Assembly: GCF_023238205.1 (NCBI RefSeq)
Contig: NZ_CP096659.1
Span: 3,365,626-3,429,625 of the forward strand
Length of the DNA stretch: 64,000 nt
Reading direction: 5' to 3'
Source: Halorussus limi
GTDB lineage: Archaea > Halobacteriota > Halobacteria > Halobacteriales > Haladaptataceae
Position numbers and translations under genes: made by a program. The notes under the pieces are model-generated. The model saw only the letters and a list, made by a program, of their open reading frames with translations. It searched no databases and was not told the origin of the DNA. Below are positions 1 to 64,000 of the stretch, piece by piece. Every line of letters begins with the position of its first letter. Position 1 is the first letter of the stretch.

Positions 1-62
1 AACGCGCCGCCCGCGAACGCCGCGACCAGCATCTCGACCGCCCAGAGGTCGCCCCAAGCCAT
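1..62 (-). CDS. N-terminus of a membrane protein downstream of glpK (partial)
   Basis: An ATG at 62-60 follows the glpK stop codon with no gap and opens a frame that runs off the window edge. The 20 visible residues start MAWGDLWAVEM and continue with a hydrophobic Ala/Gly/Val stretch, as at the start of a membrane protein. In haloarchaea the gene after glpK often encodes a putative glycerol transporter called GlpX, and abutting translation with glpK suggests a shared transcript. Too little is visible to assign a family; the transporter role is inferred from position only. Confidence 0.55.
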   Translation of the reverse strand, partial: MAWGDLWAVEMLVAAFAGGA

Positions 63-1673
63 TCAGTCGTCACCCCCGTCGCGCGCCCAGTCGGTCGAGC
101 GCTCGACGGCGTCGCCCCACCGGTCGTACATCCGGTCGGCCTCGTCGCGGTCCATCTCCGGGGCGAACTCGCGGTCGACCCGCCAGTTCTGTCGGAGTTC
201 GTCGGGGTCGTCCCAGTAGCCGACCGCGAGACCGGCGGCGTACGCCGACCCGAGCGCGGTCGTCTCGTCCACCTCGGGGCGGGCGATTTCGGTGCCGATG
301 ATGTCGGCCTGCAACTGGCAGAGGAAGTTGTTCTTGACCGCGCCGCCGTCGACCTTCAGACTCTCCATCTCGATGTCGCTGTCGGCGACCATCGCCTCGG
401 CCACGTCGCGGGTCTGGTAGGCGATGGATTCGAGGGTCGCGCGGACGACGTGTTCCCGGCGCGTGCCGCGGGTCATCCCGACGATGGTCCCCCGGGCGCG
501 CTGGTCCCAGTGGGGCGCTCCGAGACCGGTGAACGCCGGGACGACGTAGACGCCGTCGGTCGAATCGACGCTCCGCGCGAGGGCTTCGGTCTCGGCGGCG
601 TCCTCGATGAGCGTCATGTCTTCGAGCCACTCGATGGCCGCGCCGGTGACGAAGATGGAGCCTTCGAGGGCGTACTGGACGGGTTCGCCCGAGCGCTGGA
701 ACCCGACCGTCGTGAGCAGGCCGTGGTCGCTGTCGACCGCTTCGTTACCCGTGTTCATCAGGAAGAAGCTCCCGGTGCCGTAGGTGTTCTTGGCGTCGCC
801 GGCGTCGAAGCAGGTCTGGCCGAACAGCGCGGCCTGCTGGTCGCCGAGCGCGCCCGCGACCGGAATCTCGGCACCGAGGAAGCCGTCGGGGTCGGTCGTG
901 CCGTAGTAGTCCTCGTCGCTGGAGGGTCGGACCTCCGGCAGCGACTCCCTCGGTACGTCGAACTCCCGGAGCAGGTCGTCGTCCCACTCCATCTCGTGGA
1001 TGTCGAACAGCATCGTCCGGGAGGCGTTGGTCACGTCGGTGATGTGGTTCCCGGTCAGGTTGTATATCAGCCACGAGTCGATGGTTCCGAACAGGATTTC
1101 GCCCTCGGCGGCCCGCTCTTTCATGTCGGCCGGGCGAGCGCGCTGTGTCTTGATGGGGTCGGCGTTGTCGAGCAGCCACTCGGCCTTGGTCGCCGAGAAG
1201 TAGGCGTCGGCTTCGAGACCGGTCTTGGCTCGTATCTCCTCGACCTTGCCCTCGGATTCGAGTTGTTCGACTCGGTCGGTGGTCCGCCGGTCCTGCCAGA
1301 CGATGGCGTTGTGGACCGGCTTGCCGGTGTCGCGGTCCCAGAGCAGCGTCGTCTCGCGCTGGTTGGTGACGCCGATGGCGGCGAGTTGGTCGGCCGAGAG
1401 GCCCGCGTCGTCGAGCGCCGCCCTCACGACCGACTTGGTGTTCTCCCAGATTTCGAGCGGGTCGTGTTCGACCCATCCGGGTTCCGGGTAAATCTGTTCG
1501 TGCGTTTCGTAGGCGTCCGTTACGACCGTTCCGTCGTGGTCGAAGACCATGAACCGGGTACCTGTCGTCCCCTGGTCGATTGCTCCGACGTACGTTTCCG
1601 TTGTCGTGAGTGAGTCACCGATGGTAATCGCCAGCCGTATCTGGGTTCGCGACACCGCGCGTAGTTTACTCAC
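63..1673 (-). CDS. glpK: Glycerol kinase
   Basis: Phosphorylates glycerol to sn-glycerol-3-phosphate with ATP in the cytoplasm, the first step of glycerol use in halophiles. It is an FGGY-family kinase: the N-terminal phosphate loop GAIDQGTTGT is at residues 30-39, followed by VWQDRRT, GTIDSWLIYNLTG, the C-terminal GLGAPHWD segment and the KVDGGAVKNN adenosine motif. The frame opens with GTG at 1673, giving 536 aa, about 25 residues more than usual; a second GTG is at codon 7, and no ATG lies closer to the conserved N-terminus, so the true start is uncertain. It is transcribed divergently from glpABC, which acts on its product. The downstream membrane protein starts directly at its stop codon. 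Confidence 0.97.
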   Translation of the reverse strand: MSKLRAVSRTQIRLAITIGDSLTTTETYVGAIDQGTTGTRFMVFDHDGTVVTDAYETHEQIYPEPGWVEHDPLEIWENTKSVVRAALDDAGLSADQLAAIGVTNQRETTLLWDRDTGKPVHNAIVWQDRRTTDRVEQLESEGKVEEIRAKTGLEADAYFSATKAEWLLDNADPIKTQRARPADMKERAAEGEILFGTIDSWLIYNLTGNHITDVTNASRTMLFDIHEMEWDDDLLREFDVPRESLPEVRPSSDEDYYGTTDPDGFLGAEIPVAGALGDQQAALFGQTCFDAGDAKNTYGTGSFFLMNTGNEAVDSDHGLLTTVGFQRSGEPVQYALEGSIFVTGAAIEWLEDMTLIEDAAETEALARSVDSTDGVYVVPAFTGLGAPHWDQRARGTIVGMTRGTRREHVVRATLESIAYQTRDVAEAMVADSDIEMESLKVDGGAVKNNFLCQLQADIIGTEIARPEVDETTALGSAYAAGLAVGYWDDPDELRQNWRVDREFAPEMDRDEADRMYDRWGDAVERSTDWARDGGDD

Positions 1674-1851
1674 GATGTCGCTCTACTGGTAAACAATATT
1701 GACTTTCATTATAAAACTTTCGTCGAGTCGTTCCATATACGGATATTTTCCGCCCGTCAGAAGGTCTTCGGCCGCCTCTCGAATGTATTTACTCCGTAGA
1801 TGGCAGTGGCGGTAAAGTAAAGTATCGCGGGTCCCACTTCTGAGAAAACGG
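1674..1851. promoter_or_regulatory. Divergent glpK / glpABC promoter region
   Basis: This 178-bp, visibly AT-rich gap separates the two divergent glycerol units. On the minus strand TTTATAAT (complement of 1708-1715) lies 35-42 bp before the glpK GTG. On the plus strand TGTATTTAC (1784-1792) and TAAAGTAAAG (1813-1822) are TATA candidates for glpA; the second would give a nearly leaderless mRNA. Co-regulation by glycerol is expected from the pathway, but I see no clear operator. Confidence 0.6.
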
Positions 1852-3531
1852 ATGACAGCTACTACGGACGTTCTCGTCGTCGGCGGGGGTTCTACCGGCA
1901 CCGGCATCGCCAGGGACTTGGCGATGCGGGGGGTCGACGTCACCCTCGTCGAGAAAGGGAACCTGACCCACGGGACGACCGGGCGGATGCACGGCCTGCT
2001 CCACAGCGGCGGGCGCTACGCCGTCTCCGACCAGGCGAGCGCGGAGGAGTGCATCGAGGAGAACCGCGTCCTCCGGGACATCGCGGGCCACTGCGTCGAG
2101 GAGACCGGCGGCCAGTTCGTCCAGTTGGAGGGCGACCCCGACGAGTACTTCGAGGAGAAGTTGGAGGGCTGTCGGGAGTGCGGCATCCCCGCGGAGGTCC
2201 TCAGCGCCGAGGAGGCCCGCGAGGAGGAACCCTACCTCACGAAGGACGTGAAGCGCGCGATTCGGGTTCCCGACGGGGCCGTCGACCCGTTTCGGCTCTG
2301 CGTGGCCAACGCGGTCAGCGCCGAGAACCACGGCGCGCGCGTCGAGACCCACGCCGAGGTAATCGACCTGTTGGGCGACGACGAGCGCATCACCGGCGCG
2401 GAGATTCGCCACGAGACCGGTCCCGGAAAGCGCTCGCACGGGAAGTCCGGCGAGACCGAGGAGATTCGCGCGGAGTACGTGGTCAACGCGACCGGCGCGT
2501 GGGCCGGCCGAATCGGCGAGATGGCGGGCGTCGACATCGAGGTCCGGCCCTCGAAGGGCGTGATGGTCGTCATGAACTGCCGGCAGGTGGACACCGTCAT
2601 CAATCGGTGCCGACCGAAGGGCGACGCCGACATCGTCGTGCCCCACGAGACGACGGCCATCCTCGGCACGACCGACGAGGAGGTCGAAGACCCCGAGGAC
2701 TACCCCGAGGAGCGGTGGGAGGTCGACCTGATGATAGACGAGTTGAAGCGACTCGTCCCCATCCTCGGGGAGGCCCGGACGGTCCGGTCGTTCTGGGGCG
2801 TCCGCCCGCTGTACGAACCGCCGGAGGTCGGGAGTTCGGACCCGACAGACATCACCCGCGACTACTTCCTGCTCGACCACGAGGAGCGCGACGACCTTCA
2901 CGGACTCACCTCCATCGTCGGCGGGAAGTTCACCACCTACCGCATGATGGCCGAGGAGATTTCCGACCACGTCTGCGACCAGTTGGGCGTCAGCGCGACG
3001 TGCCGGACTGCCGAGGTCCCGCTTCCGGGCAGCGAGGACGAGTCCGTCCTCGACGCCGGGATGGACCGATTCGGCCTGCGCTCGCCGGTCGCGCGCCGGA
3101 GCACCCAGCGCCTCGGCAGTCGCGCGGACGAGGTACTCTCGTCGGTGGAACCGAATCCGGTCCTCTGCGACTGCGAGGCGGTCACTCGCGCGGAGGTGCG
3201 CGACGCCATCGACCAGTCGGGCACCGACCTCAACGCGGTCCGCATCCGGACCCGCGCGTCGATGGGCAACTGTCAGGGCGGGTTCTGCTGTCACCGGATG
3301 GCGAGCGAACTCCACCCGGAGTTCGACGAACCGCAGGCCTACGCCGCGCTCGACGACCTGTTCGAGGAGCGCTGGAAGGGCGAGCGCCACGCCCTCTGGG
3401 GCGAACAGCTATCGCAGGCCGGCCTGAACTACGCGCTCCACTCCGCGACGATGAACCGGGACCGCGACCCGGCCGACCGCGAGGAAGCGATTGCGTTCGG
3501 CGAGTTCGACGGAGGCCAGCGTGGCGATTGA
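1852..3531 (+). CDS. glpA: Anaerobic-type glycerol-3-phosphate dehydrogenase subunit A
   Basis: Catalytic FAD subunit that oxidises glycerol-3-phosphate to dihydroxyacetone phosphate and passes electrons through GlpB/GlpC towards the membrane quinone pool. The N-terminus has the Rossmann FAD motif [10 protein letters not shown] (residues ~8-17) and the DAO fold follows. The C-terminus carries a BFD-like [2Fe-2S] segment with cysteines in LCDCEAV (~437-443) and GNCQGGFCC (~470-478). Its length (559 aa) is normal for the family. It is the first gene of glpABC and overlaps glpB by 11 nt, so translation is probably coupled. All key motifs look intact. Confidence 0.97.
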
Positions 3532-4837
3532 AGACGACGTGACCGTCGTCGGGGGCGGCATCGCCGGGATGACCGCCGCGCTCGCCGCCGCCCGCGAGGG
3601 CGTGGACGTCCGCCTGCTCTCGCACAAGGACTCGACCCTCAAGAGCGCGAGCGGACTGGTGGACGTGTTGGGGTATCTCCCCGAATCGGACGGAGAAGGA
3701 CCGCTCTCCGACCCCTTCGAGGCCATCCCGCAACTCCCCGACGCCCACCCGTACCGGACCGTGGGCGTCGAGGGCGTCCGCGAGGCGCTGGCGGTCTTCG
3801 ACGGGGTCGTCGGCGACCGCTACCGCGGCGACCACACCGACCGAAACGCGCTCGTGCCCACTCACGGCGGGGCGGTGAAACCGACAGCGCGCTACCCCGC
3901 GAGCGCGGCGGCCGGACTGGCGAGCGACGACCGGAGCGCCCTCCTCGTGGGGTTCGAGACCGTCACCGACTTCGACGCGCCATTGGCGGCCGACCACCTC
4001 GAATCCGCGGGCGTCCCGTTCGCCGCGCGGGGCGCGACGATTTCGTTCCCCGGCGACTTCCGGGTGGACGCCAAGATTACTCGGTTCGCCGACGCGCTCG
4101 ACGCCGACGAGCGCGTGGCAGTCCAGGGTGACGGCTACACGACGGAACTCCCGGTCCGGGAGGCGCTCGCGGAGGCGGTGAAACCCCATCTCCGCGGCGC
4201 GGAGCGCGTGGGCTTTCCGGCGCTCCTCGGCCAGCACCGGCCAGACGAGGTGCGCGAGAGCCTCGAAGCAGAACTCGGCGCGGCGGTGTTCGAGGTGCCG
4301 ATGGGACCGCCGAGCATCCCGGGGATGCGCCTCGAAGGCGCGCTTACCGGGGCGTGCCGGGAGGCGGGCGTGCGCTTCACGACCGGCAACCCCGTCGTGG
4401 ACTACGAGGAAGGCGGCAGGGCGGGCAGCGAAGACATCGCCGCCGTCCGCGTCGAGCGCAACGGCGCGGCGATTCCGTTCCACGCCGACCAGTTCGTGCT
4501 GGCGACCGGCGGCCTCGTGGGCAAGGGGATCGACTCGGACCGCGAGGGCGTCGCCGAACCGATTTTCGACTGCCACGTGCCCCACTCGGGCGACCGGTAC
4601 GACTGGTTCGCCGACGCGGCGTTCGGCGACCACCCGTTCGCTCGGTTCGGGGTGGAGACCGACGACGACCTGCGACCCCTCGACCGGAGGGGTGACGTGG
4701 AGTTTCCGAACCTCCGGGCCGCCGGGGCGGTGCTGGGCGGCCACGACTTCGCGGCCGAGAAGTCCGGTGCGGGCGTCTCGCTCGCCACCGGCGTCGCGGC
4801 CGGACGCAGCGCGGCCAAAGAGGTGTCTGATTCATGA
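3521..4837 (+). CDS. glpB: Anaerobic glycerol-3-phosphate dehydrogenase subunit B
   Basis: FAD/NAD-fold subunit linking the GlpA catalytic centre to the Fe-S subunit GlpC. I chose the GTG at 3521, giving a protein that starts [13 protein letters not shown], because GlpB proteins begin just before this dinucleotide-binding motif; the frame is open to a TTG at 3491, but that would add ten unlikely residues. The protein is 438 aa. It overlaps glpA by 11 nt and glpC by 4 nt (ATGA), a tight operon. A late [10 protein letters not shown] segment is typical of flavoprotein dehydrogenases and succinate-dehydrogenase-like folds. Confidence 0.94.
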
Positions 4838-6183
4838 GCGACGCAGAACAGCCAACTAACCCGAACGACTCGAACGACGTGAACGAAGTGCGCCACGAGG
4901 AAACGGTCTCGGACGACGAGTTCGAACCGGTGCAGGTGTTCCCCGAGAGCGAAGACATGGACCTCCGACCGGGGAGCGACGACTGTTACAAGTGTTCGAC
5001 CTGCGACACCAACTGCCCCGTCGCGGAGGTGGACGACGACTTCCCCGGGCCGAAGTTCCAGGGGCCCGAGCAGTGGCGACTCAAGCGCAAGGAGGACACC
5101 GACATCGACGACTCGGTGATGTCCTGCTCGAACTGCATGCGGTGTGACTCGTCGTGTCCCTCCGACGTGCCCCTCAGCCAGATGCACAACACGGCCCGCG
5201 GGGAGTACGTCGAGAACCAGATGGACAAGCTATCCCGGGAGTACGTCCGCAACCGGATTCTGGCGAACTACCGGACGATGGCGGAACTCGGGAGCAAGGT
5301 CCCGCGACTCACCAACTTCCTGATGGGCAACTCGCTCGTGCAGGCGGTCAACGAGAAGGTGCTGGGCATCACGAGCGAGCGTGAGTTCCCCGAGTTCGCC
5401 GAGGAGACGTTCCGCGAGTGGTGGGAGAAGCGAGGTGGCCCGCAGGTCCGCTCCGAGGACAAGCGCGTCGCGTACTTCCACGGCTGTTACTCGAACTACA
5501 ACACCCCGGCGGTCGGCAAGGCGATGGTCCGACTGTTCGAGTCGTTCGGCTACGAGGTGGTCGTCCCCAAGCAGCGGTGTTCGGGGACGCCCATGTTCGC
5601 CAACGGGATGCTGGACGACGCCAAGCGCGCGGCCGGAATCAACGTCGAGAACTTCTCGGGCCTCGTCGAGGAGGGCTACGACATCATCGCCTCCTGTACC
5701 TCCTGTTCGATGTCACTCCGCCAGGAGTACCCGGAACTGTTCAGTTACGACGGGACCGCCAGCGTCGCGGCCCACACCTACGAGGCGCTCGAATACCTCC
5801 GACTCCACGAGGACCTCGAAGCCGAGTTGGCGGACGCGGAAGTCGACGCGGGCGAGTTCGCCTACCACGCGCCCTGCCACGCCCGGAATCAGGGTCTGGC
5901 CGGACAGGCGGTCGAACTCATCGACGGTCTTGACGGCGCGAACGCCGAGGACGTGGGCGACTCGTGTTCCGGCATCTCGGGCACCTACGGTTGGAAGGAC
6001 GAGAAATACGAAACGTCCATGAAAATCGGCGCTGAGATGTTCGAACACATGGAGGAGACCGACGCCGAGGCGGGCATGACCGAGTGTCCGACCTGCGCGA
6101 TGCAGATGGAACACGGGACCGGCTACGAGATTCGCCATCCGCTCGAAGTGCTGGAGGAGGCCCTCGTCGAGGGGAGCCACTGA
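4834..6183 (+). CDS. glpC: Anaerobic glycerol-3-phosphate dehydrogenase Fe-S subunit C
   Basis: Electron-transfer and membrane-anchoring subunit of the GlpABC complex. Two 4Fe-4S ferredoxin motifs are visible: C51-x2-C54-x2-C57-x3-C61 and C98-x2-C101-x2-C104-x3-C108. Two CCG-type cysteine-rich domains follow (around HGCYSNYNTP / RCSGTPM and HAPCHARNQG / CSGISGTYG), the usual heterodisulfide-reductase-like architecture. Length 449 aa. The N-terminal ~45 residues are an acidic haloarchaeal extension. It overlaps glpB by 4 nt and is followed after 6 nt by a Cdc6-like ATPase gene. Confidence 0.96.
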   Translation: MSDAEQPTNPNDSNDVNEVRHEETVSDDEFEPVQVFPESEDMDLRPGSDDCYKCSTCDTNCPVAEVDDDFPGPKFQGPEQWRLKRKEDTDIDDSVMSCSNCMRCDSSCPSDVPLSQMHNTARGEYVENQMDKLSREYVRNRILANYRTMAELGSKVPRLTNFLMGNSLVQAVNEKVLGITSEREFPEFAEETFREWWEKRGGPQVRSEDKRVAYFHGCYSNYNTPAVGKAMVRLFESFGYEVVVPKQRCSGTPMFANGMLDDAKRAAGINVENFSGLVEEGYDIIASCTSCSMSLRQEYPELFSYDGTASVAAHTYEALEYLRLHEDLEAELADAEVDAGEFAYHAPCHARNQGLAGQAVELIDGLDGANAEDVGDSCSGISGTYGWKDEKYETSMKIGAEMFEHMEETDAEAGMTECPTCAMQMEHGTGYEIRHPLEVLEEALVEGSH

Positions 6184-6189
6184 GCGCCG

Positions 6190-7341
6190 ATGGACCTCGA
6201 AGAACGAATCGCTCGGCGACAGGCCACGCGGGGCGACGACCTGTTCGTGGACCGAAGCCCGCTCAACCCCGCGGTTCACCTGCCCGACCCGGTCGGTCGG
6301 GGTCCAGTCCTCGAACGCCTCCTCGACGTTCTCGACCCCGTGTTCGACCGGCGACTCCCGCCGGACGCCGCGGTGTACGGGCCGAAGGGGTCGGGGAAGT
6401 CGGCGCTCGTGAGTGCGCTATTCGCTCACCTCAGCGACCAGTTCGGGCGACGGCACCGCCGAATCGGTACGACGACCCGCGCCGGGACCGCCGCCGACGC
6501 CGTCGAGTTCGTCCACGTCGACGGCTACCGGACGACCAGCGAGTTCCAGTTCTACCACACGCTGCTCGACGCCGTGGTCGAGGAGTCGGTCCCCCGACGC
6601 GGCGTCGGGACCGACCGACTCCGCGAGCGGTTGGTCGAGCAGTTCTCGTCGTCCGCCCGGAGGGCCGTCGTCGCCGTCGACCACGTCGGGAGTCCGAGTT
6701 CGCCCGACGGCGGAAAACTCCGCGAGTGGTTCGACCCCGTCGCCGACGACGCGGCGCTCGTGGTCGTCGGCCGAGCGGTCCCCGACGACTGGAGCGCGAA
6801 GACCGTCCACGTGCCGGAGTACCGCCAGCACGCGCTGGTCGACATTTTGACCGAGCGGGCCTCGCGAGCGCTGACGAGCGGTGCCCTCAGGCACGGGCAG
6901 GCCCGCCATCTCGCGGAGTGGGCCAGCGGCGACGCCCACGACGCCCTCGCGGCCGCGTTCGGCGCGGCCGACATCGCGGACGCCGACGGTGCCGACCGAA
7001 TCCGGGCGAGCGACGTGGACGCCGGCATCGAGGACGTGCCCGACGACGGGATTCACGTCGGGCGGGTCTTCGCCCTGCCGGAGAACCGGCGCGAGGTCCT
7101 CCTGAAACTCATCTCGCTCGACGCGACGCTTCCGATAGACGACGCGGCCAGCGCCATCGCGGAGCGCTCGGACCTGACCGCGGCGACGGTCAAGCGGTTC
7201 CTCTACGAACTCGCGGAGCGGGGCGTCCTCGAACGGATTCAGACCGACTCGACCGACGGGAGCGGGCGTCGCCCTAGCCGCGCAGTTCCGCGGTTCCCGA
7301 CCCTCCCGTTCCGACGCCTCGACGGCAGACGGTCAGCGTAG
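6190..7341 (+). CDS. Orc1/Cdc6-like AAA ATPase with winged-helix domain
   Basis: The protein (383 aa) has an Orc1/Cdc6-like layout: an N-terminal lead, a Walker A loop GPKGSGKS at residues 64-71, an AAA lid-like middle, and a C-terminal winged helix around residues 285-350 (LPENRREVLLKLI ... VKRFLYELAERGVLERI). The Walker B-like strand reads VVAVDH (160-165), with His where replication initiators usually have Glu, so ATP hydrolysis may be weak or absent. It lies 6 nt after glpC, so it is probably co-transcribed with the glycerol genes rather than sitting at an origin. I infer a divergent regulatory or accessory paralog, not a main initiator. No repeated origin boxes were seen nearby. It overlaps the convergent next gene by 9 bp. 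Confidence 0.8.
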   Translation: MDLEERIARRQATRGDDLFVDRSPLNPAVHLPDPVGRGPVLERLLDVLDPVFDRRLPPDAAVYGPKGSGKSALVSALFAHLSDQFGRRHRRIGTTTRAGTAADAVEFVHVDGYRTTSEFQFYHTLLDAVVEESVPRRGVGTDRLRERLVEQFSSSARRAVVAVDHVGSPSSPDGGKLREWFDPVADDAALVVVGRAVPDDWSAKTVHVPEYRQHALVDILTERASRALTSGALRHGQARHLAEWASGDAHDALAAAFGAADIADADGADRIRASDVDAGIEDVPDDGIHVGRVFALPENRREVLLKLISLDATLPIDDAASAIAERSDLTAATVKRFLYELAERGVLERIQTDSTDGSGRRPSRAVPRFPTLPFRRLDGRRSA

Positions 7342-7785
7342 CGGGAGCCTCGGGAGCGGTCCAATCCTCGGCGGTCGGTCACCGACCGACGAGTCCGGAG
7401 CCTCGTACGCTAACCAGAGGCCGACGAGAGCGCCGACGGCGTCGATAGCTGCGACCAGTACTGCGGTCGTCCGGAAGGGGCTTCGCCACGGGCCCGCGCG
7501 AACCGCGTCCACGTGGTCGGGGTTCGGCGCGCCGAAATGGAAGTAGAGGCCGAACGCCAGCGACGCCGCCATCGAGACCGCGAGCAGGCCCGCGCCAGCC
7601 CTCGATTGCCCGCGCCACAGGAACCCGAGCGCGACCAGCGGTGCCAGCGCGACGACTCCGAAGACGAACGCCCGCTGCCACGCCGCGAGCGGAACCGGAA
7701 TCGCGGCGTGCGGGACGCCGTGAGCCGCGTTCGCCGCGAGATGCAGAACGACTGTGAGCGTCGCGACCGCCAGTTTGCGGACCAT
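7333..7785 (-). CDS. Four-helix membrane protein, function unknown
   Basis: A 150-aa hydrophobic protein with about four transmembrane segments (residues ~5-25, 38-60, 66-88, 108-128) and a short polar C-terminal tail rich in Pro/Arg. No catalytic motif is evident. Its ATG immediately follows the stop of the upstream epimerase-like gene, so the two are probably co-translated. The 3' end overlaps the convergent Cdc6-like gene by 9 bp. I do not recognise a characterised family. Confidence 0.75.
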   Translation of the reverse strand: MVRKLAVATLTVVLHLAANAAHGVPHAAIPVPLAAWQRAFVFGVVALAPLVALGFLWRGQSRAGAGLLAVSMAASLAFGLYFHFGAPNPDHVDAVRAGPWRSPFRTTAVLVAAIDAVGALVGLWLAYEAPDSSVGDRPPRIGPLPRLPLR

Positions 7786-8820
7786 CTACGTCTCCGCCGC
7801 CTCCGCTACGTCCGCCGTCTCGGCCGACTCGACCGCCTCCGCGCGCCACTCGTAGCCGTCTCCGGTTTCTCGGAGCACCCCCTCCTCGCGCCACCGCTCG
7901 ACCACCGCGTCGAGGCCCTCGCGGTAGGACGGATACCGGGGCCTCCAGTCGAAGTCGCGCCGGAACCGCTCGGCGTCGGTCGGCATCGGAGACGTCAGCA
8001 GGTCCACCGTCGCCTCGCCCGCGAGGCGTTTCGCCAGCCACCCCGGCATCCTTCGGGGGTCCGGTGCGCCGAGGCGGTCGGCCAAGGCCCGCAGGAAGTC
8101 GGCGGTCGTGACGGGGGTCCCGTCCGCGACGTGGTAGAGACCGCTTTCCGCCCCGACGGTCGCCTCGGCGAACGCCCGCGCGGCGTCGTCGGCGTGGAGG
8201 AAGGAGAGTTCGGCGTCGCCCCGGCCCAGAAGTCCGCGGCCGACTATCGGCATCCGCCCGGCGAGCAGTCGCTCGCCGAACGACCGGACGTGCGCCGAGT
8301 CGTGGGCGTAGAAGAAGCCACACCGGAGGACCGCGGTCTCGAATTCGGCGTCGTCGGCCGCCTCGCGGGCGATTCGCTCGGCGTCGAGCGCCGACCGAGT
8401 GGTCCGGTCCGGGTTCGGGTCTGCGGTCTCGTCGAACGCGGAACCGTCGGGTCGGCGTACGACCCAGACGACGCTCTGCTGGACGAAGCGGTCCGCGCCC
8501 GCCTCGCTCGCGACCGCGGTCAGGTTCCGCGCGCCCTCCCGGCGGACCCGGTCGTTCCGCTCCCAGTCGTCGTCGGTCGGCTTCCCCGCGGTGGGGATGG
8601 CAGTCGCGGCGTGGACCACGGTGTCGGCCCCCTCGGCCGCGCTCCGGAGCGATTCGCGGTCGAGTACGTCGCCGCGCCGCGGGACGCCGCCCGCGGCCCG
8701 GACCCGTCGGTCGCCCGATTCGTCTCGCGTCAGGCCGACGACGTCGTGGCCGCGGTCGGCGAGTTCCGCCACCAGTCGTCGTCCGAGGACGCCGGTCGCG
8801 CCGGCGACGAAGACGTTCAT
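7786..8820 (-). CDS. NAD(P)-dependent SDR, nucleotide-sugar epimerase/dehydratase type
   Basis: An extended short-chain dehydrogenase/reductase of 344 aa. MNVFVAGATGVLGRRL at the N-terminus is the GxxGxxG NAD(P) loop. The family acts on sugar nucleotides or related polyols; the exact substrate is not readable. I chose the ATG at 8820 rather than the GTG at 8832 because it places the Rossmann strand at the N-terminus. The usual catalytic Tyr-x3-Lys is not obvious (the region reads FFYAHDSAHVR), so it may be an atypical SDR. It shares a 3' junction with the following membrane protein gene and is divergent from the Bat-type regulator at 8906. Confidence 0.85.
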   Translation of the reverse strand: MNVFVAGATGVLGRRLVAELADRGHDVVGLTRDESGDRRVRAAGGVPRRGDVLDRESLRSAAEGADTVVHAATAIPTAGKPTDDDWERNDRVRREGARNLTAVASEAGADRFVQQSVVWVVRRPDGSAFDETADPNPDRTTRSALDAERIAREAADDAEFETAVLRCGFFYAHDSAHVRSFGERLLAGRMPIVGRGLLGRGDAELSFLHADDAARAFAEATVGAESGLYHVADGTPVTTADFLRALADRLGAPDPRRMPGWLAKRLAGEATVDLLTSPMPTDAERFRRDFDWRPRYPSYREGLDAVVERWREEGVLRETGDGYEWRAEAVESAETADVAEAAET

Positions 8821-8875
8821 GTGCGGACCCACGACCGCGGAGGAGGTAGCGGTTCTGCCGGACCTGCGCGGTGGA

Positions 8876-8882
8876 TTTATAG
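8876..8882 (+). promoter_or_regulatory. TATA box for the HTH_10 regulator
   Basis: TTTATAG lies 24-30 bp before the ATG at 8906, the right spacing for leaderless transcription. It also supports the choice of 8906 as start over the longer open frame. Confidence 0.7.
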
Positions 8883-8905
8883 GCGCGGCGGGCGCCCACC
8901 GGCGT

Positions 8906-9550
8906 ATGCGTCGCCTCCAGTTGACGTTCTACGCGCCCGACACCGAGGTTCATCCGCTCCACACGCTGATGGCCGAGCGCGACTTCGTGAGCGCCGCCGA
9001 GATGGTTCACTGGAACGACGCGGGCGAGACCATGACCCACGCGTTCTACGTCGAGGCCGACCGCGAGGCCTTCGCCGCGGCGCTCGACGAGACGCCCGAG
9101 GTCCGGGCCTACGACCTGACAACGGTGGCCGAGGACCGCTTCTACCTCCACGTCCGGGCCGGGACGACGCCGGTCCAGCGGGCGATGTTCGACGCCTACA
9201 ATCGGGGCGGCGTCGTGGTCACGTCGTCGCTCGAACACACCGAAGACGGCGGAGTCACCTTCGAGGTGGTCGGCACCGCCGAGGCGTTACAGGACCTCCA
9301 CGGTGGCGCTCCAGACGGCATCGAGGTGGAAGTCGAGCGCGTCGGCGGGCCGTCCGGGGATTACGAGACGCTCCTCTCGGAGCGCCAGCGCGAGGCCGTC
9401 GAGGCGGCGGTCGCGGCGGGGTACTACGACGTGCCGCGGGCCGCGTCCCACGAAGCGGTCGCCGAGGCGCTGGACTGCTCGCCGAGCACGGCGTCCGAAC
9501 ACCTCCGGAAGGCCGAGTCGACGGTGCTCCACGCGCTGTTCGGGGAGTGA
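8906..9550 (+). CDS. Bat-type HTH_10 transcriptional regulator
   Basis: A 214-aa protein starting MRRLQLTFYAP. The first ~150 residues resemble the bacterioopsin-activator-like sensory region found in many haloarchaeal regulators. The C-terminus (about 155-212) is the HTH_10 domain, recognisable by LSERQREAVEAAVAAGYYDVPR and LDCSPSTASEHLRKAE. The frame is open for 500 bp upstream, but the TATA box at 8876 and the family N-terminus fix the start at 8906. It is divergent from the epimerase-like gene and may control it; the target is inferred only from position. Confidence 0.9.
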   Translation: MRRLQLTFYAPDTEVHPLHTLMAERDFVSAAEMVHWNDAGETMTHAFYVEADREAFAAALDETPEVRAYDLTTVAEDRFYLHVRAGTTPVQRAMFDAYNRGGVVVTSSLEHTEDGGVTFEVVGTAEALQDLHGGAPDGIEVEVERVGGPSGDYETLLSERQREAVEAAVAAGYYDVPRAASHEAVAEALDCSPSTASEHLRKAESTVLHALFGE

Positions 9551-9578
9551 AGTCGGTCGAAGCGACGCCGGGACGGAA

Positions 9579-10550
9579 TCAGTCGTTGCGCGGCGCGGGC
9601 GTCGCGGTCGGGTCGTCCTCGACGTAGTCGAGGTCGTCGGTGTAGTAGTCCACGAGCAGGACCGCCGCGGTGCCCGCAACGCCGGCCAGCAGGACCGCGG
9701 CCACGCGCGCCACCGGCCACTCGCCGCCGGCGCCGAGAATCTTCGCGACCGGAAGCCGTAGCGCGCCGACCATCAGCGCGACGAGGAACGTCAGTGTCAC
9801 CTCGCGGTGGTTCGACAGCGCCCATTCGACGACGCGGGCGAAAGTGAGGATGCCGACGGCCGCGCCCGCGACGAACGACACCACGGCGACGGCGGGACCG
9901 ACCGCGGATTCGACCGGACCGCCGCGGACGACGCCGACGGCCTCGTCGATGAACGCGTGGAGCGTGTCCGACATGAAGATGTACTGGCCGAACAGGATGA
10001 GTAAAAACGACCCCGAAACGCCGGGCAGAATCATCGCGCAGATGGCTATCGCGCCGACGACGAACAGGACGGGCGGCGAGTGGGGAATCGCCGCGGCCGT
10101 CGACTCACTCGCGAGCAGGAACGCGACGACGAAGCCGACGACGGCGGCCGCCTTCTCGCCCCCGGTGTCGAGTCGGACCTCGCTCCAGAGGACGAGCGCG
10201 GACGCCGCGATGAGACCGAAGAAGAACGCGAACAGGACGGCCGGCGACGAGTCCGCGATACGACTGACCGCTCCGGTCACTCCCACGATGGCGGTCATGA
10301 TTCCCGCACCGAGGACCAGCAGGAACGCCACGTCCATCTCGCGGAGCATTCCCGCGACGCGCCGCCGGGCCTCGGGGTCGTAGACTCGCGGCAGGTCGGC
10401 CAGCACGCGGGGGTCGAAGGCGGCGATGGCTCCGACCAGTCGCTCGTAGATGCCGGTTATCAGCGCAATGGTCCCGCCGGAGACGCCGGGGACGGCGTCG
10501 GCGGCACCCATGGAGACGCCTTTCAGGTAGATGGAGAGCCACTCTCGCAT
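9579..10550 (-). CDS. DUF368 membrane protein, candidate polyprenyl-phosphate translocase
   Basis: A 323-aa polytopic membrane protein. I start it at the ATG at 10550 (MREWLSIYLKG) since the open frame upstream has non-membrane, Arg-rich sequence. Two copies of the DUF368 signature are visible: DAVPGVSGGTIALITG near residue 20 and ILPGVSGSFLLILFG near residue 190, as expected for an internal inverted repeat. DUF368 proteins in bacteria (PopT-type) were shown to return undecaprenyl phosphate across the membrane. Here the gene lies 191 bp downstream of aglB on the same strand, which suggests dolichyl-phosphate as substrate. That substrate is an inference; the family call is firm. Confidence 0.88.
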   Translation of the reverse strand: MREWLSIYLKGVSMGAADAVPGVSGGTIALITGIYERLVGAIAAFDPRVLADLPRVYDPEARRRVAGMLREMDVAFLLVLGAGIMTAIVGVTGAVSRIADSSPAVLFAFFFGLIAASALVLWSEVRLDTGGEKAAAVVGFVVAFLLASESTAAAIPHSPPVLFVVGAIAICAMILPGVSGSFLLILFGQYIFMSDTLHAFIDEAVGVVRGGPVESAVGPAVAVVSFVAGAAVGILTFARVVEWALSNHREVTLTFLVALMVGALRLPVAKILGAGGEWPVARVAAVLLAGVAGTAAVLLVDYYTDDLDYVEDDPTATPAPRND

Positions 10551-10741
10551 TGGCGAGGGGTACGACAACCGGCCGGAAAACGGTTTGCTTTCTCGGAGGA
10601 CTGAGTGGCCCTGGGGCATAGACGGCACGAGACCGTCCCGGTCGCGGTAGCTACCCGTTGGACACGAAAACTGACGTTGAAAAACGAACGCCGGAAAATC
10701 GGACCTCGAAAATCGACCGCTCGAAAACGACGCGCCGCGTT

Positions 10742-13700
10742 TCAGTCTCGGTTCGCGAGCGCGAGCGCACCGGCCCACGCGCCGACGAGTCCGGCGCGCG
10801 CCGGAGCGGTCTCCTCGCGTTCGGGGAGCGCGCGTTCGGGCGTCATCTTCGACTGCGCGTCGGAGGGCGACGCGTCGGCCGAGGACCCGAGCGCGGAGGC
10901 GTTCGCCGAGTCGTTACCGGTCGTCCCGTTCGCGGCGGTTCCGTTTGCGGGCGCCGTCTGGTTGCCGTCGGCCGTCGAGTTGTCGCTCGACTGGTTGTTC
11001 TGCCGGAGCGAAACCGACTCCTTCGTCAGTTCGACCGTGGTGGTCTCGTTGCTCTCGCCGATGACCTGCGCCTCGGTGACGTGCGCGGAGGCGTTGTGGA
11101 AGGTGACGTTGCCACCCTCGAAGCTCCGGGGCGTGTAGAACTGGTACTGACCGGTCGCGCGGACGCTGACGTTGGTGTACCCCTTCTCGGGACCCCAGTT
11201 CTCGTAGCCGGTCGAGGAGTACGGCAGGGTCATCGTGAACTGACCGTCCGGACCGGTCCGGGCCTGCTGGGTGTAGGTGAACGACCCGTTCTGACCGACC
11301 GGCGATAGCTGGACCGCGGCCGTGACCGTGGTGTTGGCCGGGCCGGTACCCTTCACGGTCGCGCCGGGCACGCGCTCGAACGTCTTGACCCACGAGGGCG
11401 CGGTCTGGAACATCTGTCCGGGGCTCCGAATCGCCTTCCCCTGCAGGAGCGTCTGCATCTCGGCGCGGAGTCGCCGGGCCCACTGCGCGTTGCTCGTCCC
11501 GGAGGCCTCGCTCTGCTTGACCACGCGGTAGTGGTTCAGCGCCTCGACGGGTTCGCTCGGGAACTGCCCGATGCCGCCGATTTGGGAAGTCGAGTCGTTA
11601 GCGACGAACGCGCGGGCCTGCTTCATCGTCTGGAACCGCCGGACGAGCGTCGCGTTCGGTCCCTGCTCGGCGAGTTTGAACGAAGCGACCTGTCCGTTCT
11701 GCGTCCGATACTGGCGGGCCTGCCAGTCCACGACGATGGGTTTGGGCTCCATGCGACTGCCGTGATAGAGGTAGAGCCGCGCCATCTGGCTGTCGTAGTA
11801 CTTCTGGGACCGCAGGTTGAACGCGGTCTGGAGTCCGTTCTGACCCTGTCGGTAGATCGGTTGGTAGTAGGTCGAGGGAGTGACGTTCTTCTTGAACGTC
11901 GCCGGGGCGAAGAACTTCCCGCCGGCATTCGGGTACACCGACGCCATCTTCCAGTCGACCATTACGTACCGGGTCTCCTCGCTGGGCGCGCCGAGGGTCT
12001 TGATGATCTCGTTCGCGCGGGACTCGTTAGGTGCGAGCAGGTACTTCGCGGCGGTCTCGGCGCCTTCCTGGAACGGATTGGCGTTCGGGATGCGCTCGCC
12101 TTCGACCGTAATCCAGTGGCCGTAGTCCCACCACGACATCACGCCGTAGGCCCCTTGGGGGTATTCGTAGTCGCTGTTACTCTGCGGGAACGTGCCGTAG
12201 TACTTCATCTCGTCCGCGTTGTTCGCGTTGGCGTAGTCGCCCTCGGCGGGCGTGCTGTTGGCCAGCCAGTCGAGCGACCCGTCCCACTTGGTGATGTCGC
12301 CCGGACTGGTCTCTGCGGCCTGCATCGCGGTGTTCGTGTTGTCGACGCTCGCGTACCCCGACGACCCGATACTGGCCGGGGTGACGAGTACGGGCGTCAC
12401 CATCAACACGACCAGGAGAATCGTGACGACCTGCGTCCCGTTGATGTCGGCGATGTTCTCGGGGCGCGGGAACTGGGCCCACGCGATTACTCGGCCGAGC
12501 AGGTACGCGTTCAGCACCGCGACCGGCACCGCGAGGTAGTAGTTGAACCGAACCTGCGTGAACGCCGCCGCGGTGATGAACGCGGCCCACACGAGCACGA
12601 GGAGGTGTTCGGCCTTGTGGTCGTCGGACCGGTAGGCCCGCCAGACCATCCAGACCGCGGCGAGGACGGCCGTGAACAGCATCAGGCCGTACTCTCGAAT
12701 AATGAGGTCGTACCACTCGATGCCGATCTGCGGCTGGACTCGGGAGAGGAACGGTTGCGCCTCGCCGATGGTTCGGGTTTCGGCGTTCGTACCGAACCCG
12801 ATGATTCGGAGGAGGTTACGATGGACGAGGTTGTACAGCGGGCGGAACGCGACGTAGACCACGCCGACGACGCCGAGTACGATGCCGCCGACCGTCGCGG
12901 GGTATAGCCCCGTCGAGAGGTCGCGGGCGTCCCATTGGCGGGCGAGCCACGCCATGAAGACACAGCCCGCGGCGACGGCGAACGCGAGTAACGGCTGGAG
13001 CAGCGAGAACTTGGTCGGACTCGGGTTCAGCGTGCCGAGCGGTACCAGCATGAGCAGTCCGGTCACGCTCATGCTTATCGCGCCGACGAACGCGAGGTGG
13101 TCCGGACTGACGCCGCGTGCGTAGTCGGCAGTGAGTTTGAGTCCGAAGAAGGCGCCGAAGATACCGACGAGCAGCACGCCCGGCGGCCACGTCCAGAGGT
13201 AGAGCGCGGTGGCGATGCCGGCCAGCACGCTGTAGCCGATTGGCGCTCGGAGCGCCTCGAAGTCGCGGTCGGCGAGCAGTTCGTACACCGGCTTCTCGCG
13301 CTCGGCGACGCTCAGCGCGACCATCATCGCCAACACTGCGAACGCCTGAAACAGCGGCTCGGCGATGTTGTGGTCGGCGAAGCCGACGAGTCCTCGTCGG
13401 AGGAAGGTTCCGGGTAACAGCGCGAGGACGACGACGCCGAACAGCCCGCCGGGGCGGCCACCGAGGCGCTTACCGACGAAGTACGTCGGAACTGCGACCA
13501 GCGCCCCGAAGACGGCGGGCGCGACGAGGAGGGTCATCGCGACCGTCTTCTGGGAGGGGTCGCCGAGTCCGACGACGAGCGCCGCCGTGGCGATGAGTTG
13601 GTCGTACAGCGTACCGAACTGGCCGACGCTGGTGCCGAACGGGAAGTAGGTCCACGGGTCGTACGGCATCGTGGACGGCCAGTTGTTCACCGTGTACTGT

Positions 13701-13906
13701 ACCTGCCGGAGGTGATACCACGCGTCGTTTCCGTCGAAGAACACCTCTCCGTTGCGGATGAACTTGTCGAACGACTGGAGTCGAACCCACAGCATGAACG
13801 AGAGCGCTGCGGCGAGCACGGGGACGTGATACCAGTCCTCGAACGAGTCGAGGACCGAATCGACGGTATCGGACGAATCCTCGACCTGCTCAGTCTGCTG
13901 GCTCAT
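10742..13906 (-). CDS. aglB: AglB oligosaccharyltransferase (STT3 family)
   Basis: Catalyses transfer of the dolichol-linked glycan to Asn in N-x-S/T sequons on the outer face of the membrane. The 1054-aa protein has a short acidic cytoplasmic N-terminus, about 13 transmembrane helices up to residue ~500, and a large external C-terminal domain. The first external loop has the metal-binding DGNDAWYH (residues ~58-65); the sequon-binding SWWDYGHW is near residues 589-596. The C-terminal ~90 residues are low-complexity and end ALALANRD. It heads the minus-strand part of the glycosylation island and is followed by the DUF368 gene. A TATA-like element ~25-32 bp upstream implies its own promoter. 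Confidence 0.97.
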   Translation of the reverse strand: MSQQTEQVEDSSDTVDSVLDSFEDWYHVPVLAAALSFMLWVRLQSFDKFIRNGEVFFDGNDAWYHLRQVQYTVNNWPSTMPYDPWTYFPFGTSVGQFGTLYDQLIATAALVVGLGDPSQKTVAMTLLVAPAVFGALVAVPTYFVGKRLGGRPGGLFGVVVLALLPGTFLRRGLVGFADHNIAEPLFQAFAVLAMMVALSVAEREKPVYELLADRDFEALRAPIGYSVLAGIATALYLWTWPPGVLLVGIFGAFFGLKLTADYARGVSPDHLAFVGAISMSVTGLLMLVPLGTLNPSPTKFSLLQPLLAFAVAAGCVFMAWLARQWDARDLSTGLYPATVGGIVLGVVGVVYVAFRPLYNLVHRNLLRIIGFGTNAETRTIGEAQPFLSRVQPQIGIEWYDLIIREYGLMLFTAVLAAVWMVWRAYRSDDHKAEHLLVLVWAAFITAAAFTQVRFNYYLAVPVAVLNAYLLGRVIAWAQFPRPENIADINGTQVVTILLVVLMVTPVLVTPASIGSSGYASVDNTNTAMQAAETSPGDITKWDGSLDWLANSTPAEGDYANANNADEMKYYGTFPQSNSDYEYPQGAYGVMSWWDYGHWITVEGERIPNANPFQEGAETAAKYLLAPNESRANEIIKTLGAPSEETRYVMVDWKMASVYPNAGGKFFAPATFKKNVTPSTYYQPIYRQGQNGLQTAFNLRSQKYYDSQMARLYLYHGSRMEPKPIVVDWQARQYRTQNGQVASFKLAEQGPNATLVRRFQTMKQARAFVANDSTSQIGGIGQFPSEPVEALNHYRVVKQSEASGTSNAQWARRLRAEMQTLLQGKAIRSPGQMFQTAPSWVKTFERVPGATVKGTGPANTTVTAAVQLSPVGQNGSFTYTQQARTGPDGQFTMTLPYSSTGYENWGPEKGYTNVSVRATGQYQFYTPRSFEGGNVTFHNASAHVTEAQVIGESNETTTVELTKESVSLRQNNQSSDNSTADGNQTAPANGTAANGTTGNDSANASALGSSADASPSDAQSKMTPERALPEREETAPARAGLVGAWAGALALANRD

Positions 13907-13930
13907 TGGATTGAAGGAGAGGCAAAACGC

Positions 13931-13944
13931 GCATAAGCCTTATC
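13931..13944 (-). promoter_or_regulatory. aglB promoter (TATA-like)
   Basis: On the minus strand this reads GATAAGGCTTATGC. The TATA-like CTTATGC part is 25-32 bp before the aglB ATG (13906), giving a leaderless or near-leaderless mRNA independent of the flippase gene upstream. Confidence 0.6.
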
Positions 13945-14019
13945 ATCTGGGCACGTGTTTCACTGTGTATCAAGCAGTAGTGGTCCGGAAAGAGATGGAA
14001 ACCGTTTCACAACCCGCCA

Positions 14020-15489
14020 CTACCAGTTCAGGAACCGTCCGGGAATGGCCGATTCTATCCGGGAACCTCGAAGTACGCTCGCGATAGTGTGGCGAAGCTG
14101 GCCGCTTATAGCCAACAGTCCGAGGCCGTACACGCCGGCACCGACCGCCAACAGGATTGCAAGGTCGAACCACCGCTGAACTGCGACGACCCGATGGACC
14201 GCGGTCACCGCTAGGAACATCACCGCTCCCATTCCGAATTGTTCGAGGAGCGTCCGCGGAAACAGCGTGAGGTCTGGAAGGTGGCGCTTCACTAAGACCG
14301 ACAGCGCGACGTACCGAATGGACTCCGCGACGATGGTAGCGATTACGACACCGATTGCACCGAGCAGGTACACGAGCGCCACACCGAGGACGACGTTCAC
14401 CGCGAGTGTCGCCACGGAGAGTCGCATGTTCGTATCGGGCATGTCTAGGCCGTTTACTGCCTGTGTTAGCGGGGCACTCTGTGTCCGCACGAGGCGGTAC
14501 AGGGATAAACCGATCAACAGCGATGCCGCTTCGGCGTACTCGCCTCCGTAGAAGGTGACGATAAGCGCTTTCGGTATAGCGAGCGCACCGAAGAAGATGG
14601 GTATCGACAGAATGCTAGCGAACGCGAGCGTGTTCGAGATGTCCGGTTCGACGTTCTCGCCCCGACTGTGAAGATCACTGACTCTCGACATGAGGCCGCT
14701 CGCGGCCGTCGTCGCGACGAAGATGGCAGGTAGCGTCAACTTCGCCGCGACCTCATACATTCCGGCAGCGGCAGGGGTAAGCATGAGACCAAGCAGGAGC
14801 AGGTCGAATCGGCTGTATACCGTTCCGAAGAAGTTCGACGGAATGCTGTACTTGGCGAACTCCCCGACGTTTTGGACCGTCGCGCGCGTCGGTAGCGCCG
14901 GAGAGACGCCTATGTAGTGGAGCAACACGGGTACGACGAGAAGAGATGCTCCAGACAAACCGTACGCCATCCCGGCGGCTCCGAACCCGTAGGCGACGAA
15001 CGCGATTTGGAGTGGGAGCGTGAGGTACGAACGGAGCGCATCAACCCACGTGGCCGCACCGATGAGTCCACGAGCCTGCACCAACTTTTCGAGTGGTTCG
15101 TACAGCGAAACTGACAGGAGGAGTACTGCGAATAGAATCGGGGCTTCCTGCAGACCCGTGTACGACCGGAGCCACCCGGAGAAGACGATAGTTCCTGGAA
15201 GGACGACTACGGTCCATCCTACGACAGCAAACAGGACCGAACCGAGGAGTTCGCGGTCGTGGCTGGACACCTCGGAGAAACGCTTCTTTGCAGCGATTCC
15301 CCATCCGTTTATCGGCCTGTCCGCCAGTTTCACGAGACCGAACAGGAGGTAGAATCCCCCGAACGAGGTCGGTCCGAGGATGCGCGCAAAAAGGATCGTT
15401 CCGACGAAGCCAGTCATCGCCATCGTGAACTTCGCCAAGGTTGCCTTGACGGTTTCCCCGCCAAGACTTACGTTGGATGCGTCGGACAT
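14020..15489 (-). CDS. Wzx/AglR-type polysaccharide flippase
   Basis: A 489-aa MATE/MOP-superfamily exporter with about 14 hydrophobic segments, starting MSDASNVSLGGET (ATG at 15489, one base after the upstream stop). The typical first-helix region GFVGTILFARILGPTSFG fits the polysaccharide-synthesis family. Its likely job is moving the completed dolichol-linked glycan to the outer face before AglB acts, as proposed for AglR in Haloferax. It is the last gene of a tight three-gene unit with two phosphatase-superfamily genes (15491 and 16393). Base composition is visibly less GC-biased than in the flanking housekeeping genes, suggesting exchange of the island. Confidence 0.9.
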   Translation of the reverse strand: MSDASNVSLGGETVKATLAKFTMAMTGFVGTILFARILGPTSFGGFYLLFGLVKLADRPINGWGIAAKKRFSEVSSHDRELLGSVLFAVVGWTVVVLPGTIVFSGWLRSYTGLQEAPILFAVLLLSVSLYEPLEKLVQARGLIGAATWVDALRSYLTLPLQIAFVAYGFGAAGMAYGLSGASLLVVPVLLHYIGVSPALPTRATVQNVGEFAKYSIPSNFFGTVYSRFDLLLLGLMLTPAAAGMYEVAAKLTLPAIFVATTAASGLMSRVSDLHSRGENVEPDISNTLAFASILSIPIFFGALAIPKALIVTFYGGEYAEAASLLIGLSLYRLVRTQSAPLTQAVNGLDMPDTNMRLSVATLAVNVVLGVALVYLLGAIGVVIATIVAESIRYVALSVLVKRHLPDLTLFPRTLLEQFGMGAVMFLAVTAVHRVVAVQRWFDLAILLAVGAGVYGLGLLAISGQLRHTIASVLRGSRIESAIPGRFLNW

Positions 15490-15490
15490 A

Positions 15491-16396
15491 TTACTCGATG
15501 TAGCCGAGTTCGCGGAGTCGTTCGGTCGGCATGTCGATGTCGTCAACGTCCCCGTCGGTCGCCGATAAGTGACGATCTATCCATGCAGGAACGTCGTAGA
15601 CGCTTTCGGGGATTTCATCCGTGGTAGCGCTCGCGTACGCCCGCCACGAGTGAGTCGCGGGATCGGCGTCGGCGTCGGCATCAAGGAAGTTGACGGACAT
15701 CCCGTGGTCGCTGAGTAGGAGGAGTTCGTCTTCCTCGCTGAGTTCCGTGACTAACTCCGCCACAAATGCACCCACACGGCGATAGACGCGCTCGAGCGAC
15801 TCGGGATCGTCGGCGTAGGCGTGTCCGGCTGCGTCCAGCGTGTGGACGTGAACCCCGGCGAGTGAGACGTCGTGGTGGAGTATCTCCCGTGCCCAGCCGA
15901 ACTGCTCGGCGCAGAGACAGAGGAGTTTCCGCTCGAACTCCTGCTTCGACATCCCCTCTGCAACCGCGTTCATCAGGTCCCACGCCTGCTGGAGGTCGCG
16001 CCCGTCGGTGACACCCGGCCAATTCCGGACGACCGCGTTGTCCCTGTCAAACGCGGTCTGGCGGTCGGTCCGGCCGATGGTCTCACGTTGGTTGGTCGTG
16101 TTCCGAATGAATCGACCGAGCGTTCCGCGCGTACTTTCGGAGAGTCGGCCCGTGAACTTCGAGGCGAACTCCAGCAACGGGTTCCCCCACTCGCTCGTCC
16201 CTGCTCCGGTCACGCCGTGTTCCTCGGGACCGACGCCGGTGGCGACGGTGGTCCACACCTCCGGAGTGTACGGGTCGTCCTTCGAGTAGGCGAACGTCTC
16301 GATGGGTCCCGACGATTCGAGGCGGAATTCATCGAGGTTGAAGTGTTCGACCAGTCCAGCGTCGAGCGCGTCGAGAGCGAGAACGACGACAGTCAT
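15491..16396 (-). CDS. Alkaline-phosphatase-superfamily phosphodiesterase-like protein
   Basis: A 301-aa protein of the type I phosphodiesterase/nucleotide pyrophosphatase clan. The N-terminus VVVLALDALDAGLV carries the first metal Asp, TPEVWTTVATG holds the likely Thr nucleophile, and LLLLSDHGMSV provides the Asp-His metal ligands. No signal peptide is visible, so a cytoplasmic or membrane-associated role is likely. It ends LRELGYIE, a tail related to that of three other paralogs in this island. It overlaps the upstream gene by 4 bp (ATGA) and is followed after one base by the flippase start. It may remove or transfer a phosphate or sulfate group on a glycan intermediate; the substrate is unknown. 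Confidence 0.85.
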   Translation of the reverse strand: MTVVVLALDALDAGLVEHFNLDEFRLESSGPIETFAYSKDDPYTPEVWTTVATGVGPEEHGVTGAGTSEWGNPLLEFASKFTGRLSESTRGTLGRFIRNTTNQRETIGRTDRQTAFDRDNAVVRNWPGVTDGRDLQQAWDLMNAVAEGMSKQEFERKLLCLCAEQFGWAREILHHDVSLAGVHVHTLDAAGHAYADDPESLERVYRRVGAFVAELVTELSEEDELLLLSDHGMSVNFLDADADADPATHSWRAYASATTDEIPESVYDVPAWIDRHLSATDGDVDDIDMPTERLRELGYIE

Positions 16397-17493
16397 GCGT
16401 ATCCCAGGTCCTCCAAGTCCTCTTGAAGCGCGTCTTCTTTGACGACCCGGCCGGGCTCGAACCGCTCTAGTTCTCGTTCGAGAGCAGGGTCTTCGACCGA
16501 CTCCGCACCGTCGAGGGTCGTCGTCGCTCCTCCGGTCGAGAAGTGTTCGGCGTTCATCGCCGCCTTCCGGTCGCCGTAGGTGGCGAACGCGACATCCCTG
16601 TCAAGTTCGCCGATTCCGTGTTCGACTCCCAACAACACCGAAGGAACGTCGACCAGTGAGACGACCTCACCCAGTTCCGGCGCGTTTCGCGTCCCGAAGG
16701 GAACGTGTAACAGTTCAGGTCGCATCTTTCCGGGATGGCCCCAGAGTCCGTCTTCGCCGAGCAGTTCACCGTGGTCGGCACAGAACACGACTCGCGCGTC
16801 GTCAGGCACGATCTCCCAAAGAGTCGTCAGCGCCGCGTCTAACTCTTTGATTTCGGTTCTGTAGAGTTCGCGAACTCGCTCCCTGTCGGCCTCGTCACCG
16901 CCGCCCGCGAGGACCTTGCGGGTGAGTGCTTGGGCTTGCGCCCGACTCAAGTCGGCCGTGTCGGGATCATAGGGATGGTGGGGTTCCATGAAGTGGAGCC
17001 AGCCAAACCACTCGCTCCGGCCGTCTATCTCCGAGCGGAACCGCTCAATTACGTCGTCGGCGGGTCGGAACGACTTCTCGACATCGCCGAACGCGCTTAC
17101 CAGTTGCTGATAACGATTGAAGCCCCACGAAGCGACTCGGTACGGGACGGACCCACGCGTGAGAAATGCCGCCCCTTTGTCTTTGAGCGTATCGCCGCCG
17201 CCCGTCGGAGACTCGAACGCATCGAACCCCTCGGCGTACCCGTATCGCTCCGAGAGGAGGTGGTTCGTCGTCACGCCCACACTGTACTCGTCGAACCGGG
17301 TTGCGACGTTCGTCCCGCCAAGGCCGGACCCGTCCGGGTACTCACCGCCGATGATTCCAGGAAAGCTCCCGATAGTCGCCGTACTGGGAGCGAACGCCCG
17401 GTCGTGTGTAGTCTGGAGGAACGATTGAGTCTCCGGCATGTGCCGGAAGTGGTCGTACCGAAGAGAGTCGACAGTGACCAGAAGTGTTTTCAT
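16393..17493 (-). CDS. Sulfatase-like alkaline-phosphatase-superfamily protein with altered nucleophile loop
   Basis: A 366-aa protein starting MKTLLVTVDSLRYD, the sulfatase-type first metal site. The nucleophile loop reads APSTATIGSFPG: relative to the sister gene at 17882 (TVPAH) it keeps the Thr but lacks the Pro and the basic residue. The second metal site FCADHGELLGEDGLWGHPG is intact. It ends DLEDLGYA. A Shine-Dalgarno-like GGAG lies 6-9 bases before the ATG. It is the first gene of a three-gene unit ending in the flippase. A phospho- or sulfo-glycan hydrolase/transferase role is inferred from context; hydrolysis may be impaired. Confidence 0.85.
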   Translation of the reverse strand: MKTLLVTVDSLRYDHFRHMPETQSFLQTTHDRAFAPSTATIGSFPGIIGGEYPDGSGLGGTNVATRFDEYSVGVTTNHLLSERYGYAEGFDAFESPTGGGDTLKDKGAAFLTRGSVPYRVASWGFNRYQQLVSAFGDVEKSFRPADDVIERFRSEIDGRSEWFGWLHFMEPHHPYDPDTADLSRAQAQALTRKVLAGGGDEADRERVRELYRTEIKELDAALTTLWEIVPDDARVVFCADHGELLGEDGLWGHPGKMRPELLHVPFGTRNAPELGEVVSLVDVPSVLLGVEHGIGELDRDVAFATYGDRKAAMNAEHFSTGGATTTLDGAESVEDPALERELERFEPGRVVKEDALQEDLEDLGYA

Positions 17494-17881
17494 TGGTATC
17501 TCCTATTCAGCTATGAGGATTTGAAGGTGACTCTTCTCTTCCGGGCTACAGACACCTGCAATTCCCGAGCGGTTCTCGTGTCAGCCGAATCGCTATTCGA
17601 CGTTTTACTCGAGTAACGTACAGCGCGACGAGGATCACGGGCGCATAACCGGATTCTCCAACCGGTGTTGCCCCCGGTTGAGTCACGCCGTGTTCTTTTC
17701 GACGGACGCCGGTCGTCACTGGTGGCCCCACTTCGGGCGTGACGAGTCCGTCTATCCACGACGTGACCGTCTCGATTCAGTCGTGGTTGGCGAAAAGATA
17801 TTCTCGCAGTTCCACTGACGGGGGAATCAGTAATCGGCGGCGGCGAGAGCGATGACCGCGGGCGTTCGCACAGAAAACGGT
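17494..17881. other. 388-bp intergenic region, no supported gene
   Basis: Lies between the 5' end of the 16393-17493 gene and the 3' end of the 17882-19219 gene, both on the minus strand. It is visibly less GC-rich than its surroundings. One minus-strand open frame (17511-17885) is rich in Arg/Ser/Thr and overlaps the next gene's 3' end, so I read it as chance. A 7-bp inverted repeat, CAACCGG (17659-17665) and CCGGTTG (17674-17680), is the only structure noticed. The promoter of the 16393 unit should lie here. Confidence 0.6.
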
Positions 17882-19219
17882 TCAAGCGTATCCCAAGTCT
17901 TCTAACTGTTCCATCACGGCGTCGTCAAGTTCGTCGTCCTCTGCGACACGCCGTTTGTCGAGTTCAGCAATTCGCTCAGCGAGGTGAACTTCCGGGTCCT
18001 TGAAGGGAGAATCGCCGATCTCTGAGAACCCGTCGAAATCCTCGTACCCGTAGTACTCACCGTAGACGAGGCCGTTGAGTTCGTCGTTGAGGTGTTCGTA
18101 ATCGGTGATGTCGTTGTTCTCCAGTACCTGGAAGTAGCGGTCCGAGAGGCCGTGATACTCAGTGAGGAACTCGCCGTCTTCGACGGGTTCCAGGAGGTCC
18201 CTACCCCGCGAATCGTCGGCGTCGATTCCAGCGAGCGAGAGAATCGTCCGGTGAACGTCGAGCAGACTCACCGACTGTTCTCGGGTGCCGGCGGTGAGAT
18301 TCTCGGCGTCGGTGACGCCGTCCCGGGCGTAGATCGACAGTGGGACGTGCGTGAGTTCGGGCGGGATACCCCAGACGTGTTCCCACGCACCGTACTCGCC
18401 GAGGAGTTCACCGTGGTCCGACACGGTGACTATCACGTCGAAGTCCTCACGGAGTTCCGCGAACATCTTCCGGTACATGTCGGAAAGGTAACTTACGCTG
18501 TCGCGGTAGGCCTGCCTGACTCGCTCGGGGTCGACGTCCGTGTCCGCGAAGGACGCCTGTAATCCCTTGATTTCGGGCGGCTCGACGGTTTGATACTCCT
18601 CCGGAGGATCATACGGTGAGTGGGCCTCCATCAGATTCACGAACAGGAACTCCCGGTCGCCGAATTCGGCGTTCCGAATCATATCGAGCGCGGCGGTCGC
18701 GCCGTCGTCTCTGGTCTCGTGTCCGTACCCCCAATCCCGCATCTTCATCTGGACGCCGTGCTTGAGCGAGGGAATGGTGTCACAGTCGCCGGTGAGGCAT
18801 CGCCAGAGACCGAGTAGATACCGTTTCGGGCCCATATCTCGGGAATCGACGATGAACTCCTCCCAATCGAAGACGGTCTCTTCGAGCGCTCGGAGCCGCC
18901 AGCTTCCCTCGAACTGCTCGAACCCGCGATCGTACCCGAACTGATGGGAGATGTTTACGTTGCCGCTGAAGGCTCGCGTAGTGTATCCTGCCTCGCGGAG
19001 TTGCTCGGCCAGCACTGGTCGCTCACAGTCGAGGCTCTCGGCACCCATGTATGCGCCGACTTCGCTGGCGTAGCGGCCGGTGAACAGGGATGCGTGGGCG
19101 GGAACCGTCCAGTGGCTAGTCGACCAAGCGTTCTCGTATTGAACACCTGGGAGCCAATCGAACTGCCTGTCGAAGGCGTCTTTCCGTAATGTGTCGAGGA
19201 CTACCAGCGCGACGTTCAT
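17882..19219 (-). CDS. Sulfatase-family (alkaline-phosphatase-superfamily) enzyme
   Basis: A 445-aa protein beginning MNVALVVLDTLRKDAF (ATG at 19219; the much longer open frame runs into a divergent gene and is not real). Metal and nucleophile sites are clear: VLDTLRKD near the N-terminus, STSHWTVPAHASLFTG with Thr in the sulfatase Cys/Ser position, and VSDHGELLGEYGAWEH. Two of its Cys (in LTGDCDT and SLDCERP) are outside the active site. It ends MEQLEDLGYA. Thr instead of formylglycine-Cys points to a phosphate-type or transfer reaction rather than a classic sulfatase; its role in glycan modification is inferred from neighbours. Confidence 0.88.
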   Translation of the reverse strand: MNVALVVLDTLRKDAFDRQFDWLPGVQYENAWSTSHWTVPAHASLFTGRYASEVGAYMGAESLDCERPVLAEQLREAGYTTRAFSGNVNISHQFGYDRGFEQFEGSWRLRALEETVFDWEEFIVDSRDMGPKRYLLGLWRCLTGDCDTIPSLKHGVQMKMRDWGYGHETRDDGATAALDMIRNAEFGDREFLFVNLMEAHSPYDPPEEYQTVEPPEIKGLQASFADTDVDPERVRQAYRDSVSYLSDMYRKMFAELREDFDVIVTVSDHGELLGEYGAWEHVWGIPPELTHVPLSIYARDGVTDAENLTAGTREQSVSLLDVHRTILSLAGIDADDSRGRDLLEPVEDGEFLTEYHGLSDRYFQVLENNDITDYEHLNDELNGLVYGEYYGYEDFDGFSEIGDSPFKDPEVHLAERIAELDKRRVAEDDELDDAVMEQLEDLGYA

Positions 19220-19345
19220 TGGTTGTCTGGGCTCACGTTCGCTCGGAGTTAAATGTATTCCGTCCTCTACGCAGTAGTGCCGGTCAATTCCAGGTCCGGC
19301 ATACAGTACGCACGACTGAGCAGAGGCCGTTCCGACGCGGAAAGA

Positions 19346-19353
19346 GTTTATCA
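19346..19353 (+). promoter_or_regulatory. TATA box for glycosyltransferase at 19379
   Basis: GTTTATCA lies 26-33 bp before the ATG at 19379. It fits leaderless transcription and argues against the upstream start at 19253. Confidence 0.65.
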
Positions 19354-19378
19354 CGTCACTCCGAACAATCTCCCAACA

Positions 19379-20443
19379 ATGGTCGATACGCTGTTGGTCG
19401 CCCCACCGTCCGACGCCGGGGGTATCGGAAAGTACGCCGACACGCTCTCGAAAGCGCTCTCGGATCAGTCGGTGAACGTTGAGCGACTCAACCTCGAAGA
19501 GGGGGCCGGTCCGATTCGACACGTTCGGACGGCCGTGCGCGCGGGTTGTGCGTCCGTCGACGTAATTCACCTCCAGTTCGAGTACGCCTTTTTCACCCCC
19601 AGAATCCTGTTCGCATGGGTGTTCTTCCCTATCCTGTTCGTCCTCACCCGACTCCGAGGCGTTCCAGTCGTCGTTACCATGCACGAAGCGTGGCGCCCCG
19701 ACATCGTGGAACCGCCGGTTGTCGGCCCGAAGCGGGCCTATGTCCGTCTCACGCATCGACTCCTCGCAACGACAACCGACCAGTTGCTCTTTCTCTCGGA
19801 GAACGCAGTCGAAGCGTTCGAGGACAGTGTGCCGGGAGTTCGCGCGCGAACGCTTCCCCACGGCGTCGACGTGCGCGGAACCCGAGACGTAGCTCCCGCG
19901 GAGGCGAAACGGCGGTTCGACATCGACTCTGATGCGACGGTCGTCTCCCAAATAGGCTACGTAGCCCCCCGGAAGAACACCGACGTGATGCTCGAACTGG
20001 CCGATTCGTTCCCGGAATACGAGTTTCTCGTCGCCGGCGGCCCTCGCAGAGACGACGAGCGCGAATACTTCCAATCAATTCGCTCGAACGCACCCTCGAA
20101 CTTGACTATCACGGGCGTCCTCCCCGACGAGGACTTCCACGCAGCGTTCGCCGCGACCGACCTCGCGGTGCTGTCCTACTCCGACATTCGACAGAGCGGT
20201 ATCCTCAACTGGTGTTTCGCGTACCGAGTTCCGATGCTCTGTCGACGGATTCCTTACTTCGAGCGAATCGCCTCCAAATGGGGCGGTATTGCGCTGTACG
20301 AGCCAGACGACGACCTCGGGGACAGACTCCGAGAAGCCGTCTCCGACCTCGAAACCTTGGAACGCGAGATGGATTCCTTCCGCGAGGCAAACTCCTTCGA
20401 AGCCGTCGCCGGCGAGCACGTCAAACTGTACCGAGAACTGTGA
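19379..20443 (+). CDS. Family 4 glycosyltransferase
   Basis: A 354-aa GT-B enzyme starting MVDTLLVAPPSDAGGIGKYA; the Gly-rich GGIGKYA loop is the acceptor-side signature of GT4 proteins. The donor half contains VSQIGYVAPRKNTDVML and VAGGPRRDD. Near the usual Glu-x7-Glu site the sequence reads YSDIRQSGILNWCFAYRVPM, so one of the two Glu is missing or shifted. A hydrophobic stretch around residues 77-95 may dip into the membrane. It probably adds a sugar to the lipid-linked glycan. The divergent sulfatase-family gene starts 160 bp away. Confidence 0.88.
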   Translation: MVDTLLVAPPSDAGGIGKYADTLSKALSDQSVNVERLNLEEGAGPIRHVRTAVRAGCASVDVIHLQFEYAFFTPRILFAWVFFPILFVLTRLRGVPVVVTMHEAWRPDIVEPPVVGPKRAYVRLTHRLLATTTDQLLFLSENAVEAFEDSVPGVRARTLPHGVDVRGTRDVAPAEAKRRFDIDSDATVVSQIGYVAPRKNTDVMLELADSFPEYEFLVAGGPRRDDEREYFQSIRSNAPSNLTITGVLPDEDFHAAFAATDLAVLSYSDIRQSGILNWCFAYRVPMLCRRIPYFERIASKWGGIALYEPDDDLGDRLREAVSDLETLEREMDSFREANSFEAVAGEHVKLYREL

Positions 20444-20482
20444 GTGGCGGAGTTAAAGCGTCCTCGGAGCCGACAGCGCAGT

Positions 20483-20490
20483 CTTTATTC
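20483..20490 (+). promoter_or_regulatory. TATA box for gene at 20516
   Basis: CTTTATTC is 26-33 bp upstream of the ATG at 20516, giving this gene its own leaderless promoter although it follows the glycosyltransferase by only 72 bp. Confidence 0.6.
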
Positions 20491-20515
20491 GTCCGTGTTC
20501 CGACTTCTCTCAGTA

Positions 20516-21439
20516 ATGACTTTGGCTGACTGGACACGGGGAACTCTCCACGACATCCGACAGAATGGGGTCAGACGAGGCTCGAAGGACGCGGCCCACG
20601 AGCTGTGGCTCGGAGCGCTCCGGCGACTCGGTCGTCTCGGCTATCGGTCGGGATACTCCACGTACGAACGCGAGTGGGACGTTCTCGTGATTCTCGATGC
20701 CTGTCGCGTGGACCTGCTTCGGGAAGTCGCCGACGAATACTCGTTCATCGGAGACGTTGAGACTCACCCCTCGCCAGCCAGTATGTCTCGGACGTGGATG
20801 AACCGGACCTTCACACCGGAGTATTCCGAACAGATACGTTCAACCGCCTACGTCACCGGAAATCCGTACTCCGCCGATGCGATAGACGCCGGTGACTTCG
20901 AGACGGTAGACGAGGTGTGGCGGTATGCGTGGGACGACGAGGCAGGGACGATTCTCCCGCGATCCATCACCGACCGTGCCATCCGAACGTGGCGTGATCA
21001 CCGACCGGGACGACTCGTAGTTCATTACATGCAACCGCACTACCCATTCGTCACCGCGTCGCTCGGTCACGGTATCGACCTCGATTCGTTCGACGAAGAA
21101 GAGACACCTTCGGTCTGGAAACGGCTTCAGTCGGGCGACCTCGACCACGAAGAGACGTGGACGGCCTACAGAAGGAACCTCGAATACGTCCTAGACGATG
21201 TGGCACTTCTGCTAGACAACATCGACGCGGACCGAGTAGCGATCTCGGCGGACCACGGGAATGCTTTCGGCGAGGCAGGCATCTACGGACACCCGCACGA
21301 CGTACCGCTTGACTGCCTCCGGACGGTCCCGTGGGTTGAGACAACCGCGACCGATACCGGTGAGTACGAACCCGAACTGGAACGGTCGGACGCCGACGGA
21401 GACGTGACCGACAGACTCGAAGCCCTCGGATACAAGTAA
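20516..21439 (+). CDS. Divergent alkaline-phosphatase-superfamily protein
   Basis: A 307-aa protein starting MTLADWTRGTLHDIRQNG. The core resembles the sulfatase/phosphatase fold: WDVLVILDACRVDLL (first metal Asp), THPSPASMSRTWMNRTF (possible Ser nucleophile), and AISADHGNAFGEAGIYGHPH (Asp-His ligands). It ends DRLEALGYK, matching the LGY tails of three other island proteins. The ~45-residue N-terminal part before the core is basic and may contact membrane lipid. It faces the convergent GT4 gene, with 18 bp between the stops. It likely edits the glycan; the substrate is unknown. Confidence 0.8.
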   Translation: MTLADWTRGTLHDIRQNGVRRGSKDAAHELWLGALRRLGRLGYRSGYSTYEREWDVLVILDACRVDLLREVADEYSFIGDVETHPSPASMSRTWMNRTFTPEYSEQIRSTAYVTGNPYSADAIDAGDFETVDEVWRYAWDDEAGTILPRSITDRAIRTWRDHRPGRLVVHYMQPHYPFVTASLGHGIDLDSFDEEETPSVWKRLQSGDLDHEETWTAYRRNLEYVLDDVALLLDNIDADRVAISADHGNAFGEAGIYGHPHDVPLDCLRTVPWVETTATDTGEYEPELERSDADGDVTDRLEALGYK

Positions 21440-21457
21440 CGCTCTCCTCTCGGGGAG

Positions 21458-22600
21458 TTACTCCGTCGCAGATTCGGTCGTGGACTGCTCTACGACCTCT
21501 CGCAGTCGGTCCTGGAACTCCTCGTATCGGTACTGCTCGGCAATCTCGAGAATCCGGTCAGCGTCGAATTTCTCGGGGTCGAACTGCCGGACCGTCTCCC
21601 GAAGCGACTCTACTGTCGGTTCGAACAGGAGCCCCGTTTCCTCCGTCACCTGATACTTTGTGAACCCCTCGTTCACCCCCAGAAGCGGCTTGCCCGCGCT
21701 CAACGACTCGGCCCCGACTAGTCCGAAGTCTTCCTGCTTGGGCGCGTAGACGACCGCAGTGGCGTTCGCAACGAGTGATTCGATATCTTCTACGAAGCCG
21801 CGGACCTCGATGTTGTCGTGACCTGCAGCGATGCGCCCTATCTTCTCACGCTCCTCACCGTCACCTGCGACCACGAGGCGTTCGTCAAGTTCCGTAAACG
21901 CCTCTACAATCATCGGAATCCGCTTTTCGGGGGCGAGCCGCGACCAAGTGACGAAGTACCCTTCGTCACCCTCGTTTCGCCAATCGCCCGTGACTGGCGG
22001 ATAGACTACTTCTGCGTCACGGCCGTAGAACCGGCGGATTCGGTCGCGGATGAGTTCGCTGTTGGCGACGAACGTGTCTACGTAGTCGTTGGCCTCCTTG
22101 TCCAGCGCACGCCACCACTTCGCGTAGGCCTTGAGGAAGACGCGAACGCCGGGATAGTCGAACGAGTCCATCCGGTCCCGATAGAGGTCGTAGAGCCACC
22201 GCGGCGGACTATGCGGATAATGTATTACGGTCTGGTCTACATCCGGGACGTAGTGTTTACTCAGCGGGGCACTTTCGAGGACGACGTCGTAGTCCTGCAA
22301 GTCCGGATGAGCGTCGGTCATGTCGAGGGCGACGCTCAGGGTCTCCAGCGGATTCATGCCCTCGTTCTTCCACTCGAGGAGGTGTTTCGACAGACCTCGG
22401 GCGTACTTGTTCTGTCTGATCGGAATGACTTCCACGTCGTTAGGCAGGTTGGTTCCCGCCGAGACGTACATCGTGTAAATCGGGGCGTCAAGCGTTCGTG
22501 CCGCTTCGATAGCGAACGTTTCGCCTCCGCCAATTTGGGGAAAACGATCGTGGAGGATGGCGACGGAGAGGTCTTCGGCGCCAGCGGTGTTCCCGACCAT
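21458..22600 (-). CDS. Family 4 glycosyltransferase
   Basis: A 380-aa GT-B enzyme. SVAILHDRFPQIGGGETFA is the N-terminal acceptor loop, FVTWSRLAPEKRIPMIVEAF begins the donor domain, and EDFGLVGAES carries the complete Glu-x7-Glu catalytic/donor motif. Unlike the GT4 at 19379 nothing essential appears lost. It transfers a nucleotide-activated sugar, probably to the dolichol-linked chain. It is preceded by the minus-strand GT2 gene (61 bp apart) and may share its transcript. Confidence 0.92.
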   Translation of the reverse strand: MVGNTAGAEDLSVAILHDRFPQIGGGETFAIEAARTLDAPIYTMYVSAGTNLPNDVEVIPIRQNKYARGLSKHLLEWKNEGMNPLETLSVALDMTDAHPDLQDYDVVLESAPLSKHYVPDVDQTVIHYPHSPPRWLYDLYRDRMDSFDYPGVRVFLKAYAKWWRALDKEANDYVDTFVANSELIRDRIRRFYGRDAEVVYPPVTGDWRNEGDEGYFVTWSRLAPEKRIPMIVEAFTELDERLVVAGDGEEREKIGRIAAGHDNIEVRGFVEDIESLVANATAVVYAPKQEDFGLVGAESLSAGKPLLGVNEGFTKYQVTEETGLLFEPTVESLRETVRQFDPEKFDADRILEIAEQYRYEEFQDRLREVVEQSTTESATE

Positions 22601-22661
22601 GATTACTGAGTACTGATAGTCCGCGGAGTGTTGAAATACTTTTCAGTGAAGTGCGGCGGTG

Positions 22662-23804
22662 TCATTCGAACGCCTCCCGAAGCTCCTCGTCGACTTCCCA
22701 CGTCCCGTCGCCCTTCCCGCGGAGCAGTTCGACCGCAGCGTGGAGCAGGGAGACCTGCGAGTCGAAGACCGCGTAAACCGCTTGTAGCGGGCCGAGGAAG
22801 TCCTTCTGTCCGAGCCAGACGAACCCGGCGAGCGCGGCCGGGACCGCGAGTCCGGCGACGCCCGCTACAGCAATTCCGGCGGCCGTGACCGCCAGCACGT
22901 CGAGCGCCACCAGCCACGGGGAGACGACCATGAACCACCAGTTGAACGGGAGGACGAGTCGCCCGTAGTTGCCGTACCTGCCGAGCGCGTCGCGGTGCTG
23001 GGCTAGCAGTCGAATCAGGCCCATCCCGCGCCGGTCCTTCTGGAGGCGACGCTTGCCGAAGTCCGAGTGGGAGGCCTCCTTGTACCGGACCGCGGGGTCG
23101 AATATCACCCGGTCGCCGCCCCGGCGTATCTTCAGCGCGAGTTCGGTGTCGTCGGCCAGCGAGTTGGGGTCGATGGGGACGATAGCGTCGTTCTCGAACG
23201 CCGAGAAGGGACCGTGAAAGATGAGCGTCGAGTCGAGGTGGGACTCTAGCGTCTGGATGTGAGCCTGCACGCCCCGATAGCCGGCCTCGACCTCGCTTCC
23301 GCCGAGGACCTCGGCGTTCTGGCCCGTGACCGCGGCCACGTCCGGGTCGGCGAGGTTGGCGGCCGCCTCCCTGAGCGCGTCGTCGGCGACGTAGGAGTCG
23401 CAGTCGGTCTTGACCACCATCTCGTTGTCCGCGGCGGCGTAGGCGTCGTTGAGCGCGGGCGCGAGGCCCCGGCGCTCCTGCTCGCGGATGAGGTTCAGGT
23501 CTGGATGCTCGCGGTCGGCGAAGTACTCCTCGATGATGTCGGGCGTCTCGTCGTCGCTGGAGTCGACGACGACCAGTTCGACCTTCTCCATCGGGTAGTC
23601 CAGCGACACCACGTCGTCGAGTTTCTTCTCGATGATTCCCGACTCGTTGTACGTCGGCAGGACGATGCTGACGGTCGGTTCGGCGTCGCGCTTGTCGGCG
23701 GCCGACCCGCTCGCCCCGACGGCCGCGTAGAGGGCGAGATACGCGAGATACGGCAGTGCCGTGGCGGCGACGAGCGCCCCGGCGACGGCCACGAGAGCGT
23801 TCAT
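22662..23804 (-). CDS. Family 2 membrane glycosyltransferase
   Basis: A 380-aa protein with an N-terminal membrane helix (residues ~2-30), a GT2 catalytic domain and two or three C-terminal helices. Motifs: VSIVLPTYNESGIIEKKL, KTDCDSYV (DxD) and LADDTELALKIRRGG (ED-like), then QKDRRGMG in the position of the Q/RxxRW loop of processive GT2 enzymes. This layout fits synthases or transferases that use a membrane lipid acceptor. It lies between the archaellin gene and a GT4 on the same strand. It could add a hexose or build a polymer; I cannot tell which. Confidence 0.9.
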   Translation of the reverse strand: MNALVAVAGALVAATALPYLAYLALYAAVGASGSAADKRDAEPTVSIVLPTYNESGIIEKKLDDVVSLDYPMEKVELVVVDSSDDETPDIIEEYFADREHPDLNLIREQERRGLAPALNDAYAAADNEMVVKTDCDSYVADDALREAAANLADPDVAAVTGQNAEVLGGSEVEAGYRGVQAHIQTLESHLDSTLIFHGPFSAFENDAIVPIDPNSLADDTELALKIRRGGDRVIFDPAVRYKEASHSDFGKRRLQKDRRGMGLIRLLAQHRDALGRYGNYGRLVLPFNWWFMVVSPWLVALDVLAVTAAGIAVAGVAGLAVPAALAGFVWLGQKDFLGPLQAVYAVFDSQVSLLHAAVELLRGKGDGTWEVDEELREAFE

Positions 23805-23923
23805 ACGACCGGGTATGGAATCGGACTATAACATACTGTTGGTCGGCCTTCGCGACTAAACGCAAAAAAGGAGAGACGGACAGGACGAAAGTGAGAGGAA
23901 GGTCAGTTTGCGAGCGATTCGAT

Positions 23924-24529
23924 TTAGATCGTGACAGCGCTCTCTTGGGAGAGCGACTGTGGCACGTTGGCGCGGTACTGGGTCACTGCGCCGTACTGAG
24001 TGGTGAGCTTGAGTTTGACCTCTTCGCCCTCACCCAGCGGATTCGAAATCGCGCTGGCGTTCATCGAGACCTTGAACCGGTCGTCCTGCGTGTTGAGGAC
24101 GGGCGAGGAGCCGTCGGGGTCCTTGATGGGACTGACCGTGAAGTTACCGCTGTCTGCGGTCTCGTTGTAGGTCAGCGTCTTCGCCTCGTTCGGCCCGATC
24201 CACTCGATCGTGGCCGAAGAGAGATTGATGTCGTCCGACCCCGACCCGCGCATCACCGTCAGGTTGATCTGTTCGACTTCCTCGTTGGCAACGTCACCGA
24301 ACGCACTGACGACCTGCACGCGGTTCGAGACCTGTGCACTGCTCTCCTGACCGGTCTGTTCGGACTTGGTCTGGAGGAATCCGGCGGTGTTGATAAGCAC
24401 GCCCGCTGCGATCGCTGCGACGAGCACCATCGCGATGAACACGATGAGCGTACCGATACCCACCTGACCGCGGTCGTTGACCGCGCTCTCGATTCTATCT
24501 TTTACCGCTGAGAGATAATTCCGTGTCAT
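23924..24529 (-). CDS. Archaellin (archaeal flagellin)
   Basis: Structural subunit of the archaellum. The 201-aa preprotein has a class III signal: basic [11 protein letters not shown], predicted cleavage after G21, then [14 protein letters not shown], the conserved archaellin N-terminal helix. The C-terminal domain has five N-x-S/T sequons at N89, N102, N122, N129 and N157, so it is a natural AglB substrate. No other archaellum genes (arlF, G, H, I, J) are in the window, so this is a solitary archaellin embedded in the glycosylation island. A pilin is an alternative, but the [15 protein letters not shown] core is archaellin-like. Confidence 0.92.
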
Positions 24530-24812
24530 TATTCGGACCGTATCGTATTCGGGAACTTTCCCAACATGGACGTACCACCACCGATATATATAACATTCGT
24601 CCGTTTTCAGCCGTGATAATCGGACGGCGGAATCCGATTTACGGACTTCGTAGAGGCCGGTATCCGCGGCTCAGAACATATCCGAACGAACATATGTTGT
24701 TGGATACTCTGAAGGTCGTTGCGGGGACGCGGCGAACGACTTCGCGGCCACCCCCGGCGACCGAAAGGTCATAGAGTAAGCCTTTTGCGCTCGTGGTGAC
24801 CACTCCCTCTCA
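24530..24812. promoter_or_regulatory. Divergent archaellin / aglJ-like promoter region
   Basis: A 283-bp AT-rich gap. GTTATATATATC on the minus strand (24583-24594) is a strong TATA 54-65 bp before the archaellin ATG, leaving a leader of about 30 nt. A weaker TAAGCCTTTT (24778-24787) lies 26-35 bp before the aglJ-like ATG. Between them GAACATA occurs twice (24674-24680 and 24688-24694), the second forming the perfect 10-bp palindrome AACATATGTT (24689-24698), a possible regulator site. Confidence 0.6.
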
Positions 24813-25718
24813 ATGGCCGACAGCGAGGACGTCTGCGTTCTCATCCCGACTTTGAACGAGGCCGAGACCATCGGCGAGGTTATCGACGGATTCACCGACC
24901 GCGGATACGAGAACGTCCTCGTCGTCGACGGGAACTCGTCGGACGGGACGACCGACATCGCCAGCGACCACGGGGCGCGCGTCATGTGCCAATCGGGGTC
25001 CGGAAAGGGGCAGGCGGTCAGGGAAGCGATCCAGCACATCGAGGCCGAGTACGTCCTGATGCTGGACGGCGACGGCACCTACCGACCCGAGGACGCCGAC
25101 GCGATGCTCGAACCGCTGGTGAACGGCGAGTACGAACACGTCATCGGCGACCGCTTCGCCGACATGGAGGAGGGCGCGATGAGTCGCTTCAACGAGTTCG
25201 GCAACGGCCTGTTCAACTGGGTGTTCCGCACCATCCACGGCAAGGACTTCGAGGACATCCTGAGCGGCTACCGGGCGTTCACCCGCGAGTCGGTGGAGAA
25301 CTTCTATCTCGACGCCGACGGCTTCGGCGTCGAGACCGAACTCGCCGTCGAGTGCGTCAAGCACGGCGTGCCGACGACGGTGGTGCCGATACGCTACGAG
25401 GCGCGACCCGACGAGTCGGACACCAACCTCCACCCGATTCGGGACGGCGGGGTCATCCTGATCACGCTCTACCAGTTGGCGAAGACTAGCAATCCGCTGT
25501 TCTACTTCGGGAGCGTCGGCGTTCTGAGTTCGCTAATCGGCGTCATCATCGGCGCGTACGTGGGCTACGAGTGGTTCGGTCCGGCCAACACGTCCCACGA
25601 GGTACTCGCCATCGTCGCCGCGTTCGCCATCCTGTTCGGGGTCCAGTTGCTGATGTTCGGTGTCCTCTCGGACCTCATCGTGACGCTCCACCGCGAACAG
25701 ATGCGACGGATGAAGTGA
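24813..25718 (+). CDS. aglJ: AglJ-like dolichol-phosphate hexosyltransferase
   Basis: A 301-aa GT2 protein: VCVLIPTLNEAETIGEVIDG at the N-terminus, VLVVDGNSSDGT, then MLDGDGTY (DxD) and DILSGYRAFTRE. Two C-terminal transmembrane helices (about 230-253 and 263-285) anchor it. The sequence matches the Haloferax AglJ type, which charges dolichol phosphate with the first (linking) hexose of the N-glycan. It diverges from the archaellin gene and sits at the end of the island. The gene name is by recognition of the family; other dolichol-phosphate mannosyltransferase-like paralogs are the main alternative. Confidence 0.82.
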   Translation: MADSEDVCVLIPTLNEAETIGEVIDGFTDRGYENVLVVDGNSSDGTTDIASDHGARVMCQSGSGKGQAVREAIQHIEAEYVLMLDGDGTYRPEDADAMLEPLVNGEYEHVIGDRFADMEEGAMSRFNEFGNGLFNWVFRTIHGKDFEDILSGYRAFTRESVENFYLDADGFGVETELAVECVKHGVPTTVVPIRYEARPDESDTNLHPIRDGGVILITLYQLAKTSNPLFYFGSVGVLSSLIGVIIGAYVGYEWFGPANTSHEVLAIVAAFAILFGVQLLMFGVLSDLIVTLHREQMRRMK

Positions 25719-25788
25719 GGCCCCTTCTCGTCGTTCCGGTCGAAATCGACGGTAGAGTTATCTGGATACCCGAACATAATTTTCCTGC

Positions 25789-27477
25789 ATGGGTGACAAT
25801 CACAACCTCTCGGACTACGACGCGGTTCGCGAATCGTTCTCGTGGGACGACGTGTTCGCCGACGCCGACTGGGACGCGCCGGAGGAACTCAACGTCGGCC
25901 ACGAGGTCTGCGACCGCCACGCGGACGACGGTGAGAGCGTCGCGCTCTATCAGGTCGGCGAGGACGGCGACCTCACGGAGACGACGTTCCGGGAACTGGC
26001 CGACCAGTCCAGTCGGTTCGCCAACGTCCTCGAAGAGTTGGGCGTCGAGCGAGGCGACCGCGTGTTCTCGTACATGCCCCGGATTCCGGAACACTACGTC
26101 GCGCTGGTCGGGACGCTCAAGCGCGAGGCGGTGTTCGGCGGCGTCAACGAGCGGTTCGGCCCGGACGGCATCGCCTACCGCCTCGACGACTGCGACGCCT
26201 CGGTGGTCGTGACGACCGGCGACAACCGCGAGACGGTCGGACAGGCGCTCGACGACGCACCGTCGGTCGAACACGTCGTCACGGTGGACCGCGGCGAGAG
26301 CGCGGTGGCCGACGACGACCTCGCGTTCGCCGACGCGCTGGACGACGCCAGCGGCGAGTACGAGGTCGCCCGAACCGAGGCCGAGGACGACGCGCTCCTC
26401 TACTACACCAGCGGGACGACCGGTCCCGCGAAGGGCGTCCGCCACAAACAGCGGTGGGTCGCGGGCGTCGCCGCGACCCAGAAGTACGCGGTGGACCTCC
26501 AACCCGGCGACCTCTACTGGTCTACGGCCGACCTCGGGTGGCTGACCGGTCCCATCAACACGCTCGGGGCGTGGTTCTGGGGCGCGTCGCTGTTCACCTA
26601 CGAGGGCGAGTTCGACCCCGAGACGTGGGCCGACCTGCTGGACGAGTATCCGATTTCGGTCCTGTTCAGCGTCCCCACGGCCTACCGGATGCTCCGGGAG
26701 AAAGAACACGTGCTGGAGGGCGTGGATTTGAACCTCCGCCACGCGCTCTCCATCGGCGAACCGCTCTCGGCGGGCGTGGTGGACTGGGGCGAGGAAACGC
26801 TGGGCGTCACCATCCACGACACCTACGGCCAGACCGAGACGGGCAACATGATAATCAACAACTACCCGACGATGGAACTCAAGCCGGGGAGCATGGGCAA
26901 ACCCCTGCCCGGTATCGAGGCCGACGTGGTGGACCCCGAGACGGGCGAACCGATGGGCCCGGGCGAGACCGGCGAAATCGCTCAGCGCGGCGACTACCCC
27001 TGCTTCTTCGCGGAGTACTGGGAGAAACCGGAGAAGACCGCCGACTGCTTCGTGGACGGCCCCGACGGAGAGTGGTACCTCTCGGGGGACCTCGCCCGGA
27101 AGGACGAGGACGGCTACTTCTGGTTCGAGGGCCGGGCCGACGACGTCATCATCTCGTCCGGCTACCGCATCGGTCCGTTCGAAGTCGAGAGTTCGCTCGG
27201 CGAACATCCCGCGGTCGCGGAGGCCGCCGTGGTGCCCAAACCCGACCGCGAGCGCGGCAACATCGTGAAGGCCTACGTCGTGCCGAGCGACGACGCCGAC
27301 CCCTCCGAGGACCTCGCGGAGACCGTCAAGACTCACGTCCGCGACGAACTCTCGGCCCACGAGTACCCCCGCGAAATCGAGTTCGTCGATGAACTCCCGA
27401 AGACCGTGACGGGCAAGATTCGCCGGACGGAACTACAGGACGACGCCCAGCAGGAGGCCGAAGTCGAACAGGAGTAG
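25789..27477 (+). CDS. Acyl-CoA/acetyl-CoA synthetase (AMP-forming)
   Basis: Activates a carboxylic acid with ATP and CoA. The 562-aa ANL-superfamily enzyme has the P-loop YYTSGTTGPAKG (~204-215), DTYGQTETGN (~344-353), YLSGDLARKDEDGYFWF, GRADDVIISSGYRIGPFEVE, and the catalytic Lys in KTVTGKIRR near the C-terminus. The sequence looks closer to medium-chain acyl-CoA synthetases than to true Acs (no long N-terminal domain). The substrate is not decidable by eye. The TATA-like GTTATCTGG about 27 bp upstream supports the ATG at 25789. No pathway partner lies beside it. Confidence 0.93.
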   Translation: MGDNHNLSDYDAVRESFSWDDVFADADWDAPEELNVGHEVCDRHADDGESVALYQVGEDGDLTETTFRELADQSSRFANVLEELGVERGDRVFSYMPRIPEHYVALVGTLKREAVFGGVNERFGPDGIAYRLDDCDASVVVTTGDNRETVGQALDDAPSVEHVVTVDRGESAVADDDLAFADALDDASGEYEVARTEAEDDALLYYTSGTTGPAKGVRHKQRWVAGVAATQKYAVDLQPGDLYWSTADLGWLTGPINTLGAWFWGASLFTYEGEFDPETWADLLDEYPISVLFSVPTAYRMLREKEHVLEGVDLNLRHALSIGEPLSAGVVDWGEETLGVTIHDTYGQTETGNMIINNYPTMELKPGSMGKPLPGIEADVVDPETGEPMGPGETGEIAQRGDYPCFFAEYWEKPEKTADCFVDGPDGEWYLSGDLARKDEDGYFWFEGRADDVIISSGYRIGPFEVESSLGEHPAVAEAAVVPKPDRERGNIVKAYVVPSDDADPSEDLAETVKTHVRDELSAHEYPREIEFVDELPKTVTGKIRRTELQDDAQQEAEVEQE

Positions 27478-27513
27478 TCGGTGCTCGTCGTACGGACGGA
27501 CTTCCACCCCGGT

Positions 27514-27879
27514 TCAGTCGCTCGCCATCGCTTGGAGGTGGGTGTGAACTTCGTCGGTGTCGTCTACGAGCGTAACCGTCTGTCGGGTCGCGTCGTACTC
27601 GACGACCCTCGCGTCGGCCATCTTCGGCAGGTGATTGTGGACGAGAGAGACGCCGACGCGCGTCCGTTCGTCACCCGAGCGACCTATTTCGGACTGGCTT
27701 CTCTCCCACGCGACCAGTTCCGTCGTCAGTTCGGCCACCGGAATCGGGCTATCCGCGGTCTGGAGGTGCTGAAGGACAAAACGGCGGTAGGGATGAGACA
27801 AGACACTGAAGAGTTCGTCTTGACGGTCGCCTCCGACCTCGAATCCCAACCCGTTCGTCTCAGAGGCTTCGTTTTCCAT
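27514..27879 (-). CDS. Small winged-helix regulator of the haloarchaeal DUF7344 type
   Basis: A 121-aa protein starting MENEASETNG (ATG at 27879; the open frame further upstream has no promoter support). A winged helix spans DELFSVLSHPYRRFVLQHLQ, then a Ser/Thr-rich linker and the wing VVEYDATRQTVTLVDD. Such single-domain proteins are abundant in haloarchaea and usually act as transcription regulators. TATA-like CTTATCC sits about 27 bp upstream. The target is unknown. Confidence 0.82.
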   Translation of the reverse strand: MENEASETNGLGFEVGGDRQDELFSVLSHPYRRFVLQHLQTADSPIPVAELTTELVAWERSQSEIGRSGDERTRVGVSLVHNHLPKMADARVVEYDATRQTVTLVDDTDEVHTHLQAMASD

Positions 27880-28049
27880 GCTAGAACGGTGGCCTTCGAC
27901 GGGGATAAGTGTTGTCTGGCAGATAAATAATGGGATGCAGATAGCGCAGTTTACGCGCGCTCTCTTGAGGCGGGCACACGGTTCGGTGTGTCTACCCGCG
28001 TCTCGTCCCGCGATACTGCGCATTCCACAGCGAGCGAGTTTCCGCCTGA

Positions 28050-28550
28050 TTACGCGTCATCTGGGTCGTCGTCCTCATCGTCGTCGTACGGGTCTGTGAA
28101 GAAGAAGTGGTTGAACGGTTGCACCCGGCGCTGGCGCAGGATTTCCGAACTCTCTATCGAGAGGCCGACTTCGTGGATGGCGTCGGTGATGCGGACGGTG
28201 TCGGACGTGCCGGTCCCGACCGCCTCGACGAACAGGTTCCGCTGGCCCGTCAGCGTTTCCCGAACGTCCACGACCCCGCGAATGTCGAGTATCTGTTCGA
28301 CCATCGCGGTCCGCTCGGACGGCGGTGCCGTACAGACGAACAGCACTTGGAGCGGGAGGTCGGCCGCCTCGTAGTCGATTTTCGGATGGTAGCCCTCGAT
28401 GATTCCGTCGTCTTCGAGTTGCTCGATTCGGTTGCGGACCGTGCTGGCGGAGACGTCGACCTTGTCCGCGATTTCTTGGGCCGTCCGGTTGCGCGCGTCC
28501 ATCTGGAGTTCGTGCAGGATTCCTCGGTCCACGTTGTCCAACTTGACCAT
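28050..28550 (-). CDS. Lrp/AsnC-family transcriptional regulator
   Basis: A 166-aa protein beginning MVKLDNVDRGILHELQMDAR (ATG at 28550). The N-terminal HTH (DKVDVSASTVRNRIEQLEDDG) is the AsnC type, followed by an effector (RAM-like) domain. The last ~12 residues are an almost pure Asp tail. Such regulators sense amino acids or other small ligands. It has no obvious partner gene; regulation of its own promoter is common for the family. Confidence 0.92.
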   Translation of the reverse strand: MVKLDNVDRGILHELQMDARNRTAQEIADKVDVSASTVRNRIEQLEDDGIIEGYHPKIDYEAADLPLQVLFVCTAPPSERTAMVEQILDIRGVVDVRETLTGQRNLFVEAVGTGTSDTVRITDAIHEVGLSIESSEILRQRRVQPFNHFFFTDPYDDDEDDDPDDA

Positions 28551-28667
28551 ACCCGGATTCGGGTAGCCACGACAATAGGTGGCAGGGCGGACTCGACTCT
28601 CCCGCAGAGCGGACACGAACGCCCGGCCTCCGCGAAGCGACCGGAAAGTTAGAAGCCAGAAACCGAT

Positions 28668-28997
28668 TCAGAGCGGCAACGCCGCTCGAACGCGCTCGAT
28701 GACGCCCGGCGTTCGGGAGTTCCGGTAGCGTTCGAAGACGGGGTGGAGCGCGTTCAGGAACTCCTGCTGGTCGTCGAACCGGTCGCGCTCGACTTCCGCG
28801 ACGGCCTCCGCGAGCGGTACGGTGTGGCCGTCGGCGTCGTACTTGATGCGCGGGTTCGAGAGTGCCTGCACGACTTCGTCGCCGGTCGCCGGGAACGAGA
28901 GGTCGCCGCCGTCGAGTTCGGCCGCCACTTCGGCGATGCCGAACTCGATGACGTCGGGACCTCCGTCCGAGTTCGACGGTGGTGGCCTCACGCCCAT
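28668..28997 (-). CDS. Small haloarchaeal protein (DUF5789-like)
   Basis: A 109-aa acidic protein starting MGVRPPPSN (ATG at 28997). The middle FPATGDEVVQALSNPRIKYD resembles the DUF5789 group of small haloarchaeal proteins. No catalytic or metal motif is seen. The function is unknown; the family assignment is from memory of the pattern. Confidence 0.7.
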   Translation of the reverse strand: MGVRPPPSNSDGGPDVIEFGIAEVAAELDGGDLSFPATGDEVVQALSNPRIKYDADGHTVPLAEAVAEVERDRFDDQQEFLNALHPVFERYRNSRTPGVIERVRAALPL

Positions 28998-29101
28998 GTG
29001 CGTGGCTTCTCTCTCGCGGAATGAAAAACTCACTACTCGGATTTCTAATCTGTCTCGGGCGCGGAGTGGGTTCGCGGTCAGTCGCTGTCAGATGAGAATT
29101 G

Positions 29102-29109
29102 TATATAAG
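29102..29109 (+). promoter_or_regulatory. Orphan TATA box
   Basis: TATATAAG is one of the strongest TATA boxes in the window but lies about 150 bp before the next plus-strand ATG (29260), which has a weaker, better-spaced CTTTACG element. Downstream are two related segments, ACGTTATAG and CTATAGAACGT, about 15 bp apart. Confidence 0.4.
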
Positions 29110-29259
29110 TGTTTCAGAACGTTATAGACGCTTTTGAGACATCTATAGAACGTCCTACTGATTCGCTCCGGATAGTGCCCGTAGACGGACCGACCGCACC
29201 GACGGCCCTCGGTAGCCGGGAACCCCGCCTTTACGTCCGTCAAGCCCCTCGCTTCAGCC

Positions 29260-31425
29260 ATGACCGACGACCCCACCGCGCGCAACCGACTCGACGAGGA
29301 GGCGAGTCCGTACCTCCGCCAGCACGCCGACAATCCGGTCAACTGGCAACCGTGGGACGACGCCGCGCTCGACGCCGCCCGAGAGCGCGACGTGCCCATC
29401 TTCCTGTCGGTCGGCTACTCGGCCTGCCACTGGTGTCACGTCATGGAGGAAGAGAGCTTCGAGGACGAGGCGACCGCCGAGGTGCTGAACGAGAACTTCG
29501 TCCCCATCAAGGTGGACCGCGAGGAGCGCCCGGACCTCGACAGCATCTATCAGACCATCTGTCAGGCCGTCTCGGGCCGGGGCGGGTGGCCGCTGTCGGT
29601 GTGGCTCACCCCCGACGGCCGACCGTTCTACGTCGGGACCTACTTCCCGAAGGAGGCCAAGCGGGGCCAACCCGGCTTCCGCGACCTGCTCGAAAACATC
29701 GCCGACTCGTGGGCCGAGGACGACGAGCGCCGGGAGATGGACCGGCGGGTCGACCAGTGGACCGACGCCATCGAGGGCGAACTCGAATCCGTCCCCGACC
29801 CCGGCGAGGCCCCCGGCGAGGACCTGCTCGAATCGGCCGCCGACGCCGCGGTCCGGAGCGCCGACCGCGAACACGGCGGGTTCGGCACCGGCCAGAAGTT
29901 CCCGCAGGCCGGGCGCATCCACCTGCTCCTGCGCGCCGCAGAGCGCGCCGAACGCGACGGGGGCGCGGGCGACGATACCGCCGACGAGTACCGCGCAGTC
30001 GCCACGGAGGCGCTCTCGGCGATGGCCGAGGGCGGCCTCTTCGACCACGTCGGCGGCGGGTTCCACCGCTACACCGTGGACCGCGAGTGGGTCGTGCCCC
30101 ACTTCGAGAAGATGCTCTACGACAACGCCGAACTCTCGCGGGCGATGCTCGCGGGCTATCAGGTCGCGGGCGACGACCGGTACGCGACCGCCGCGCGCCG
30201 GACCTTCGCGTTCGTCGAGCGCGAGATGACCCATCCCGACGGCGGGTTCTACAGCACGCTCGACGCCCAGAGCGACGGCGAGGAGGGCAAGTTCTACGTC
30301 TGGACGCCCGACCAGATTCGGGACGCGGTCGCGAGCGGCGAGCGGACCGACGAGTCCGCGGACGACGACACCGCCGCGGACCTCTTCTGCGACCGGTTCG
30401 GCGTCACCGAGTCGGGCAACTTCGAGGGGAAGACGGTCCTGACCGTCAGCGAGTCGGTCGCCGACCTCGCCGACGAGTACGGGATGAGCGAGCGAGAGGT
30501 CGAGGAGACCGTCGAGAGCGTCCGCGAGCGGGTCTTCGAGGCGCGCGAGGAGCGCGTCCGGCCGCGGCGTGACGAGAAGGTGCTGGCCGGCTGGAACGGC
30601 CTCATGATTTCGGCGCTCGCGGAGGGCGCTCTCGTCCTCGGCGACGACCGCTACGCCGACCTCGCGGCCGACGCGCTCGGGTTCGTCCGCGAGCAACTGT
30701 GGGACCCGCAGGAGGAGCGACTCGCTCGCAGATTCAAGGACGGCGACGTGGCCATCGAGGGCTACCTCGAAGACTACGCCTTCCTCGCTCGGGGCGCGCT
30801 GAACCTCTACGAGGCGACCGGCGACCCCGACCACCTCGGCTTCGCGCTGGACCTCGCGGCGGCCGTCACCGACGAGTTCTGGGACGCCGACGCCGGAACC
30901 ATCTACTTCACCCCCGAGCGCGGCGAGGAACTGGTCGCCCGACCGCAGGAGCCACGCGACCAGTCGACGCCCTCCAGCCTCGGCGTCGCGGCCGACACTT
31001 TACTCGCGCTCGCCGAGTTCACGCCGGACGACGAGTTCGCCGACGTCGCCGAGCGCGTCCTCGAAACCCGGGCGCAGGAGATTCGGTCGAACCCGCTGCA
31101 GCACGCCTCGCTCGCGCTCGCGGCCGACCGCTACGCCCGCGGGTCGCTCGAAGTCACCGCGGTCGCCGACGACCTGCCGGAGGCGTGGCGCGAGACGCTC
31201 GCCGAGCGATACCTGCCCGGTCGTCTGCTGTCGCGCCGACCCCCGACCGACGGGGAACTCTCGACGTGGCTCGACCGACTCGGACTCGGCGAAGCCCCGC
31301 CCATCTGGGCCGAGCGCGGGCGGACCGACGGCGAACCGACGGTCTACGTCTGCCGAGAGTTCGCCTGTTCGCCCCCGGAGACCGACCTCGCCGCGGCGCT
31401 CGACTGGGCCGACGAGAGCGCCTGA
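29260..31425 (+). CDS. YyaL/Spermatogenesis-associated-protein-20-like protein (DUF255 thioredoxin domain)
   Basis: A 721-aa protein with an N-terminal thioredoxin-fold DUF255 domain (residues ~5-165) carrying SACHWCHVM (C56, C59), and a C-terminal six-hairpin (GH-like alpha/alpha) domain with FEKMLYDNAELSRAML and WNGLMISALAEGA. Length and layout match YyaL/SPATA20. The biochemical role is not established for archaea; redox-linked carbohydrate modification has been suggested from the fold. No partner genes are adjacent. Confidence 0.94.
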   Translation: MTDDPTARNRLDEEASPYLRQHADNPVNWQPWDDAALDAARERDVPIFLSVGYSACHWCHVMEEESFEDEATAEVLNENFVPIKVDREERPDLDSIYQTICQAVSGRGGWPLSVWLTPDGRPFYVGTYFPKEAKRGQPGFRDLLENIADSWAEDDERREMDRRVDQWTDAIEGELESVPDPGEAPGEDLLESAADAAVRSADREHGGFGTGQKFPQAGRIHLLLRAAERAERDGGAGDDTADEYRAVATEALSAMAEGGLFDHVGGGFHRYTVDREWVVPHFEKMLYDNAELSRAMLAGYQVAGDDRYATAARRTFAFVEREMTHPDGGFYSTLDAQSDGEEGKFYVWTPDQIRDAVASGERTDESADDDTAADLFCDRFGVTESGNFEGKTVLTVSESVADLADEYGMSEREVEETVESVRERVFEAREERVRPRRDEKVLAGWNGLMISALAEGALVLGDDRYADLAADALGFVREQLWDPQEERLARRFKDGDVAIEGYLEDYAFLARGALNLYEATGDPDHLGFALDLAAAVTDEFWDADAGTIYFTPERGEELVARPQEPRDQSTPSSLGVAADTLLALAEFTPDDEFADVAERVLETRAQEIRSNPLQHASLALAADRYARGSLEVTAVADDLPEAWRETLAERYLPGRLLSRRPPTDGELSTWLDRLGLGEAPPIWAERGRTDGEPTVYVCREFACSPPETDLAAALDWADESA

Positions 31426-31433
31426 ACGCGGGC

Positions 31434-31448
31434 CGGGGTTCGACCCCG
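31434..31448 (+). terminator. Short GC hairpin after the YyaL-like gene
   Basis: CGGGGT and ACCCCG arms with a TCG loop start nine bases after the stop codon. No T-run follows, so its role in termination is uncertain. Confidence 0.3.
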
Positions 31449-31485
31449 CGTCGGCCGGTAGATTCCCGGTCCCGGGGTGCGAAAG

Positions 31486-31493
31486 TTTATTAA
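31486..31493 (+). promoter_or_regulatory. TATA box for the DUF7504/CHAT unit
   Basis: TTTATTAA lies 26-33 bp before the ATG at 31519, giving a leaderless mRNA likely covering the two following genes. Confidence 0.7.
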
Positions 31494-31518
31494 CAACACA
31501 TCTTCAACGATTTTGCCA

Positions 31519-32280
31519 ATGAGCGCAGGGAGTTCCGGTTATCGGGGGGCTACTTCCGACGACGCTTCCTCCTCGGAGGACGAGCCTCGATTTCTCGACG
31601 TGCTACGGGAACTGAAGGCCGACGGGTGTAACCTGCTGGTCGTGGGGGACGCGCCGCGTCGCCTGTTCACCGAAGCCAGCGCGGGCCTGCTCGGGGGACC
31701 AGAAGAACGGCGCTATCGACTGCTGGCGGTCACTGACGCGAGCGCACAGAGCGTCGTCGAGCGCCTGCCCGACCCCGAGGAGACGCCGGGAGAATTCGCC
31801 GAGACGACAGAAATCGTCAATCACGCGTCCCCGCCGCGGTCGGTCGTGGACGCCGGAGCGTCCCGCAATGCCCCGCCGCTGAGCGACCTCTCGGAGCGGC
31901 GGGTCGTGGACCCGCAACTCGCGGGTCTGCAGGCCGAACTCGCCGAGTCGATGGCGACGTTCAACCGACACGCCGGGGGACTCCGCCCGGCCCAGTTGCG
32001 GGTCGGCGTCGACTCCCTCGGCGCGCTCTTCGAGCACTACGACGCCGGCGTCGTACACCGGTGTCTGCAGGTCGTCACCGGCTACGTCGACGACTACGAC
32101 GCGATGGGCCACTACGTGCTGACCGAACCGTACGACAGCGAGCGTGCCGAGCGACTCGCCGACGACTTCGACGCCGTGGTCGAGATTCGCGCGGTCGACG
32201 GCGGCCGGGACGACCACCACGCCGAGGAGCGCTGGCACGTGTCGAGCCACGACCTCGTGACCGACTGGTTCCCGCTGTAA
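31519..32280 (+). CDS. DUF7504-like protein (degenerate RecA/KaiC-like fold)
   Basis: A 253-aa acidic protein. The N-terminal part has the pattern FLDVLRELKADGCNLLVVG, where a KaiC/RecA P-loop would sit, but continues DAPRRLF with no GxxxxGK[ST], so nucleotide binding is unlikely. The C-terminal ~90 residues (LFEHYDAGVVHRCLQVV ... YDAMGHYVL) resemble haloarchaeal DUF7504 proteins. It starts at the ATG supported by the TATA box at 31486. It lies 43 bp before the CHAT gene on the same strand, so the two probably work together, perhaps as sensor/effector. The function is unknown. Confidence 0.75.
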   Translation: MSAGSSGYRGATSDDASSSEDEPRFLDVLRELKADGCNLLVVGDAPRRLFTEASAGLLGGPEERRYRLLAVTDASAQSVVERLPDPEETPGEFAETTEIVNHASPPRSVVDAGASRNAPPLSDLSERRVVDPQLAGLQAELAESMATFNRHAGGLRPAQLRVGVDSLGALFEHYDAGVVHRCLQVVTGYVDDYDAMGHYVLTEPYDSERAERLADDFDAVVEIRAVDGGRDDHHAEERWHVSSHDLVTDWFPL

Positions 32281-32323
32281 CTCCCCGACAACCAACTCTC
32301 CGACGCGAAACGAGACCACCAAC

Positions 32324-34447
32324 ATGAACCCACGATTCGACTCACCCGACGACGAATCCGGTATCGCCGTAATCGACCCCGTCGGGAGCAACCGAGTTGC
32401 CCTCTACACGCCGGGGTCGGTCTCGCCCGAACCGGCCGACACCGACGGGTTCGTCTACCCGGTATCGGCCGCTCGGCGGTTCGTCACGTCCGAAATCCGC
32501 TTCCGGTACGCCGTTCAGGTCAGTGTTCGTCGGAGTGACGGCGCGTATCTCTGTGACCTCGACCCCGTGACGAATCGGGAGTTCGACGACGGCGAGTATC
32601 TCCTCGAAGTGACTGGCCCCGTCAAAATGTACCTCAGGGTACCGTCGTCTATCAGCACCGAACGAACGGACGATGGCCTCCGGTTCGAGTTCGGGGGCGA
32701 CGTCGAAGTCGAACTCGGGGCCCGGTTGCCGCACAACACTCCCGCGGCGACGATTACGGTTCCCGACGCCCCCGCCGCTGCGATGGACGCGATATCCACG
32801 TTCGGGTCGGCGCTGAAAACGACGTCGCCGGAGCGGTCGTGGCCCACGCTCCGGGGTCATCCGCCGCGCATCGAACGCGGCGACGAGTTGGCGATACCCG
32901 ACGAACTCGATGCCCCGGATACCGGAATCACCATCCACGTCCCCGCGACCTACGAACACGTCCTCCCCGTCGCACCGCTAGCGTACTACCTCGGCGCGAG
33001 GGTCGTGCCCGGCGACCCGCCCCGTCTGACCACGACAGACGGGTTCACACACCGTCTCGGCGAGGGAGATGAGTTCGGTGACGAGGTCGCTCGGTTACTG
33101 AAACGGGTCTACGTCCTCGACTGCGCGACGAGAGGCGAGGGGTTCCACCCGGTCGAACTCCCCGCGCGCCGTGCGGTCGAGTCCGTCGCCGACCTCGACT
33201 TCGCGACGCTGTACGACGCACCGCCGGTCGAGCGCCTCCCGACGTACCTCTCGGTACCCGAGACGGTCGCCGAGGAGGTCAAACCGACGTGGGGTCGCGT
33301 CACCTACGCACGGCCGGTCGCCGAGAGCCTCGAACTGCTACCGTACGCGGTGTACGACCTCTCGATAGTTCGCGCGAAGGCGGCGACGCCGGACGCCCCG
33401 GCGACCGTCGGTGCGAACGACACCACGGGAGAAGACGCGCTGAGTTCGTTCAAGCGTCGTTCCGACCTCGCCGACCTCGGTCTCCCGTCTGAGTCGGGCG
33501 AACGAGCGGCCGGCGTACCGGACCCCGACGAGTACGTGCCCCTGCCGGAGGCCGACGCGCTGGAGCGGGCGTGGATCGGCGACGGGACGCCGGTCCACGG
33601 CACGAAACTCCACGCCGCGGCGTTCCGCCACGAGCGAACGGAGTCCACCGACGGTGTCATCGAAGTGACCGTCGTCTGCAACGACGAGGAGATGCGCGAG
33701 GAGTGGGACGCCGTCTCGGACGTGTACGGCGCGCGCGACGAGGTCCCGTTCGAGGTGGACTGTCGGTTCGGCGTCACGACCGACGAACTCCGGACGCTGT
33801 TGGCGGCCGACCGCGACCTGTTCCACTTCATCGGCCACGTCGACGGTCGCGGGTTAGCGTGTTCCGACGGTCTCCTCGACGCCGAAACGGTCGACGAGAC
33901 CGGAGCGACGACGATTCTGCTCAACGCCTGTCGGTCCCACGACCAAGGCGTCTCACTCGTGGAAGCGGGCGCTCGCGCGGCCATCGTGAGTTGGGGCGAC
34001 GTCGGCAATTCGGGCGCAGTCGAGGTCGGCGAGACGTTCGCGCAGTTACTCAACTACGGGTTCGCCGTCGGCAGCGCACTCGCAATCGTCGAAGAGTACA
34101 CGAGCATCGGTCGTCACTACGTCGCGGTCGGGGACCCGAGCGTCGCAGTGGCCCAGTGTGAAGACGGTACCCCGTCGCTGTGCGAGTTCGACAGCGACTC
34201 GGACGCGACGTCGCACACCGAAGGAGTCCGGGTTCGGATGACGAGCTATCCGAGCGCGGAGTTCGCAGTCGGGACGGTGGTGCACTCGTATCTGCGGGAC
34301 GGCGAAGAGGGACTCTACACGGTGCCCGGTTCTAAGCGGTTCGAGAACACGGTCGAGGAGATGCGAGAAGGGTTCGGAAACGACCCCGGTCCGATACTCG
34401 TCGACGACGAACTCCGGTGGACCGACGAGTGGTTCGATGGCGAGTAA
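32324..34447 (+). CDS. CHAT-domain (caspase-like) protease
   Basis: A 707-aa protein. Residues 1-~440 form an uncharacterised acidic region with beta-rich segments; the C-terminal domain (about 440-640) is CHAT-like: LFHFIGHVDGRG places the catalytic His at 505, TTILLNACRSHDQG the Cys at 536, and GARAAIVSWGDVGNSGA / VGDPSVAV give the remaining caspase-fold strands. CHAT proteases cut defined partners in bacterial defence and signalling systems. It follows the DUF7504-like gene by 43 bp, so that protein may be its partner. No toxin, gasdermin or TPR gene lies nearby. The catalytic residues are visible; a substrate is not. Confidence 0.85.
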   Translation: MNPRFDSPDDESGIAVIDPVGSNRVALYTPGSVSPEPADTDGFVYPVSAARRFVTSEIRFRYAVQVSVRRSDGAYLCDLDPVTNREFDDGEYLLEVTGPVKMYLRVPSSISTERTDDGLRFEFGGDVEVELGARLPHNTPAATITVPDAPAAAMDAISTFGSALKTTSPERSWPTLRGHPPRIERGDELAIPDELDAPDTGITIHVPATYEHVLPVAPLAYYLGARVVPGDPPRLTTTDGFTHRLGEGDEFGDEVARLLKRVYVLDCATRGEGFHPVELPARRAVESVADLDFATLYDAPPVERLPTYLSVPETVAEEVKPTWGRVTYARPVAESLELLPYAVYDLSIVRAKAATPDAPATVGANDTTGEDALSSFKRRSDLADLGLPSESGERAAGVPDPDEYVPLPEADALERAWIGDGTPVHGTKLHAAAFRHERTESTDGVIEVTVVCNDEEMREEWDAVSDVYGARDEVPFEVDCRFGVTTDELRTLLAADRDLFHFIGHVDGRGLACSDGLLDAETVDETGATTILLNACRSHDQGVSLVEAGARAAIVSWGDVGNSGAVEVGETFAQLLNYGFAVGSALAIVEEYTSIGRHYVAVGDPSVAVAQCEDGTPSLCEFDSDSDATSHTEGVRVRMTSYPSAEFAVGTVVHSYLRDGEEGLYTVPGSKRFENTVEEMREGFGNDPGPILVDDELRWTDEWFDGE

Positions 34448-34481
34448 GTAGTTCGGCGTCGAGAAGAGTCGACGCCCGGTG

Positions 34482-34853
34482 TCAGGCCATCACGTCGGCG
34501 TCGAGTAGTCGCTCTGCGACGTACTCCGCCGCGGGTCGGTCCTCGGACTCCTCGAAGCGCGCTATCTCCTCGCCGCCGTGTTCGACTACCACGGTCGGGA
34601 TGAGCGACACGTCGTACTCCTCGACCTTCGGGCCGTCCTTGTCGCGGTCGACCTCGTAGACCTCGATCTGGTCGTCGGCCACGCCCGCGGCCTCCAGCGC
34701 CGCGAAGAAGTCGGGGAGTACGTCACGGCAGTCGCCACACCAGTCTGCGCCCCAGACGCGGTAGGTGACTTCGCCGACGCCGGCCTCGAAGGCGTCGACG
34801 ACTTCGCTGTGCGCCGCGGCGTCCCACGTCGGATTCGGTTCGGTCGTCTCCAT
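34482..34853 (-). CDS. Thioredoxin-family protein
   Basis: A 123-aa thioredoxin-fold protein starting METTEPNPTW (ATG at 34853). The redox motif WCGDC (C39, C42) differs from the WCGPC of classical thioredoxin, and the cis-Pro is in SLIPTVVV. It probably acts as a cytoplasmic disulfide reductase or exchange protein. It is divergent from the cysteine synthase gene (175 bp between starts). Confidence 0.9.
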   Translation of the reverse strand: METTEPNPTWDAAAHSEVVDAFEAGVGEVTYRVWGADWCGDCRDVLPDFFAALEAAGVADDQIEVYEVDRDKDGPKVEEYDVSLIPTVVVEHGGEEIARFEESEDRPAAEYVAERLLDADVMA

Positions 34854-34999
34854 GGCCGACAGTTGGCGCTCGACGCGTTTAGTCGCACGGGTCGGGGCAG
34901 AGTTGGGGTGGTTCTCCCGACACCGAACGCGAGCGCGTTTGCCGGCGGACGGGTCGGTCCGGACGAATACCGGCACGTCCTGCCACCAGTCGCCATTCG

Positions 35000-35006
35000 T
35001 TTATAC
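35000..35006 (+). promoter_or_regulatory. TATA box for the cysteine synthase gene
   Basis: TTTATAC is 23-29 bp before the ATG at 35029 and selects this start over the long upstream open frame. Confidence 0.7.
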
Positions 35007-35028
35007 ATCCCGCTCCTATCTGTTCGTA

Positions 35029-36105
35029 ATGAAGGAGTCAATCCTGGACGCGGTGGGGTCGCCGCTCGTCAGGGTGTCGTCGCCGGAGGGCGCGACGGTC
35101 GCGGCCAAGGTCGAGGGGTTCAACCCCGGCGGGTCCGCGAAGGACCGGCCGGCGCGAGAGATGATAGCGGCCGCCGAGCGCGCCGGGGAGATTTCGCCGG
35201 GCGACCGCCTCGTCGAACCGACTAGCGGCAACACCGGCATCGGTCTCGCGGTCGCGGCCGCGGCGCGTGGCTACGACCTGACCATCGTGATGCCCGAATC
35301 GAAATCGCCCGAACGCCGGAAACTGCTTCGGGCCTACGGCGCGGACCTCGAACTCGTCGAGGGCGAGATGGAGCACGCCCGCGAGCGCGCCGACCGCCTC
35401 GCCGAGGCCGAGGGCGTCGTCCAGATGGGCCAGTTCGAGAACCCCGCGAACGCCGAGGCCCACTACCGGACGACCGCCGAGGAGATTCTCGAACAGGTCG
35501 AGGGCCGGGAAATCGACGCCTTCGTCGCGGGCGTGGGCACCGGCGGCACCATCACCGGCACCGCATCGCGCCTGCGCGAGGAGTTCCCCGACATGGAGGT
35601 CGTCGCGGTCGAACCCGAGCGAAACGCGGTCCTCACGAGGGAACTGAGTGAGGGCTCGTCGGACGAGTCCGACGGCGTCCTCTCGACGGGCGAGTCCGGC
35701 GACGACGACTATCAGGGGATGGGTCCGGGGTTCGTCAGCGACCTGCTCGACACCGACCTGCTCGATTCGGTCGAACCCGTCGCGCTGGAGGACGCCGAAG
35801 CGGAGGCACGCCGAATCGCCCGCGAGGAGGGCATCCTCGTCGGCCAGTCGTCCGGCGCGGCGTCGGTCGCCGCCAACCGGGTGGCCGAGCGCATCGCTCA
35901 ACCCGAACTGAACTGCCCGGAGGCCCCCGACGAAATCGAGGACCTGATAGCCTCTGACGGGGGAGAACCGGGGCCCGCTGGCGGAGCGACGACCGAAGTG
36001 CAATCGGACGGCGGCGCACTCGACGGCTACGACGACTGCCCGCTCGTGGTGACGGTGTTCCCCGACAGCGGCGAACGGTACCTCTCGACCGGGATGTTCG
36101 ATTAA
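35029..36105 (+). CDS. Cysteine synthase (PLP-dependent, CysK/CysM type)
   Basis: A 358-aa fold-type II PLP enzyme that makes cysteine from O-acetyl- or O-phosphoserine and sulfide. The PLP Lys is K38 in NPGGSAKDR, the substrate loop TSGNTGIG is at 65-72, and GTGGTITG binds the cofactor phosphate. Two low-complexity Asp/Gly/Ser/Glu inserts (around 205-225 and 305-325) are unusual but acidic, as in other halophile enzymes. The last 40 residues contain CPLVVTVFPDSGERYLSTG. Whether it uses acetylserine or phosphoserine cannot be read from the sequence. Confidence 0.92.
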   Translation: MKESILDAVGSPLVRVSSPEGATVAAKVEGFNPGGSAKDRPAREMIAAAERAGEISPGDRLVEPTSGNTGIGLAVAAAARGYDLTIVMPESKSPERRKLLRAYGADLELVEGEMEHARERADRLAEAEGVVQMGQFENPANAEAHYRTTAEEILEQVEGREIDAFVAGVGTGGTITGTASRLREEFPDMEVVAVEPERNAVLTRELSEGSSDESDGVLSTGESGDDDYQGMGPGFVSDLLDTDLLDSVEPVALEDAEAEARRIAREEGILVGQSSGAASVAANRVAERIAQPELNCPEAPDEIEDLIASDGGEPGPAGGATTEVQSDGGALDGYDDCPLVVTVFPDSGERYLSTGMFD

Positions 36106-36812
36106 TAACCAGTCTCGGCGACGTATTCTTCGAACACGTCTAGAAACGCCGGGTCGTAGTCCTCTTCGACGTGGTCCACGTTCCACAGTCCCGACTGGCG
36201 AATCTCCGGACTCGAACTGCTCGTCCCCAGCCACCGCGTATCTCGAGGGTCGAGCGACTCCCGTCGATAGTTACTCAGTAGCGCTATCGCGTTCCGTTCG
36301 ATGTACGCGCGGTCGCTATCTGGGCCCGGTTCGTCGTCTACGTCGACCCAGAGCAACGGCATGCCGCGAACGTAGAAGCTGACCCGCTTCTCCATGTCGT
36401 ACTCCTCGTCTCGGAGACCGTCTTTGGGAGCACTCGACCCCTCACCCCAGTACGGATACTCGTCGGCCAACCCCTCGCGGTCGATGAGTGCCTCTCCGAC
36501 TCTCAGACGAAAGACGGAGCCTCGATGGTTGCCTCCGTCCTCGTGACCGCCGCTGAACGTTCCGCGGTGGCCTCGAAGCCGGTCCCAGAGCGTAGTACCG
36601 CTTCCCTCCGAAACGGCGTGAGTACCGACCCTAGCGACCCGCGGTTGGTCGTCGTCGGTTCGAGATACTTCACGGGCAAAGAAGAAGTACACGCCACGGT
36701 CGGGCCAGTCCATGCGACCGGTGGAGTTCGCCAGATATCGGTACCCGCCGACCCGTTCTCGAAGTTCGTGAAGCAGGCCGTAGAATCGGTCGAGGTCTGT
36801 TCGTCGAGTCAT
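36102..36812 (-). CDS. GIY-YIG-like protein
   Basis: A 236-aa protein whose N-terminal half looks like a degenerate GIY-YIG nuclease: RGVYFFFARE (residues 39-48; GVY for GIY) followed by RVARVGTHAV (58-67; RVG for YIG), then LWDRLRGHRG with the conserved Arg. A candidate catalytic Glu lies in AYIERNAIALL (~175). Very similar layouts occur in bacterial hypothetical proteins, so horizontal transfer is possible. Its 3' end overlaps the convergent cysteine synthase gene by 4 bp, and its 5' end overlaps a small upstream ORF by 4 bp. Nuclease activity is inferred. Confidence 0.7.
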   Translation of the reverse strand: MTRRTDLDRFYGLLHELRERVGGYRYLANSTGRMDWPDRGVYFFFAREVSRTDDDQPRVARVGTHAVSEGSGTTLWDRLRGHRGTFSGGHEDGGNHRGSVFRLRVGEALIDREGLADEYPYWGEGSSAPKDGLRDEEYDMEKRVSFYVRGMPLLWVDVDDEPGPDSDRAYIERNAIALLSNYRRESLDPRDTRWLGTSSSSPEIRQSGLWNVDHVEEDYDPAFLDVFEEYVAETGY

Positions 36813-37000
36813 CGGTCCACCGTTCGGTCGTACTCGGATTCGAGTAGACCGTGTTCAGGCGAACGAACGCACAAGCTCGCGTGGACTCGCTCGGCGTAGT
36901 GATGAAGCTCTTCAGAGAGAATCGAATCCGGAGACAAGTCCTTCGGACGTTCTGCCTCCGGCGATTTTGAACCACAACGACTCACGAGCCCAACAACCAT
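36809..37000 (-). CDS. Small ORF upstream of the GIY-YIG-like gene
   Basis: A 63-aa frame starting MVVGLVSRCGSKSPEAER (ATG at 37000; a GTG at 37012 is an alternative). It overlaps the GIY-YIG start by 4 bp (ATGA), the same junction type as the known operons here, and minus-strand GTTTAAACG (about 37028-37036) is at leaderless TATA distance from 37000. No family is recognised. The C-terminal half has a His/Glu-rich helix-like stretch (SEELHHYAERVHASL). Confidence 0.45.
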   Translation of the reverse strand: MVVGLVSRCGSKSPEAERPKDLSPDSILSEELHHYAERVHASLCVRSPEHGLLESEYDRTVDR

Positions 37001-37069
37001 ACGTCTACCCACGCCGATGACGTTCGTTTAAACTTTCGGTGTTCGCGAACTAAGCAGTTCGGACAACCC

Positions 37070-37525
37070 TCAGTCGCCGAACTCCGAGTCGGTCACGCGC
37101 ACGACCACGGTGTCCTCGACTTCCCGGAGGTCGTAGTCGGGCAACTCGCCGTCCTGTCGGGTCAGATACATTGGTTCGACGAGTTCCCGCTCGGCGGTCA
37201 GACCGTAGACCTTGAGGTACTCGTCGGTCTCCTCGGGGTCGATTTCGCCGTCGCGGACCGCCTCCGCGAGGTCGCGAGAGAGCCACTCGGTCTCGCTGAC
37301 GCTCGGTTCGAGGACGAGCGCGTCGTCGGTGAACCGAACGAGATACCAGTTCAGGTCGCCCAGCAGGGCGACTGCCGACCCGAGGCTGATGGTGTCGAGC
37401 GCCAGCGAGTTGCGGTACTGCTCCCGGAGGTCGTAGGTCGCCAGCGCCTCGCGAGCGGTCTCGCGCGAGACGAGTTCGGTGCGGAGGTCCACGCCGTCGG
37501 ACCCGACGAGACAGACCCGAGTCAC
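37070..37525 (-). CDS. DUF5804-like haloarchaeal protein
   Basis: A 151-aa acidic protein with a GTG start (37525), beginning MTRVCLVGSDGVDLRTELVS. The N-terminus and the segment ATYDLREQYRNSLALD match my memory of the DUF5804 family. No signal peptide or metal motif is present. It looks cytoplasmic; the function is unknown. Its neighbours (CHRD protein, GIY-YIG-like) give no clue. Confidence 0.8.
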   Translation of the reverse strand: MTRVCLVGSDGVDLRTELVSRETAREALATYDLREQYRNSLALDTISLGSAVALLGDLNWYLVRFTDDALVLEPSVSETEWLSRDLAEAVRDGEIDPEETDEYLKVYGLTAERELVEPMYLTRQDGELPDYDLREVEDTVVVRVTDSEFGD

Positions 37526-37577
37526 ACGTGGTCGAAGGGACCACCGTCGTAAAGCGATTTCGTTCCGAGACGAGGAC

Positions 37578-38066
37578 TCAGCCGTCGAGTGGCCGGATTT
37601 GTCCTCGAATCTCGCCTTCGGGATGCGCGGTGGTGTGGACGTTCACGTAGACGTTCTCCGCGCGCATCTGTTCGACCATGTCGGCGACGTCGGTCAGCGG
37701 CCATATCATCCCGTCGTCGGTCAGTCGTCCGGACGCGAGCAGGCCGGTCCTCGTCACGGGGTCGCGTGCCGGACCGAACAGGTACGCCACGACGTTGCCG
37801 TTCAGGTCGGGCGGTCCCTTGTGGACGTGCGACTCCTCGACGTTCTCGATGTTCGCCGCGATTAGCCAGTAGTCGATGTGCGACTCGTCCGGCGGGAGCC
37901 GAAAACCCGCGAAACCGAAAGCGTCGGTCTCTACCGGCGGGACCTCGCTATCCCCGGTCAGCCACGCGCCGAAAGTCTCGCCGCCCGAATTTCGTCGGAG
38001 CGCCGACGGCCCGGCAACGCCGCCTCCGAGCGCCGCGAGAACACGCCGTCTGGTGTAGTGTCTCAT
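37578..38066 (-). CDS. CHRD-domain exported protein
   Basis: A 162-aa protein with a Tat-like N-terminus (TRRRVLAALGGGVAG) and a CHRD domain: FGAWLTGDSEVPPVETDAFG, HVHKGPPDLNGNV and NVYVNVHTTAHPEGEIRGQI are typical. CHRD domains are extracellular beta-rich modules first seen in chordin. Probably secreted folded, as usual in haloarchaea. A lipobox Cys is not present, so release or other anchoring is likely. Confidence 0.9.
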   Translation of the reverse strand: MRHYTRRRVLAALGGGVAGPSALRRNSGGETFGAWLTGDSEVPPVETDAFGFAGFRLPPDESHIDYWLIAANIENVEESHVHKGPPDLNGNVVAYLFGPARDPVTRTGLLASGRLTDDGMIWPLTDVADMVEQMRAENVYVNVHTTAHPEGEIRGQIRPLDG

Positions 38067-38129
38067 TTCCCTCCCCCGACCGGACGGGCGACCGGCGCGG
38101 TCAAAACGGTTTCGTCGTCTCTCGGTGGT

Positions 38130-39311
38130 TCAGATGTCCACGACCGTCGCGTTCCGGGCCGCCTCCGCGGCGCGCTCGAAGAGGTCGTCGGGTTCGGCGT
38201 TCTCCACGATTTCGAGCGTGGCGTTAGTCTCCGGGTAGTCCGGCGCGATGCGATTGCACCCCGCCGGAATCGTGGAGTCGCGGAACGTGCCGATGTCTCG
38301 GGCGCGTTCGGTGATATCGGACTTGTCCATCGTCAGCAGGGGCCGGTGAATCGGCAGGTCGGCGGCCTGACTCGTCGCGCCCAGATTCCGTGCGGTCTGG
38401 GAGGATTTCTGGCCGATGGCCTCGCCGGTGACGATGCCCGTGGCGTCCGCCTCCCGGGCGACGTGTTCGGCCACGCGGTACATGAACCGCCGGTAGACCA
38501 ACATCCGGGCCGGGCCGACTTCCTCGGCCAGCAGGTCCATCACGTCGCCCGCCGGGACTTTCCGGACGCTCATGTCGAAGTTCGGCGCGTAGTCGGCGAG
38601 TCGCCGGACCGTCTCCATCGCTCGCGCCTCGTGGTCCGGCCCGCCGTAGTCGCCGAGTTCGAGGTAGACCGGGACGATGGGTGCCCCGCGCTTCATGACT
38701 TCCCACGCCGCGACCGGCGAGTCGATGCCGCCGCTGACCAGCGCGACGACCTTCGCTTGGCTTCCGAGCGGGAGACCGCCGGGGCCGGGCCGCTTCTCGG
38801 TGAAGACGAACGCCTCGTCCTCGCGGCACTCCACGGAGAACGTCGTGTCGGGGTCGGTCAGGTCGACCTCGGGGTCCTCCAGCGCGTCGAACACCGTCGC
38901 GCCGCCCTCCCGCTCCAAGTCCTCGCTCGTGAACGGGTGGGCGTCCGCGTTGCCGGCCCGCCGGGCGCGAACCGCGAAGGTGTCGCCCGCCGCGTCGGCG
39001 TTCGCCTCGGCGCTCCGGGCCAGTGCGTCCACGATGGGTCCCTTCTCGGGCGGAACGACTGCCGCGGGACTCGCCGAACGGACGCCGAAGGTGTCGGCCG
39101 CCGCGTCGGTCGCGGCGTCGATTTCGTCGGCGTCGGCGTGGAGCAGGATGCGCGACCAGCGGCGCTCGACCTCGGCGTCGATGCCCCGGTCGCGGACGAT
39201 GGCTTCGATGTTGTCCCGGAGCCGTCGCTCCATCTCGGCTTGGACCTTCCCGCTCTTGACGCCCACGTCGGCGTGGCGAACGAGGACGGTGTCGGCTCCC
39301 GGTTGTCGCAT
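38130..39311 (-). CDS. thiI: tRNA 4-thiouridine synthetase ThiI
   Basis: Adenylates and thiolates U8 of tRNA; also linked to thiamine thiazole sulfur in some organisms. The 393-aa protein starts MRQPGADTVLVRHADVGVKSG (ATG at 39311), continues with a THUMP domain and ends with the PP-loop ATPase domain (VVALVSGGIDSPVAAWEV). There is no C-terminal rhodanese domain, as is usual for archaea. The longer upstream frame reads through the direct repeats and is not coding. Confidence 0.93.
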   Translation of the reverse strand: MRQPGADTVLVRHADVGVKSGKVQAEMERRLRDNIEAIVRDRGIDAEVERRWSRILLHADADEIDAATDAAADTFGVRSASPAAVVPPEKGPIVDALARSAEANADAAGDTFAVRARRAGNADAHPFTSEDLEREGGATVFDALEDPEVDLTDPDTTFSVECREDEAFVFTEKRPGPGGLPLGSQAKVVALVSGGIDSPVAAWEVMKRGAPIVPVYLELGDYGGPDHEARAMETVRRLADYAPNFDMSVRKVPAGDVMDLLAEEVGPARMLVYRRFMYRVAEHVAREADATGIVTGEAIGQKSSQTARNLGATSQAADLPIHRPLLTMDKSDITERARDIGTFRDSTIPAGCNRIAPDYPETNATLEIVENAEPDDLFERAAEAARNATVVDI

Positions 39312-39359
39312 GGACTGGGGTAGTCGTGACGGGAATAAACGGGCTTCGGTTGCGAGGCG

Positions 39360-39441
39360 GGAAAACTGCCGAGCGAAGCGAGGCAGGCAAACCGCCTCGA
39401 AGTGGTGGCCGGAAAACTGCCGAGCGAAGCGAGGCAGGCAA
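39360..39441. repeat. Two 31-bp direct repeats upstream of thiI
   Basis: Identical 31-bp units lie at 39360-39390 and 39411-39441, with a 51-bp period. Each contains CTGCC and GGCAG arms around GAGCGAAGCGAG. They lie between the thiI start and the SAM synthetase stop, both on the minus strand, about 49-130 bp upstream of the thiI ATG. GAGCGAAGCGAG motifs are common in haloarchaeal intergenic DNA, so these may be copies of a dispersed element. Confidence 0.85.
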
Positions 39442-39540
39442 CCGACCCCGAAACGCCGCACCGACGGAAGGGTCGAGTGAGAGGTGTCGGCGCAGTTCGC
39501 GGTCAGAGAGTCGAAGGAGAGTCCGAGCGCGAGTGGTCGG

Positions 39541-40752
39541 TCAAAACGTCGAGAGTTCGCCGTCGATGACCCGCTGAGTGATGGAGGTCACGTCGGCGAG
39601 TTCGCGGTCGATGATTTCGGTCACGTCGTCCTCGATGTCCGCGATGGCGACGCCGTCCTCGGTGACGACCTCGGCGTCGGCGACGTGCGGTTGGTCGATG
39701 GGCCGACCGATTTGGCTGAGCAGGCGAATCCGGAGGTCACGGATGCCGTCCACCTCGGCGACGACCGACTCGGCGATTTCGGTCCCGAGCAGGTTGTAAA
39801 TCTTCCCGATGTGGTTGACGGGGTTCTTGCCAGAGGTCGCCTCCATCGACATCGAGCGGTTGGGCGTGATGAGGCCGTTCGAACGATTGCCCCGGCCGAC
39901 GGAGCCGTCGTCGCCCATCTCGGCGCTGGTGCCGGTCGTGGTGAGGTAGACGCTCTCCTCGTCGTCGCCGTCGCCGTCGGCGGTGTTGACGTAGACGCTC
40001 ACGTTCCGGTCGGTGTACTCGTGGGCCACGTCGCGGACGAACTCCCGGACGCTCTCGACAGTATCGTCGTAGTCGGCCCGGTCCTCGACGTACCGGTCTA
40101 TCATCGCGGCGGCGACGGTGATGTCGATGTCGTCGCCCTCGCGCTTGCCCATGAGTTTGATGTCCTGTCCCAAGGCGGGGTGGTCGTCGGCGAACTCACC
40201 GTTGAGTCGTCGCTCGGCGTTCAGCACTATCTGTTCGGTCTCGGTCAGCGGCGCGTGGCCGACGCCGAAACTCGTGTCGTTGGCCATCGGGACCGTGACG
40301 CCCTCCTCGCCGAAGACCTCTTTGAGGTCGCCGCTGCCCTCGCCCAACTTCACGTCCACGATGATGTCGGTGCCGAACTCCAGTTCGGGGAAGTTCTCGC
40401 CGAGGTAGTCGCGGGCCGCTTCGAGCGCGATGGTCTCGGTCGGAATCGTCTGGTCGCCGTACTCCTTGGTCGCGCGGCCGACGATGAGGAGGTAGATGGG
40501 TTCTATCATCTCGCCGCCGCCGAACTGGGGGTTCGAGCGGCCGGCGACGAGTTGGGTCTCGTCGGTGTTGTAGTGGAGGACCTTCCCGACTCGGTCGAGG
40601 TAGGCGTTCGCGAGCGCCTGCGAGACGCGTTCGGCGATGCCGTCGCTGATGGAGTCGGGGTGGCCAAGCCCTTTTCGCTCGACGATTTCTATCTCCTGGT
40701 CCTCGACTGCGGGGCGGTCGATAGGTTCGACCTGGATATTTCGGTCGGTCAT
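39541..40752 (-). CDS. mat: S-adenosylmethionine synthetase (archaeal MAT)
   Basis: Makes SAM from methionine and ATP. The 403-aa protein is the archaeal-type MAT, unrelated in detail to bacterial Met[18 protein letters not shown] near residue 25, [16 protein letters not shown], and the Gly-rich [20 protein letters not shown] near residue 270. Length is normal. A TATA-like AAGTTATAGAAT is 24-35 bp upstream, and a perfect palindrome precedes it (see 40810). Confidence 0.97.
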
Positions 40753-40775
40753 TACCCCACCCTATCCGGTCGCGG

Positions 40776-40828
40776 ATTCTATAACTTGCGAAAAGAAAAT
40801 GCGCGTGCGGGATAACCCGAGGTTATCC
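40776..40828 (-). promoter_or_regulatory. SAM synthetase promoter with upstream palindrome
   Basis: TATA-like AAGTTATAGAAT (complement of 40776-40787) sits at leaderless distance from the mat ATG. Upstream of it, GGATAACC (40810-40817) and GGTTATCC (40821-40828) form a perfect 8-bp inverted repeat with a CGA spacer, 22 bp beyond the TATA box. Its position fits an activator or a repressor site that senses methionine/SAM, but no known consensus is recognised. Confidence 0.6.
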
Positions 40829-40966
40829 GTCGGTCCGACGGTGCTTCTGGTATTCCGGAGCGAGGACGCGCGACGTGCGGAAACGCGCCCGATACCGCTC
40901 GCCGCAAGAATTGCCCGGCGTCTCCGCGCCCCGCCGCTCCGGAGGAACGCTTCGAGAGCGCGGCGA

Positions 40967-41521
40967 TTACTCCTCCGACTCGGTCTCCAGCAGGAGACCC
41001 AGATACGAGGTCCGAATCTGGGCGTCGGGGTCGAGACCGAGGTCTCTCAACACGTCGAAGGCCGCCTCGCGGGCCGCCTCGACCGACCCTTCGTCGTCCA
41101 CCTCGGTCTCGACCTCCACGAACTCGCCGAGCCCCTCGACGCTGTCGAGGGTGACGGTGTAGCCGTCGAGCGCGAACCGCTCGCGTTCCTTCCGGACGGT
41201 CGCGGCGGGGTCGAACCCGAGCGCCGAGAGGATGTCACCCGCGGCCTCGCCCTCGGCGACTTCGGTCTCTATCTCCCGGCGGGTCTTCGACTCGGCCTCC
41301 ACGAGCGGCCCCTTGTAGGTGAGTTCCGCGAACGGTTCGGCGTCGGTCGGGCGCTCCCGGCGAACCCGCAGGGCCTCGTCGGTCTCGGCGAACTCGCGGT
41401 GGGGCGCGTCGTAGTAGACGTCCTCCTGTTCGACCGCGTTCACCCGTTCGGCCCCGCGGTCGGCGAGGCGTTCGCGGACGCTGGCGTGGTCGGCGCGGAC
41501 CTTCACTTCGACCTCGTACAT
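40967..41521 (-). CDS. CYTH-domain phosphatase (CyaB/ThTPase-like)
   Basis: A 184-aa CYTH protein. MYEVEVKVRAD carries the family ExExK signature (E3, E5, K7), and the tunnel-lining Arg/Lys residues appear in EALRVRRER, AELTYKGP and KTRREIETEV. Such proteins hydrolyse triphosphates (thiamine-triphosphate, inorganic triphosphate) or, in CyaB, make cAMP. The substrate is uncertain. It is separate from mat by 214 bp on the same strand, and that gap holds the mat palindrome. Confidence 0.92.
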   Translation of the reverse strand: MYEVEVKVRADHASVRERLADRGAERVNAVEQEDVYYDAPHREFAETDEALRVRRERPTDAEPFAELTYKGPLVEAESKTRREIETEVAEGEAAGDILSALGFDPAATVRKERERFALDGYTVTLDSVEGLGEFVEVETEVDDEGSVEAAREAAFDVLRDLGLDPDAQIRTSYLGLLLETESEE

Positions 41522-41602
41522 GCGCGGTCGTTCGACCCACCGCGTTTTCCGGGTTGCGCTTTCGGCGGCGGAAGACCGAGCCAGCGGACGCCCCGGCGAA
41601 GA

Positions 41603-41609
41603 TTTATTA
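41603..41609 (+). promoter_or_regulatory. TATA box for membrane protein at 41633
   Basis: TTTATTA is 24-30 bp before the ATG at 41633, which favours that start over the GTG at 41624. Confidence 0.65.
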
Positions 41610-41632
41610 CACCAGATTGACCAGTGAACGGC

Positions 41633-42571
41633 ATGTCCACCTCCCGCTCGACGTTCCCTCTCGACCCCGAGGAGCGACCGCTGGCGTTCGAGTTCGTCCT
41701 CGCCGTCGGCGCGGCGACCGGATTCTACGTCGCGTTTCGCGTCGTCGCCGCCGCGTCGTCACGACTCCGCGACCTCGTCGCGCTGCCCGGCGGTCTGCTG
41801 GTCGACGGACTGCTCCACGGCACCGCGACGCTCCTCGGACTCGGCCTGCTCGTCGGGGCGTACGCGAGGCGGCGCGGCATCGAGGTCCGATTGGCGCGGC
41901 CGACCCGCGACGACCTCCCGGCGGTCGCCGCGGCGCTCGCCGTTCCGGCGTCGCTGGTCGCGCTCACCGCGCTGGTCGGCGACGCGACCGGCGCGTCGTA
42001 CGGGTCGCTGGCGCGGACGAGTTACGCGCCGGACGTTGCCCTCGGCCCGGTCCTCGTCGTCACCGGACTGGGTCTGTTCGTCGGAGTGCCGAGCTATCTG
42101 TTGCTGTGTCAGGTCCTCGTGCAGGGGAGTTTCGAGCGCGCCGTCGGCGGCGACGCCGCCGCGACGCTGACGACCGCGACGACCGCCTTCCTGCTGGTTG
42201 GGACTCAGGGCGGGACCGGACTCTCGCCGTTCCCCGACGGCGGGCGAATCGCCGGGGCGGTGCTGTTCGCTCTCGCGGGCGGGGTCGCGCTGTACGCGAC
42301 CGACCGCGCCGAGCGCCGGTGGGTTCCGTACCTCGCGGCGGTTCCCGCGCTGGCCGTCGTCGGCGCGACGCTCCTCTCGGCGGTGGCCGCGATTGGTTCG
42401 GTCGCCGGCGCGCTGTTCGCGGGGACGCAACTGGTCGTCCTCGGACTCGCCGCCCTCGTCTACGGGCGGACCGACTCGTTGGCGGTGCCCGCGCTCGCGT
42501 ACCTCAGCCTCTCGCTAGCCCACGAGGTCGCCGTCTTCGCCGCCGAGACGGGGGCGGTCGGACCGTGGTGA
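41633..42571 (+). CDS. Polytopic membrane protein, function unknown
   Basis: A 312-aa protein starting MSTSRSTFPLDPEERPLAFE (ATG at 41633). About eight hydrophobic segments are spaced through the whole length, with short, often Arg-rich loops. The layout, with a polar N-terminus before the first helix, resembles haloarchaeal CPBP-like or uncharacterised membrane proteins, but the CPBP EExxxR motif is not visible. Divergent from the CYTH gene by 112 bp. Confidence 0.75.
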   Translation: MSTSRSTFPLDPEERPLAFEFVLAVGAATGFYVAFRVVAAASSRLRDLVALPGGLLVDGLLHGTATLLGLGLLVGAYARRRGIEVRLARPTRDDLPAVAAALAVPASLVALTALVGDATGASYGSLARTSYAPDVALGPVLVVTGLGLFVGVPSYLLLCQVLVQGSFERAVGGDAAATLTTATTAFLLVGTQGGTGLSPFPDGGRIAGAVLFALAGGVALYATDRAERRWVPYLAAVPALAVVGATLLSAVAAIGSVAGALFAGTQLVVLGLAALVYGRTDSLAVPALAYLSLSLAHEVAVFAAETGAVGPW

Positions 42572-42749
42572 TTCGGCTGGAGATAGCAACCTCTTTAATT
42601 GTCTAAGAATTCTCCATATTCCCCTCACACGTATTTGTGTTGCCTCTCGAATCACGTCGAGATGCCGGACGAGGCGCGTCCCGACTGAAGTCGCCCGTTA
42701 CGGAGCGGAGGGTTTCGGCGGGTCCGAATCGCGTTACGCTCGGTCGGCG

Positions 42750-43751
42750 CTACTCGAAGGCGTCTCGCAACGCTTCGCCGGCACGCTCGCGCACGTCCTC
42801 GGCCGCATCGACGTTCGGGAACGGGTCGGAAAGCCGGCGCATGTTGGCGAAGTCGTGAATCATGTCGTCGTAGTTGGTGTGTTCGACAGGCACGCCCGCG
42901 TCGTCGAGCGCGTCGGCGTAGGCGAATCCGTCGTCGCGCAGGGGGTCGTACCCGCAGGTAAACACGGTCGCCGGCGGGAGTTCCGAGAGCGTTCGCTCGG
43001 GCGCGCGGAGCGGCGACGCTCGGAGGTTCGCGCCGTCGATGTCGTCGCGGAGGTAGTGGTTCCAGAACCACACCATCGCCCGCGCGGTCAGGAAGAAGCC
43101 GTCGGCGTTCTCTTCGTACGACGGCGTGTCGAACGAGTGGTCGGTGACCGGGTAGAACAGCACCTGATGGTCGATGTCCGGCGTGCCGGCCTGTTTCTCG
43201 ACGGCCATCTGGGAGACCACGGTCGCGAGAGTGCCGCCCGCGCTCTCGCCCGCCACCGCTAACCCTCCGCCGGCCCCGATTTCGTCGGCGTTGTCGGCGA
43301 CCCACTTCGTAGCGAGGTAGGCGTCCTCCACCGCGGCGGGGAACGGGTGTTCGGGGGCTTTGCGGTAATCGACGGAGACGACGACGCAGTCGGCCTCGTT
43401 CGCCAGCGAGCGAGCGACGCCGTCGTGCGTGTCGAGATTTCCGGCGACCCAGCCACCGCCGTGGAAGTAGACGACGGCCGGGCGCTGCTCGCCCGGGGCC
43501 GGGTCGTAGATTCGGACGCGAACGTCCCGCGCGTCGGCCCGGACTTTGCGCTCGTCCACCGCGGCGATTTCCTCGGGGTCGACCGCCGGCGTGAACAGGT
43601 CTCCCAGAACCGCTCGGGTCTGCTCGGGCGACAAGTGGCTGATGTCGGGCGCGTCCGCTTCGACCAGTTGGTCGAGAAGCGCCTGCGCGTCCGAGTCGAG
43701 TTCGTCGGCGCGTCGGTCGTCGGTGGGCGTTTCGGACACGCGGACCCCCAC
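42750..43751 (-). CDS. Alpha/beta hydrolase (HSL-type esterase)
   Basis: A 333-aa hormone-sensitive-lipase-family hydrolase. The HGGGW oxyanion motif is at 97-101, the nucleophile Ser170 is in GESAGG, and acid and base are in CGYDPLRDDG and MIHDFANM. It should hydrolyse short-chain esters or acetylated compounds. The start is GTG at 43751, or the GTG at codon 5 (43739), which better fits a leaderless start from AACTAAACC upstream. It follows the Gfo/Idh gene on the same strand, 180 bp away; no cofactor genes are near. Confidence 0.92.
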   Translation of the reverse strand: MGVRVSETPTDDRRADELDSDAQALLDQLVEADAPDISHLSPEQTRAVLGDLFTPAVDPEEIAAVDERKVRADARDVRVRIYDPAPGEQRPAVVYFHGGGWVAGNLDTHDGVARSLANEADCVVVSVDYRKAPEHPFPAAVEDAYLATKWVADNADEIGAGGGLAVAGESAGGTLATVVSQMAVEKQAGTPDIDHQVLFYPVTDHSFDTPSYEENADGFFLTARAMVWFWNHYLRDDIDGANLRASPLRAPERTLSELPPATVFTCGYDPLRDDGFAYADALDDAGVPVEHTNYDDMIHDFANMRRLSDPFPNVDAAEDVRERAGEALRDAFE

Positions 43752-43931
43752 GCTCGCCGAAGGTTTAGTTACTCGCTCGCATTAGGAGCAGTATCCCGCT
43801 GTTAGAAACGGCTACGACAAACACCGCGTGGTAACGCCGATTACTATCCCGCCATCGGAGTTCGCGAGCGACGAGCGAGAAGGGAGAAACCGTCGAGAGA
43901 ACGCGTAAACGCGCTGGGGAACCGTCGTGAC

Positions 43932-45005
43932 CTACTCCAACCGAATCGCGCGCTGTTCGTCGTGCGAGCGGTAGATGGCGTCGATGATGCGCTGGACCTC
44001 CAGCGCCTGCTCGACCGTGTTCCGGGCCGGGGCAACGCCGTCGCGGACCGCGTCGAAGAAGACGCGCTGTTCGGCCTTGTGGGGGTCCTCGTGGCGGGTC
44101 TGGATGTCGGAGTCCGAGAAGTGGTCGGTGCCCTGCCGGCCCGTCTCGTGGAGGGTGAGAGTGTCGTCGCCCTTGTCGAAGGTCGCGCCCGCCTCGGTTC
44201 CCCGGACGATGTACTCCTCGTTCGGCGACCGGTTGGCGGCCCACGCGACTTCGAGTGCTATGGTCTTGCCGCCCTCACACCGGATGAACGCGCTGACCGA
44301 GTCGTCCACCGAGAACTCGCCCGACTGAGCGTCCTCGCCCCACATCTCGAGGTAGGCGTAGTCGTCGCGCGACCCGAACTGCGAGCGAATCGTGCCCGAC
44401 ACCTCCTGAACCTTCGGGAAGTCGTGGAAGTGCAGCGAGAGGTCGATGGCGTGGACCCCGATGTCGATGAGCGCGCCGCCGCCCGCGATTTCGCTGTTGG
44501 TGAACCACGACCCGCGGCCCGGAATCCCTCGCCGTCGGATGAAGTTTGCCTCGACGTGGCGGGTCTGGCCGAACCGGCCCTCCTCCTGATACGCCTTCAC
44601 GACCTCGATGGGGTTCCGGAACCGGTTGTGGAACCCGACCATGCAGAAACCGTCGGCGTTGTGGGCCGCCTCCGCGATTCGCTCGGCGGACTCCAGCGAG
44701 TGGGCGAGGGGCTTTTCGAGCAGAACGTCGAGACCGCTTCGGAGGGCGGCGACCGCGTACTCCTCGTGGAACTTGTTGGGCGTCGTGACGACGACGGCGT
44801 CCACGGCCGCGCTGTAGAGGTCCTCGTAGCTCTCGAACGACTCGACGCCGTACTTCTCGGCGAACCGGGCCCGCGCGTCCGGGTTGATGTCGACGCCGCC
44901 GACGATTTCGACGCCGTCTAAGTCCACGATTCGGTCGGCGTGGTAGTGACCGATGTTCCCCAACCCGACGAAGCCGACTTGAACCGGCACATTCGTACTA
45001 GACAT
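43932..45005 (-). CDS. Gfo/Idh/MocA-family oxidoreductase
   Basis: An NAD(P)-dependent sugar or inositol dehydrogenase-like enzyme, 357 aa. VQVGFVGLGNIGHYHAD is the Rossmann loop, LEKPLAHSLE carries the conserved EKP, and GGGALIDIGVHAIDLSLHF contains the family GxxxDxGxH region. It lies 124 bp downstream of the sugar ABC transporter on the same strand, so it probably oxidises the imported sugar or a derivative. The exact substrate is not readable. Confidence 0.92.
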   Translation of the reverse strand: MSSTNVPVQVGFVGLGNIGHYHADRIVDLDGVEIVGGVDINPDARARFAEKYGVESFESYEDLYSAAVDAVVVTTPNKFHEEYAVAALRSGLDVLLEKPLAHSLESAERIAEAAHNADGFCMVGFHNRFRNPIEVVKAYQEEGRFGQTRHVEANFIRRRGIPGRGSWFTNSEIAGGGALIDIGVHAIDLSLHFHDFPKVQEVSGTIRSQFGSRDDYAYLEMWGEDAQSGEFSVDDSVSAFIRCEGGKTIALEVAWAANRSPNEEYIVRGTEAGATFDKGDDTLTLHETGRQGTDHFSDSDIQTRHEDPHKAEQRVFFDAVRDGVAPARNTVEQALEVQRIIDAIYRSHDEQRAIRLE

Positions 45006-45129
45006 AATTACTAGTCGTAGGCAACCGTGAATCGTTGTTAGGTTTTTCTGTTCGGCGGTCCATCAACGACCGGAAACGTAACGTTTTCGGACACGTCAGT
45101 CCCCGTCACGACCGTCTGCTCGCCCGCCG

Positions 45130-45333
45130 TCAGTACAACTGCTGTTCGGTCTCCTCGCGTTCGCTCTCGCGCTCGGACTCCTCCGCTCTCCGCCGGCGGT
45201 TGGCGAGCAACGTCCGAATCGCGGGCAGGAACTTGTTCTTGCAGTCGAGCGCGAACGACACGATGCCGTACGCCCAGAAGAAGAACAGGACCGTCCCGCC
45301 GACGAGGTAGAGCCATCCGAGCGTCGTGACCAT
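45130..45333 (-). CDS. Small membrane protein in the sugar ABC operon
   Basis: A 67-aa protein with one strong membrane helix (GWLYLVGGTVLFFFWAYGIV) and an Arg/Glu-rich cytoplasmic tail (RRRRAEESERESEREE). Its ATG overlaps the ATPase stop by one base, so it is translated with the transporter. It is not one of the usual subunits; it may be a regulatory or stability factor for the transporter. Confidence 0.8.
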   Translation of the reverse strand: MVTTLGWLYLVGGTVLFFFWAYGIVSFALDCKNKFLPAIRTLLANRRRRAEESERESEREETEQQLY

Positions 45334-46532
45334 CAGTCGTCACCCTCCGCCTCGGTCTCGGTCGCGCTCGGTTCGACGGCCGCGAATTCGAGGCTGTGGC
45401 TGATGGCGTCGCCGGTCTCGGTGTCGAAGAGGTGGACTCGCTCGCGGTCGAGGACGACCTCCACGCTCTCGTCGCTCTCGATGTCCGAGGAGGGGTCGAT
45501 GCTCATCAGCAACTGGTTCTGGGGCGCCTCGGCCGTTTCGCCTTCGATATCCATCTGCACGTCGGCAGCGTCGCCGGTCAGCAGGTAGACGAATATCTCG
45601 TCGCCCATCGGCTCCAGCACGTCGGTCTGGGCCGGGATGGGTTGGGTCGGGTTGGCGACCCCTTCGCTCATCTCCCGGAGGTAGACGTCCTCGGGGCGGA
45701 CGCCGAGCGTCAGGTGGTCGCCCTCGGTAACGCCCGACATCTGCGTGATGTCGAAGTCCACGTCGAAGTCGGGGGTCGTGAGACCGCTCGCGGTGACTTC
45801 CCCCTCGACGAAGTTCATCGAGGGCGACCCGATGAAGCCGGCGACGAACAGGTTCTGGGGTTCGTTGTAGCAGACCAGCGGCGGGTCGATTTGCTGGAGT
45901 TCGCCGCCGTCGATGATGGCGATGCGGTCGGACATCGTCATCGCCTCGGCCTGGTCGTGAGTGACGTAGATGATGGTGGTGTCCAGTTCCTTGTGGAGGC
46001 GCTGGAGTTCCGTCCGCATGTGGACGCGGAGTTTGGCGTCGAGGTTCGCCAGCGGTTCGTCCATCAGGAACACCTCTGGTTCCCGGACGATTGCCCGTGC
46101 AATCGCGACTCGCTGGCGCTGCCCGCCCGACATCTCGTCGGGCATACGGTCCAACATCCCCTCCAACTGGACGATGTCGGAGGCGCGTTCGACCCGGCGG
46201 TCTATCTCCTCTTTCGGGTAGTCCCGAAGTCGGAGTCCGAAGCTGATGTTGTCGTAGACGTCCATGTGGGGGAACAGCGCGATGTTCTGGAACACCATCG
46301 CGATTCCCCTGTCCTTCGGTGGCAGGTTCGTCACGTCCCGCTCCGCGATGGTGATGGTGCCGGACGTGGGCATGGTCAGCCCCGCGATGGTCTCCAGCGT
46401 GGTCGACTTGCCACACCCCGACGGACCGACCAGCGTGACGAACTCGCCGTCCTCGATGTCGAGGTTCATGTTGTCTACCGCCGTTACGTCGGCGTAGCGT
46501 TTCGTGACGTCGTCCAAGATGACTTTACCCAT
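45333..46532 (-). CDS. Carbohydrate ABC transporter, ATP-binding subunit (UgpC/MalK type)
   Basis: A 399-aa ATPase of the CUT1/MalK group. Walker A GPSGCGKST, ABC signature MSGGQRQRVAIARAIVREP, Walker B VFLMDEPLANLDAKLR and the switch His in YVTHDQAEAMTMSDR are all intact. The C-terminal ~130 residues form a TOBE/OB regulatory region. It powers uptake by the two permeases encoded upstream (minus strand). The start ATG lies 6 bp after the permease stop. Confidence 0.96.
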   Translation of the reverse strand: MGKVILDDVTKRYADVTAVDNMNLDIEDGEFVTLVGPSGCGKSTTLETIAGLTMPTSGTITIAERDVTNLPPKDRGIAMVFQNIALFPHMDVYDNISFGLRLRDYPKEEIDRRVERASDIVQLEGMLDRMPDEMSGGQRQRVAIARAIVREPEVFLMDEPLANLDAKLRVHMRTELQRLHKELDTTIIYVTHDQAEAMTMSDRIAIIDGGELQQIDPPLVCYNEPQNLFVAGFIGSPSMNFVEGEVTASGLTTPDFDVDFDITQMSGVTEGDHLTLGVRPEDVYLREMSEGVANPTQPIPAQTDVLEPMGDEIFVYLLTGDAADVQMDIEGETAEAPQNQLLMSIDPSSDIESDESVEVVLDRERVHLFDTETGDAISHSLEFAAVEPSATETEAEGDD

Positions 46533-46538
46533 TGTGTA

Positions 46539-47462
46539 TCACTCCTTGAGCGCTCCTGCGGTGAGTCCGCTGACGATTTTCTCCTGTGCCACGACCACGA
46601 GAATGGCGACGGGCAGGACCCCGACGATGCTCGCGGCCGCCATGAGGTTGTACAGTTGCGTGTACTGACCCTGATAGCTCAGGATGCCCCAGACGATGGG
46701 CGCCCAACTCTGGGCCTCCCCCGAGGTCATCAGGAACGAGAAGAAGAACTCGTTGTACACCGAGATGAACGTCAGCACGCCCGCCGTCGCCACTCCGGGT
46801 GCCGACAGCGGCATGATGACTCGGAACAGCGCCCCGAGTCGCGTCGTCCCCTCGATGCGCGCCGCGTCCTCCAACCCGTCCGGAATCTGCCCGTAGAACG
46901 TCGACAGGATGAATATCGACAGCGGCATGAACAGCGCGCTGAACGGGAGTATCATGGCGAACGGCGTGTTGAACAGGTTCGGACTCGACACTCCCAGCAG
47001 CGAGACGTTCCCCGTGAACAGCCGGAACAGCGGGATGATGAACGCCGCCGGCGGGAAGTACGACACCGCCAGTATCAGCAGCATCAGCGGTCCCTTGCCC
47101 GGGAATTCGAGCCTGCCGAACACGTAGCCCGCCAGACTCGCCAGTACCAGCACGATGGCCGTCGTGGCGATGCCCAGCACGAAGCTGTTGAACATGTAGA
47201 TGTGGAACGGCACCGTCGTGAACACGTTCACGAACGCCTCGGGGTTGAACCCGTGAGGCACCGGCGGGAAGCCGAAGCTGGTGATAGCCTCGTTCGGCGT
47301 GAGCGCCAGCACCAGCAGCCAGTAGAACGGGAACAGCGTCGTGAACAGGAAGAACAGCATGGCGACGTAGAACATCGCCCGATACACCTTCCCGGGATTC
47401 TGTATCGCCGAGTCTGCCCACCGAGAGAACGCGCCTTGGTTGGAATCAGTTTCAGTAGCCAT
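46539..47462 (-). CDS. Carbohydrate ABC transporter permease (MalG/UgpE type)
   Basis: A 307-aa permease with six transmembrane segments. The cytoplasmic EAA loop is visible as DGLEDAARIEGTTRLGALFR. I start at the ATG at 47462 (MATETDSNQG); the longer open frame runs through the upstream permease. A 2-bp gap from the upstream permease stop supports coupled translation. It forms the channel with the MalF-type partner. Confidence 0.94.
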   Translation of the reverse strand: MATETDSNQGAFSRWADSAIQNPGKVYRAMFYVAMLFFLFTTLFPFYWLLVLALTPNEAITSFGFPPVPHGFNPEAFVNVFTTVPFHIYMFNSFVLGIATTAIVLVLASLAGYVFGRLEFPGKGPLMLLILAVSYFPPAAFIIPLFRLFTGNVSLLGVSSPNLFNTPFAMILPFSALFMPLSIFILSTFYGQIPDGLEDAARIEGTTRLGALFRVIMPLSAPGVATAGVLTFISVYNEFFFSFLMTSGEAQSWAPIVWGILSYQGQYTQLYNLMAAASIVGVLPVAILVVVAQEKIVSGLTAGALKE

Positions 47463-47464
47463 CG

Positions 47465-48448
47465 TTATCCCCCAGTCTCCGTATCCGCGTACTTGACGAT
47501 GTACACCGAGACCACGATGCCGATGAGGCCCGCGGTGATGAACGCGATGGCCGCAGAGGTCCCGTACATGCGCGACCCGCGGAAGGTCGTCACGACGAGA
47601 CACGACAGCGACGGCACCGTGTTACAGCCGACGACCGTCTCGATGAGGCCGTAGATTCGCATCGCGCCGATGGTGCGGAACAGCATCGCGACCAGCACCG
47701 ACGGCAGGACCAGCGGCAGCGTAATCATCCTGAACTGCTGGTACTTCGTGGCTCCGGCGACTCTCCCCACGTCGTAGAGACTCCGGTCGACGCTCTGGAG
47801 TCCCGCGAGGATGATGAGCGCCATGAACGCCGAAGTCTTCCACACGTCCGCGACGATGAGGATGATGAGCGAGTCCACCGAGTTCGACAGCGGCGTCTCG
47901 CTGAAGATGCCCAGATTCTGGAGCGGGTCCACGAGGAACCCGATGTTGGGTTGGAACAGCAGGAAGAAAATCATCCCCTGAATCACGATGGGCACCGCCC
48001 ACGGGATGATGATGGCGACCCGAATCCACCGTCGGCCCCGGAAGTCCTGGTCGAGGACCAGCGCCTGCCCGAACCCGACCACCGTCTCGAAGAAGACGCT
48101 GGTGACGGTGAAGATGAGCGTCACCGTCAGCGCGCTCTTGAACGGAGTCGCCGGGTCGAAGAACGGCCTGACCAACAGCGCGTCGCGCTCACCGGTCAAC
48201 AGCGCGACGTAGTTCTGGAGTCCGACGAACTCCCCGAGCGCCTCGCTCCCGACGAGGTTGTCGGCGAACAGCGACATGCGGAACGTACTCAACAGCGGCC
48301 AGAACGCGATGAGACCGAGCAACAGCAGTACAGGCGTCAACAGCAGGTACGCGAACTGCGTGTCGCTCAGGTTCTCCATCCAGCGCACTGCCGCGACGTA
48401 CGGTCCCGACCGCTTCGATTCGCGAACCCCTTCGTCAGTTGTTGACAT
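47465..48448 (-). CDS. Carbohydrate ABC transporter permease (MalF/UgpA type)
   Basis: A 327-aa six-helix permease with an N-terminal cytoplasmic extension. The EAA-type loop reads SLYDVGRVAGATKYQQFRM. It pairs with the MalG-type permease and the ATPase downstream. The sequence is typical for CUT1 systems that import oligosaccharides, polyols or glycerol-3-phosphate. No large periplasmic P2 insert as in E. coli MalF is present. Confidence 0.94.
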   Translation of the reverse strand: MSTTDEGVRESKRSGPYVAAVRWMENLSDTQFAYLLLTPVLLLLGLIAFWPLLSTFRMSLFADNLVGSEALGEFVGLQNYVALLTGERDALLVRPFFDPATPFKSALTVTLIFTVTSVFFETVVGFGQALVLDQDFRGRRWIRVAIIIPWAVPIVIQGMIFFLLFQPNIGFLVDPLQNLGIFSETPLSNSVDSLIILIVADVWKTSAFMALIILAGLQSVDRSLYDVGRVAGATKYQQFRMITLPLVLPSVLVAMLFRTIGAMRIYGLIETVVGCNTVPSLSCLVVTTFRGSRMYGTSAAIAFITAGLIGIVVSVYIVKYADTETGG

Positions 48449-48479
48449 AAAAGGCGTGTAGGGTTTGGCTTCTCTCTGT

Positions 48480-49997
48480 CTATGCGCTGCTTTCGATGGC
48501 TTCGAGCTGGGCCTTGAGCTGGGTCATCGCCTGCTTGGGCTTGCCGCCCTTGCTGAACGCGCCGTTGACCTGCTGGGCAATCTTCGACGACTCGGCGGGC
48601 CAGACCGGCGTGACCGGCCGCGGAATCGCGTTCTCGCCAGCGACCCGGAGCGATTCGAGGTATCGGCCCATGACGGGCACCTCCTTGGCCCGGTTGGTGG
48701 TCAACAGCTTCGGTTCCGGCGGCAGGAAGCCCAGCACCTCGAAGAGCTTGTACTTGAACTCGTCGCTCATCATCGCTTTCAGCACCTCGACCGCCGCCTC
48801 CTTGTTGTTGGAGTTGGGATTGACCGCGTTGTGCCACCCGCCGAGCGCCGCGACCGGACCGCCCGTCATCGGGTACTTCGCCTGCTTCGGCGTCTTGGCG
48901 TACGGAATCGGCATCACACCGAGGTCCTTTCCGAGGTTCTCCTCGGAGCCGCTGATGTTGATGGCGTACGGCCAGTTGCGGTGCATGATGGCGTCGCCGT
49001 TCGTGAACGGTTTCCGAGACGGCTCCTCGGTCCACTGCATCACCGCCGCGGGCGCGATGTTCCCCTGATACTTGTTCAGGGTGTTGTTGGCGTTCGAGCC
49101 GTGGATGAACGTCCGGACCATCTTGATGGCGTTGATGACCTGCTGTTCGTCCACGGTGATGGGTCGGTCGCCCACCGGGCCGAAGAGGTACTTCTCGGGG
49201 TTGCCGAAGTACGCTCCGCCCCAACTCGACATGAACTCGTTGAAGTCACAGCACGACAGGCCCTCGTAGGCGCTCGCTTGGAAGGTGTAGCCGTACTGGA
49301 CGTCGTTGCTGTTCATCGCCTGCTTGGTCACCTGCGAGAACTTCTGCCACGTCATCGAGTCGGTCGCCCACTTGTCGAAGTCCGACTGGCCGAACCCGGC
49401 GCTCTTCAGGTAGTTCTGGTTGTACTGCATCGTCGGGAAGTCCGGGAACAGGGGCACCGCGTAGAGGTCGCCGTTCGGCCCCTTTGCCGTCGAGACGCTC
49501 GCGTCGAAGTACTGGTTCTCGACCCGCTGGATGCGACTCTTCGGGAAGTTCCCGGCCTGACTCAGGTTCATCAGCTGGTTCCGGACGACGAACGGAATCG
49601 TCCACCCGCTGTCCATGTACAGAATGTCGGGCTTCGAGCGTCCCGCCGAGAGCCACTGCTGGTACTGCGCTCGGCGGTTGTCAGTCACCGACGGACCCGC
49701 GAGGACGTTCACCTCGATGTCCTTCGAGAGACCGTTGTTGTACAGAATCGGCTGTAGTTCCTTGTTCCACGTCGCCCCCTGAAAGTCGGGGTCGGTGGCC
49801 CACTGGAGCGTCGTCTTCTGGCCCTGATTGTCGACGTTCCCGACCGTACCGCTGGTGTCGGCGCTCTCAGGGTCACCCCCGCCGATGCAACCGGCGAGTC
49901 CCGCCGCCGCTCCCGATGCCCCCACCGCCCGCACGAAGTTCCGGCGTGAGACACTCCCGTCCCGACCGTCGGACTCGTGTGAACTGCTGTCAACCAT
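48480..49997 (-). CDS. ABC transporter sugar-binding lipoprotein
   Basis: A 505-aa solute-binding protein starting MVDSSSHESDG (ATG at 49997). A Tat signal SRRNFVRAVGAS (RR at 18-19) precedes the lipobox LAGC (C37), so it is exported folded and lipid-anchored, the usual haloarchaeal mode. The mature part has the family-1 (malto-oligosaccharide/multiple sugar) binding pattern, e.g. TGGPVAALGGWHNAVNP. It is first in the operon, with a promoter and palindrome upstream. The ligand is unknown. Confidence 0.95.
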   Translation of the reverse strand: MVDSSSHESDGRDGSVSRRNFVRAVGASGAAAGLAGCIGGGDPESADTSGTVGNVDNQGQKTTLQWATDPDFQGATWNKELQPILYNNGLSKDIEVNVLAGPSVTDNRRAQYQQWLSAGRSKPDILYMDSGWTIPFVVRNQLMNLSQAGNFPKSRIQRVENQYFDASVSTAKGPNGDLYAVPLFPDFPTMQYNQNYLKSAGFGQSDFDKWATDSMTWQKFSQVTKQAMNSNDVQYGYTFQASAYEGLSCCDFNEFMSSWGGAYFGNPEKYLFGPVGDRPITVDEQQVINAIKMVRTFIHGSNANNTLNKYQGNIAPAAVMQWTEEPSRKPFTNGDAIMHRNWPYAINISGSEENLGKDLGVMPIPYAKTPKQAKYPMTGGPVAALGGWHNAVNPNSNNKEAAVEVLKAMMSDEFKYKLFEVLGFLPPEPKLLTTNRAKEVPVMGRYLESLRVAGENAIPRPVTPVWPAESSKIAQQVNGAFSKGGKPKQAMTQLKAQLEAIESSA

Positions 49998-50023
49998 TCC
50001 ACAGCGAATGACCACGTTTCACC

Positions 50024-50059
50024 ATTTATATCCTTGTGATAGTAACTACGGTTGTAGTT
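50024..50059 (-). promoter_or_regulatory. Sugar ABC operon promoter and operator-like palindrome
   Basis: ATATAAAT (complement of 50024-50031) lies 27-34 bp before the binding-protein ATG. Just upstream, AACTAC (50044-50049) and GTAGTT (50054-50059) are a perfect 6-bp inverted repeat with a GGTT spacer. Its position next to the TATA/BRE suits a regulator; TrmB encoded at 52265 is the obvious candidate. Confidence 0.6.
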
Positions 50060-50206
50060 GTGTAATTCCGACAGTAAGCTCGGGTTTCCGTGGCGTGGTT
50101 CGACGTCCGCGCCGTAACACAGACGACACGTCAGATTGAGTGAGCAGTGACCGGCCAACGGGACCGGTTCCCGCGGACCGGGACAGCCACTGCGAGGATT
50201 CCGTGG

Positions 50207-51184
50207 CTATAGGTCGGCGATAACGCGAGACCAAGCGGGCTCTAAGGGCGCTTCGAGTCGCTCGATTTCCGAGTCGTCGAGGGTGACGTCGAGGGCGGCG
50301 ACGTTCTCTTCGAGGTGGTCGATGCTCCGCGGCCCGATAATCGGCGCGTCCACCACGTCTTTGTGGAGCAACCACGCGAGACTGACCTGCGCGGGCGTCG
50401 CGTCCTTCCCGTCGGCGACGTCCCGGACCGCGTCCAGCACCTGCCAGTTCTCCTCGGTGAACCGCTCGTGGGTGTGTTCGTCGGTCGCGGCCCGCCCCTC
50501 GTCGGGGTCGTCCTCGCGGTCGTACTTCCCGGTCAGGAATCCGCCTCCGAGCGGGCTCCACGGGATGACGCCGACGCCTTGGTCGGCACAGACCGGCAGG
50601 ACGTTCTCCTCCTCTTGGCGATCCACGAGGTTGTACTGGGGCTGCATGCAGGAAAAGCGGGCGTAGTCGTTCAGGTCGCTCTCGTAGAGCGCCTTCGTGA
50701 ACTGCCACGCCGCCATGGTGGAGGCACCGATGTACCGGACCTTCCCGGTCTCGACGAGGTGGTCGAGCGCGTGGAGGGTCTCCTCGATGGGCGTCGAGTC
50801 GTCCCACCGGTGAATCTGGTAGAGGTCGATGTAGTCGGTGTCGAGTCGCTCCAGACTCCCCTCGACTTGGTCCAAGACGTGCTTGCGCGAGAGGCCCTGC
50901 TTGTTCGGTCCCTCGCCCATCAAACCGTACACCTTCGTCGCAATCACCAGTTCCTCGCGGTCGTACTCCGCGATGGCGTCGCCCACGATGTCCTCGCTCT
51001 CGCCGTGGGAGTAGACGTTCGCTGTGTCGAGGAAGTTGATACCGAGGTCGATGGCGCGGTCGATTATCTCGTGGCTCTTGTCCTCGTCGTTTATCATCCA
51101 CTCGCGGTCGCTCCCGAAGTTCATGCAACCGAGGCAGAACCGCGAGACTTCGAGGCCCGTGTCGCCGAGCGTCGTGTACTCCAT
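50207..51184 (-). CDS. Aldo/keto reductase
   Basis: A 325-aa NADP(H)-dependent AKR starting MEYTTLGDTGLEVSRFCLG (ATG at 51184; GTG at 51199 is possible). The TIM-barrel family signatures are present: FLDTANVYSHGESE with the catalytic Asp/Tyr, VIATKVYG with the Lys, YQIHRWDD with the His, and GPRSIDHLEEN for NADP binding. It could reduce or oxidise a sugar near the ABC operon; substrate unproven. It lies between that operon and a divergent hypothetical membrane protein. Confidence 0.94.
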   Translation of the reverse strand: MEYTTLGDTGLEVSRFCLGCMNFGSDREWMINDEDKSHEIIDRAIDLGINFLDTANVYSHGESEDIVGDAIAEYDREELVIATKVYGLMGEGPNKQGLSRKHVLDQVEGSLERLDTDYIDLYQIHRWDDSTPIEETLHALDHLVETGKVRYIGASTMAAWQFTKALYESDLNDYARFSCMQPQYNLVDRQEEENVLPVCADQGVGVIPWSPLGGGFLTGKYDREDDPDEGRAATDEHTHERFTEENWQVLDAVRDVADGKDATPAQVSLAWLLHKDVVDAPIIGPRSIDHLEENVAALDVTLDDSEIERLEAPLEPAWSRVIADL

Positions 51185-51306
51185 GTCTGTCTCTGGCACG
51201 CACGCCGCTACGGCGACCGGGTGTAAAACGGTACGGGGAGCGGCGAAACGGTCCGGAGAGACGCGCGTCCGGAAAACCGAAGCCCCTCGACACCGATACG
51301 TCGGAC

Positions 51307-52242
51307 ATGGACTCCCTCTACGACAGACTTCGAGACCCCTCGCACACCGGCGACCGACGGTGCTGGCCCTGCACCGTCGTCAACGTCGTATTACTGCTCG
51401 TCGCGGCCGCGTTCGTCGCGCGCCGCCGCTCGCGGTCGCTCGCGGCCGTTCTCGGGGGCGTTGGCGCGGCGGCCATCGCGGTCCGCGGGTATCTGGTTCC
51501 CTTCACGCCGCGGTTCGCGCCGCGACTGGTCTCGTGGCTCCCGGGCGACCCCTTCGGTCACGGCGACCCGACACCGATCGGCGCGTCTCGGACGCTCGGG
51601 GAGTCCGGCACGCCCGACGCGTCCGACCGCACGGGAACAGATGACCCGCCGGACGCTCCGGCCGCCCCCGACGCCTCGGGGTCGCTGGGCGACGAGACCG
51701 ACGCCGAGGACGCCGGAGAGGCGGTCCTGTCGGCGCTCCTCGACCGCGGCGTGGTCGTCGCCGACGACCGGTCGGTCGCACTCGACGAGGAGTTTCGGGA
51801 CGCGTGGCGCGCGGAGATGGAGACCCTTCGGGCGCGAGACGACGACGGACTCGCGGCCGCGCTCCGGGAAGCCGGACCCGACGGCGCGGTCGTGGACGTG
51901 GTGGAGTCCAACGGTTGGGCCGGCGACGACCGGCGTTGGTTCGTGGTCTCCGACGGGAGCGACGACCCCGCGAACGAGAGTTGGCTGACTCGGCCGGTCG
52001 CACTCGCGGAAGCCGCGGCGGTCCGGGCGCTGGCCGACGAGACCGACCTTCCCGCGACGCGCCGGGCACAGGCCGCCGCGCCGCTCCGGACGCTCCTGCA
52101 GGCGTGTCCGGTCTGCGACGGACCGGTCGAGGAGACCACCGAGACGGACTGCTGTGGAGGGCCGGGCGGGACGCGGCCCGACGCCCCCGACGACGTGCTG
52201 GCGTGTGCCGACTGCGGCGCGCGACTCTACACTTTCGAGTAG
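51307..52242 (+). CDS. Haloarchaeal membrane protein with C-terminal zinc ribbon
   Basis: A 311-aa protein with two hydrophobic helices near the N-terminus (CTVVNVVLLLVAAAFVA and LGGVGAAAIAVRGYLV), a disordered acidic linker (residues ~85-130), a soluble domain, and a C-terminal zinc ribbon with CPVCDG and CADCGA. Cys-rich TDCCGG between them may add a ligand. I do not recognise a characterised family. It is convergent with the TrmB gene (22 bp between the ends). Confidence 0.7.
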   Translation: MDSLYDRLRDPSHTGDRRCWPCTVVNVVLLLVAAAFVARRRSRSLAAVLGGVGAAAIAVRGYLVPFTPRFAPRLVSWLPGDPFGHGDPTPIGASRTLGESGTPDASDRTGTDDPPDAPAAPDASGSLGDETDAEDAGEAVLSALLDRGVVVADDRSVALDEEFRDAWRAEMETLRARDDDGLAAALREAGPDGAVVDVVESNGWAGDDRRWFVVSDGSDDPANESWLTRPVALAEAAAVRALADETDLPATRRAQAAAPLRTLLQACPVCDGPVEETTETDCCGGPGGTRPDAPDDVLACADCGARLYTFE

Positions 52243-52264
52243 CGGCCGAAGAAGCGTGGCGTAG

Positions 52265-53320
52265 TTACCGCGCGGGCGGACTGTTCCGACCGATTCGGAT
52301 TTCGTGGGCTTCGACGTCCTCCAGGGCGGCGACCTGTCCGCCGACCGTGACCACGCCGTCGTCGGTCTCTATCTTCATCCCGGCGACGCGCTCGCCCGCC
52401 TCGAACGAGAAGCCGACGACCTCGCCCTCCACGACGCGTGAGGAACCGGTCTCGATGTCCCGGCCCTCGATGGTGGCGTAGAAGTCGCCGTCGAGTTCCT
52501 GCAACTCCTTCACGCAGCGACGGATGGAGGCGTACCGGCGGGGGAACGGGCGGTCCTCGCCGTCGGTCGCGAGGGTGCGCTCGGCGGTGGTCCAGAGGAC
52601 GGTGCCGAAGAACCCGGAGACGAGAAAGCCCAGCGCCGAACGGTTGAAGATGACGCCGTAGCGGTCCTCGTCGTCCCGCAGGGCGTCCTGCGTGGCGTAG
52701 ATGGAGTACTCGCCGTCGGCGACCGCGATGACCGGCGTGGTGATGCCCCGGCGGGCGCGGGCGGTGGTCGCCACGTCGAGGTAGTCGAACTTCGCGGGGT
52801 CGGGCGCTTCCGAGGCGGGCGTGACCAGCAGTTCGACGCTGACGCCAGAATCGACGGCGGTGCTCAACTCGTCGCTGAACCGCTCCAGCAGGTCCGGGGT
52901 CAGCGAGAGCGCGATTTCGAACTCGGCCTCGGTGATGACCTCTTCGAGGTACCTGAGGATGGTCGAGCGCGACTTGACCAGCGAGACCGCCTCGGTCTCT
53001 CGGGCGGGCGCGGTGTAGCGGGCTTCGAGTTCCGAGACCATGTCCATCAGCGACGACTGGATGCCGGAGAAGGCCTCGTCGGGGTCCACCGCGATGACCT
53101 TCATCGGTCGGGACTCGCGGAGTTCGACCAGTCCGCGGTCGCTGAGGCTCCGAACCGTGTCGTACACTCGTGGCTGCGGGATGTCGGTCCGGTCGGCGAT
53201 TTGGCTCGCGGTCAGGTCGCCGTGTTCGAGGACTGTGAGGTAAGCGTCGATTTCGTACTCGCCGAGGTCGAACCGGTCGCCGACCTTCTCCAACGTCGCG
53301 TAGAGGTCGTCTGAACTCAT
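52265..53320 (-). CDS. TrmB-family sugar-responsive regulator
   Basis: A 351-aa TrmB-type protein: an N-terminal winged helix ([35 protein letters not shown], shown as separate helices in that order), a helical linker, and a C-terminal sugar-binding domain including [17 protein letters not shown]-like sequence (visible as [13 protein letters not shown]). TrmB proteins control sugar transport and gluconeogenesis genes in haloarchaea. I favour the ATG at 53320, because the TATA-like GATAAAT (around 53351-53357) is at leaderless spacing from it; the ATG at 53332 is 18-25 bp away. Its likely target is the ABC operon. Confidence 0.9.
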
Positions 53321-53515
53321 GTGAGAAGCCATACTCTCGAAGGGTAAATGATTTATCCGGTTTCGAGTAGCACCGGTTTCCGAAAACGAGTTTCATCCTC
53401 TGCGTAGTAACGGCGGTAATCCGGAGGAGCAGGTATTGGAACCTCAAAACGAGGGAGTGAACGAGTCTAGGGACGACGCAGCGAGTCGGCACGTCGTGAG
53501 TTCGTCCCGGCTTCG
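53321..53515. other. TrmB upstream region, no gene seen
   Basis: About 195 bp from the TrmB start to the TATA box at 53516. It holds the TrmB promoter and an imperfect palindrome GGTAAATGATTTATCC (53343-53358). Beyond that I see only short frames with no family pattern. Confidence 0.5.
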
Positions 53516-53523
53516 TTTATAAA
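53516..53523 (+). promoter_or_regulatory. Strong TATA box of a non-coding transcript candidate
   Basis: TTTATAAA is a near-perfect archaeal TATA box. The next plus-strand gene starts more than 1.1 kb away, and the first ATG after it (53570) opens only a 12-codon frame. Confidence 0.6.
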
Positions 53524-53545
53524 CCCTCGGAGCGGGAAGTAGACG

Positions 53546-53701
53546 AGGCGAGAATTGCGAGAAGGAGCTATGGTATACACCAGCAGACGACCGCGAGCGA
53601 GGAGGTAGCGCGGCGCTTCGCGCCGTGCGACGCGACGAGCGGACCAAGGAACCCTCGAAGAAGCGCCTTCGGCGCTTCTGAGGGGGTGACGCAGTGTTTT
53701 T
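53546..53701 (+). ncRNA. Candidate structured non-coding RNA
   Basis: Expected to start about 25 bp after the TATA box. Two strong hairpins follow: GCGCGGCGC / GCGCCGTGC around TTC (53608-53628), and a terminator-like stem at 53652-53686 with arms AGAAGCGCC / GGCGCTTCT around TTC plus an outer CCCTC/GAGGG stem. A run of five or more T (53697-53701) ends it. A 12-codon frame (ATG at 53570) with GGAG 2 bases upstream is the only peptide option. RNA function and ends are inferred; the segment may also be a dispersed repeat. Confidence 0.45.
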
Positions 53702-53704
53702 GAT

Positions 53705-53760
53705 CAACCTTTTCCTGCGCTCCGGGCCGCATGTGGCGGCCCTCCGCTGGCAAAAGGTTG
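53705..53760. terminator. Nested inverted repeat between ncRNA candidate and PAC2 gene
   Basis: Outer arms CAACCTTTT (53705-53713) and AAAAGGTTG (53752-53760), and inner arms GGGCCGC (53724-53730) and GCGGCCC (53736-53742), form a large cruciform-capable structure. It begins 2 bp after the PAC2 stop codon (minus strand) and just after the T-run of the plus-strand candidate RNA, so it could terminate both. It may also be part of a dispersed haloarchaeal element. Confidence 0.6.
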
Positions 53761-53762
53761 TC

Positions 53763-54506
53763 TCACATGTACATCCGGTCCTCGGGGCCGCCCTCGTCTG
53801 CGCGCTCCGAGAGGCGTTCGGCGAGACCCTCGTAGTAGCCCTGTATCTCGGCGGCGAACTCCTCCAATGGTCCGGTGTCCACGTCGAGGTCGTAGACGCG
53901 TTGGGTCGCGTCGAGGAGTCGAATCGCGGCCTCCACGTCCGGGGCCTGCGCGTGGACCGGCGTCACGAGCGTCGCGGTCCGGAGGTCCGACTCCATGCCG
54001 CGGGCCACGAGTTCGGCGTTCACGCCGTCGAGGAACCCGCGACCCATCGCCGGAATCTCGACGTCGGCGAGTCGGCGGTCCCGGTAGTCGTCGGTGGCGA
54101 CGTAGAACACCTCGTGCTCCTCGGGCGCGTGGGGAATCGTGACGCCGTTGAGGACCGTAACCTCCTCGATACCCTCGGCCTCAGTCCACTCCAACACGGC
54201 CTCGCCGAACTGTTGGGCGGCCCACGCCGGGACGAACAGTTCGCCGACGAGGACCGAGAGGCCCGCGCCTTCGTGGGAGAAGACGCGGGTGTGGTGGCGC
54301 GGTTGACCGTTCTCGAAGGGCGTGATGGCCGGGAGTTGGTCGGCCGTGATGTGGCCGACTTCCTCGAAATCCAAGTGGTCAACGAGGTAGTCCACCGCGG
54401 TCAGGCCCGCCAGCCCGGACTGAGAGAACCCGGCGACGAGAGTCTCTTGAAGGTCGTGAGCGTCGATTTCGAACGAAGTGCCTATCGAGCGCGGTTCTCT
54501 ACTCAT
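53763..54506 (-). CDS. PAC2-family protein (proteasome assembly chaperone-like)
   Basis: A 247-aa protein starting MSREPRSIGTSFEIDA (ATG at 54506). The PAC2 pattern is seen in LVAGFSQSGLAGLTAVDYLV, RVFSHEGAGLSVLVGELFVP and GVTIPHAPEEHEVFYVAT. PAC2-family proteins are homologous to eukaryotic proteasome-assembly chaperones; the archaeal function is not settled. The open frame upstream overlaps the divergent mechanosensitive channel's promoter and is not used. Confidence 0.9.
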   Translation of the reverse strand: MSREPRSIGTSFEIDAHDLQETLVAGFSQSGLAGLTAVDYLVDHLDFEEVGHITADQLPAITPFENGQPRHHTRVFSHEGAGLSVLVGELFVPAWAAQQFGEAVLEWTEAEGIEEVTVLNGVTIPHAPEEHEVFYVATDDYRDRRLADVEIPAMGRGFLDGVNAELVARGMESDLRTATLVTPVHAQAPDVEAAIRLLDATQRVYDLDVDTGPLEEFAAEIQGYYEGLAERLSERADEGGPEDRMYM

Positions 54507-54675
54507 GGACACACGTACACGAAAGCGGTCCTTAGGTCTTTTCGGGGTCGCCCGGACGCTATTCAGTGCGGGGCCCTGTCCGGTGGCGAGAGTGTGGCGG
54601 TCCACCGAGGGGCCGCGAGCGACCTTCGCTCCGTCGGGCGAAAGCGTTTTGCCAACTCCGGGAAAGGTTGGAGTC

Positions 54676-55614
54676 ATGGTCACGGTCGCCGAGGCTATCG
54701 ACCGGCTCTTGGAAACCTACAGGAGCCTCCCCGGTTCGAACTACGTCGACGCCACGCTAATTCTCGTAGTCGCGTGGTTCGGGAGCCGACTGCTGATACG
54801 GTTTCTGGGTCGGCCCATCGCCCGGCGGTTCCAACGCCCGAGCCTGACGAAGACGATTCTCAGCGGGATTCGGGCCATCGTGATGGTCCTCGCGGCGTCG
54901 GTCGCCGCGAACCAAGTCGGGTTCAAAGCGGGCGACATCCTGCTGTCGGTCACGGTGTTCTCCGCGGTCCTCGGTCTCGTCCTCGCGCCCATCATCGGGA
55001 GCGTCATCAACGGCCTGTTCCTGCTCGCCGACCAGCCGTACGAAGTCGGAGACATGATAAAACTCGTGGACCGGAACCAGCGGGGCTACGTCGAGGATAT
55101 CACGCTCCGCTACACCAAGATTTTCACGCTCGAAAACACCTTCCTCGTGATTCCCAACTCGAACATGCGCGACCGGGACGTCATCAACTACTCGGCGGAG
55201 GACACCCGGTCGCGGCTCTCGCTCCAACTCCTCGTGACCTACGAGGGCGACCTGAAGCAGGCCCGCGCAATCTTGGAGCGGGCGGCCCGCGAGACGAACG
55301 AGGTCGTCGAGGGCGGTCCGGACATCCGCATCGGGAGCGCGCGCTACCCCTCCGCGCCCGTCGCGTACATCAAGGACTACGCCGACCACGGCGTCCTGCT
55401 GGAGTTGCGCTACTGGGTGAAAGACCCCTACTACGTCGGCCGGGTCGAGTCGAAGATACAGGAGCGCGTCTGGGACCAACTCGACGCCGCCGACGTGGAA
55501 ATCGCCTACCCTCACAGCCATCTCGTCTTCGACGAGACCAGCGGCACCGCCAGCGTGGAAGTCACCGAGAGCGAGCGCCGGACCCGCCCCGAGGAGTTCG
55601 ACGCGCCGGACTGA
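54676..55614 (+). CDS. Small-conductance mechanosensitive channel (MscS family)
   Basis: Releases osmolytes when the membrane is stretched. The 312-aa protein (ATG at 54676) has two or three N-terminal helices, then the pore/TM3 segment around VFSAVLGLVLAPIIGSVING and the beta domain start DQPYEVGDMIKLVDRNQRG, with FLVIPNSNMRDRDVINYS of the MscS vestibule. The C-terminal ~40 residues are acidic. A typical osmotic-stress protein for halophiles. Convergent with the USP gene, 4 bp between the stops. Confidence 0.93.
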   Translation: MVTVAEAIDRLLETYRSLPGSNYVDATLILVVAWFGSRLLIRFLGRPIARRFQRPSLTKTILSGIRAIVMVLAASVAANQVGFKAGDILLSVTVFSAVLGLVLAPIIGSVINGLFLLADQPYEVGDMIKLVDRNQRGYVEDITLRYTKIFTLENTFLVIPNSNMRDRDVINYSAEDTRSRLSLQLLVTYEGDLKQARAILERAARETNEVVEGGPDIRIGSARYPSAPVAYIKDYADHGVLLELRYWVKDPYYVGRVESKIQERVWDQLDAADVEIAYPHSHLVFDETSGTASVEVTESERRTRPEEFDAPD

Positions 55615-55618
55615 CTAC

Positions 55619-56038
55619 TCACCTTCCGTCGCCGACCGTGAGGACTTCGGCGTCGAGTTTCGCGCGGAGGTAGCCCTCGATGTCGGGGTCGGAGGTCAGC
55701 TTTCGGAGCATGCGCCGCCAGCGCCCGGCCTGTTTGTGGCCGATGACGACCACGTCGGCCCCCTCGGCCGCGACCTCTTCGAGGATGGTCTCCTCGACCA
55801 GAAATCCCTCGCGGACGACGTATCGGGCGCGGGGGACTCGGCCGAACTCCTCTTCGACCGCGCGTTTCAGTCCGGCGCGCGACACCTCTCGCCCGCGATG
55901 GTAGAGGTTGACGTGCAGGACGGTCAGCGCCGCGTCGCGCTCTTCCGCGACGCGGATGGCCTCCGCGAGCGTCCGCTCGGAGTGGTCGGTCAGCGGATAC
56001 CTGACGGGGACGACGACGCGAGTCACGGTTCGGGCCAC
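55619..56038 (-). CDS. Universal stress protein (UspA fold)
   Basis: A 139-aa single UspA domain. VTRVVVPVRYPLTDHSERTL begins the fold, and GADVVVIGHKQAGRWRRML is close to the ATP-binding GxxGx(9)G(S/T) motif, though the final GS/T is not perfect. The Gly in GHKQAGRW fits. Its role is unknown; such proteins respond to stress. It is followed 15 bp later on the same strand side by the end of the 5'-nucleotidase gene. Confidence 0.85.
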   Translation of the reverse strand: MARTVTRVVVPVRYPLTDHSERTLAEAIRVAEERDAALTVLHVNLYHRGREVSRAGLKRAVEEEFGRVPRARYVVREGFLVEETILEEVAAEGADVVVIGHKQAGRWRRMLRKLTSDPDIEGYLRAKLDAEVLTVGDGR

Positions 56039-56053
56039 GCCGTCCGGCCCCTT

Positions 56054-57439
56054 CTACCTCTCGGTCGCTCCCGTTTCAGTGCCGCCTGTAACCGCCGTTA
56101 CTCGACCTTCGAGTTCGGGCGCGACGCCGTTCTCGCGGGCGTACTCGACCAGCACGTCGTACTGAACGCCGGCGGTTTCGACCCGGTGAGCCTCCCGGAG
56201 CGAGGGGAACTCGTCGTCGGTGTGGAGGACGTAGTCGGAGAGCGCGACCGAGTAGGTCCGGTCGTCGGCCAGCGGTTCGCCGCCGACCCGCACCGACTCG
56301 ACGCTGTGGCGTTCGGGGTCCCACGCGACGGTCGCACCGCTGACCTGCGCGTGCCACCAGCCCCGTTCCGCGAACCCGAGGCCGGGGCTCGCGGCCCACT
56401 CGAAGGCGTCACGGAGCGCGGTCCCCGGCACTTCGGCGACCACCACGCGCTCCTCGAACGGGGTGACGCTCACGAGGTCCGCGGCGGTAATCTCGCCGCT
56501 CAGGGCGTCGCCGGTCCGGACGCCACCGCTGTTCTGGAGTCCCACGTCGGCGCCGGTCTCCCACCGGTAGGCGTCGGCGACGAAGTTGCCGAGTCTCGAC
56601 TCGCCGCCGAACAGCGTCGTCTCCGCCCGGTCGATGGGGTCGGCGACGGTGCCGACCACGTCGTTCAGACCGGTCTCGGCGAGTCGGTCGGCCATCGCGT
56701 CGGCGACACCCTCGTGGAGCGGTGCGTCGGCGACCCGGTGGCGGGTCCCGTTGCCGGTTTCGAGGTCCACTTCGACGACGACCGACCCGCCGTCGCCGGG
56801 CCGGGTCAGCAGGGTGCCCGCCACTCGGTCGCACCGCTCGGTCGGGACGTGGCCGCCGAGGATGGCGTCGGCCTCGACTTCGCGCGCGAGTTCCTCGTCG
56901 CGCCGGCCGAGGTGCGAGAGGACGACGCTGTAGTCCGCGTCGAGGTCGGCCAGCGCGTCGCGGGCGGCCGCGATTGGGTCGCCGAACTCGATGTCGGTCG
57001 CCTCGGGGTTTATCGACCCGGTTCGCGCGGTCGTGACGCCGACGACACCGACGGTCGCGCCGTCGGCTTCCACGACCGTCGCGGGGACGACCCCGGCGTC
57101 CGCTCCGAACCGCGACCCGGACTCGCGGTCGCGCCAGACGTTGGCGCTGACCCACGTCTGGGGCGAGTCGGCGACGAGTTCCCGGAGCGCCGACGGACCG
57201 TGGTCGAACTCGTGGTTGCCGAACGTCTCCACGTCCGGTTCGACGGCGTCGAACAAATCGAGGGCCTGCGCGCCGTCTTCGACCAGCGCGAGGACGCCCG
57301 GCGAGGTGTTGTCGCCCGACCCCGCGAGGACGGCGTCGTCGGCGTCCAACTCCCGGAGGAGTCCGGCGAGTCGGCCCGCGCGCTCGGGGGTGTCGTAGAC
57401 GTTCTCCACGTCGGAGTAGTGGACGAGACGGGGAGCCAT
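56054..57439 (-). CDS. 5'-nucleotidase/metallophosphoesterase (UshA type)
   Basis: A 461-aa bifunctional-type phosphatase. N-terminal metal sites: HYSDVENVYD (variant of DxH), GSGDNTSPG, TFGNHEFDHGPS and ILGGHVPTE; the C-terminal 5'-nucleotidase domain has LQNSGGVRTGD and the substrate loop SVTPFEERVVV. No signal peptide is visible, so it may be cytoplasmic, unlike secreted UshA. It probably dephosphorylates nucleotides or NAD intermediates. Position 1 is unusual: the first motif starts HYSD rather than HTND. Confidence 0.92.
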   Translation of the reverse strand: MAPRLVHYSDVENVYDTPERAGRLAGLLRELDADDAVLAGSGDNTSPGVLALVEDGAQALDLFDAVEPDVETFGNHEFDHGPSALRELVADSPQTWVSANVWRDRESGSRFGADAGVVPATVVEADGATVGVVGVTTARTGSINPEATDIEFGDPIAAARDALADLDADYSVVLSHLGRRDEELAREVEADAILGGHVPTERCDRVAGTLLTRPGDGGSVVVEVDLETGNGTRHRVADAPLHEGVADAMADRLAETGLNDVVGTVADPIDRAETTLFGGESRLGNFVADAYRWETGADVGLQNSGGVRTGDALSGEITAADLVSVTPFEERVVVAEVPGTALRDAFEWAASPGLGFAERGWWHAQVSGATVAWDPERHSVESVRVGGEPLADDRTYSVALSDYVLHTDDEFPSLREAHRVETAGVQYDVLVEYARENGVAPELEGRVTAVTGGTETGATER

Positions 57440-57524
57440 TTGTTCGGCGTTGCGAGCGCCACGGTATGACTCCTTCGAGACGAGGTCAGTACGCCTAAAC
57501 GCCCGGACCGCCTACTCGTGGCCG

Positions 57525-57764
57525 ATGGACGCGACCACGACGACAGACGGCCGGACGGTGTACGTGGCCCGCGGGGAGGGCGACCGCGGGTCGAAGGGAC
57601 AGTTCTTCGTCGTCTACGGCGACGAGGCCCGCGAGAACCGGTACGGCTACCTCTGTGGCAACTGCGAGCGAATCGACAACGCGATGGACCCGATGGGCCG
57701 CATCGAGTGCAACGTCTGCGGGAACGTCCGGAAGCCGACCGAGTGGGACGCGGCCCACGAGTGA
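57525..57764 (+). CDS. DUF5816-like zinc-ribbon protein
   Basis: A 79-aa protein starting MDATTTTDGRTVYVARGEGD (ATG at 57525). Two Cys pairs, CGNCERID and CNVCGNVRK, are spaced 22-24 residues and should bind zinc. The sequence matches the DUF5816 group of small haloarchaeal proteins. A nucleic-acid or protein contact role is likely; function unknown. Divergent from the nucleotidase by 85 bp. Confidence 0.88.
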   Translation: MDATTTTDGRTVYVARGEGDRGSKGQFFVVYGDEARENRYGYLCGNCERIDNAMDPMGRIECNVCGNVRKPTEWDAAHE

Positions 57765-57806
57765 GGCGGCCACTCGACTTTTGTCAGCGATTCCCTAACG
57801 TCCACC

Positions 57807-58340
57807 ATGACCGACGTACGAGAGGAGGTAGTCGAGGAACTCGACAGCCACAGCGAGACGCTCACGTTTCCGGAGTTCGTCCAGACTATCGAGGCCCACC
57901 ACCGAGACGAGGGTCGGGGAATCGACCGGGACCTGCTCGCGGCGTACGCCGACGCCGTCTACTTCGACGTCGACCTCGACGCGGTGGACGAGCGAGTGAC
58001 CGACAGCGAGGAGTGGGAGGAGGGCGGGCGACTCTACGACCTCGGCGACGGCCGACTCAGCGCCTACCCGGCCGACTGGCACGAGTCGATTTCCGACAGC
58101 GGCGACATCCGCGACGTGATAGCAGTGATACAGGACGAAGTCACCGAGGCGGAGGGCGACCAGCGAGAGGCGGTCACCGAGGAACGGGGCGTTCCCCAAC
58201 CGAAGGTGCTGCGAGTGGCCCAGACCGTCGCGGGCATCGACAACGAGACCGCCCGCGAGCGTATCAAGGAACTCCGCGAGAACGACGAGATAGAGGAGTT
58301 CGCCTCGCAACACCGGGACCCGACCATTCGACTCCGGTGA
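57807..58340 (+). CDS. Haloarchaeal protein of unknown function
   Basis: A 177-aa very acidic protein starting MTDVREEVVEELDSHSETLT. The C-terminal third (VLRVAQTVAGIDNETARERIKELREND) looks like a helical, winged-helix-like tail. No metal or membrane feature is seen. It is in the same direction as the DUF5816-like and following small genes and may be co-transcribed with them. Confidence 0.8.
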   Translation: MTDVREEVVEELDSHSETLTFPEFVQTIEAHHRDEGRGIDRDLLAAYADAVYFDVDLDAVDERVTDSEEWEEGGRLYDLGDGRLSAYPADWHESISDSGDIRDVIAVIQDEVTEAEGDQREAVTEERGVPQPKVLRVAQTVAGIDNETARERIKELRENDEIEEFASQHRDPTIRLR

Positions 58341-58384
58341 CTCGCAAGAAAGTTTATTACCTACTCCGTGGTAGGGTCAGTCGG

Positions 58385-58705
58385 ATGGCTACTGTTAGCA
58401 CACCGCCCACCGACCAAGCGAAGACGATCTTCGACGAGTTGGGCTACACCGTCTCCGGCGACGGCGAGGAGTTCCGCGCCGAGCGAAAGTGGCGAGTCGT
58501 CCGCGTCAGCGCCGTAACCGGTTCGGACGAGACGCCGGACGACGGCGACCTTCGATGCTTCGTTACCTGGAACGAGTATGCCTCGGAACTCCGTAACCGA
58601 CTCCGGCGGACAGACCCGGAGTACGAGTGGGCGATAATCGGCGTCCGAGAGGGCGGCGACTACGAAGTCCTTCGCGCACCGCCGAGCGCGGCACCAGCGG
58701 TCTGA
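58385..58705 (+). CDS. Small haloarchaeal protein (DUF7116-like)
   Basis: A 106-aa protein starting MATVSTPPTDQAKTIFDELG (ATG at 58385); GTTTATTAC about 28 bp upstream is a good TATA box. The body ERKWRVVRVSAVTG ... LRCFVTWNEYASELRNRL is a small alpha/beta domain. Members of this haloarchaeal group are uncharacterised. The C-terminal tail is Ala/Pro-rich. Confidence 0.8.
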   Translation: MATVSTPPTDQAKTIFDELGYTVSGDGEEFRAERKWRVVRVSAVTGSDETPDDGDLRCFVTWNEYASELRNRLRRTDPEYEWAIIGVREGGDYEVLRAPPSAAPAV

Positions 58706-58795
58706 GACGCGTCCCGATTCTCGCGCCGGACCCCCGGCGCACCGTTTCGACGCTCCCCGTAGTCCGACCGACGGTCCGACGGACGGGCTTTGCAG

Positions 58796-59986
58796 TTACT
58801 GCTCGCCGAGTTTCCGGGCCGTCGCGGCGAGTCCGGCCTCCACGTCCACGTCCGCGCCCTGCTCGGAGAGCGCGTCGCCGAGCGCGGCCATCAGGTACGA
58901 CACCGTCTCGGCGCGCGAGGAGTAGCCCATACAGCCGATGCGGAAGATGTCGCCCTCCAAGTCGCCGAGACCGGTGGCGATTTCGAGGTCGTACTGGTCG
59001 AGGAGGTAGCTCGTCACGTCGGTGTCCGTCACGCCGTCGGGCACCCGGACCGCGTTGAGACTCGGGAGCCAGTAGTCGTCGGGCGCGTTCATCTCCAAGC
59101 CCATCGCCTCGACGCCCGCCTTGAGCGCGCCGGCGTTCTCGCGGTGGCGCTCCCACCGGTCTTCGATTCCCTCCTCGGCGACGAGGCGGAGCGCCTCGCG
59201 GAGCGCGTAGACGTTCGTGATGGGCGCGGTGTGGTGGTACGAGCGGTCGTCGCCCCAGTAGCCTTCGAGCAGCGAGAGGTCGAGATACCACGACCGGGCG
59301 TCCTCCTCGCGCGAGAGGACTTTGTCCATCGCGCGGTCGTTGAGCGTGAGCGGGGCCGCGCCCGGCGGACACGAGAGGCACTTCTGGGGGCCGGAGTAGG
59401 CCACGTCGATGCCCCACTCGTCGACCTTCAGTTCCACGCCGCCTAACGAGGTGACGGTGTCGGCAATGACGATGGCGTCGTGGTCGTGGGCCACGTCGGT
59501 CAGTTCCGGCACCTGCGGCTGGAGGACGCCGGTGCTGGTCTCGGCGTGGACGAACCCGAACACGTCCGGTTGATGCTCGTCCATCGCCGCGGCCACGTCG
59601 GCGGGGTCCAGCGGTTCGCCCCACGGCGCGTCCACGTGGACGACTTCGCCGCCCGCGCGGGTCGCCATCTCCTCCATTCGGCCGCCGAAGTAGCCGTTAG
59701 TCGGGACGAGCATCGTGTCGCCCGGTTCCACGACGTTGCCGATGGCGGCCTCCATCGCGGCCGACCCGGTGCCCGAGACCGGAATCGTCCACTGGTTGTC
59801 GGTCCGGAAGGTGTACCGCAGGAGGTCTTGGACCTCGTTCATGATTTCGATGAACGAGGGGTCGAGGTGGCCGACCAGCGGCGTACTCATCGCGCGAAGC
59901 ACCCGCGGGTGGACCTCGCTCGGCCCGGGACCCATCAGCGTCCTGTCCGGCGGTGTCAACTCGCCAACGTCCGGTTTCTCTACCAT
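58796..59986 (-). CDS. Serine-pyruvate/alanine-glyoxylate-type aminotransferase
   Basis: A 396-aa fold-type I PLP aminotransferase. It starts MVEKPDVGELTPPDRTLMGP; the PLP Lys is K202 in SGPQKCLSC, and SGTGSAAMEAA binds the cofactor phosphate. The family makes glycine or serine from glyoxylate/hydroxypyruvate with alanine or serine as donor, and some members make purine or methionine-pathway compounds. TATA-like GGTTTAAGTC is about 28-34 bp before the ATG. Confidence 0.93.
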   Translation of the reverse strand: MVEKPDVGELTPPDRTLMGPGPSEVHPRVLRAMSTPLVGHLDPSFIEIMNEVQDLLRYTFRTDNQWTIPVSGTGSAAMEAAIGNVVEPGDTMLVPTNGYFGGRMEEMATRAGGEVVHVDAPWGEPLDPADVAAAMDEHQPDVFGFVHAETSTGVLQPQVPELTDVAHDHDAIVIADTVTSLGGVELKVDEWGIDVAYSGPQKCLSCPPGAAPLTLNDRAMDKVLSREEDARSWYLDLSLLEGYWGDDRSYHHTAPITNVYALREALRLVAEEGIEDRWERHRENAGALKAGVEAMGLEMNAPDDYWLPSLNAVRVPDGVTDTDVTSYLLDQYDLEIATGLGDLEGDIFRIGCMGYSSRAETVSYLMAALGDALSEQGADVDVEAGLAATARKLGEQ

Positions 59987-60642
59987 GTCGCGTGGTATCT
60001 ACCCGAAATGACTTAAACCGTTTCACCCCGGAAATCGGATTATCCGGTCGTTTCGGACGGTGCGTCGGCTCGTAACCCGGCGTTGTCCGAGTCCGAACGA
60101 GCGACAGTCGGGTAAACACGGCGTTTCGATTCGCGAACGGATAGAACGGTCACCTCGGTTTATTCCGATGTCTGGCCTACGAGATGACGCCCAGACGGAC
60201 GCGACGGGGGCGCGTTCGACGGGCGAGAATTTCAAACGGCACGACCGGACCCGCGGGGGACCGCGGGCGCGACCGACGAACGGCCACGACTGAAGCCCGT
60301 ACGAGGGTCACACCAAACGGGGGGAGGTTGGTTCGACCCCGTGCGGGCACGACGCTACTGCCCGACCGAGGGCGGCCGAGTCTCGGTCGCGACCGCTTGC
60401 GCGGCGTCCCGAGCCGTCTTTCCGACGCGGTGGGCGGGGGTTTCCGTCCGACCGACGCTCGGTTTTTCGCACTGAATACGTCACCATCTCCGAGACGCTT
60501 CTCCGTCGTTCGACGACGAATCGGCGTCACGGGGCGTCGAGTCAGCCCGAACTGCGCCAGTTGAGAGTCCGCCGCTCGGAAATTGACATCCCGTAGCAGA
60601 CGGGGAGACGCTTATATCGCCCGAGCGCCAACGGTCGTACCC
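59987..60642. other. 656-bp GC-rich intergenic region, no supported gene
   Basis: Between two outward-facing genes. Its open frames on both strands (for example 60184-60564 plus and 60177-60530 minus) are Arg/Thr-rich and match no family, so I treat them as chance. A perfect 8-bp inverted repeat CGACCGAG / CTCGGTCG (60363-60370, 60382-60389) and GC-rich palindromic stretches suggest structure. CGGTTTATTCCG (60157-60168) could be a TATA box for a plus-strand RNA. I could not match it to RNase P RNA or 7S RNA motifs. Confidence 0.5.
60611..60618 (+). promoter_or_regulatory. TATA box for the YdjM-like gene
   Basis: CTTATATC lies 25-32 bp before the ATG at 60643, fixing that start. Confidence 0.65.
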
Positions 60643-61629
60643 ATGATGGTCGGGCACGCGATGGTCGCGTTCGCAATCGCGACCGCCGTCGCGGGGCGGC
60701 GGTGGTCGAGCGAGCGCGCCCTCGCATTCGGCGTGGTGGCTGGCGCGTTCGCGGCAGTCCCGGACGTGGACATGCTCTACGCGGTCGTCGGCCTCGCGCA
60801 GGTCGGTCTCGCGGGCGTCTGGACCATGACCGACGCGTTCTGGGACAGTTCCCACCTCGTCCACCGCGCCGTGACCCACTCGCTGGTCGTCGGCGTCGTC
60901 GCCGCCGCGGCGGTCGCGGCCAGCGTCGCGGGGCGCGAGTCCGCCGACGCCGAGACACCGCGCTCGCTCGCCCGGTGGTCTCGCCTGCTCGCGGCCGCGC
61001 TCGTGGCGGGCCTGACCGCCGTCGCCGTCGCCGAGAGCGGCCTGCTCGGCGGCGGCGTGATGCTCGCGTTCCTGCTCGCCGGTCTCGCCGTCGGGGCGGT
61101 CGCGGCGCGCCGGACCGACCTCGGCCCGCGGGAACTGCTCGCCGCGGCGCTGGTCGGCCTGCTCTCCCACCCGTTCGGCGACCTGTTCACCGGTTCGCCG
61201 CCGCGGTTTCTCTACCCGCTGGACCTCCGCCTGCTGACCGAGCGCGTCGTCCTGCTCGGCGACCCGACGCTCAACCTGCTCGCAGTGTTCGGCATCGAGT
61301 TGGCGACGATTTGGCTCGCGGGGTACGTCTACCTGCGCGCCACCGACCGGCGGGTCCTCTCCCACGTGGACACCCGCGCCGCGTTCGGCGCCGCCTACGC
61401 CCTCGCGGCGGTGACGATGCCCGCGCCGACGCTCGACGTGTCCTACCACTTCGTGTTCTCGATTCTGGCGGTCGGCGCAGTCGGGTTCGCGCCGAACCTC
61501 CTCCGGTCGCGGTCGGTGCTGTCGGCGGAGCACCACGAGGCCGTGACGTGGGCGCTGACCGGGCTAACCGCGGTTTCGGTCGCGGCGCTGACCTACACGC
61601 TGGTCTATCTGACCTATCCCTTCGCGTGA
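60643..61629 (+). CDS. YdjM/DUF457-like membrane metal-dependent hydrolase
   Basis: A 328-aa polytopic membrane protein starting MMVGHAMVAFAIATAVAG. The family metal-ligand pattern is visible: GHAMVAF, AVPDVDMLYAV and HLVHRAVTHSL, then a further LLSHPFGDLF. About nine hydrophobic segments. Its substrate in archaea is unknown; bacterial YdjM is LexA-controlled. It is well separated from the following membrane-protein pair by a repeat region. Confidence 0.85.
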   Translation: MMVGHAMVAFAIATAVAGRRWSSERALAFGVVAGAFAAVPDVDMLYAVVGLAQVGLAGVWTMTDAFWDSSHLVHRAVTHSLVVGVVAAAAVAASVAGRESADAETPRSLARWSRLLAAALVAGLTAVAVAESGLLGGGVMLAFLLAGLAVGAVAARRTDLGPRELLAAALVGLLSHPFGDLFTGSPPRFLYPLDLRLLTERVVLLGDPTLNLLAVFGIELATIWLAGYVYLRATDRRVLSHVDTRAAFGAAYALAAVTMPAPTLDVSYHFVFSILAVGAVGFAPNLLRSRSVLSAEHHEAVTWALTGLTAVSVAALTYTLVYLTYPFA

Positions 61630-61690
61630 GAGGTCAGGGGTCGCGGTGCCGCGACCCCCGAACCACGCCGCGTTCCGTTTTGAACCTCGG

Positions 61691-61786
61691 CTTCCACACT
61701 CGGCCCGACGCGCTGACTTCCGTATCGAGACTCGACGCGCCGACTTCTACACCGAGACCCGACACCCCGACTTTCATATCGGGGCG
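61691..61786. repeat. Degenerate 27-bp tandem repeat upstream of the membrane-protein pair
   Basis: Three and a half units start at 61691, 61717, 61744 and 61771, each beginning CTTCYRYAYC or CTTTCATATC and most containing GAGACYCGACRC. The last partial unit includes the TATA-like TTTCATATC used for the 61803 gene. In the frame of that gene they would read as a 9-residue repeat, but the leaderless promoter makes this unlikely. It lies between the YdjM-like stop and 61803. Confidence 0.8.
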
Positions 61787-61802
61787 CTGTCTACGGAGCG
61801 AC

Positions 61803-62411
61803 ATGGCACGCCGCACGGGCGGACTCGACCAAGTCGTGGAGGACGAGCGCGTGAACGCCGGCATCGGGTGGGCGCTCGTCGCGTTCCTCGCGCTGGTCTC
61901 GGTCGAGGAGGTACTCGACGGCAACCTCCTGTGGGCCGGATTCACCGCGTCAGTGGGAGCGCTGGCGCTTGTCCCTACGGTCGCCAAGCGCGACTGGACC
62001 GTCATGCTCCCGTGGGAGGTGTTGGCGCTCTCGGCGCTCTCCATCCTCGGACGGGCGGTGGCGACGCTCCCGTCGGCCTCGCGGGTGACAGCCTACCTCT
62101 CGGTCGCGGCGCTGGCGCTCGTCGTCGCCGTCGAGTTACACGCCTTCACGCCCGTCAAGATGACCGACTGGTTCGCGGTGCTGTTCGTCGTCGTCGCCAC
62201 GATAGCGACGGCGGGCGTCTGGGCGGTCGTCCAGCACCTCTCGGACGTTTACTTGGGTACGGCGTTCCTCCAGAGCGAGACGCGACTCATGTGGGACTTC
62301 GTGGCCGCCACCGTCATCGGCGCGATGGCGGGCGTCGTCTTCGAGTGGTACTTCAGGCGGTTCGCACGCGTCGAGACGCGCCTGCCGGACGAACACGGTG
62401 AGCGGCTATGA
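61803..62411 (+). CDS. Membrane protein, first of a related pair
   Basis: A 202-aa protein starting [20 protein letters not shown] (ATG at 61803, with TTTCATATC at 23-31 bp). Six hydrophobic segments follow, ending [19 protein letters not shown], which resembles the [10 protein letters not shown]-type end segment of its neighbour. It overlaps the next gene by 4 bp (ATGA), so the two proteins are likely made together. No catalytic motif is seen. Confidence 0.75.
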
Positions 62412-63067
62412 GGGTCCGCGACCGACTCCACATCTCCGAGCGCCGCCAGACGCAGGTGACGCGCGCGATGGAGGTCGGACTCGTCGTCGTCCTCCTCGCG
62501 GGACTCTACCGCCGGAACGTCGGCGTCGTGGTCAACTCGGCCATCGCGCTCGCGGTCACGTTCCTCCCCGCGATGCTCGAACGGGACTACGACATCCCGA
62601 TGGACGCCGGTCTCACGCTCTGGATTACGGCCGCGGTGTTCCTCCACGCGGTCGGCACTCTCGGACCGTACCAGAGCGGCATGACCGTGATGGGAGTCGC
62701 GTGGGACAACGTGACCCACACGCTCTCGTCGTCGCTCGTGGCGGCTATCGGCTACGCGACGACCCGCGCGCTCGACGAACACACCGAGGACATCTACTTC
62801 CCGCCGCGGTTCACCTTCGTCTTCATCCTCCTGTTCGTCCTGGCGTTCGGCGTCGTCTGGGAGGTCATCGAGTTCGCGGTCGCTGGCGCGGCCTCGATTA
62901 TCGGGAGCGACTCGGTCCTGACCCAGTACGGACTGGAGGACACGATACGCGACCTCATGTTCGACACGGTCGGGGGCGTCCTCGTCGCGGTCTGGGGCAC
63001 GGCCTACCTCTCGGACGTGGTCGGTGCGCTCACCGACCGCCTCGACGGGCGGGGTCGGACGGAGTAG
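62408..63067 (+). CDS. DUF2238/YjdF-like membrane protein, second of a related pair
   Basis: A 219-aa protein starting [16 protein letters not shown] with six hydrophobic segments. [22 protein letters not shown] and [10 protein letters not shown] plus [15 protein letters not shown] fit the DUF2238 (YjdF) pattern. Both pair members may form a hetero-complex. The function is unknown. Confidence 0.75.
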
Positions 63068-63191
63068 TTCGGTCCGACTCTGACAGATGCGACTCGGGCG
63101 GAGAGTCCGGGCGTCGAATCCAGCGGAGCGTCGGCGCACGCGCGCGGGCGAGCGCCGAACGCACGCCTCGCGCGGGCCGTTGGCCGTGTAG

Positions 63192-63199
63192 CTTTATCC
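63192..63199 (+). promoter_or_regulatory. TATA box for the dodecin gene
   Basis: CTTTATCC is 27-34 bp before the ATG at 63226. Confidence 0.6.
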
Positions 63200-63225
63200 G
63201 TCTCTACGTGGTACCGCGAGAGGCC

Positions 63226-63426
63226 ATGGTGTTCAAGAAAATCACGCTCATCGGAACGAGCGACGAGAGTTTCGACGCGGCCGCCGACGACGCCATCGAC
63301 CGCGCCGAGCGAACGCTGGACAATCTCAAGTGGGTCGAAGTGGACGAACTCGGGGTCGAGGTGGCCAACGCGCCGGACCGCGAGTATCAGGCCGAGGTGA
63401 CAGTCGCCTTCGAGTTGGAGGAGTAG
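63226..63426 (+). CDS. Dodecin (flavin-binding)
   Basis: A 66-aa protein of the dodecin fold: [20 protein letters not shown] with the conserved Ser/Asp-rich loop, [15 protein letters not shown] (flavin-stacking Trp in this segment) and a beta-rich C-terminus. Twelve subunits form a hollow shell that stores riboflavin or lumichrome in halophilic archaea. It has its own leaderless promoter and no operon partner. Confidence 0.95.
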
Positions 63427-63508
63427 CCCGACCGAACCCGTTCGAACGTCTCGAAAGCGTTCGGTACTCGGCGTCAAGATTAACACCTCGGACGCCCAAC
63501 GGTGGGGT

Positions 63509-63877
63509 ATGAGTACCGAGACCGCACCCGACGGCGACCCCACGCCGAAGATAGAGGTGACGGCGAGCGCCGCGGACGAAGCCCTCGCGCTGCTCGAGAG
63601 CGAGGAATTAGACACCGGAATCGCGGGACTCCGACTGTTCGTCCAGCAGGGCGGTTGCGCTGGCCTGTCCTACGGCATGCGCTTCGACGAGGAACCGGAA
63701 GACGACGACACCGTCTACGAGCACCACGGGCTTCGAGTGTTCGTGGACCCCGCGAGCATGAACTACATCGAGGGGAGCGTCGTGGACTACGAGGACGGCC
63801 TGCAGGGCGCGGGCTTCCACGTCGAGAACCCGAACGTCGTCAGCGAGTGCGGGTGCGGCGAGAGCTTCCGGACGTAG
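63509..63877 (+). CDS. A-type Fe-S cluster carrier (IscA/HesB family)
   Basis: A 122-aa HesB/IscA/ErpA protein starting MSTETAPDGD. The three conserved Cys are visible: C50 in GGCAGLSY, and C114/C116 in SECGCGESF at the C-terminus. It probably delivers [2Fe-2S] or [4Fe-4S] clusters to target enzymes. The AAGATTAAC sequence (63477-63485) is at TATA distance. The ~15 N-terminal residues are an acidic extension. Confidence 0.95.
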   Translation: MSTETAPDGDPTPKIEVTASAADEALALLESEELDTGIAGLRLFVQQGGCAGLSYGMRFDEEPEDDDTVYEHHGLRVFVDPASMNYIEGSVVDYEDGLQGAGFHVENPNVVSECGCGESFRT

Positions 63878-63949
63878 TTCGCCGTCGAGTTCGGGGGCCG
63901 TCGGGTCGCGGGGGTCATTCTTATCACATCGTGAACGCTACGTGAGAGT

Positions 63950-64000
63950 ATGATGAGACGCGAAGCCGCGAGCCCGGTTTCGGACGGAGCCCCGCAGACG
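63950..64000 (+). CDS. Start of an unidentified protein (partial)
   Basis: ATGATG at 63950 opens a frame (MMRREAASPVSDG...) that runs off the end. TTCTTATCAC (63918-63927) is at leaderless TATA distance, which supports a real start, but only 17 residues are visible and no family can be named. Confidence 0.5.
   Translation, partial: MMRREAASPVSDGAPQT

Follow-up and report, generated by a model that had tools for sequence, protein, structure and literature searches.

A DUF368/PopT-family gene following aglB in Halobacteria as a candidate for dolichyl-phosphate return after N-glycosylation

By which route does dolichyl phosphate come back to the inner leaflet once the oligosaccharyltransferase AglB has used it? 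The question arises for N-glycosylation in archaea and, to our knowledge, in eukaryotes alike. Here we analysed a locus of the haloarchaeon Halorussus limi in which the gene for a DUF368 membrane protein directly follows aglB, within a stretch of genomic DNA of 64,000 nucleotides, contig positions 3365626–3429625 (the window). Bacterial DUF368 members are undecaprenyl-phosphate translocases (PMC9876793), and a published account that gives dolichyl phosphate as the carrier does not name the recycling step (PMC3871713). The features of the gene pair are:

10742..13906, minus strand: aglB, oligosaccharyltransferase of 1054 aa (TIGR04154, PF02516, PF22627, PF18079)
10551..10741, minus strand: spacer of 191 bp from the aglB stop to the DUF368 ATG, with several TTTT/TTTTT tracts
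9579..10550, minus strand: gene for a polytopic membrane protein of the DUF368/PopT family (PF04018), 323 aa; candidate dolichyl-phosphate translocase
10473..10490, minus strand: first signature, PGVSGG (residues 21–26), between two broken helices (H2-19 and H25-32)
10008..10025, minus strand: second signature, PGVSGS (residues 176–181), between helices H159-174 and H180-186; a repeat of the first

Translation and Pfam/NCBIfam scans of the window confirmed both genes, bearing out the sequence-only reading of this DNA, which had described, 191 bp past the end of aglB and on its strand, an intact DUF368 gene with both PGVSGG and PGVSGS signatures. The DUF368 protein matched PF04018 at E 3e-63 with 214 bits, above the gathering cut-off of 26, and covered profile positions 1–226 of 246. 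AglB scored 918 bits (E 4.5e-276) against TIGR04154, where the subfamily cut-off is 450, and contained the STT3, AglB core and AglB_L1 domains, with matches to PF02516, PF22627 and PF18079. The longest DUF368 open reading frame begins further upstream, at 10778; we took as start the ATG at 10550, 20 codons before PGVSGG, which agrees with the start positions of relatives and makes the gap to aglB exactly 191 bp. The spacer is 58 bp in another genome of the genus (G024), and at 191 bp and T-rich it makes separate transcription of DUF368 possible in Halorussus limi. This was the single DUF368 gene found in the 4.6 Mb assembly.

PF04018 was the sole Pfam match of the protein, with no match to the DedA/UptA family (PF09335, VTT domain). 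It shares the Pfam family, a near full-length match and both PGVSG signatures with PopT/DUF368 proteins VCA0040 of V. cholerae, SAOUHSC_00846 of S. aureus and HVO_RS12060 of H. volcanii, and its identity to the aligned bacterial members is about 36–43%. Against the NCBIfam PopT equivalogs NF052564 and NF052563 it reached 196 and 64 bits, below the 400-bit cut-off; on these profile scores it is a member of the PopT family that lies outside both equivalog groups. Unlike for bacterial PopT, the archaeal carrier is dolichyl rather than undecaprenyl phosphate, and the gene, rather than serving a peptidoglycan wall, directly follows one for an oligosaccharyltransferase.

Alignment of the protein's two halves with each other showed them to be homologous (hhalign probability 97%, E 5.5e-11 to 1.9e-12), so that its membrane core is duplicated and carries one signature in each repeat, as in the family. 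An AlphaFold2 model built from 36 related sequences (pLDDT 91.8, pTM 0.86) placed the PGVSG signatures at breaks between paired helices, and P21, G22, V23, S24 and G25 did not vary among 35 haloarchaeal sequences. Alternating-access carriers typically have such a two-fold repeated core; alone it fixes neither substrate nor direction. A search of the PDB for structural relatives found none, either by sequence or with Foldseek (E below 0.001).

A family member from a related archaeon has been assayed in bacteria: the H. volcanii DUF368 protein HVO_RS12060, probably HVO_1532 under the former numbering, restored at least in part the growth of a V. cholerae vca0040 deletion mutant under alkaline conditions (PMC9876793). 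The aglB gene of the same organism is HVO_RS12050, with aglF, aglI and aglG at 12035-12045 (PMC7749143). Read together, these two reports place the rescue-tested archaeal DUF368 gene two locus tags from aglB. Among the papers searched, mostly without subscription papers and bioRxiv preprints, we found none that ties HVO_RS12060 to this adjacency. From the tag order and general knowledge, we take the locus tag between the two to be aglM.

To follow the pair across Halobacteria, we searched 146 genomes from 58 genera with the PF04018 and TIGR04154 profiles and, by comparing coordinates, counted genes within 5 kb as linked. DUF368 was present in 145 of the 146 genomes, and AglB exceeded the TIGR04154 cut-off in 145, with a weak match in the remaining one. 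The two genes were linked in at least 100 of the 146 genomes, spanning 41 of the 58 genera and 9 of the 10 families, and in all 100 the DUF368 gene lay downstream of aglB on the same strand; 100 is a lower bound, counted among the DUF368 matches listed, which did not include some weaker ones. The matches of four genomes fell outside the main listing, and two of these (G028, G047) proved unlinked in a search of 247 genomes. Named genomes that bear the pair include Haladaptatus, Halorhabdus, Halorubrum, Halolamina and Natrinema. No linkage was detected in 46 of the 146 genomes, and one of these (G021) has aglB with no DUF368 found. It had been set down beforehand that a lack of conserved linkage in other haloarchaea would speak against the functional proposal; the linkage was instead found to be conserved, in one order and on one strand, with many overlapping stop and start codons.

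We next counted the neighbours of aglB in 42 linked loci, namely the window's own plus one from each of 41 genera, so that two come from the genus of the window. These loci were selected for linkage and hold DUF368 in 42/42 by construction, the unselected figures being the at least 100 of 146 genomes and 41 of 58 genera. Within them, DUF368 was the first gene after aglB in 40 and the second in 2. The next commonest neighbour, a glycerol-3-phosphate dehydrogenase gene that in most cases runs on the opposite strand, occurred in 16/42, and a GT2 glycosyltransferase gene, mostly divergent at −1, in 15/42 in all; no other neighbour is nearly as constant as DUF368, and the surroundings of the pair thus change fast. 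Identity to the window proteins fell to 35% for AglB and 41% for DUF368, so the two genes have stayed together through deep divergence. In 24/42 loci, with start codons chosen by open reading frame, the aglB stop and a possible DUF368 start share bases (ATGA, TAATG, GTGA) or are no more than 6 bp apart, a spacing that suggests a co-translated operon. Recurring as it does across Halobacteria, the adjacency is far beyond chance.

Some other genes near aglB recur to a lesser extent. The window carries glycerol kinase-like and glpA/B/C-like genes of glycerol metabolism at 63-6183, and across Halobacteria glp genes lie on the opposite strand, three to six genes downstream, in 13–16 of the 42 aglB loci. 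An Orc1/Cdc6-like AAA protein that scored below replication-initiator cut-offs is encoded at 6190-7341, with counterparts near aglB in 10/42 loci.

On the other side of aglB, the window holds further genes of a glycosylation cluster:

14020..15489, minus strand: Wzx/MOP-type flippase (PF13440, PF01943) immediately upstream of aglB; probably exports lipid-linked sugar
21458..22600, minus strand: GT4-type glycosyltransferase of the same cluster (domain scan)
22662..23804, minus strand: GT2-type glycosyltransferase of the same cluster (domain scan)
23924..24529, minus strand: archaellin (PF01917, 135 bits), a typical AglB substrate
24813..25718, plus strand: GT2 (PF00535) with C-terminal hydrophobic segments, dolichyl-phosphate sugar transferase of the AglJ/DPM type as judged from its layout

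With the flippase, the glycosyltransferases, the archaellin and the AglJ/DPM-type GT2 near aglB, the cluster has candidates for charging, export, use and recycling of the carrier. Between the flippase and the glycosyltransferases (15491-20074) lie a type I phosphodiesterase and two sulfatase-fold proteins, possibly glycan-modifying.

These observations lead us to propose, at a probability of roughly 60%, that the haloarchaeal DUF368/PopT protein works with AglB in one carrier cycle and returns dolichyl phosphate to the inner leaflet. In this cycle, the sugar chain would be built on dolichyl phosphate inside, the charged carrier would be moved outward by the Wzx-type flippase, and AglB would transfer the chain to protein on the outer face, leaving empty dolichyl phosphate in the outer leaflet. 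The carrier product of AglB is the monophosphate in the haloarchaea studied so far, which makes a phosphatase step unnecessary. DUF368 would then carry the empty dolichyl phosphate inward through its two-fold repeated membrane core, probably along a path lined by the PGVSG turns and with the bias coming from an ion gradient. The linkage in constant order and strand, together with the overlapping codons, speaks for DUF368 acting in the AglB pathway; taken with the bacterial function and the cross-complementation by the H. volcanii protein, the linkage also supports dolichyl phosphate as the substrate. Return of this lipid after AglB is the most likely function of DUF368, with transport and its direction inferred from family and gene context; the energy source and a dependence of AglB on DUF368 are likewise put forward as proposed features of the model. 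AglR/Agl15 and Wzx (MOP) flippases serve the same pathway and handle dolichyl-phosphate-linked sugars, as would the one upstream of aglB in the window; unlike DUF368 they belong to a different family and move the charged carrier outward.

How DUF368 fares away from aglB bears on this proposal. About one-third of Halobacteria have DUF368 elsewhere, often as a distinct and probably transferred copy, and some genomes carry both a linked and an unlinked copy. Maximum-likelihood analysis of 99 DUF368 proteins by a quick search (support as SH-aLRT only) placed linked copies in all deep haloarchaeal families, by which the linkage looks ancestral in Halobacteria, and it was lost several times within the class. 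Of 26 unlinked haloarchaeal copies, 21 formed one clade (SH-aLRT 95) that draws on families f3, f4 and f8 and has the f5 copies as its sister group. Unlinked copies as orthologues that merely moved would fit 5 of the 26, the other 21 forming that separate clade, and the tree reads most simply as an ancestral pair that in some members of f3 and f4 later gave way to a second copy, perhaps acquired by transfer. Members of the clade include loci L133-L157, which look like transfer and replacement.

DUF368 itself is almost never lost in Halobacteria, and its retention in 145/146 genomes even when unlinked counts for a part in the carrier cycle. Several separated copies keep company with glycosylation genes: in two genomes of one f5 genus, g9 (G096, G127), DUF368 and a UDP-sugar dehydrogenase gene of the aglM type stand head to head, and in two others (G014, G123) an aglM-type gene lies between aglB and DUF368. 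In one genome, Halonotius roseus (L176:1555-6960), DUF368 follows by 2 bp a same-strand cassette made up of a GT2-PMT fusion, a GT2 and GtrA, which should also use dolichyl phosphate and release it outside. Such company, beside aglM-type or PMT/GtrA genes when split from aglB, counts for a glycosylation-carrier role. A consistent partner was sought among the neighbours of the other unlinked loci, and none was found.

The sequence-only reading had cast DUF368 as the archaeal dolichyl-phosphate recycling flippase. Linkage, family and complementation support a part in the AglB pathway with dolichyl phosphate as probable substrate in Halobacteria; the extension to all Archaea is not supported. STT3 occurred in 235 of 247 Halobacteriota genomes and DUF368 in 81 of 247, and on this distribution we rejected DUF368 as the one archaeal recycler. 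Outside Halobacteria, DUF368 was found in 34 of 199 Halobacteriota genomes, all of which have STT3, in no case adjacent to DUF368, and no aglB was detected in the stretches flanking the 34 methanogen-side loci, which reached at most about 8 kb to either side. In four genomes from three genera of family f28 (G213, G221, G237, G316), STT3 lies 12–15 kb from DUF368 on the same strand; this may be loose synteny, and we discarded it as linkage outside Halobacteria because the distance is too great. In a Thermoplasmata metagenome-assembled genome (L231:207-6864), one strand carries STT3, AMMECR1, a dihydroorotase-like gene and DUF368 consecutively; with STT3 three genes upstream and unrelated genes between, the arrangement is suggestive only.

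A second family could do the same job. DedA/UptA proteins (PF09335), undecaprenyl-phosphate flippases of a different Pfam family from DUF368, share its proposed task of returning the empty carrier, and DedA was present in all 146 Halobacteria searched, with four copies elsewhere in the Halorussus limi genome. Among the 150 DedA matches listed, inspection by eye found none within 5 kb of aglB. Those of four genomes (G010, G039, G066, G089) lay 5–11 kb from aglB, nearer than the others among the matches listed.

The universal DedA counts against our reading and lends itself to a broader one, in which DUF368 and DedA together recycle the dolichyl phosphate that every outer-face reaction releases (AglB, AglS/PMT-type enzymes and exopolysaccharide), the position after aglB is an old operon rather than a dedicated partnership, and loss of DUF368 would barely affect N-glycosylation except at certain pH or salt. 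Such general housekeeping would also agree with the retention of DUF368 in unlinked genomes, with the PMT-type enzyme of the Halonotius cassette and with the conditional action of the DUF368 and DedA families in bacteria (PMC9876793). It would accommodate G119 (family f4) as well, which keeps DUF368 with no full-scoring aglB, its best AglB match reaching only E 1.3e-22. We nevertheless regard it as rather unlikely, given that the specific same-strand and often overlapping junction with aglB has outlasted changes in the other neighbours across deep families, and that no DedA gene among the 150 matches listed shares this position. Also counted against our proposal are the 46 of 146 genomes with no detected linkage, G021 with no DUF368 found, G119, the excess of STT3 over DUF368 in Halobacteriota, the T-rich 191 bp spacer and the scores below the equivalog cut-offs.

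Linkage to aglB would fit equally well if DUF368 instead flipped sugar-charged dolichyl phosphate outward to feed AglB, and a published account of the H. volcanii pathway names no flippase for the tetrasaccharide lipid, assigning AglR and Agl15 to other lipids (PMC3871713). This direction is improbable, as the bacterial members act on undecaprenyl phosphate and the H. volcanii protein partly makes up for the loss of one of them (PMC9876793), and a Wzx-type flippase already adjoins aglB in the window. That the linkage is a relic of synteny, with DUF368 doing an unrelated job such as ion or pH homeostasis, would agree with its absence in methanogens and repeated loss in Halobacteria but is likewise improbable, given that in 24 loci from different genera the junction measures 6 bp or less, that the linkage was retained across 9 families despite the turnover of other neighbours and that the family has a known lipid-phosphate function.

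Returning to the shared carrier cycle of DUF368 and AglB, a stronger version is conceivable, in which the two form a dedicated two-gene module and PopT receives the used dolichyl phosphate straight from AglB and delivers it to the inner leaflet; we put this forward tentatively, as a possibility that we would not yet favour. We know of no dolichyl-phosphate recycling transporter identified so far in any N-glycosylation pathway, and an AglB–PopT module, if true, would be the first. DUF368 would thereby gain a task in cells without peptidoglycan. The conserved pair, found in a genetically tractable group, names one candidate, HVO_RS12060, and makes the recycling question directly testable.
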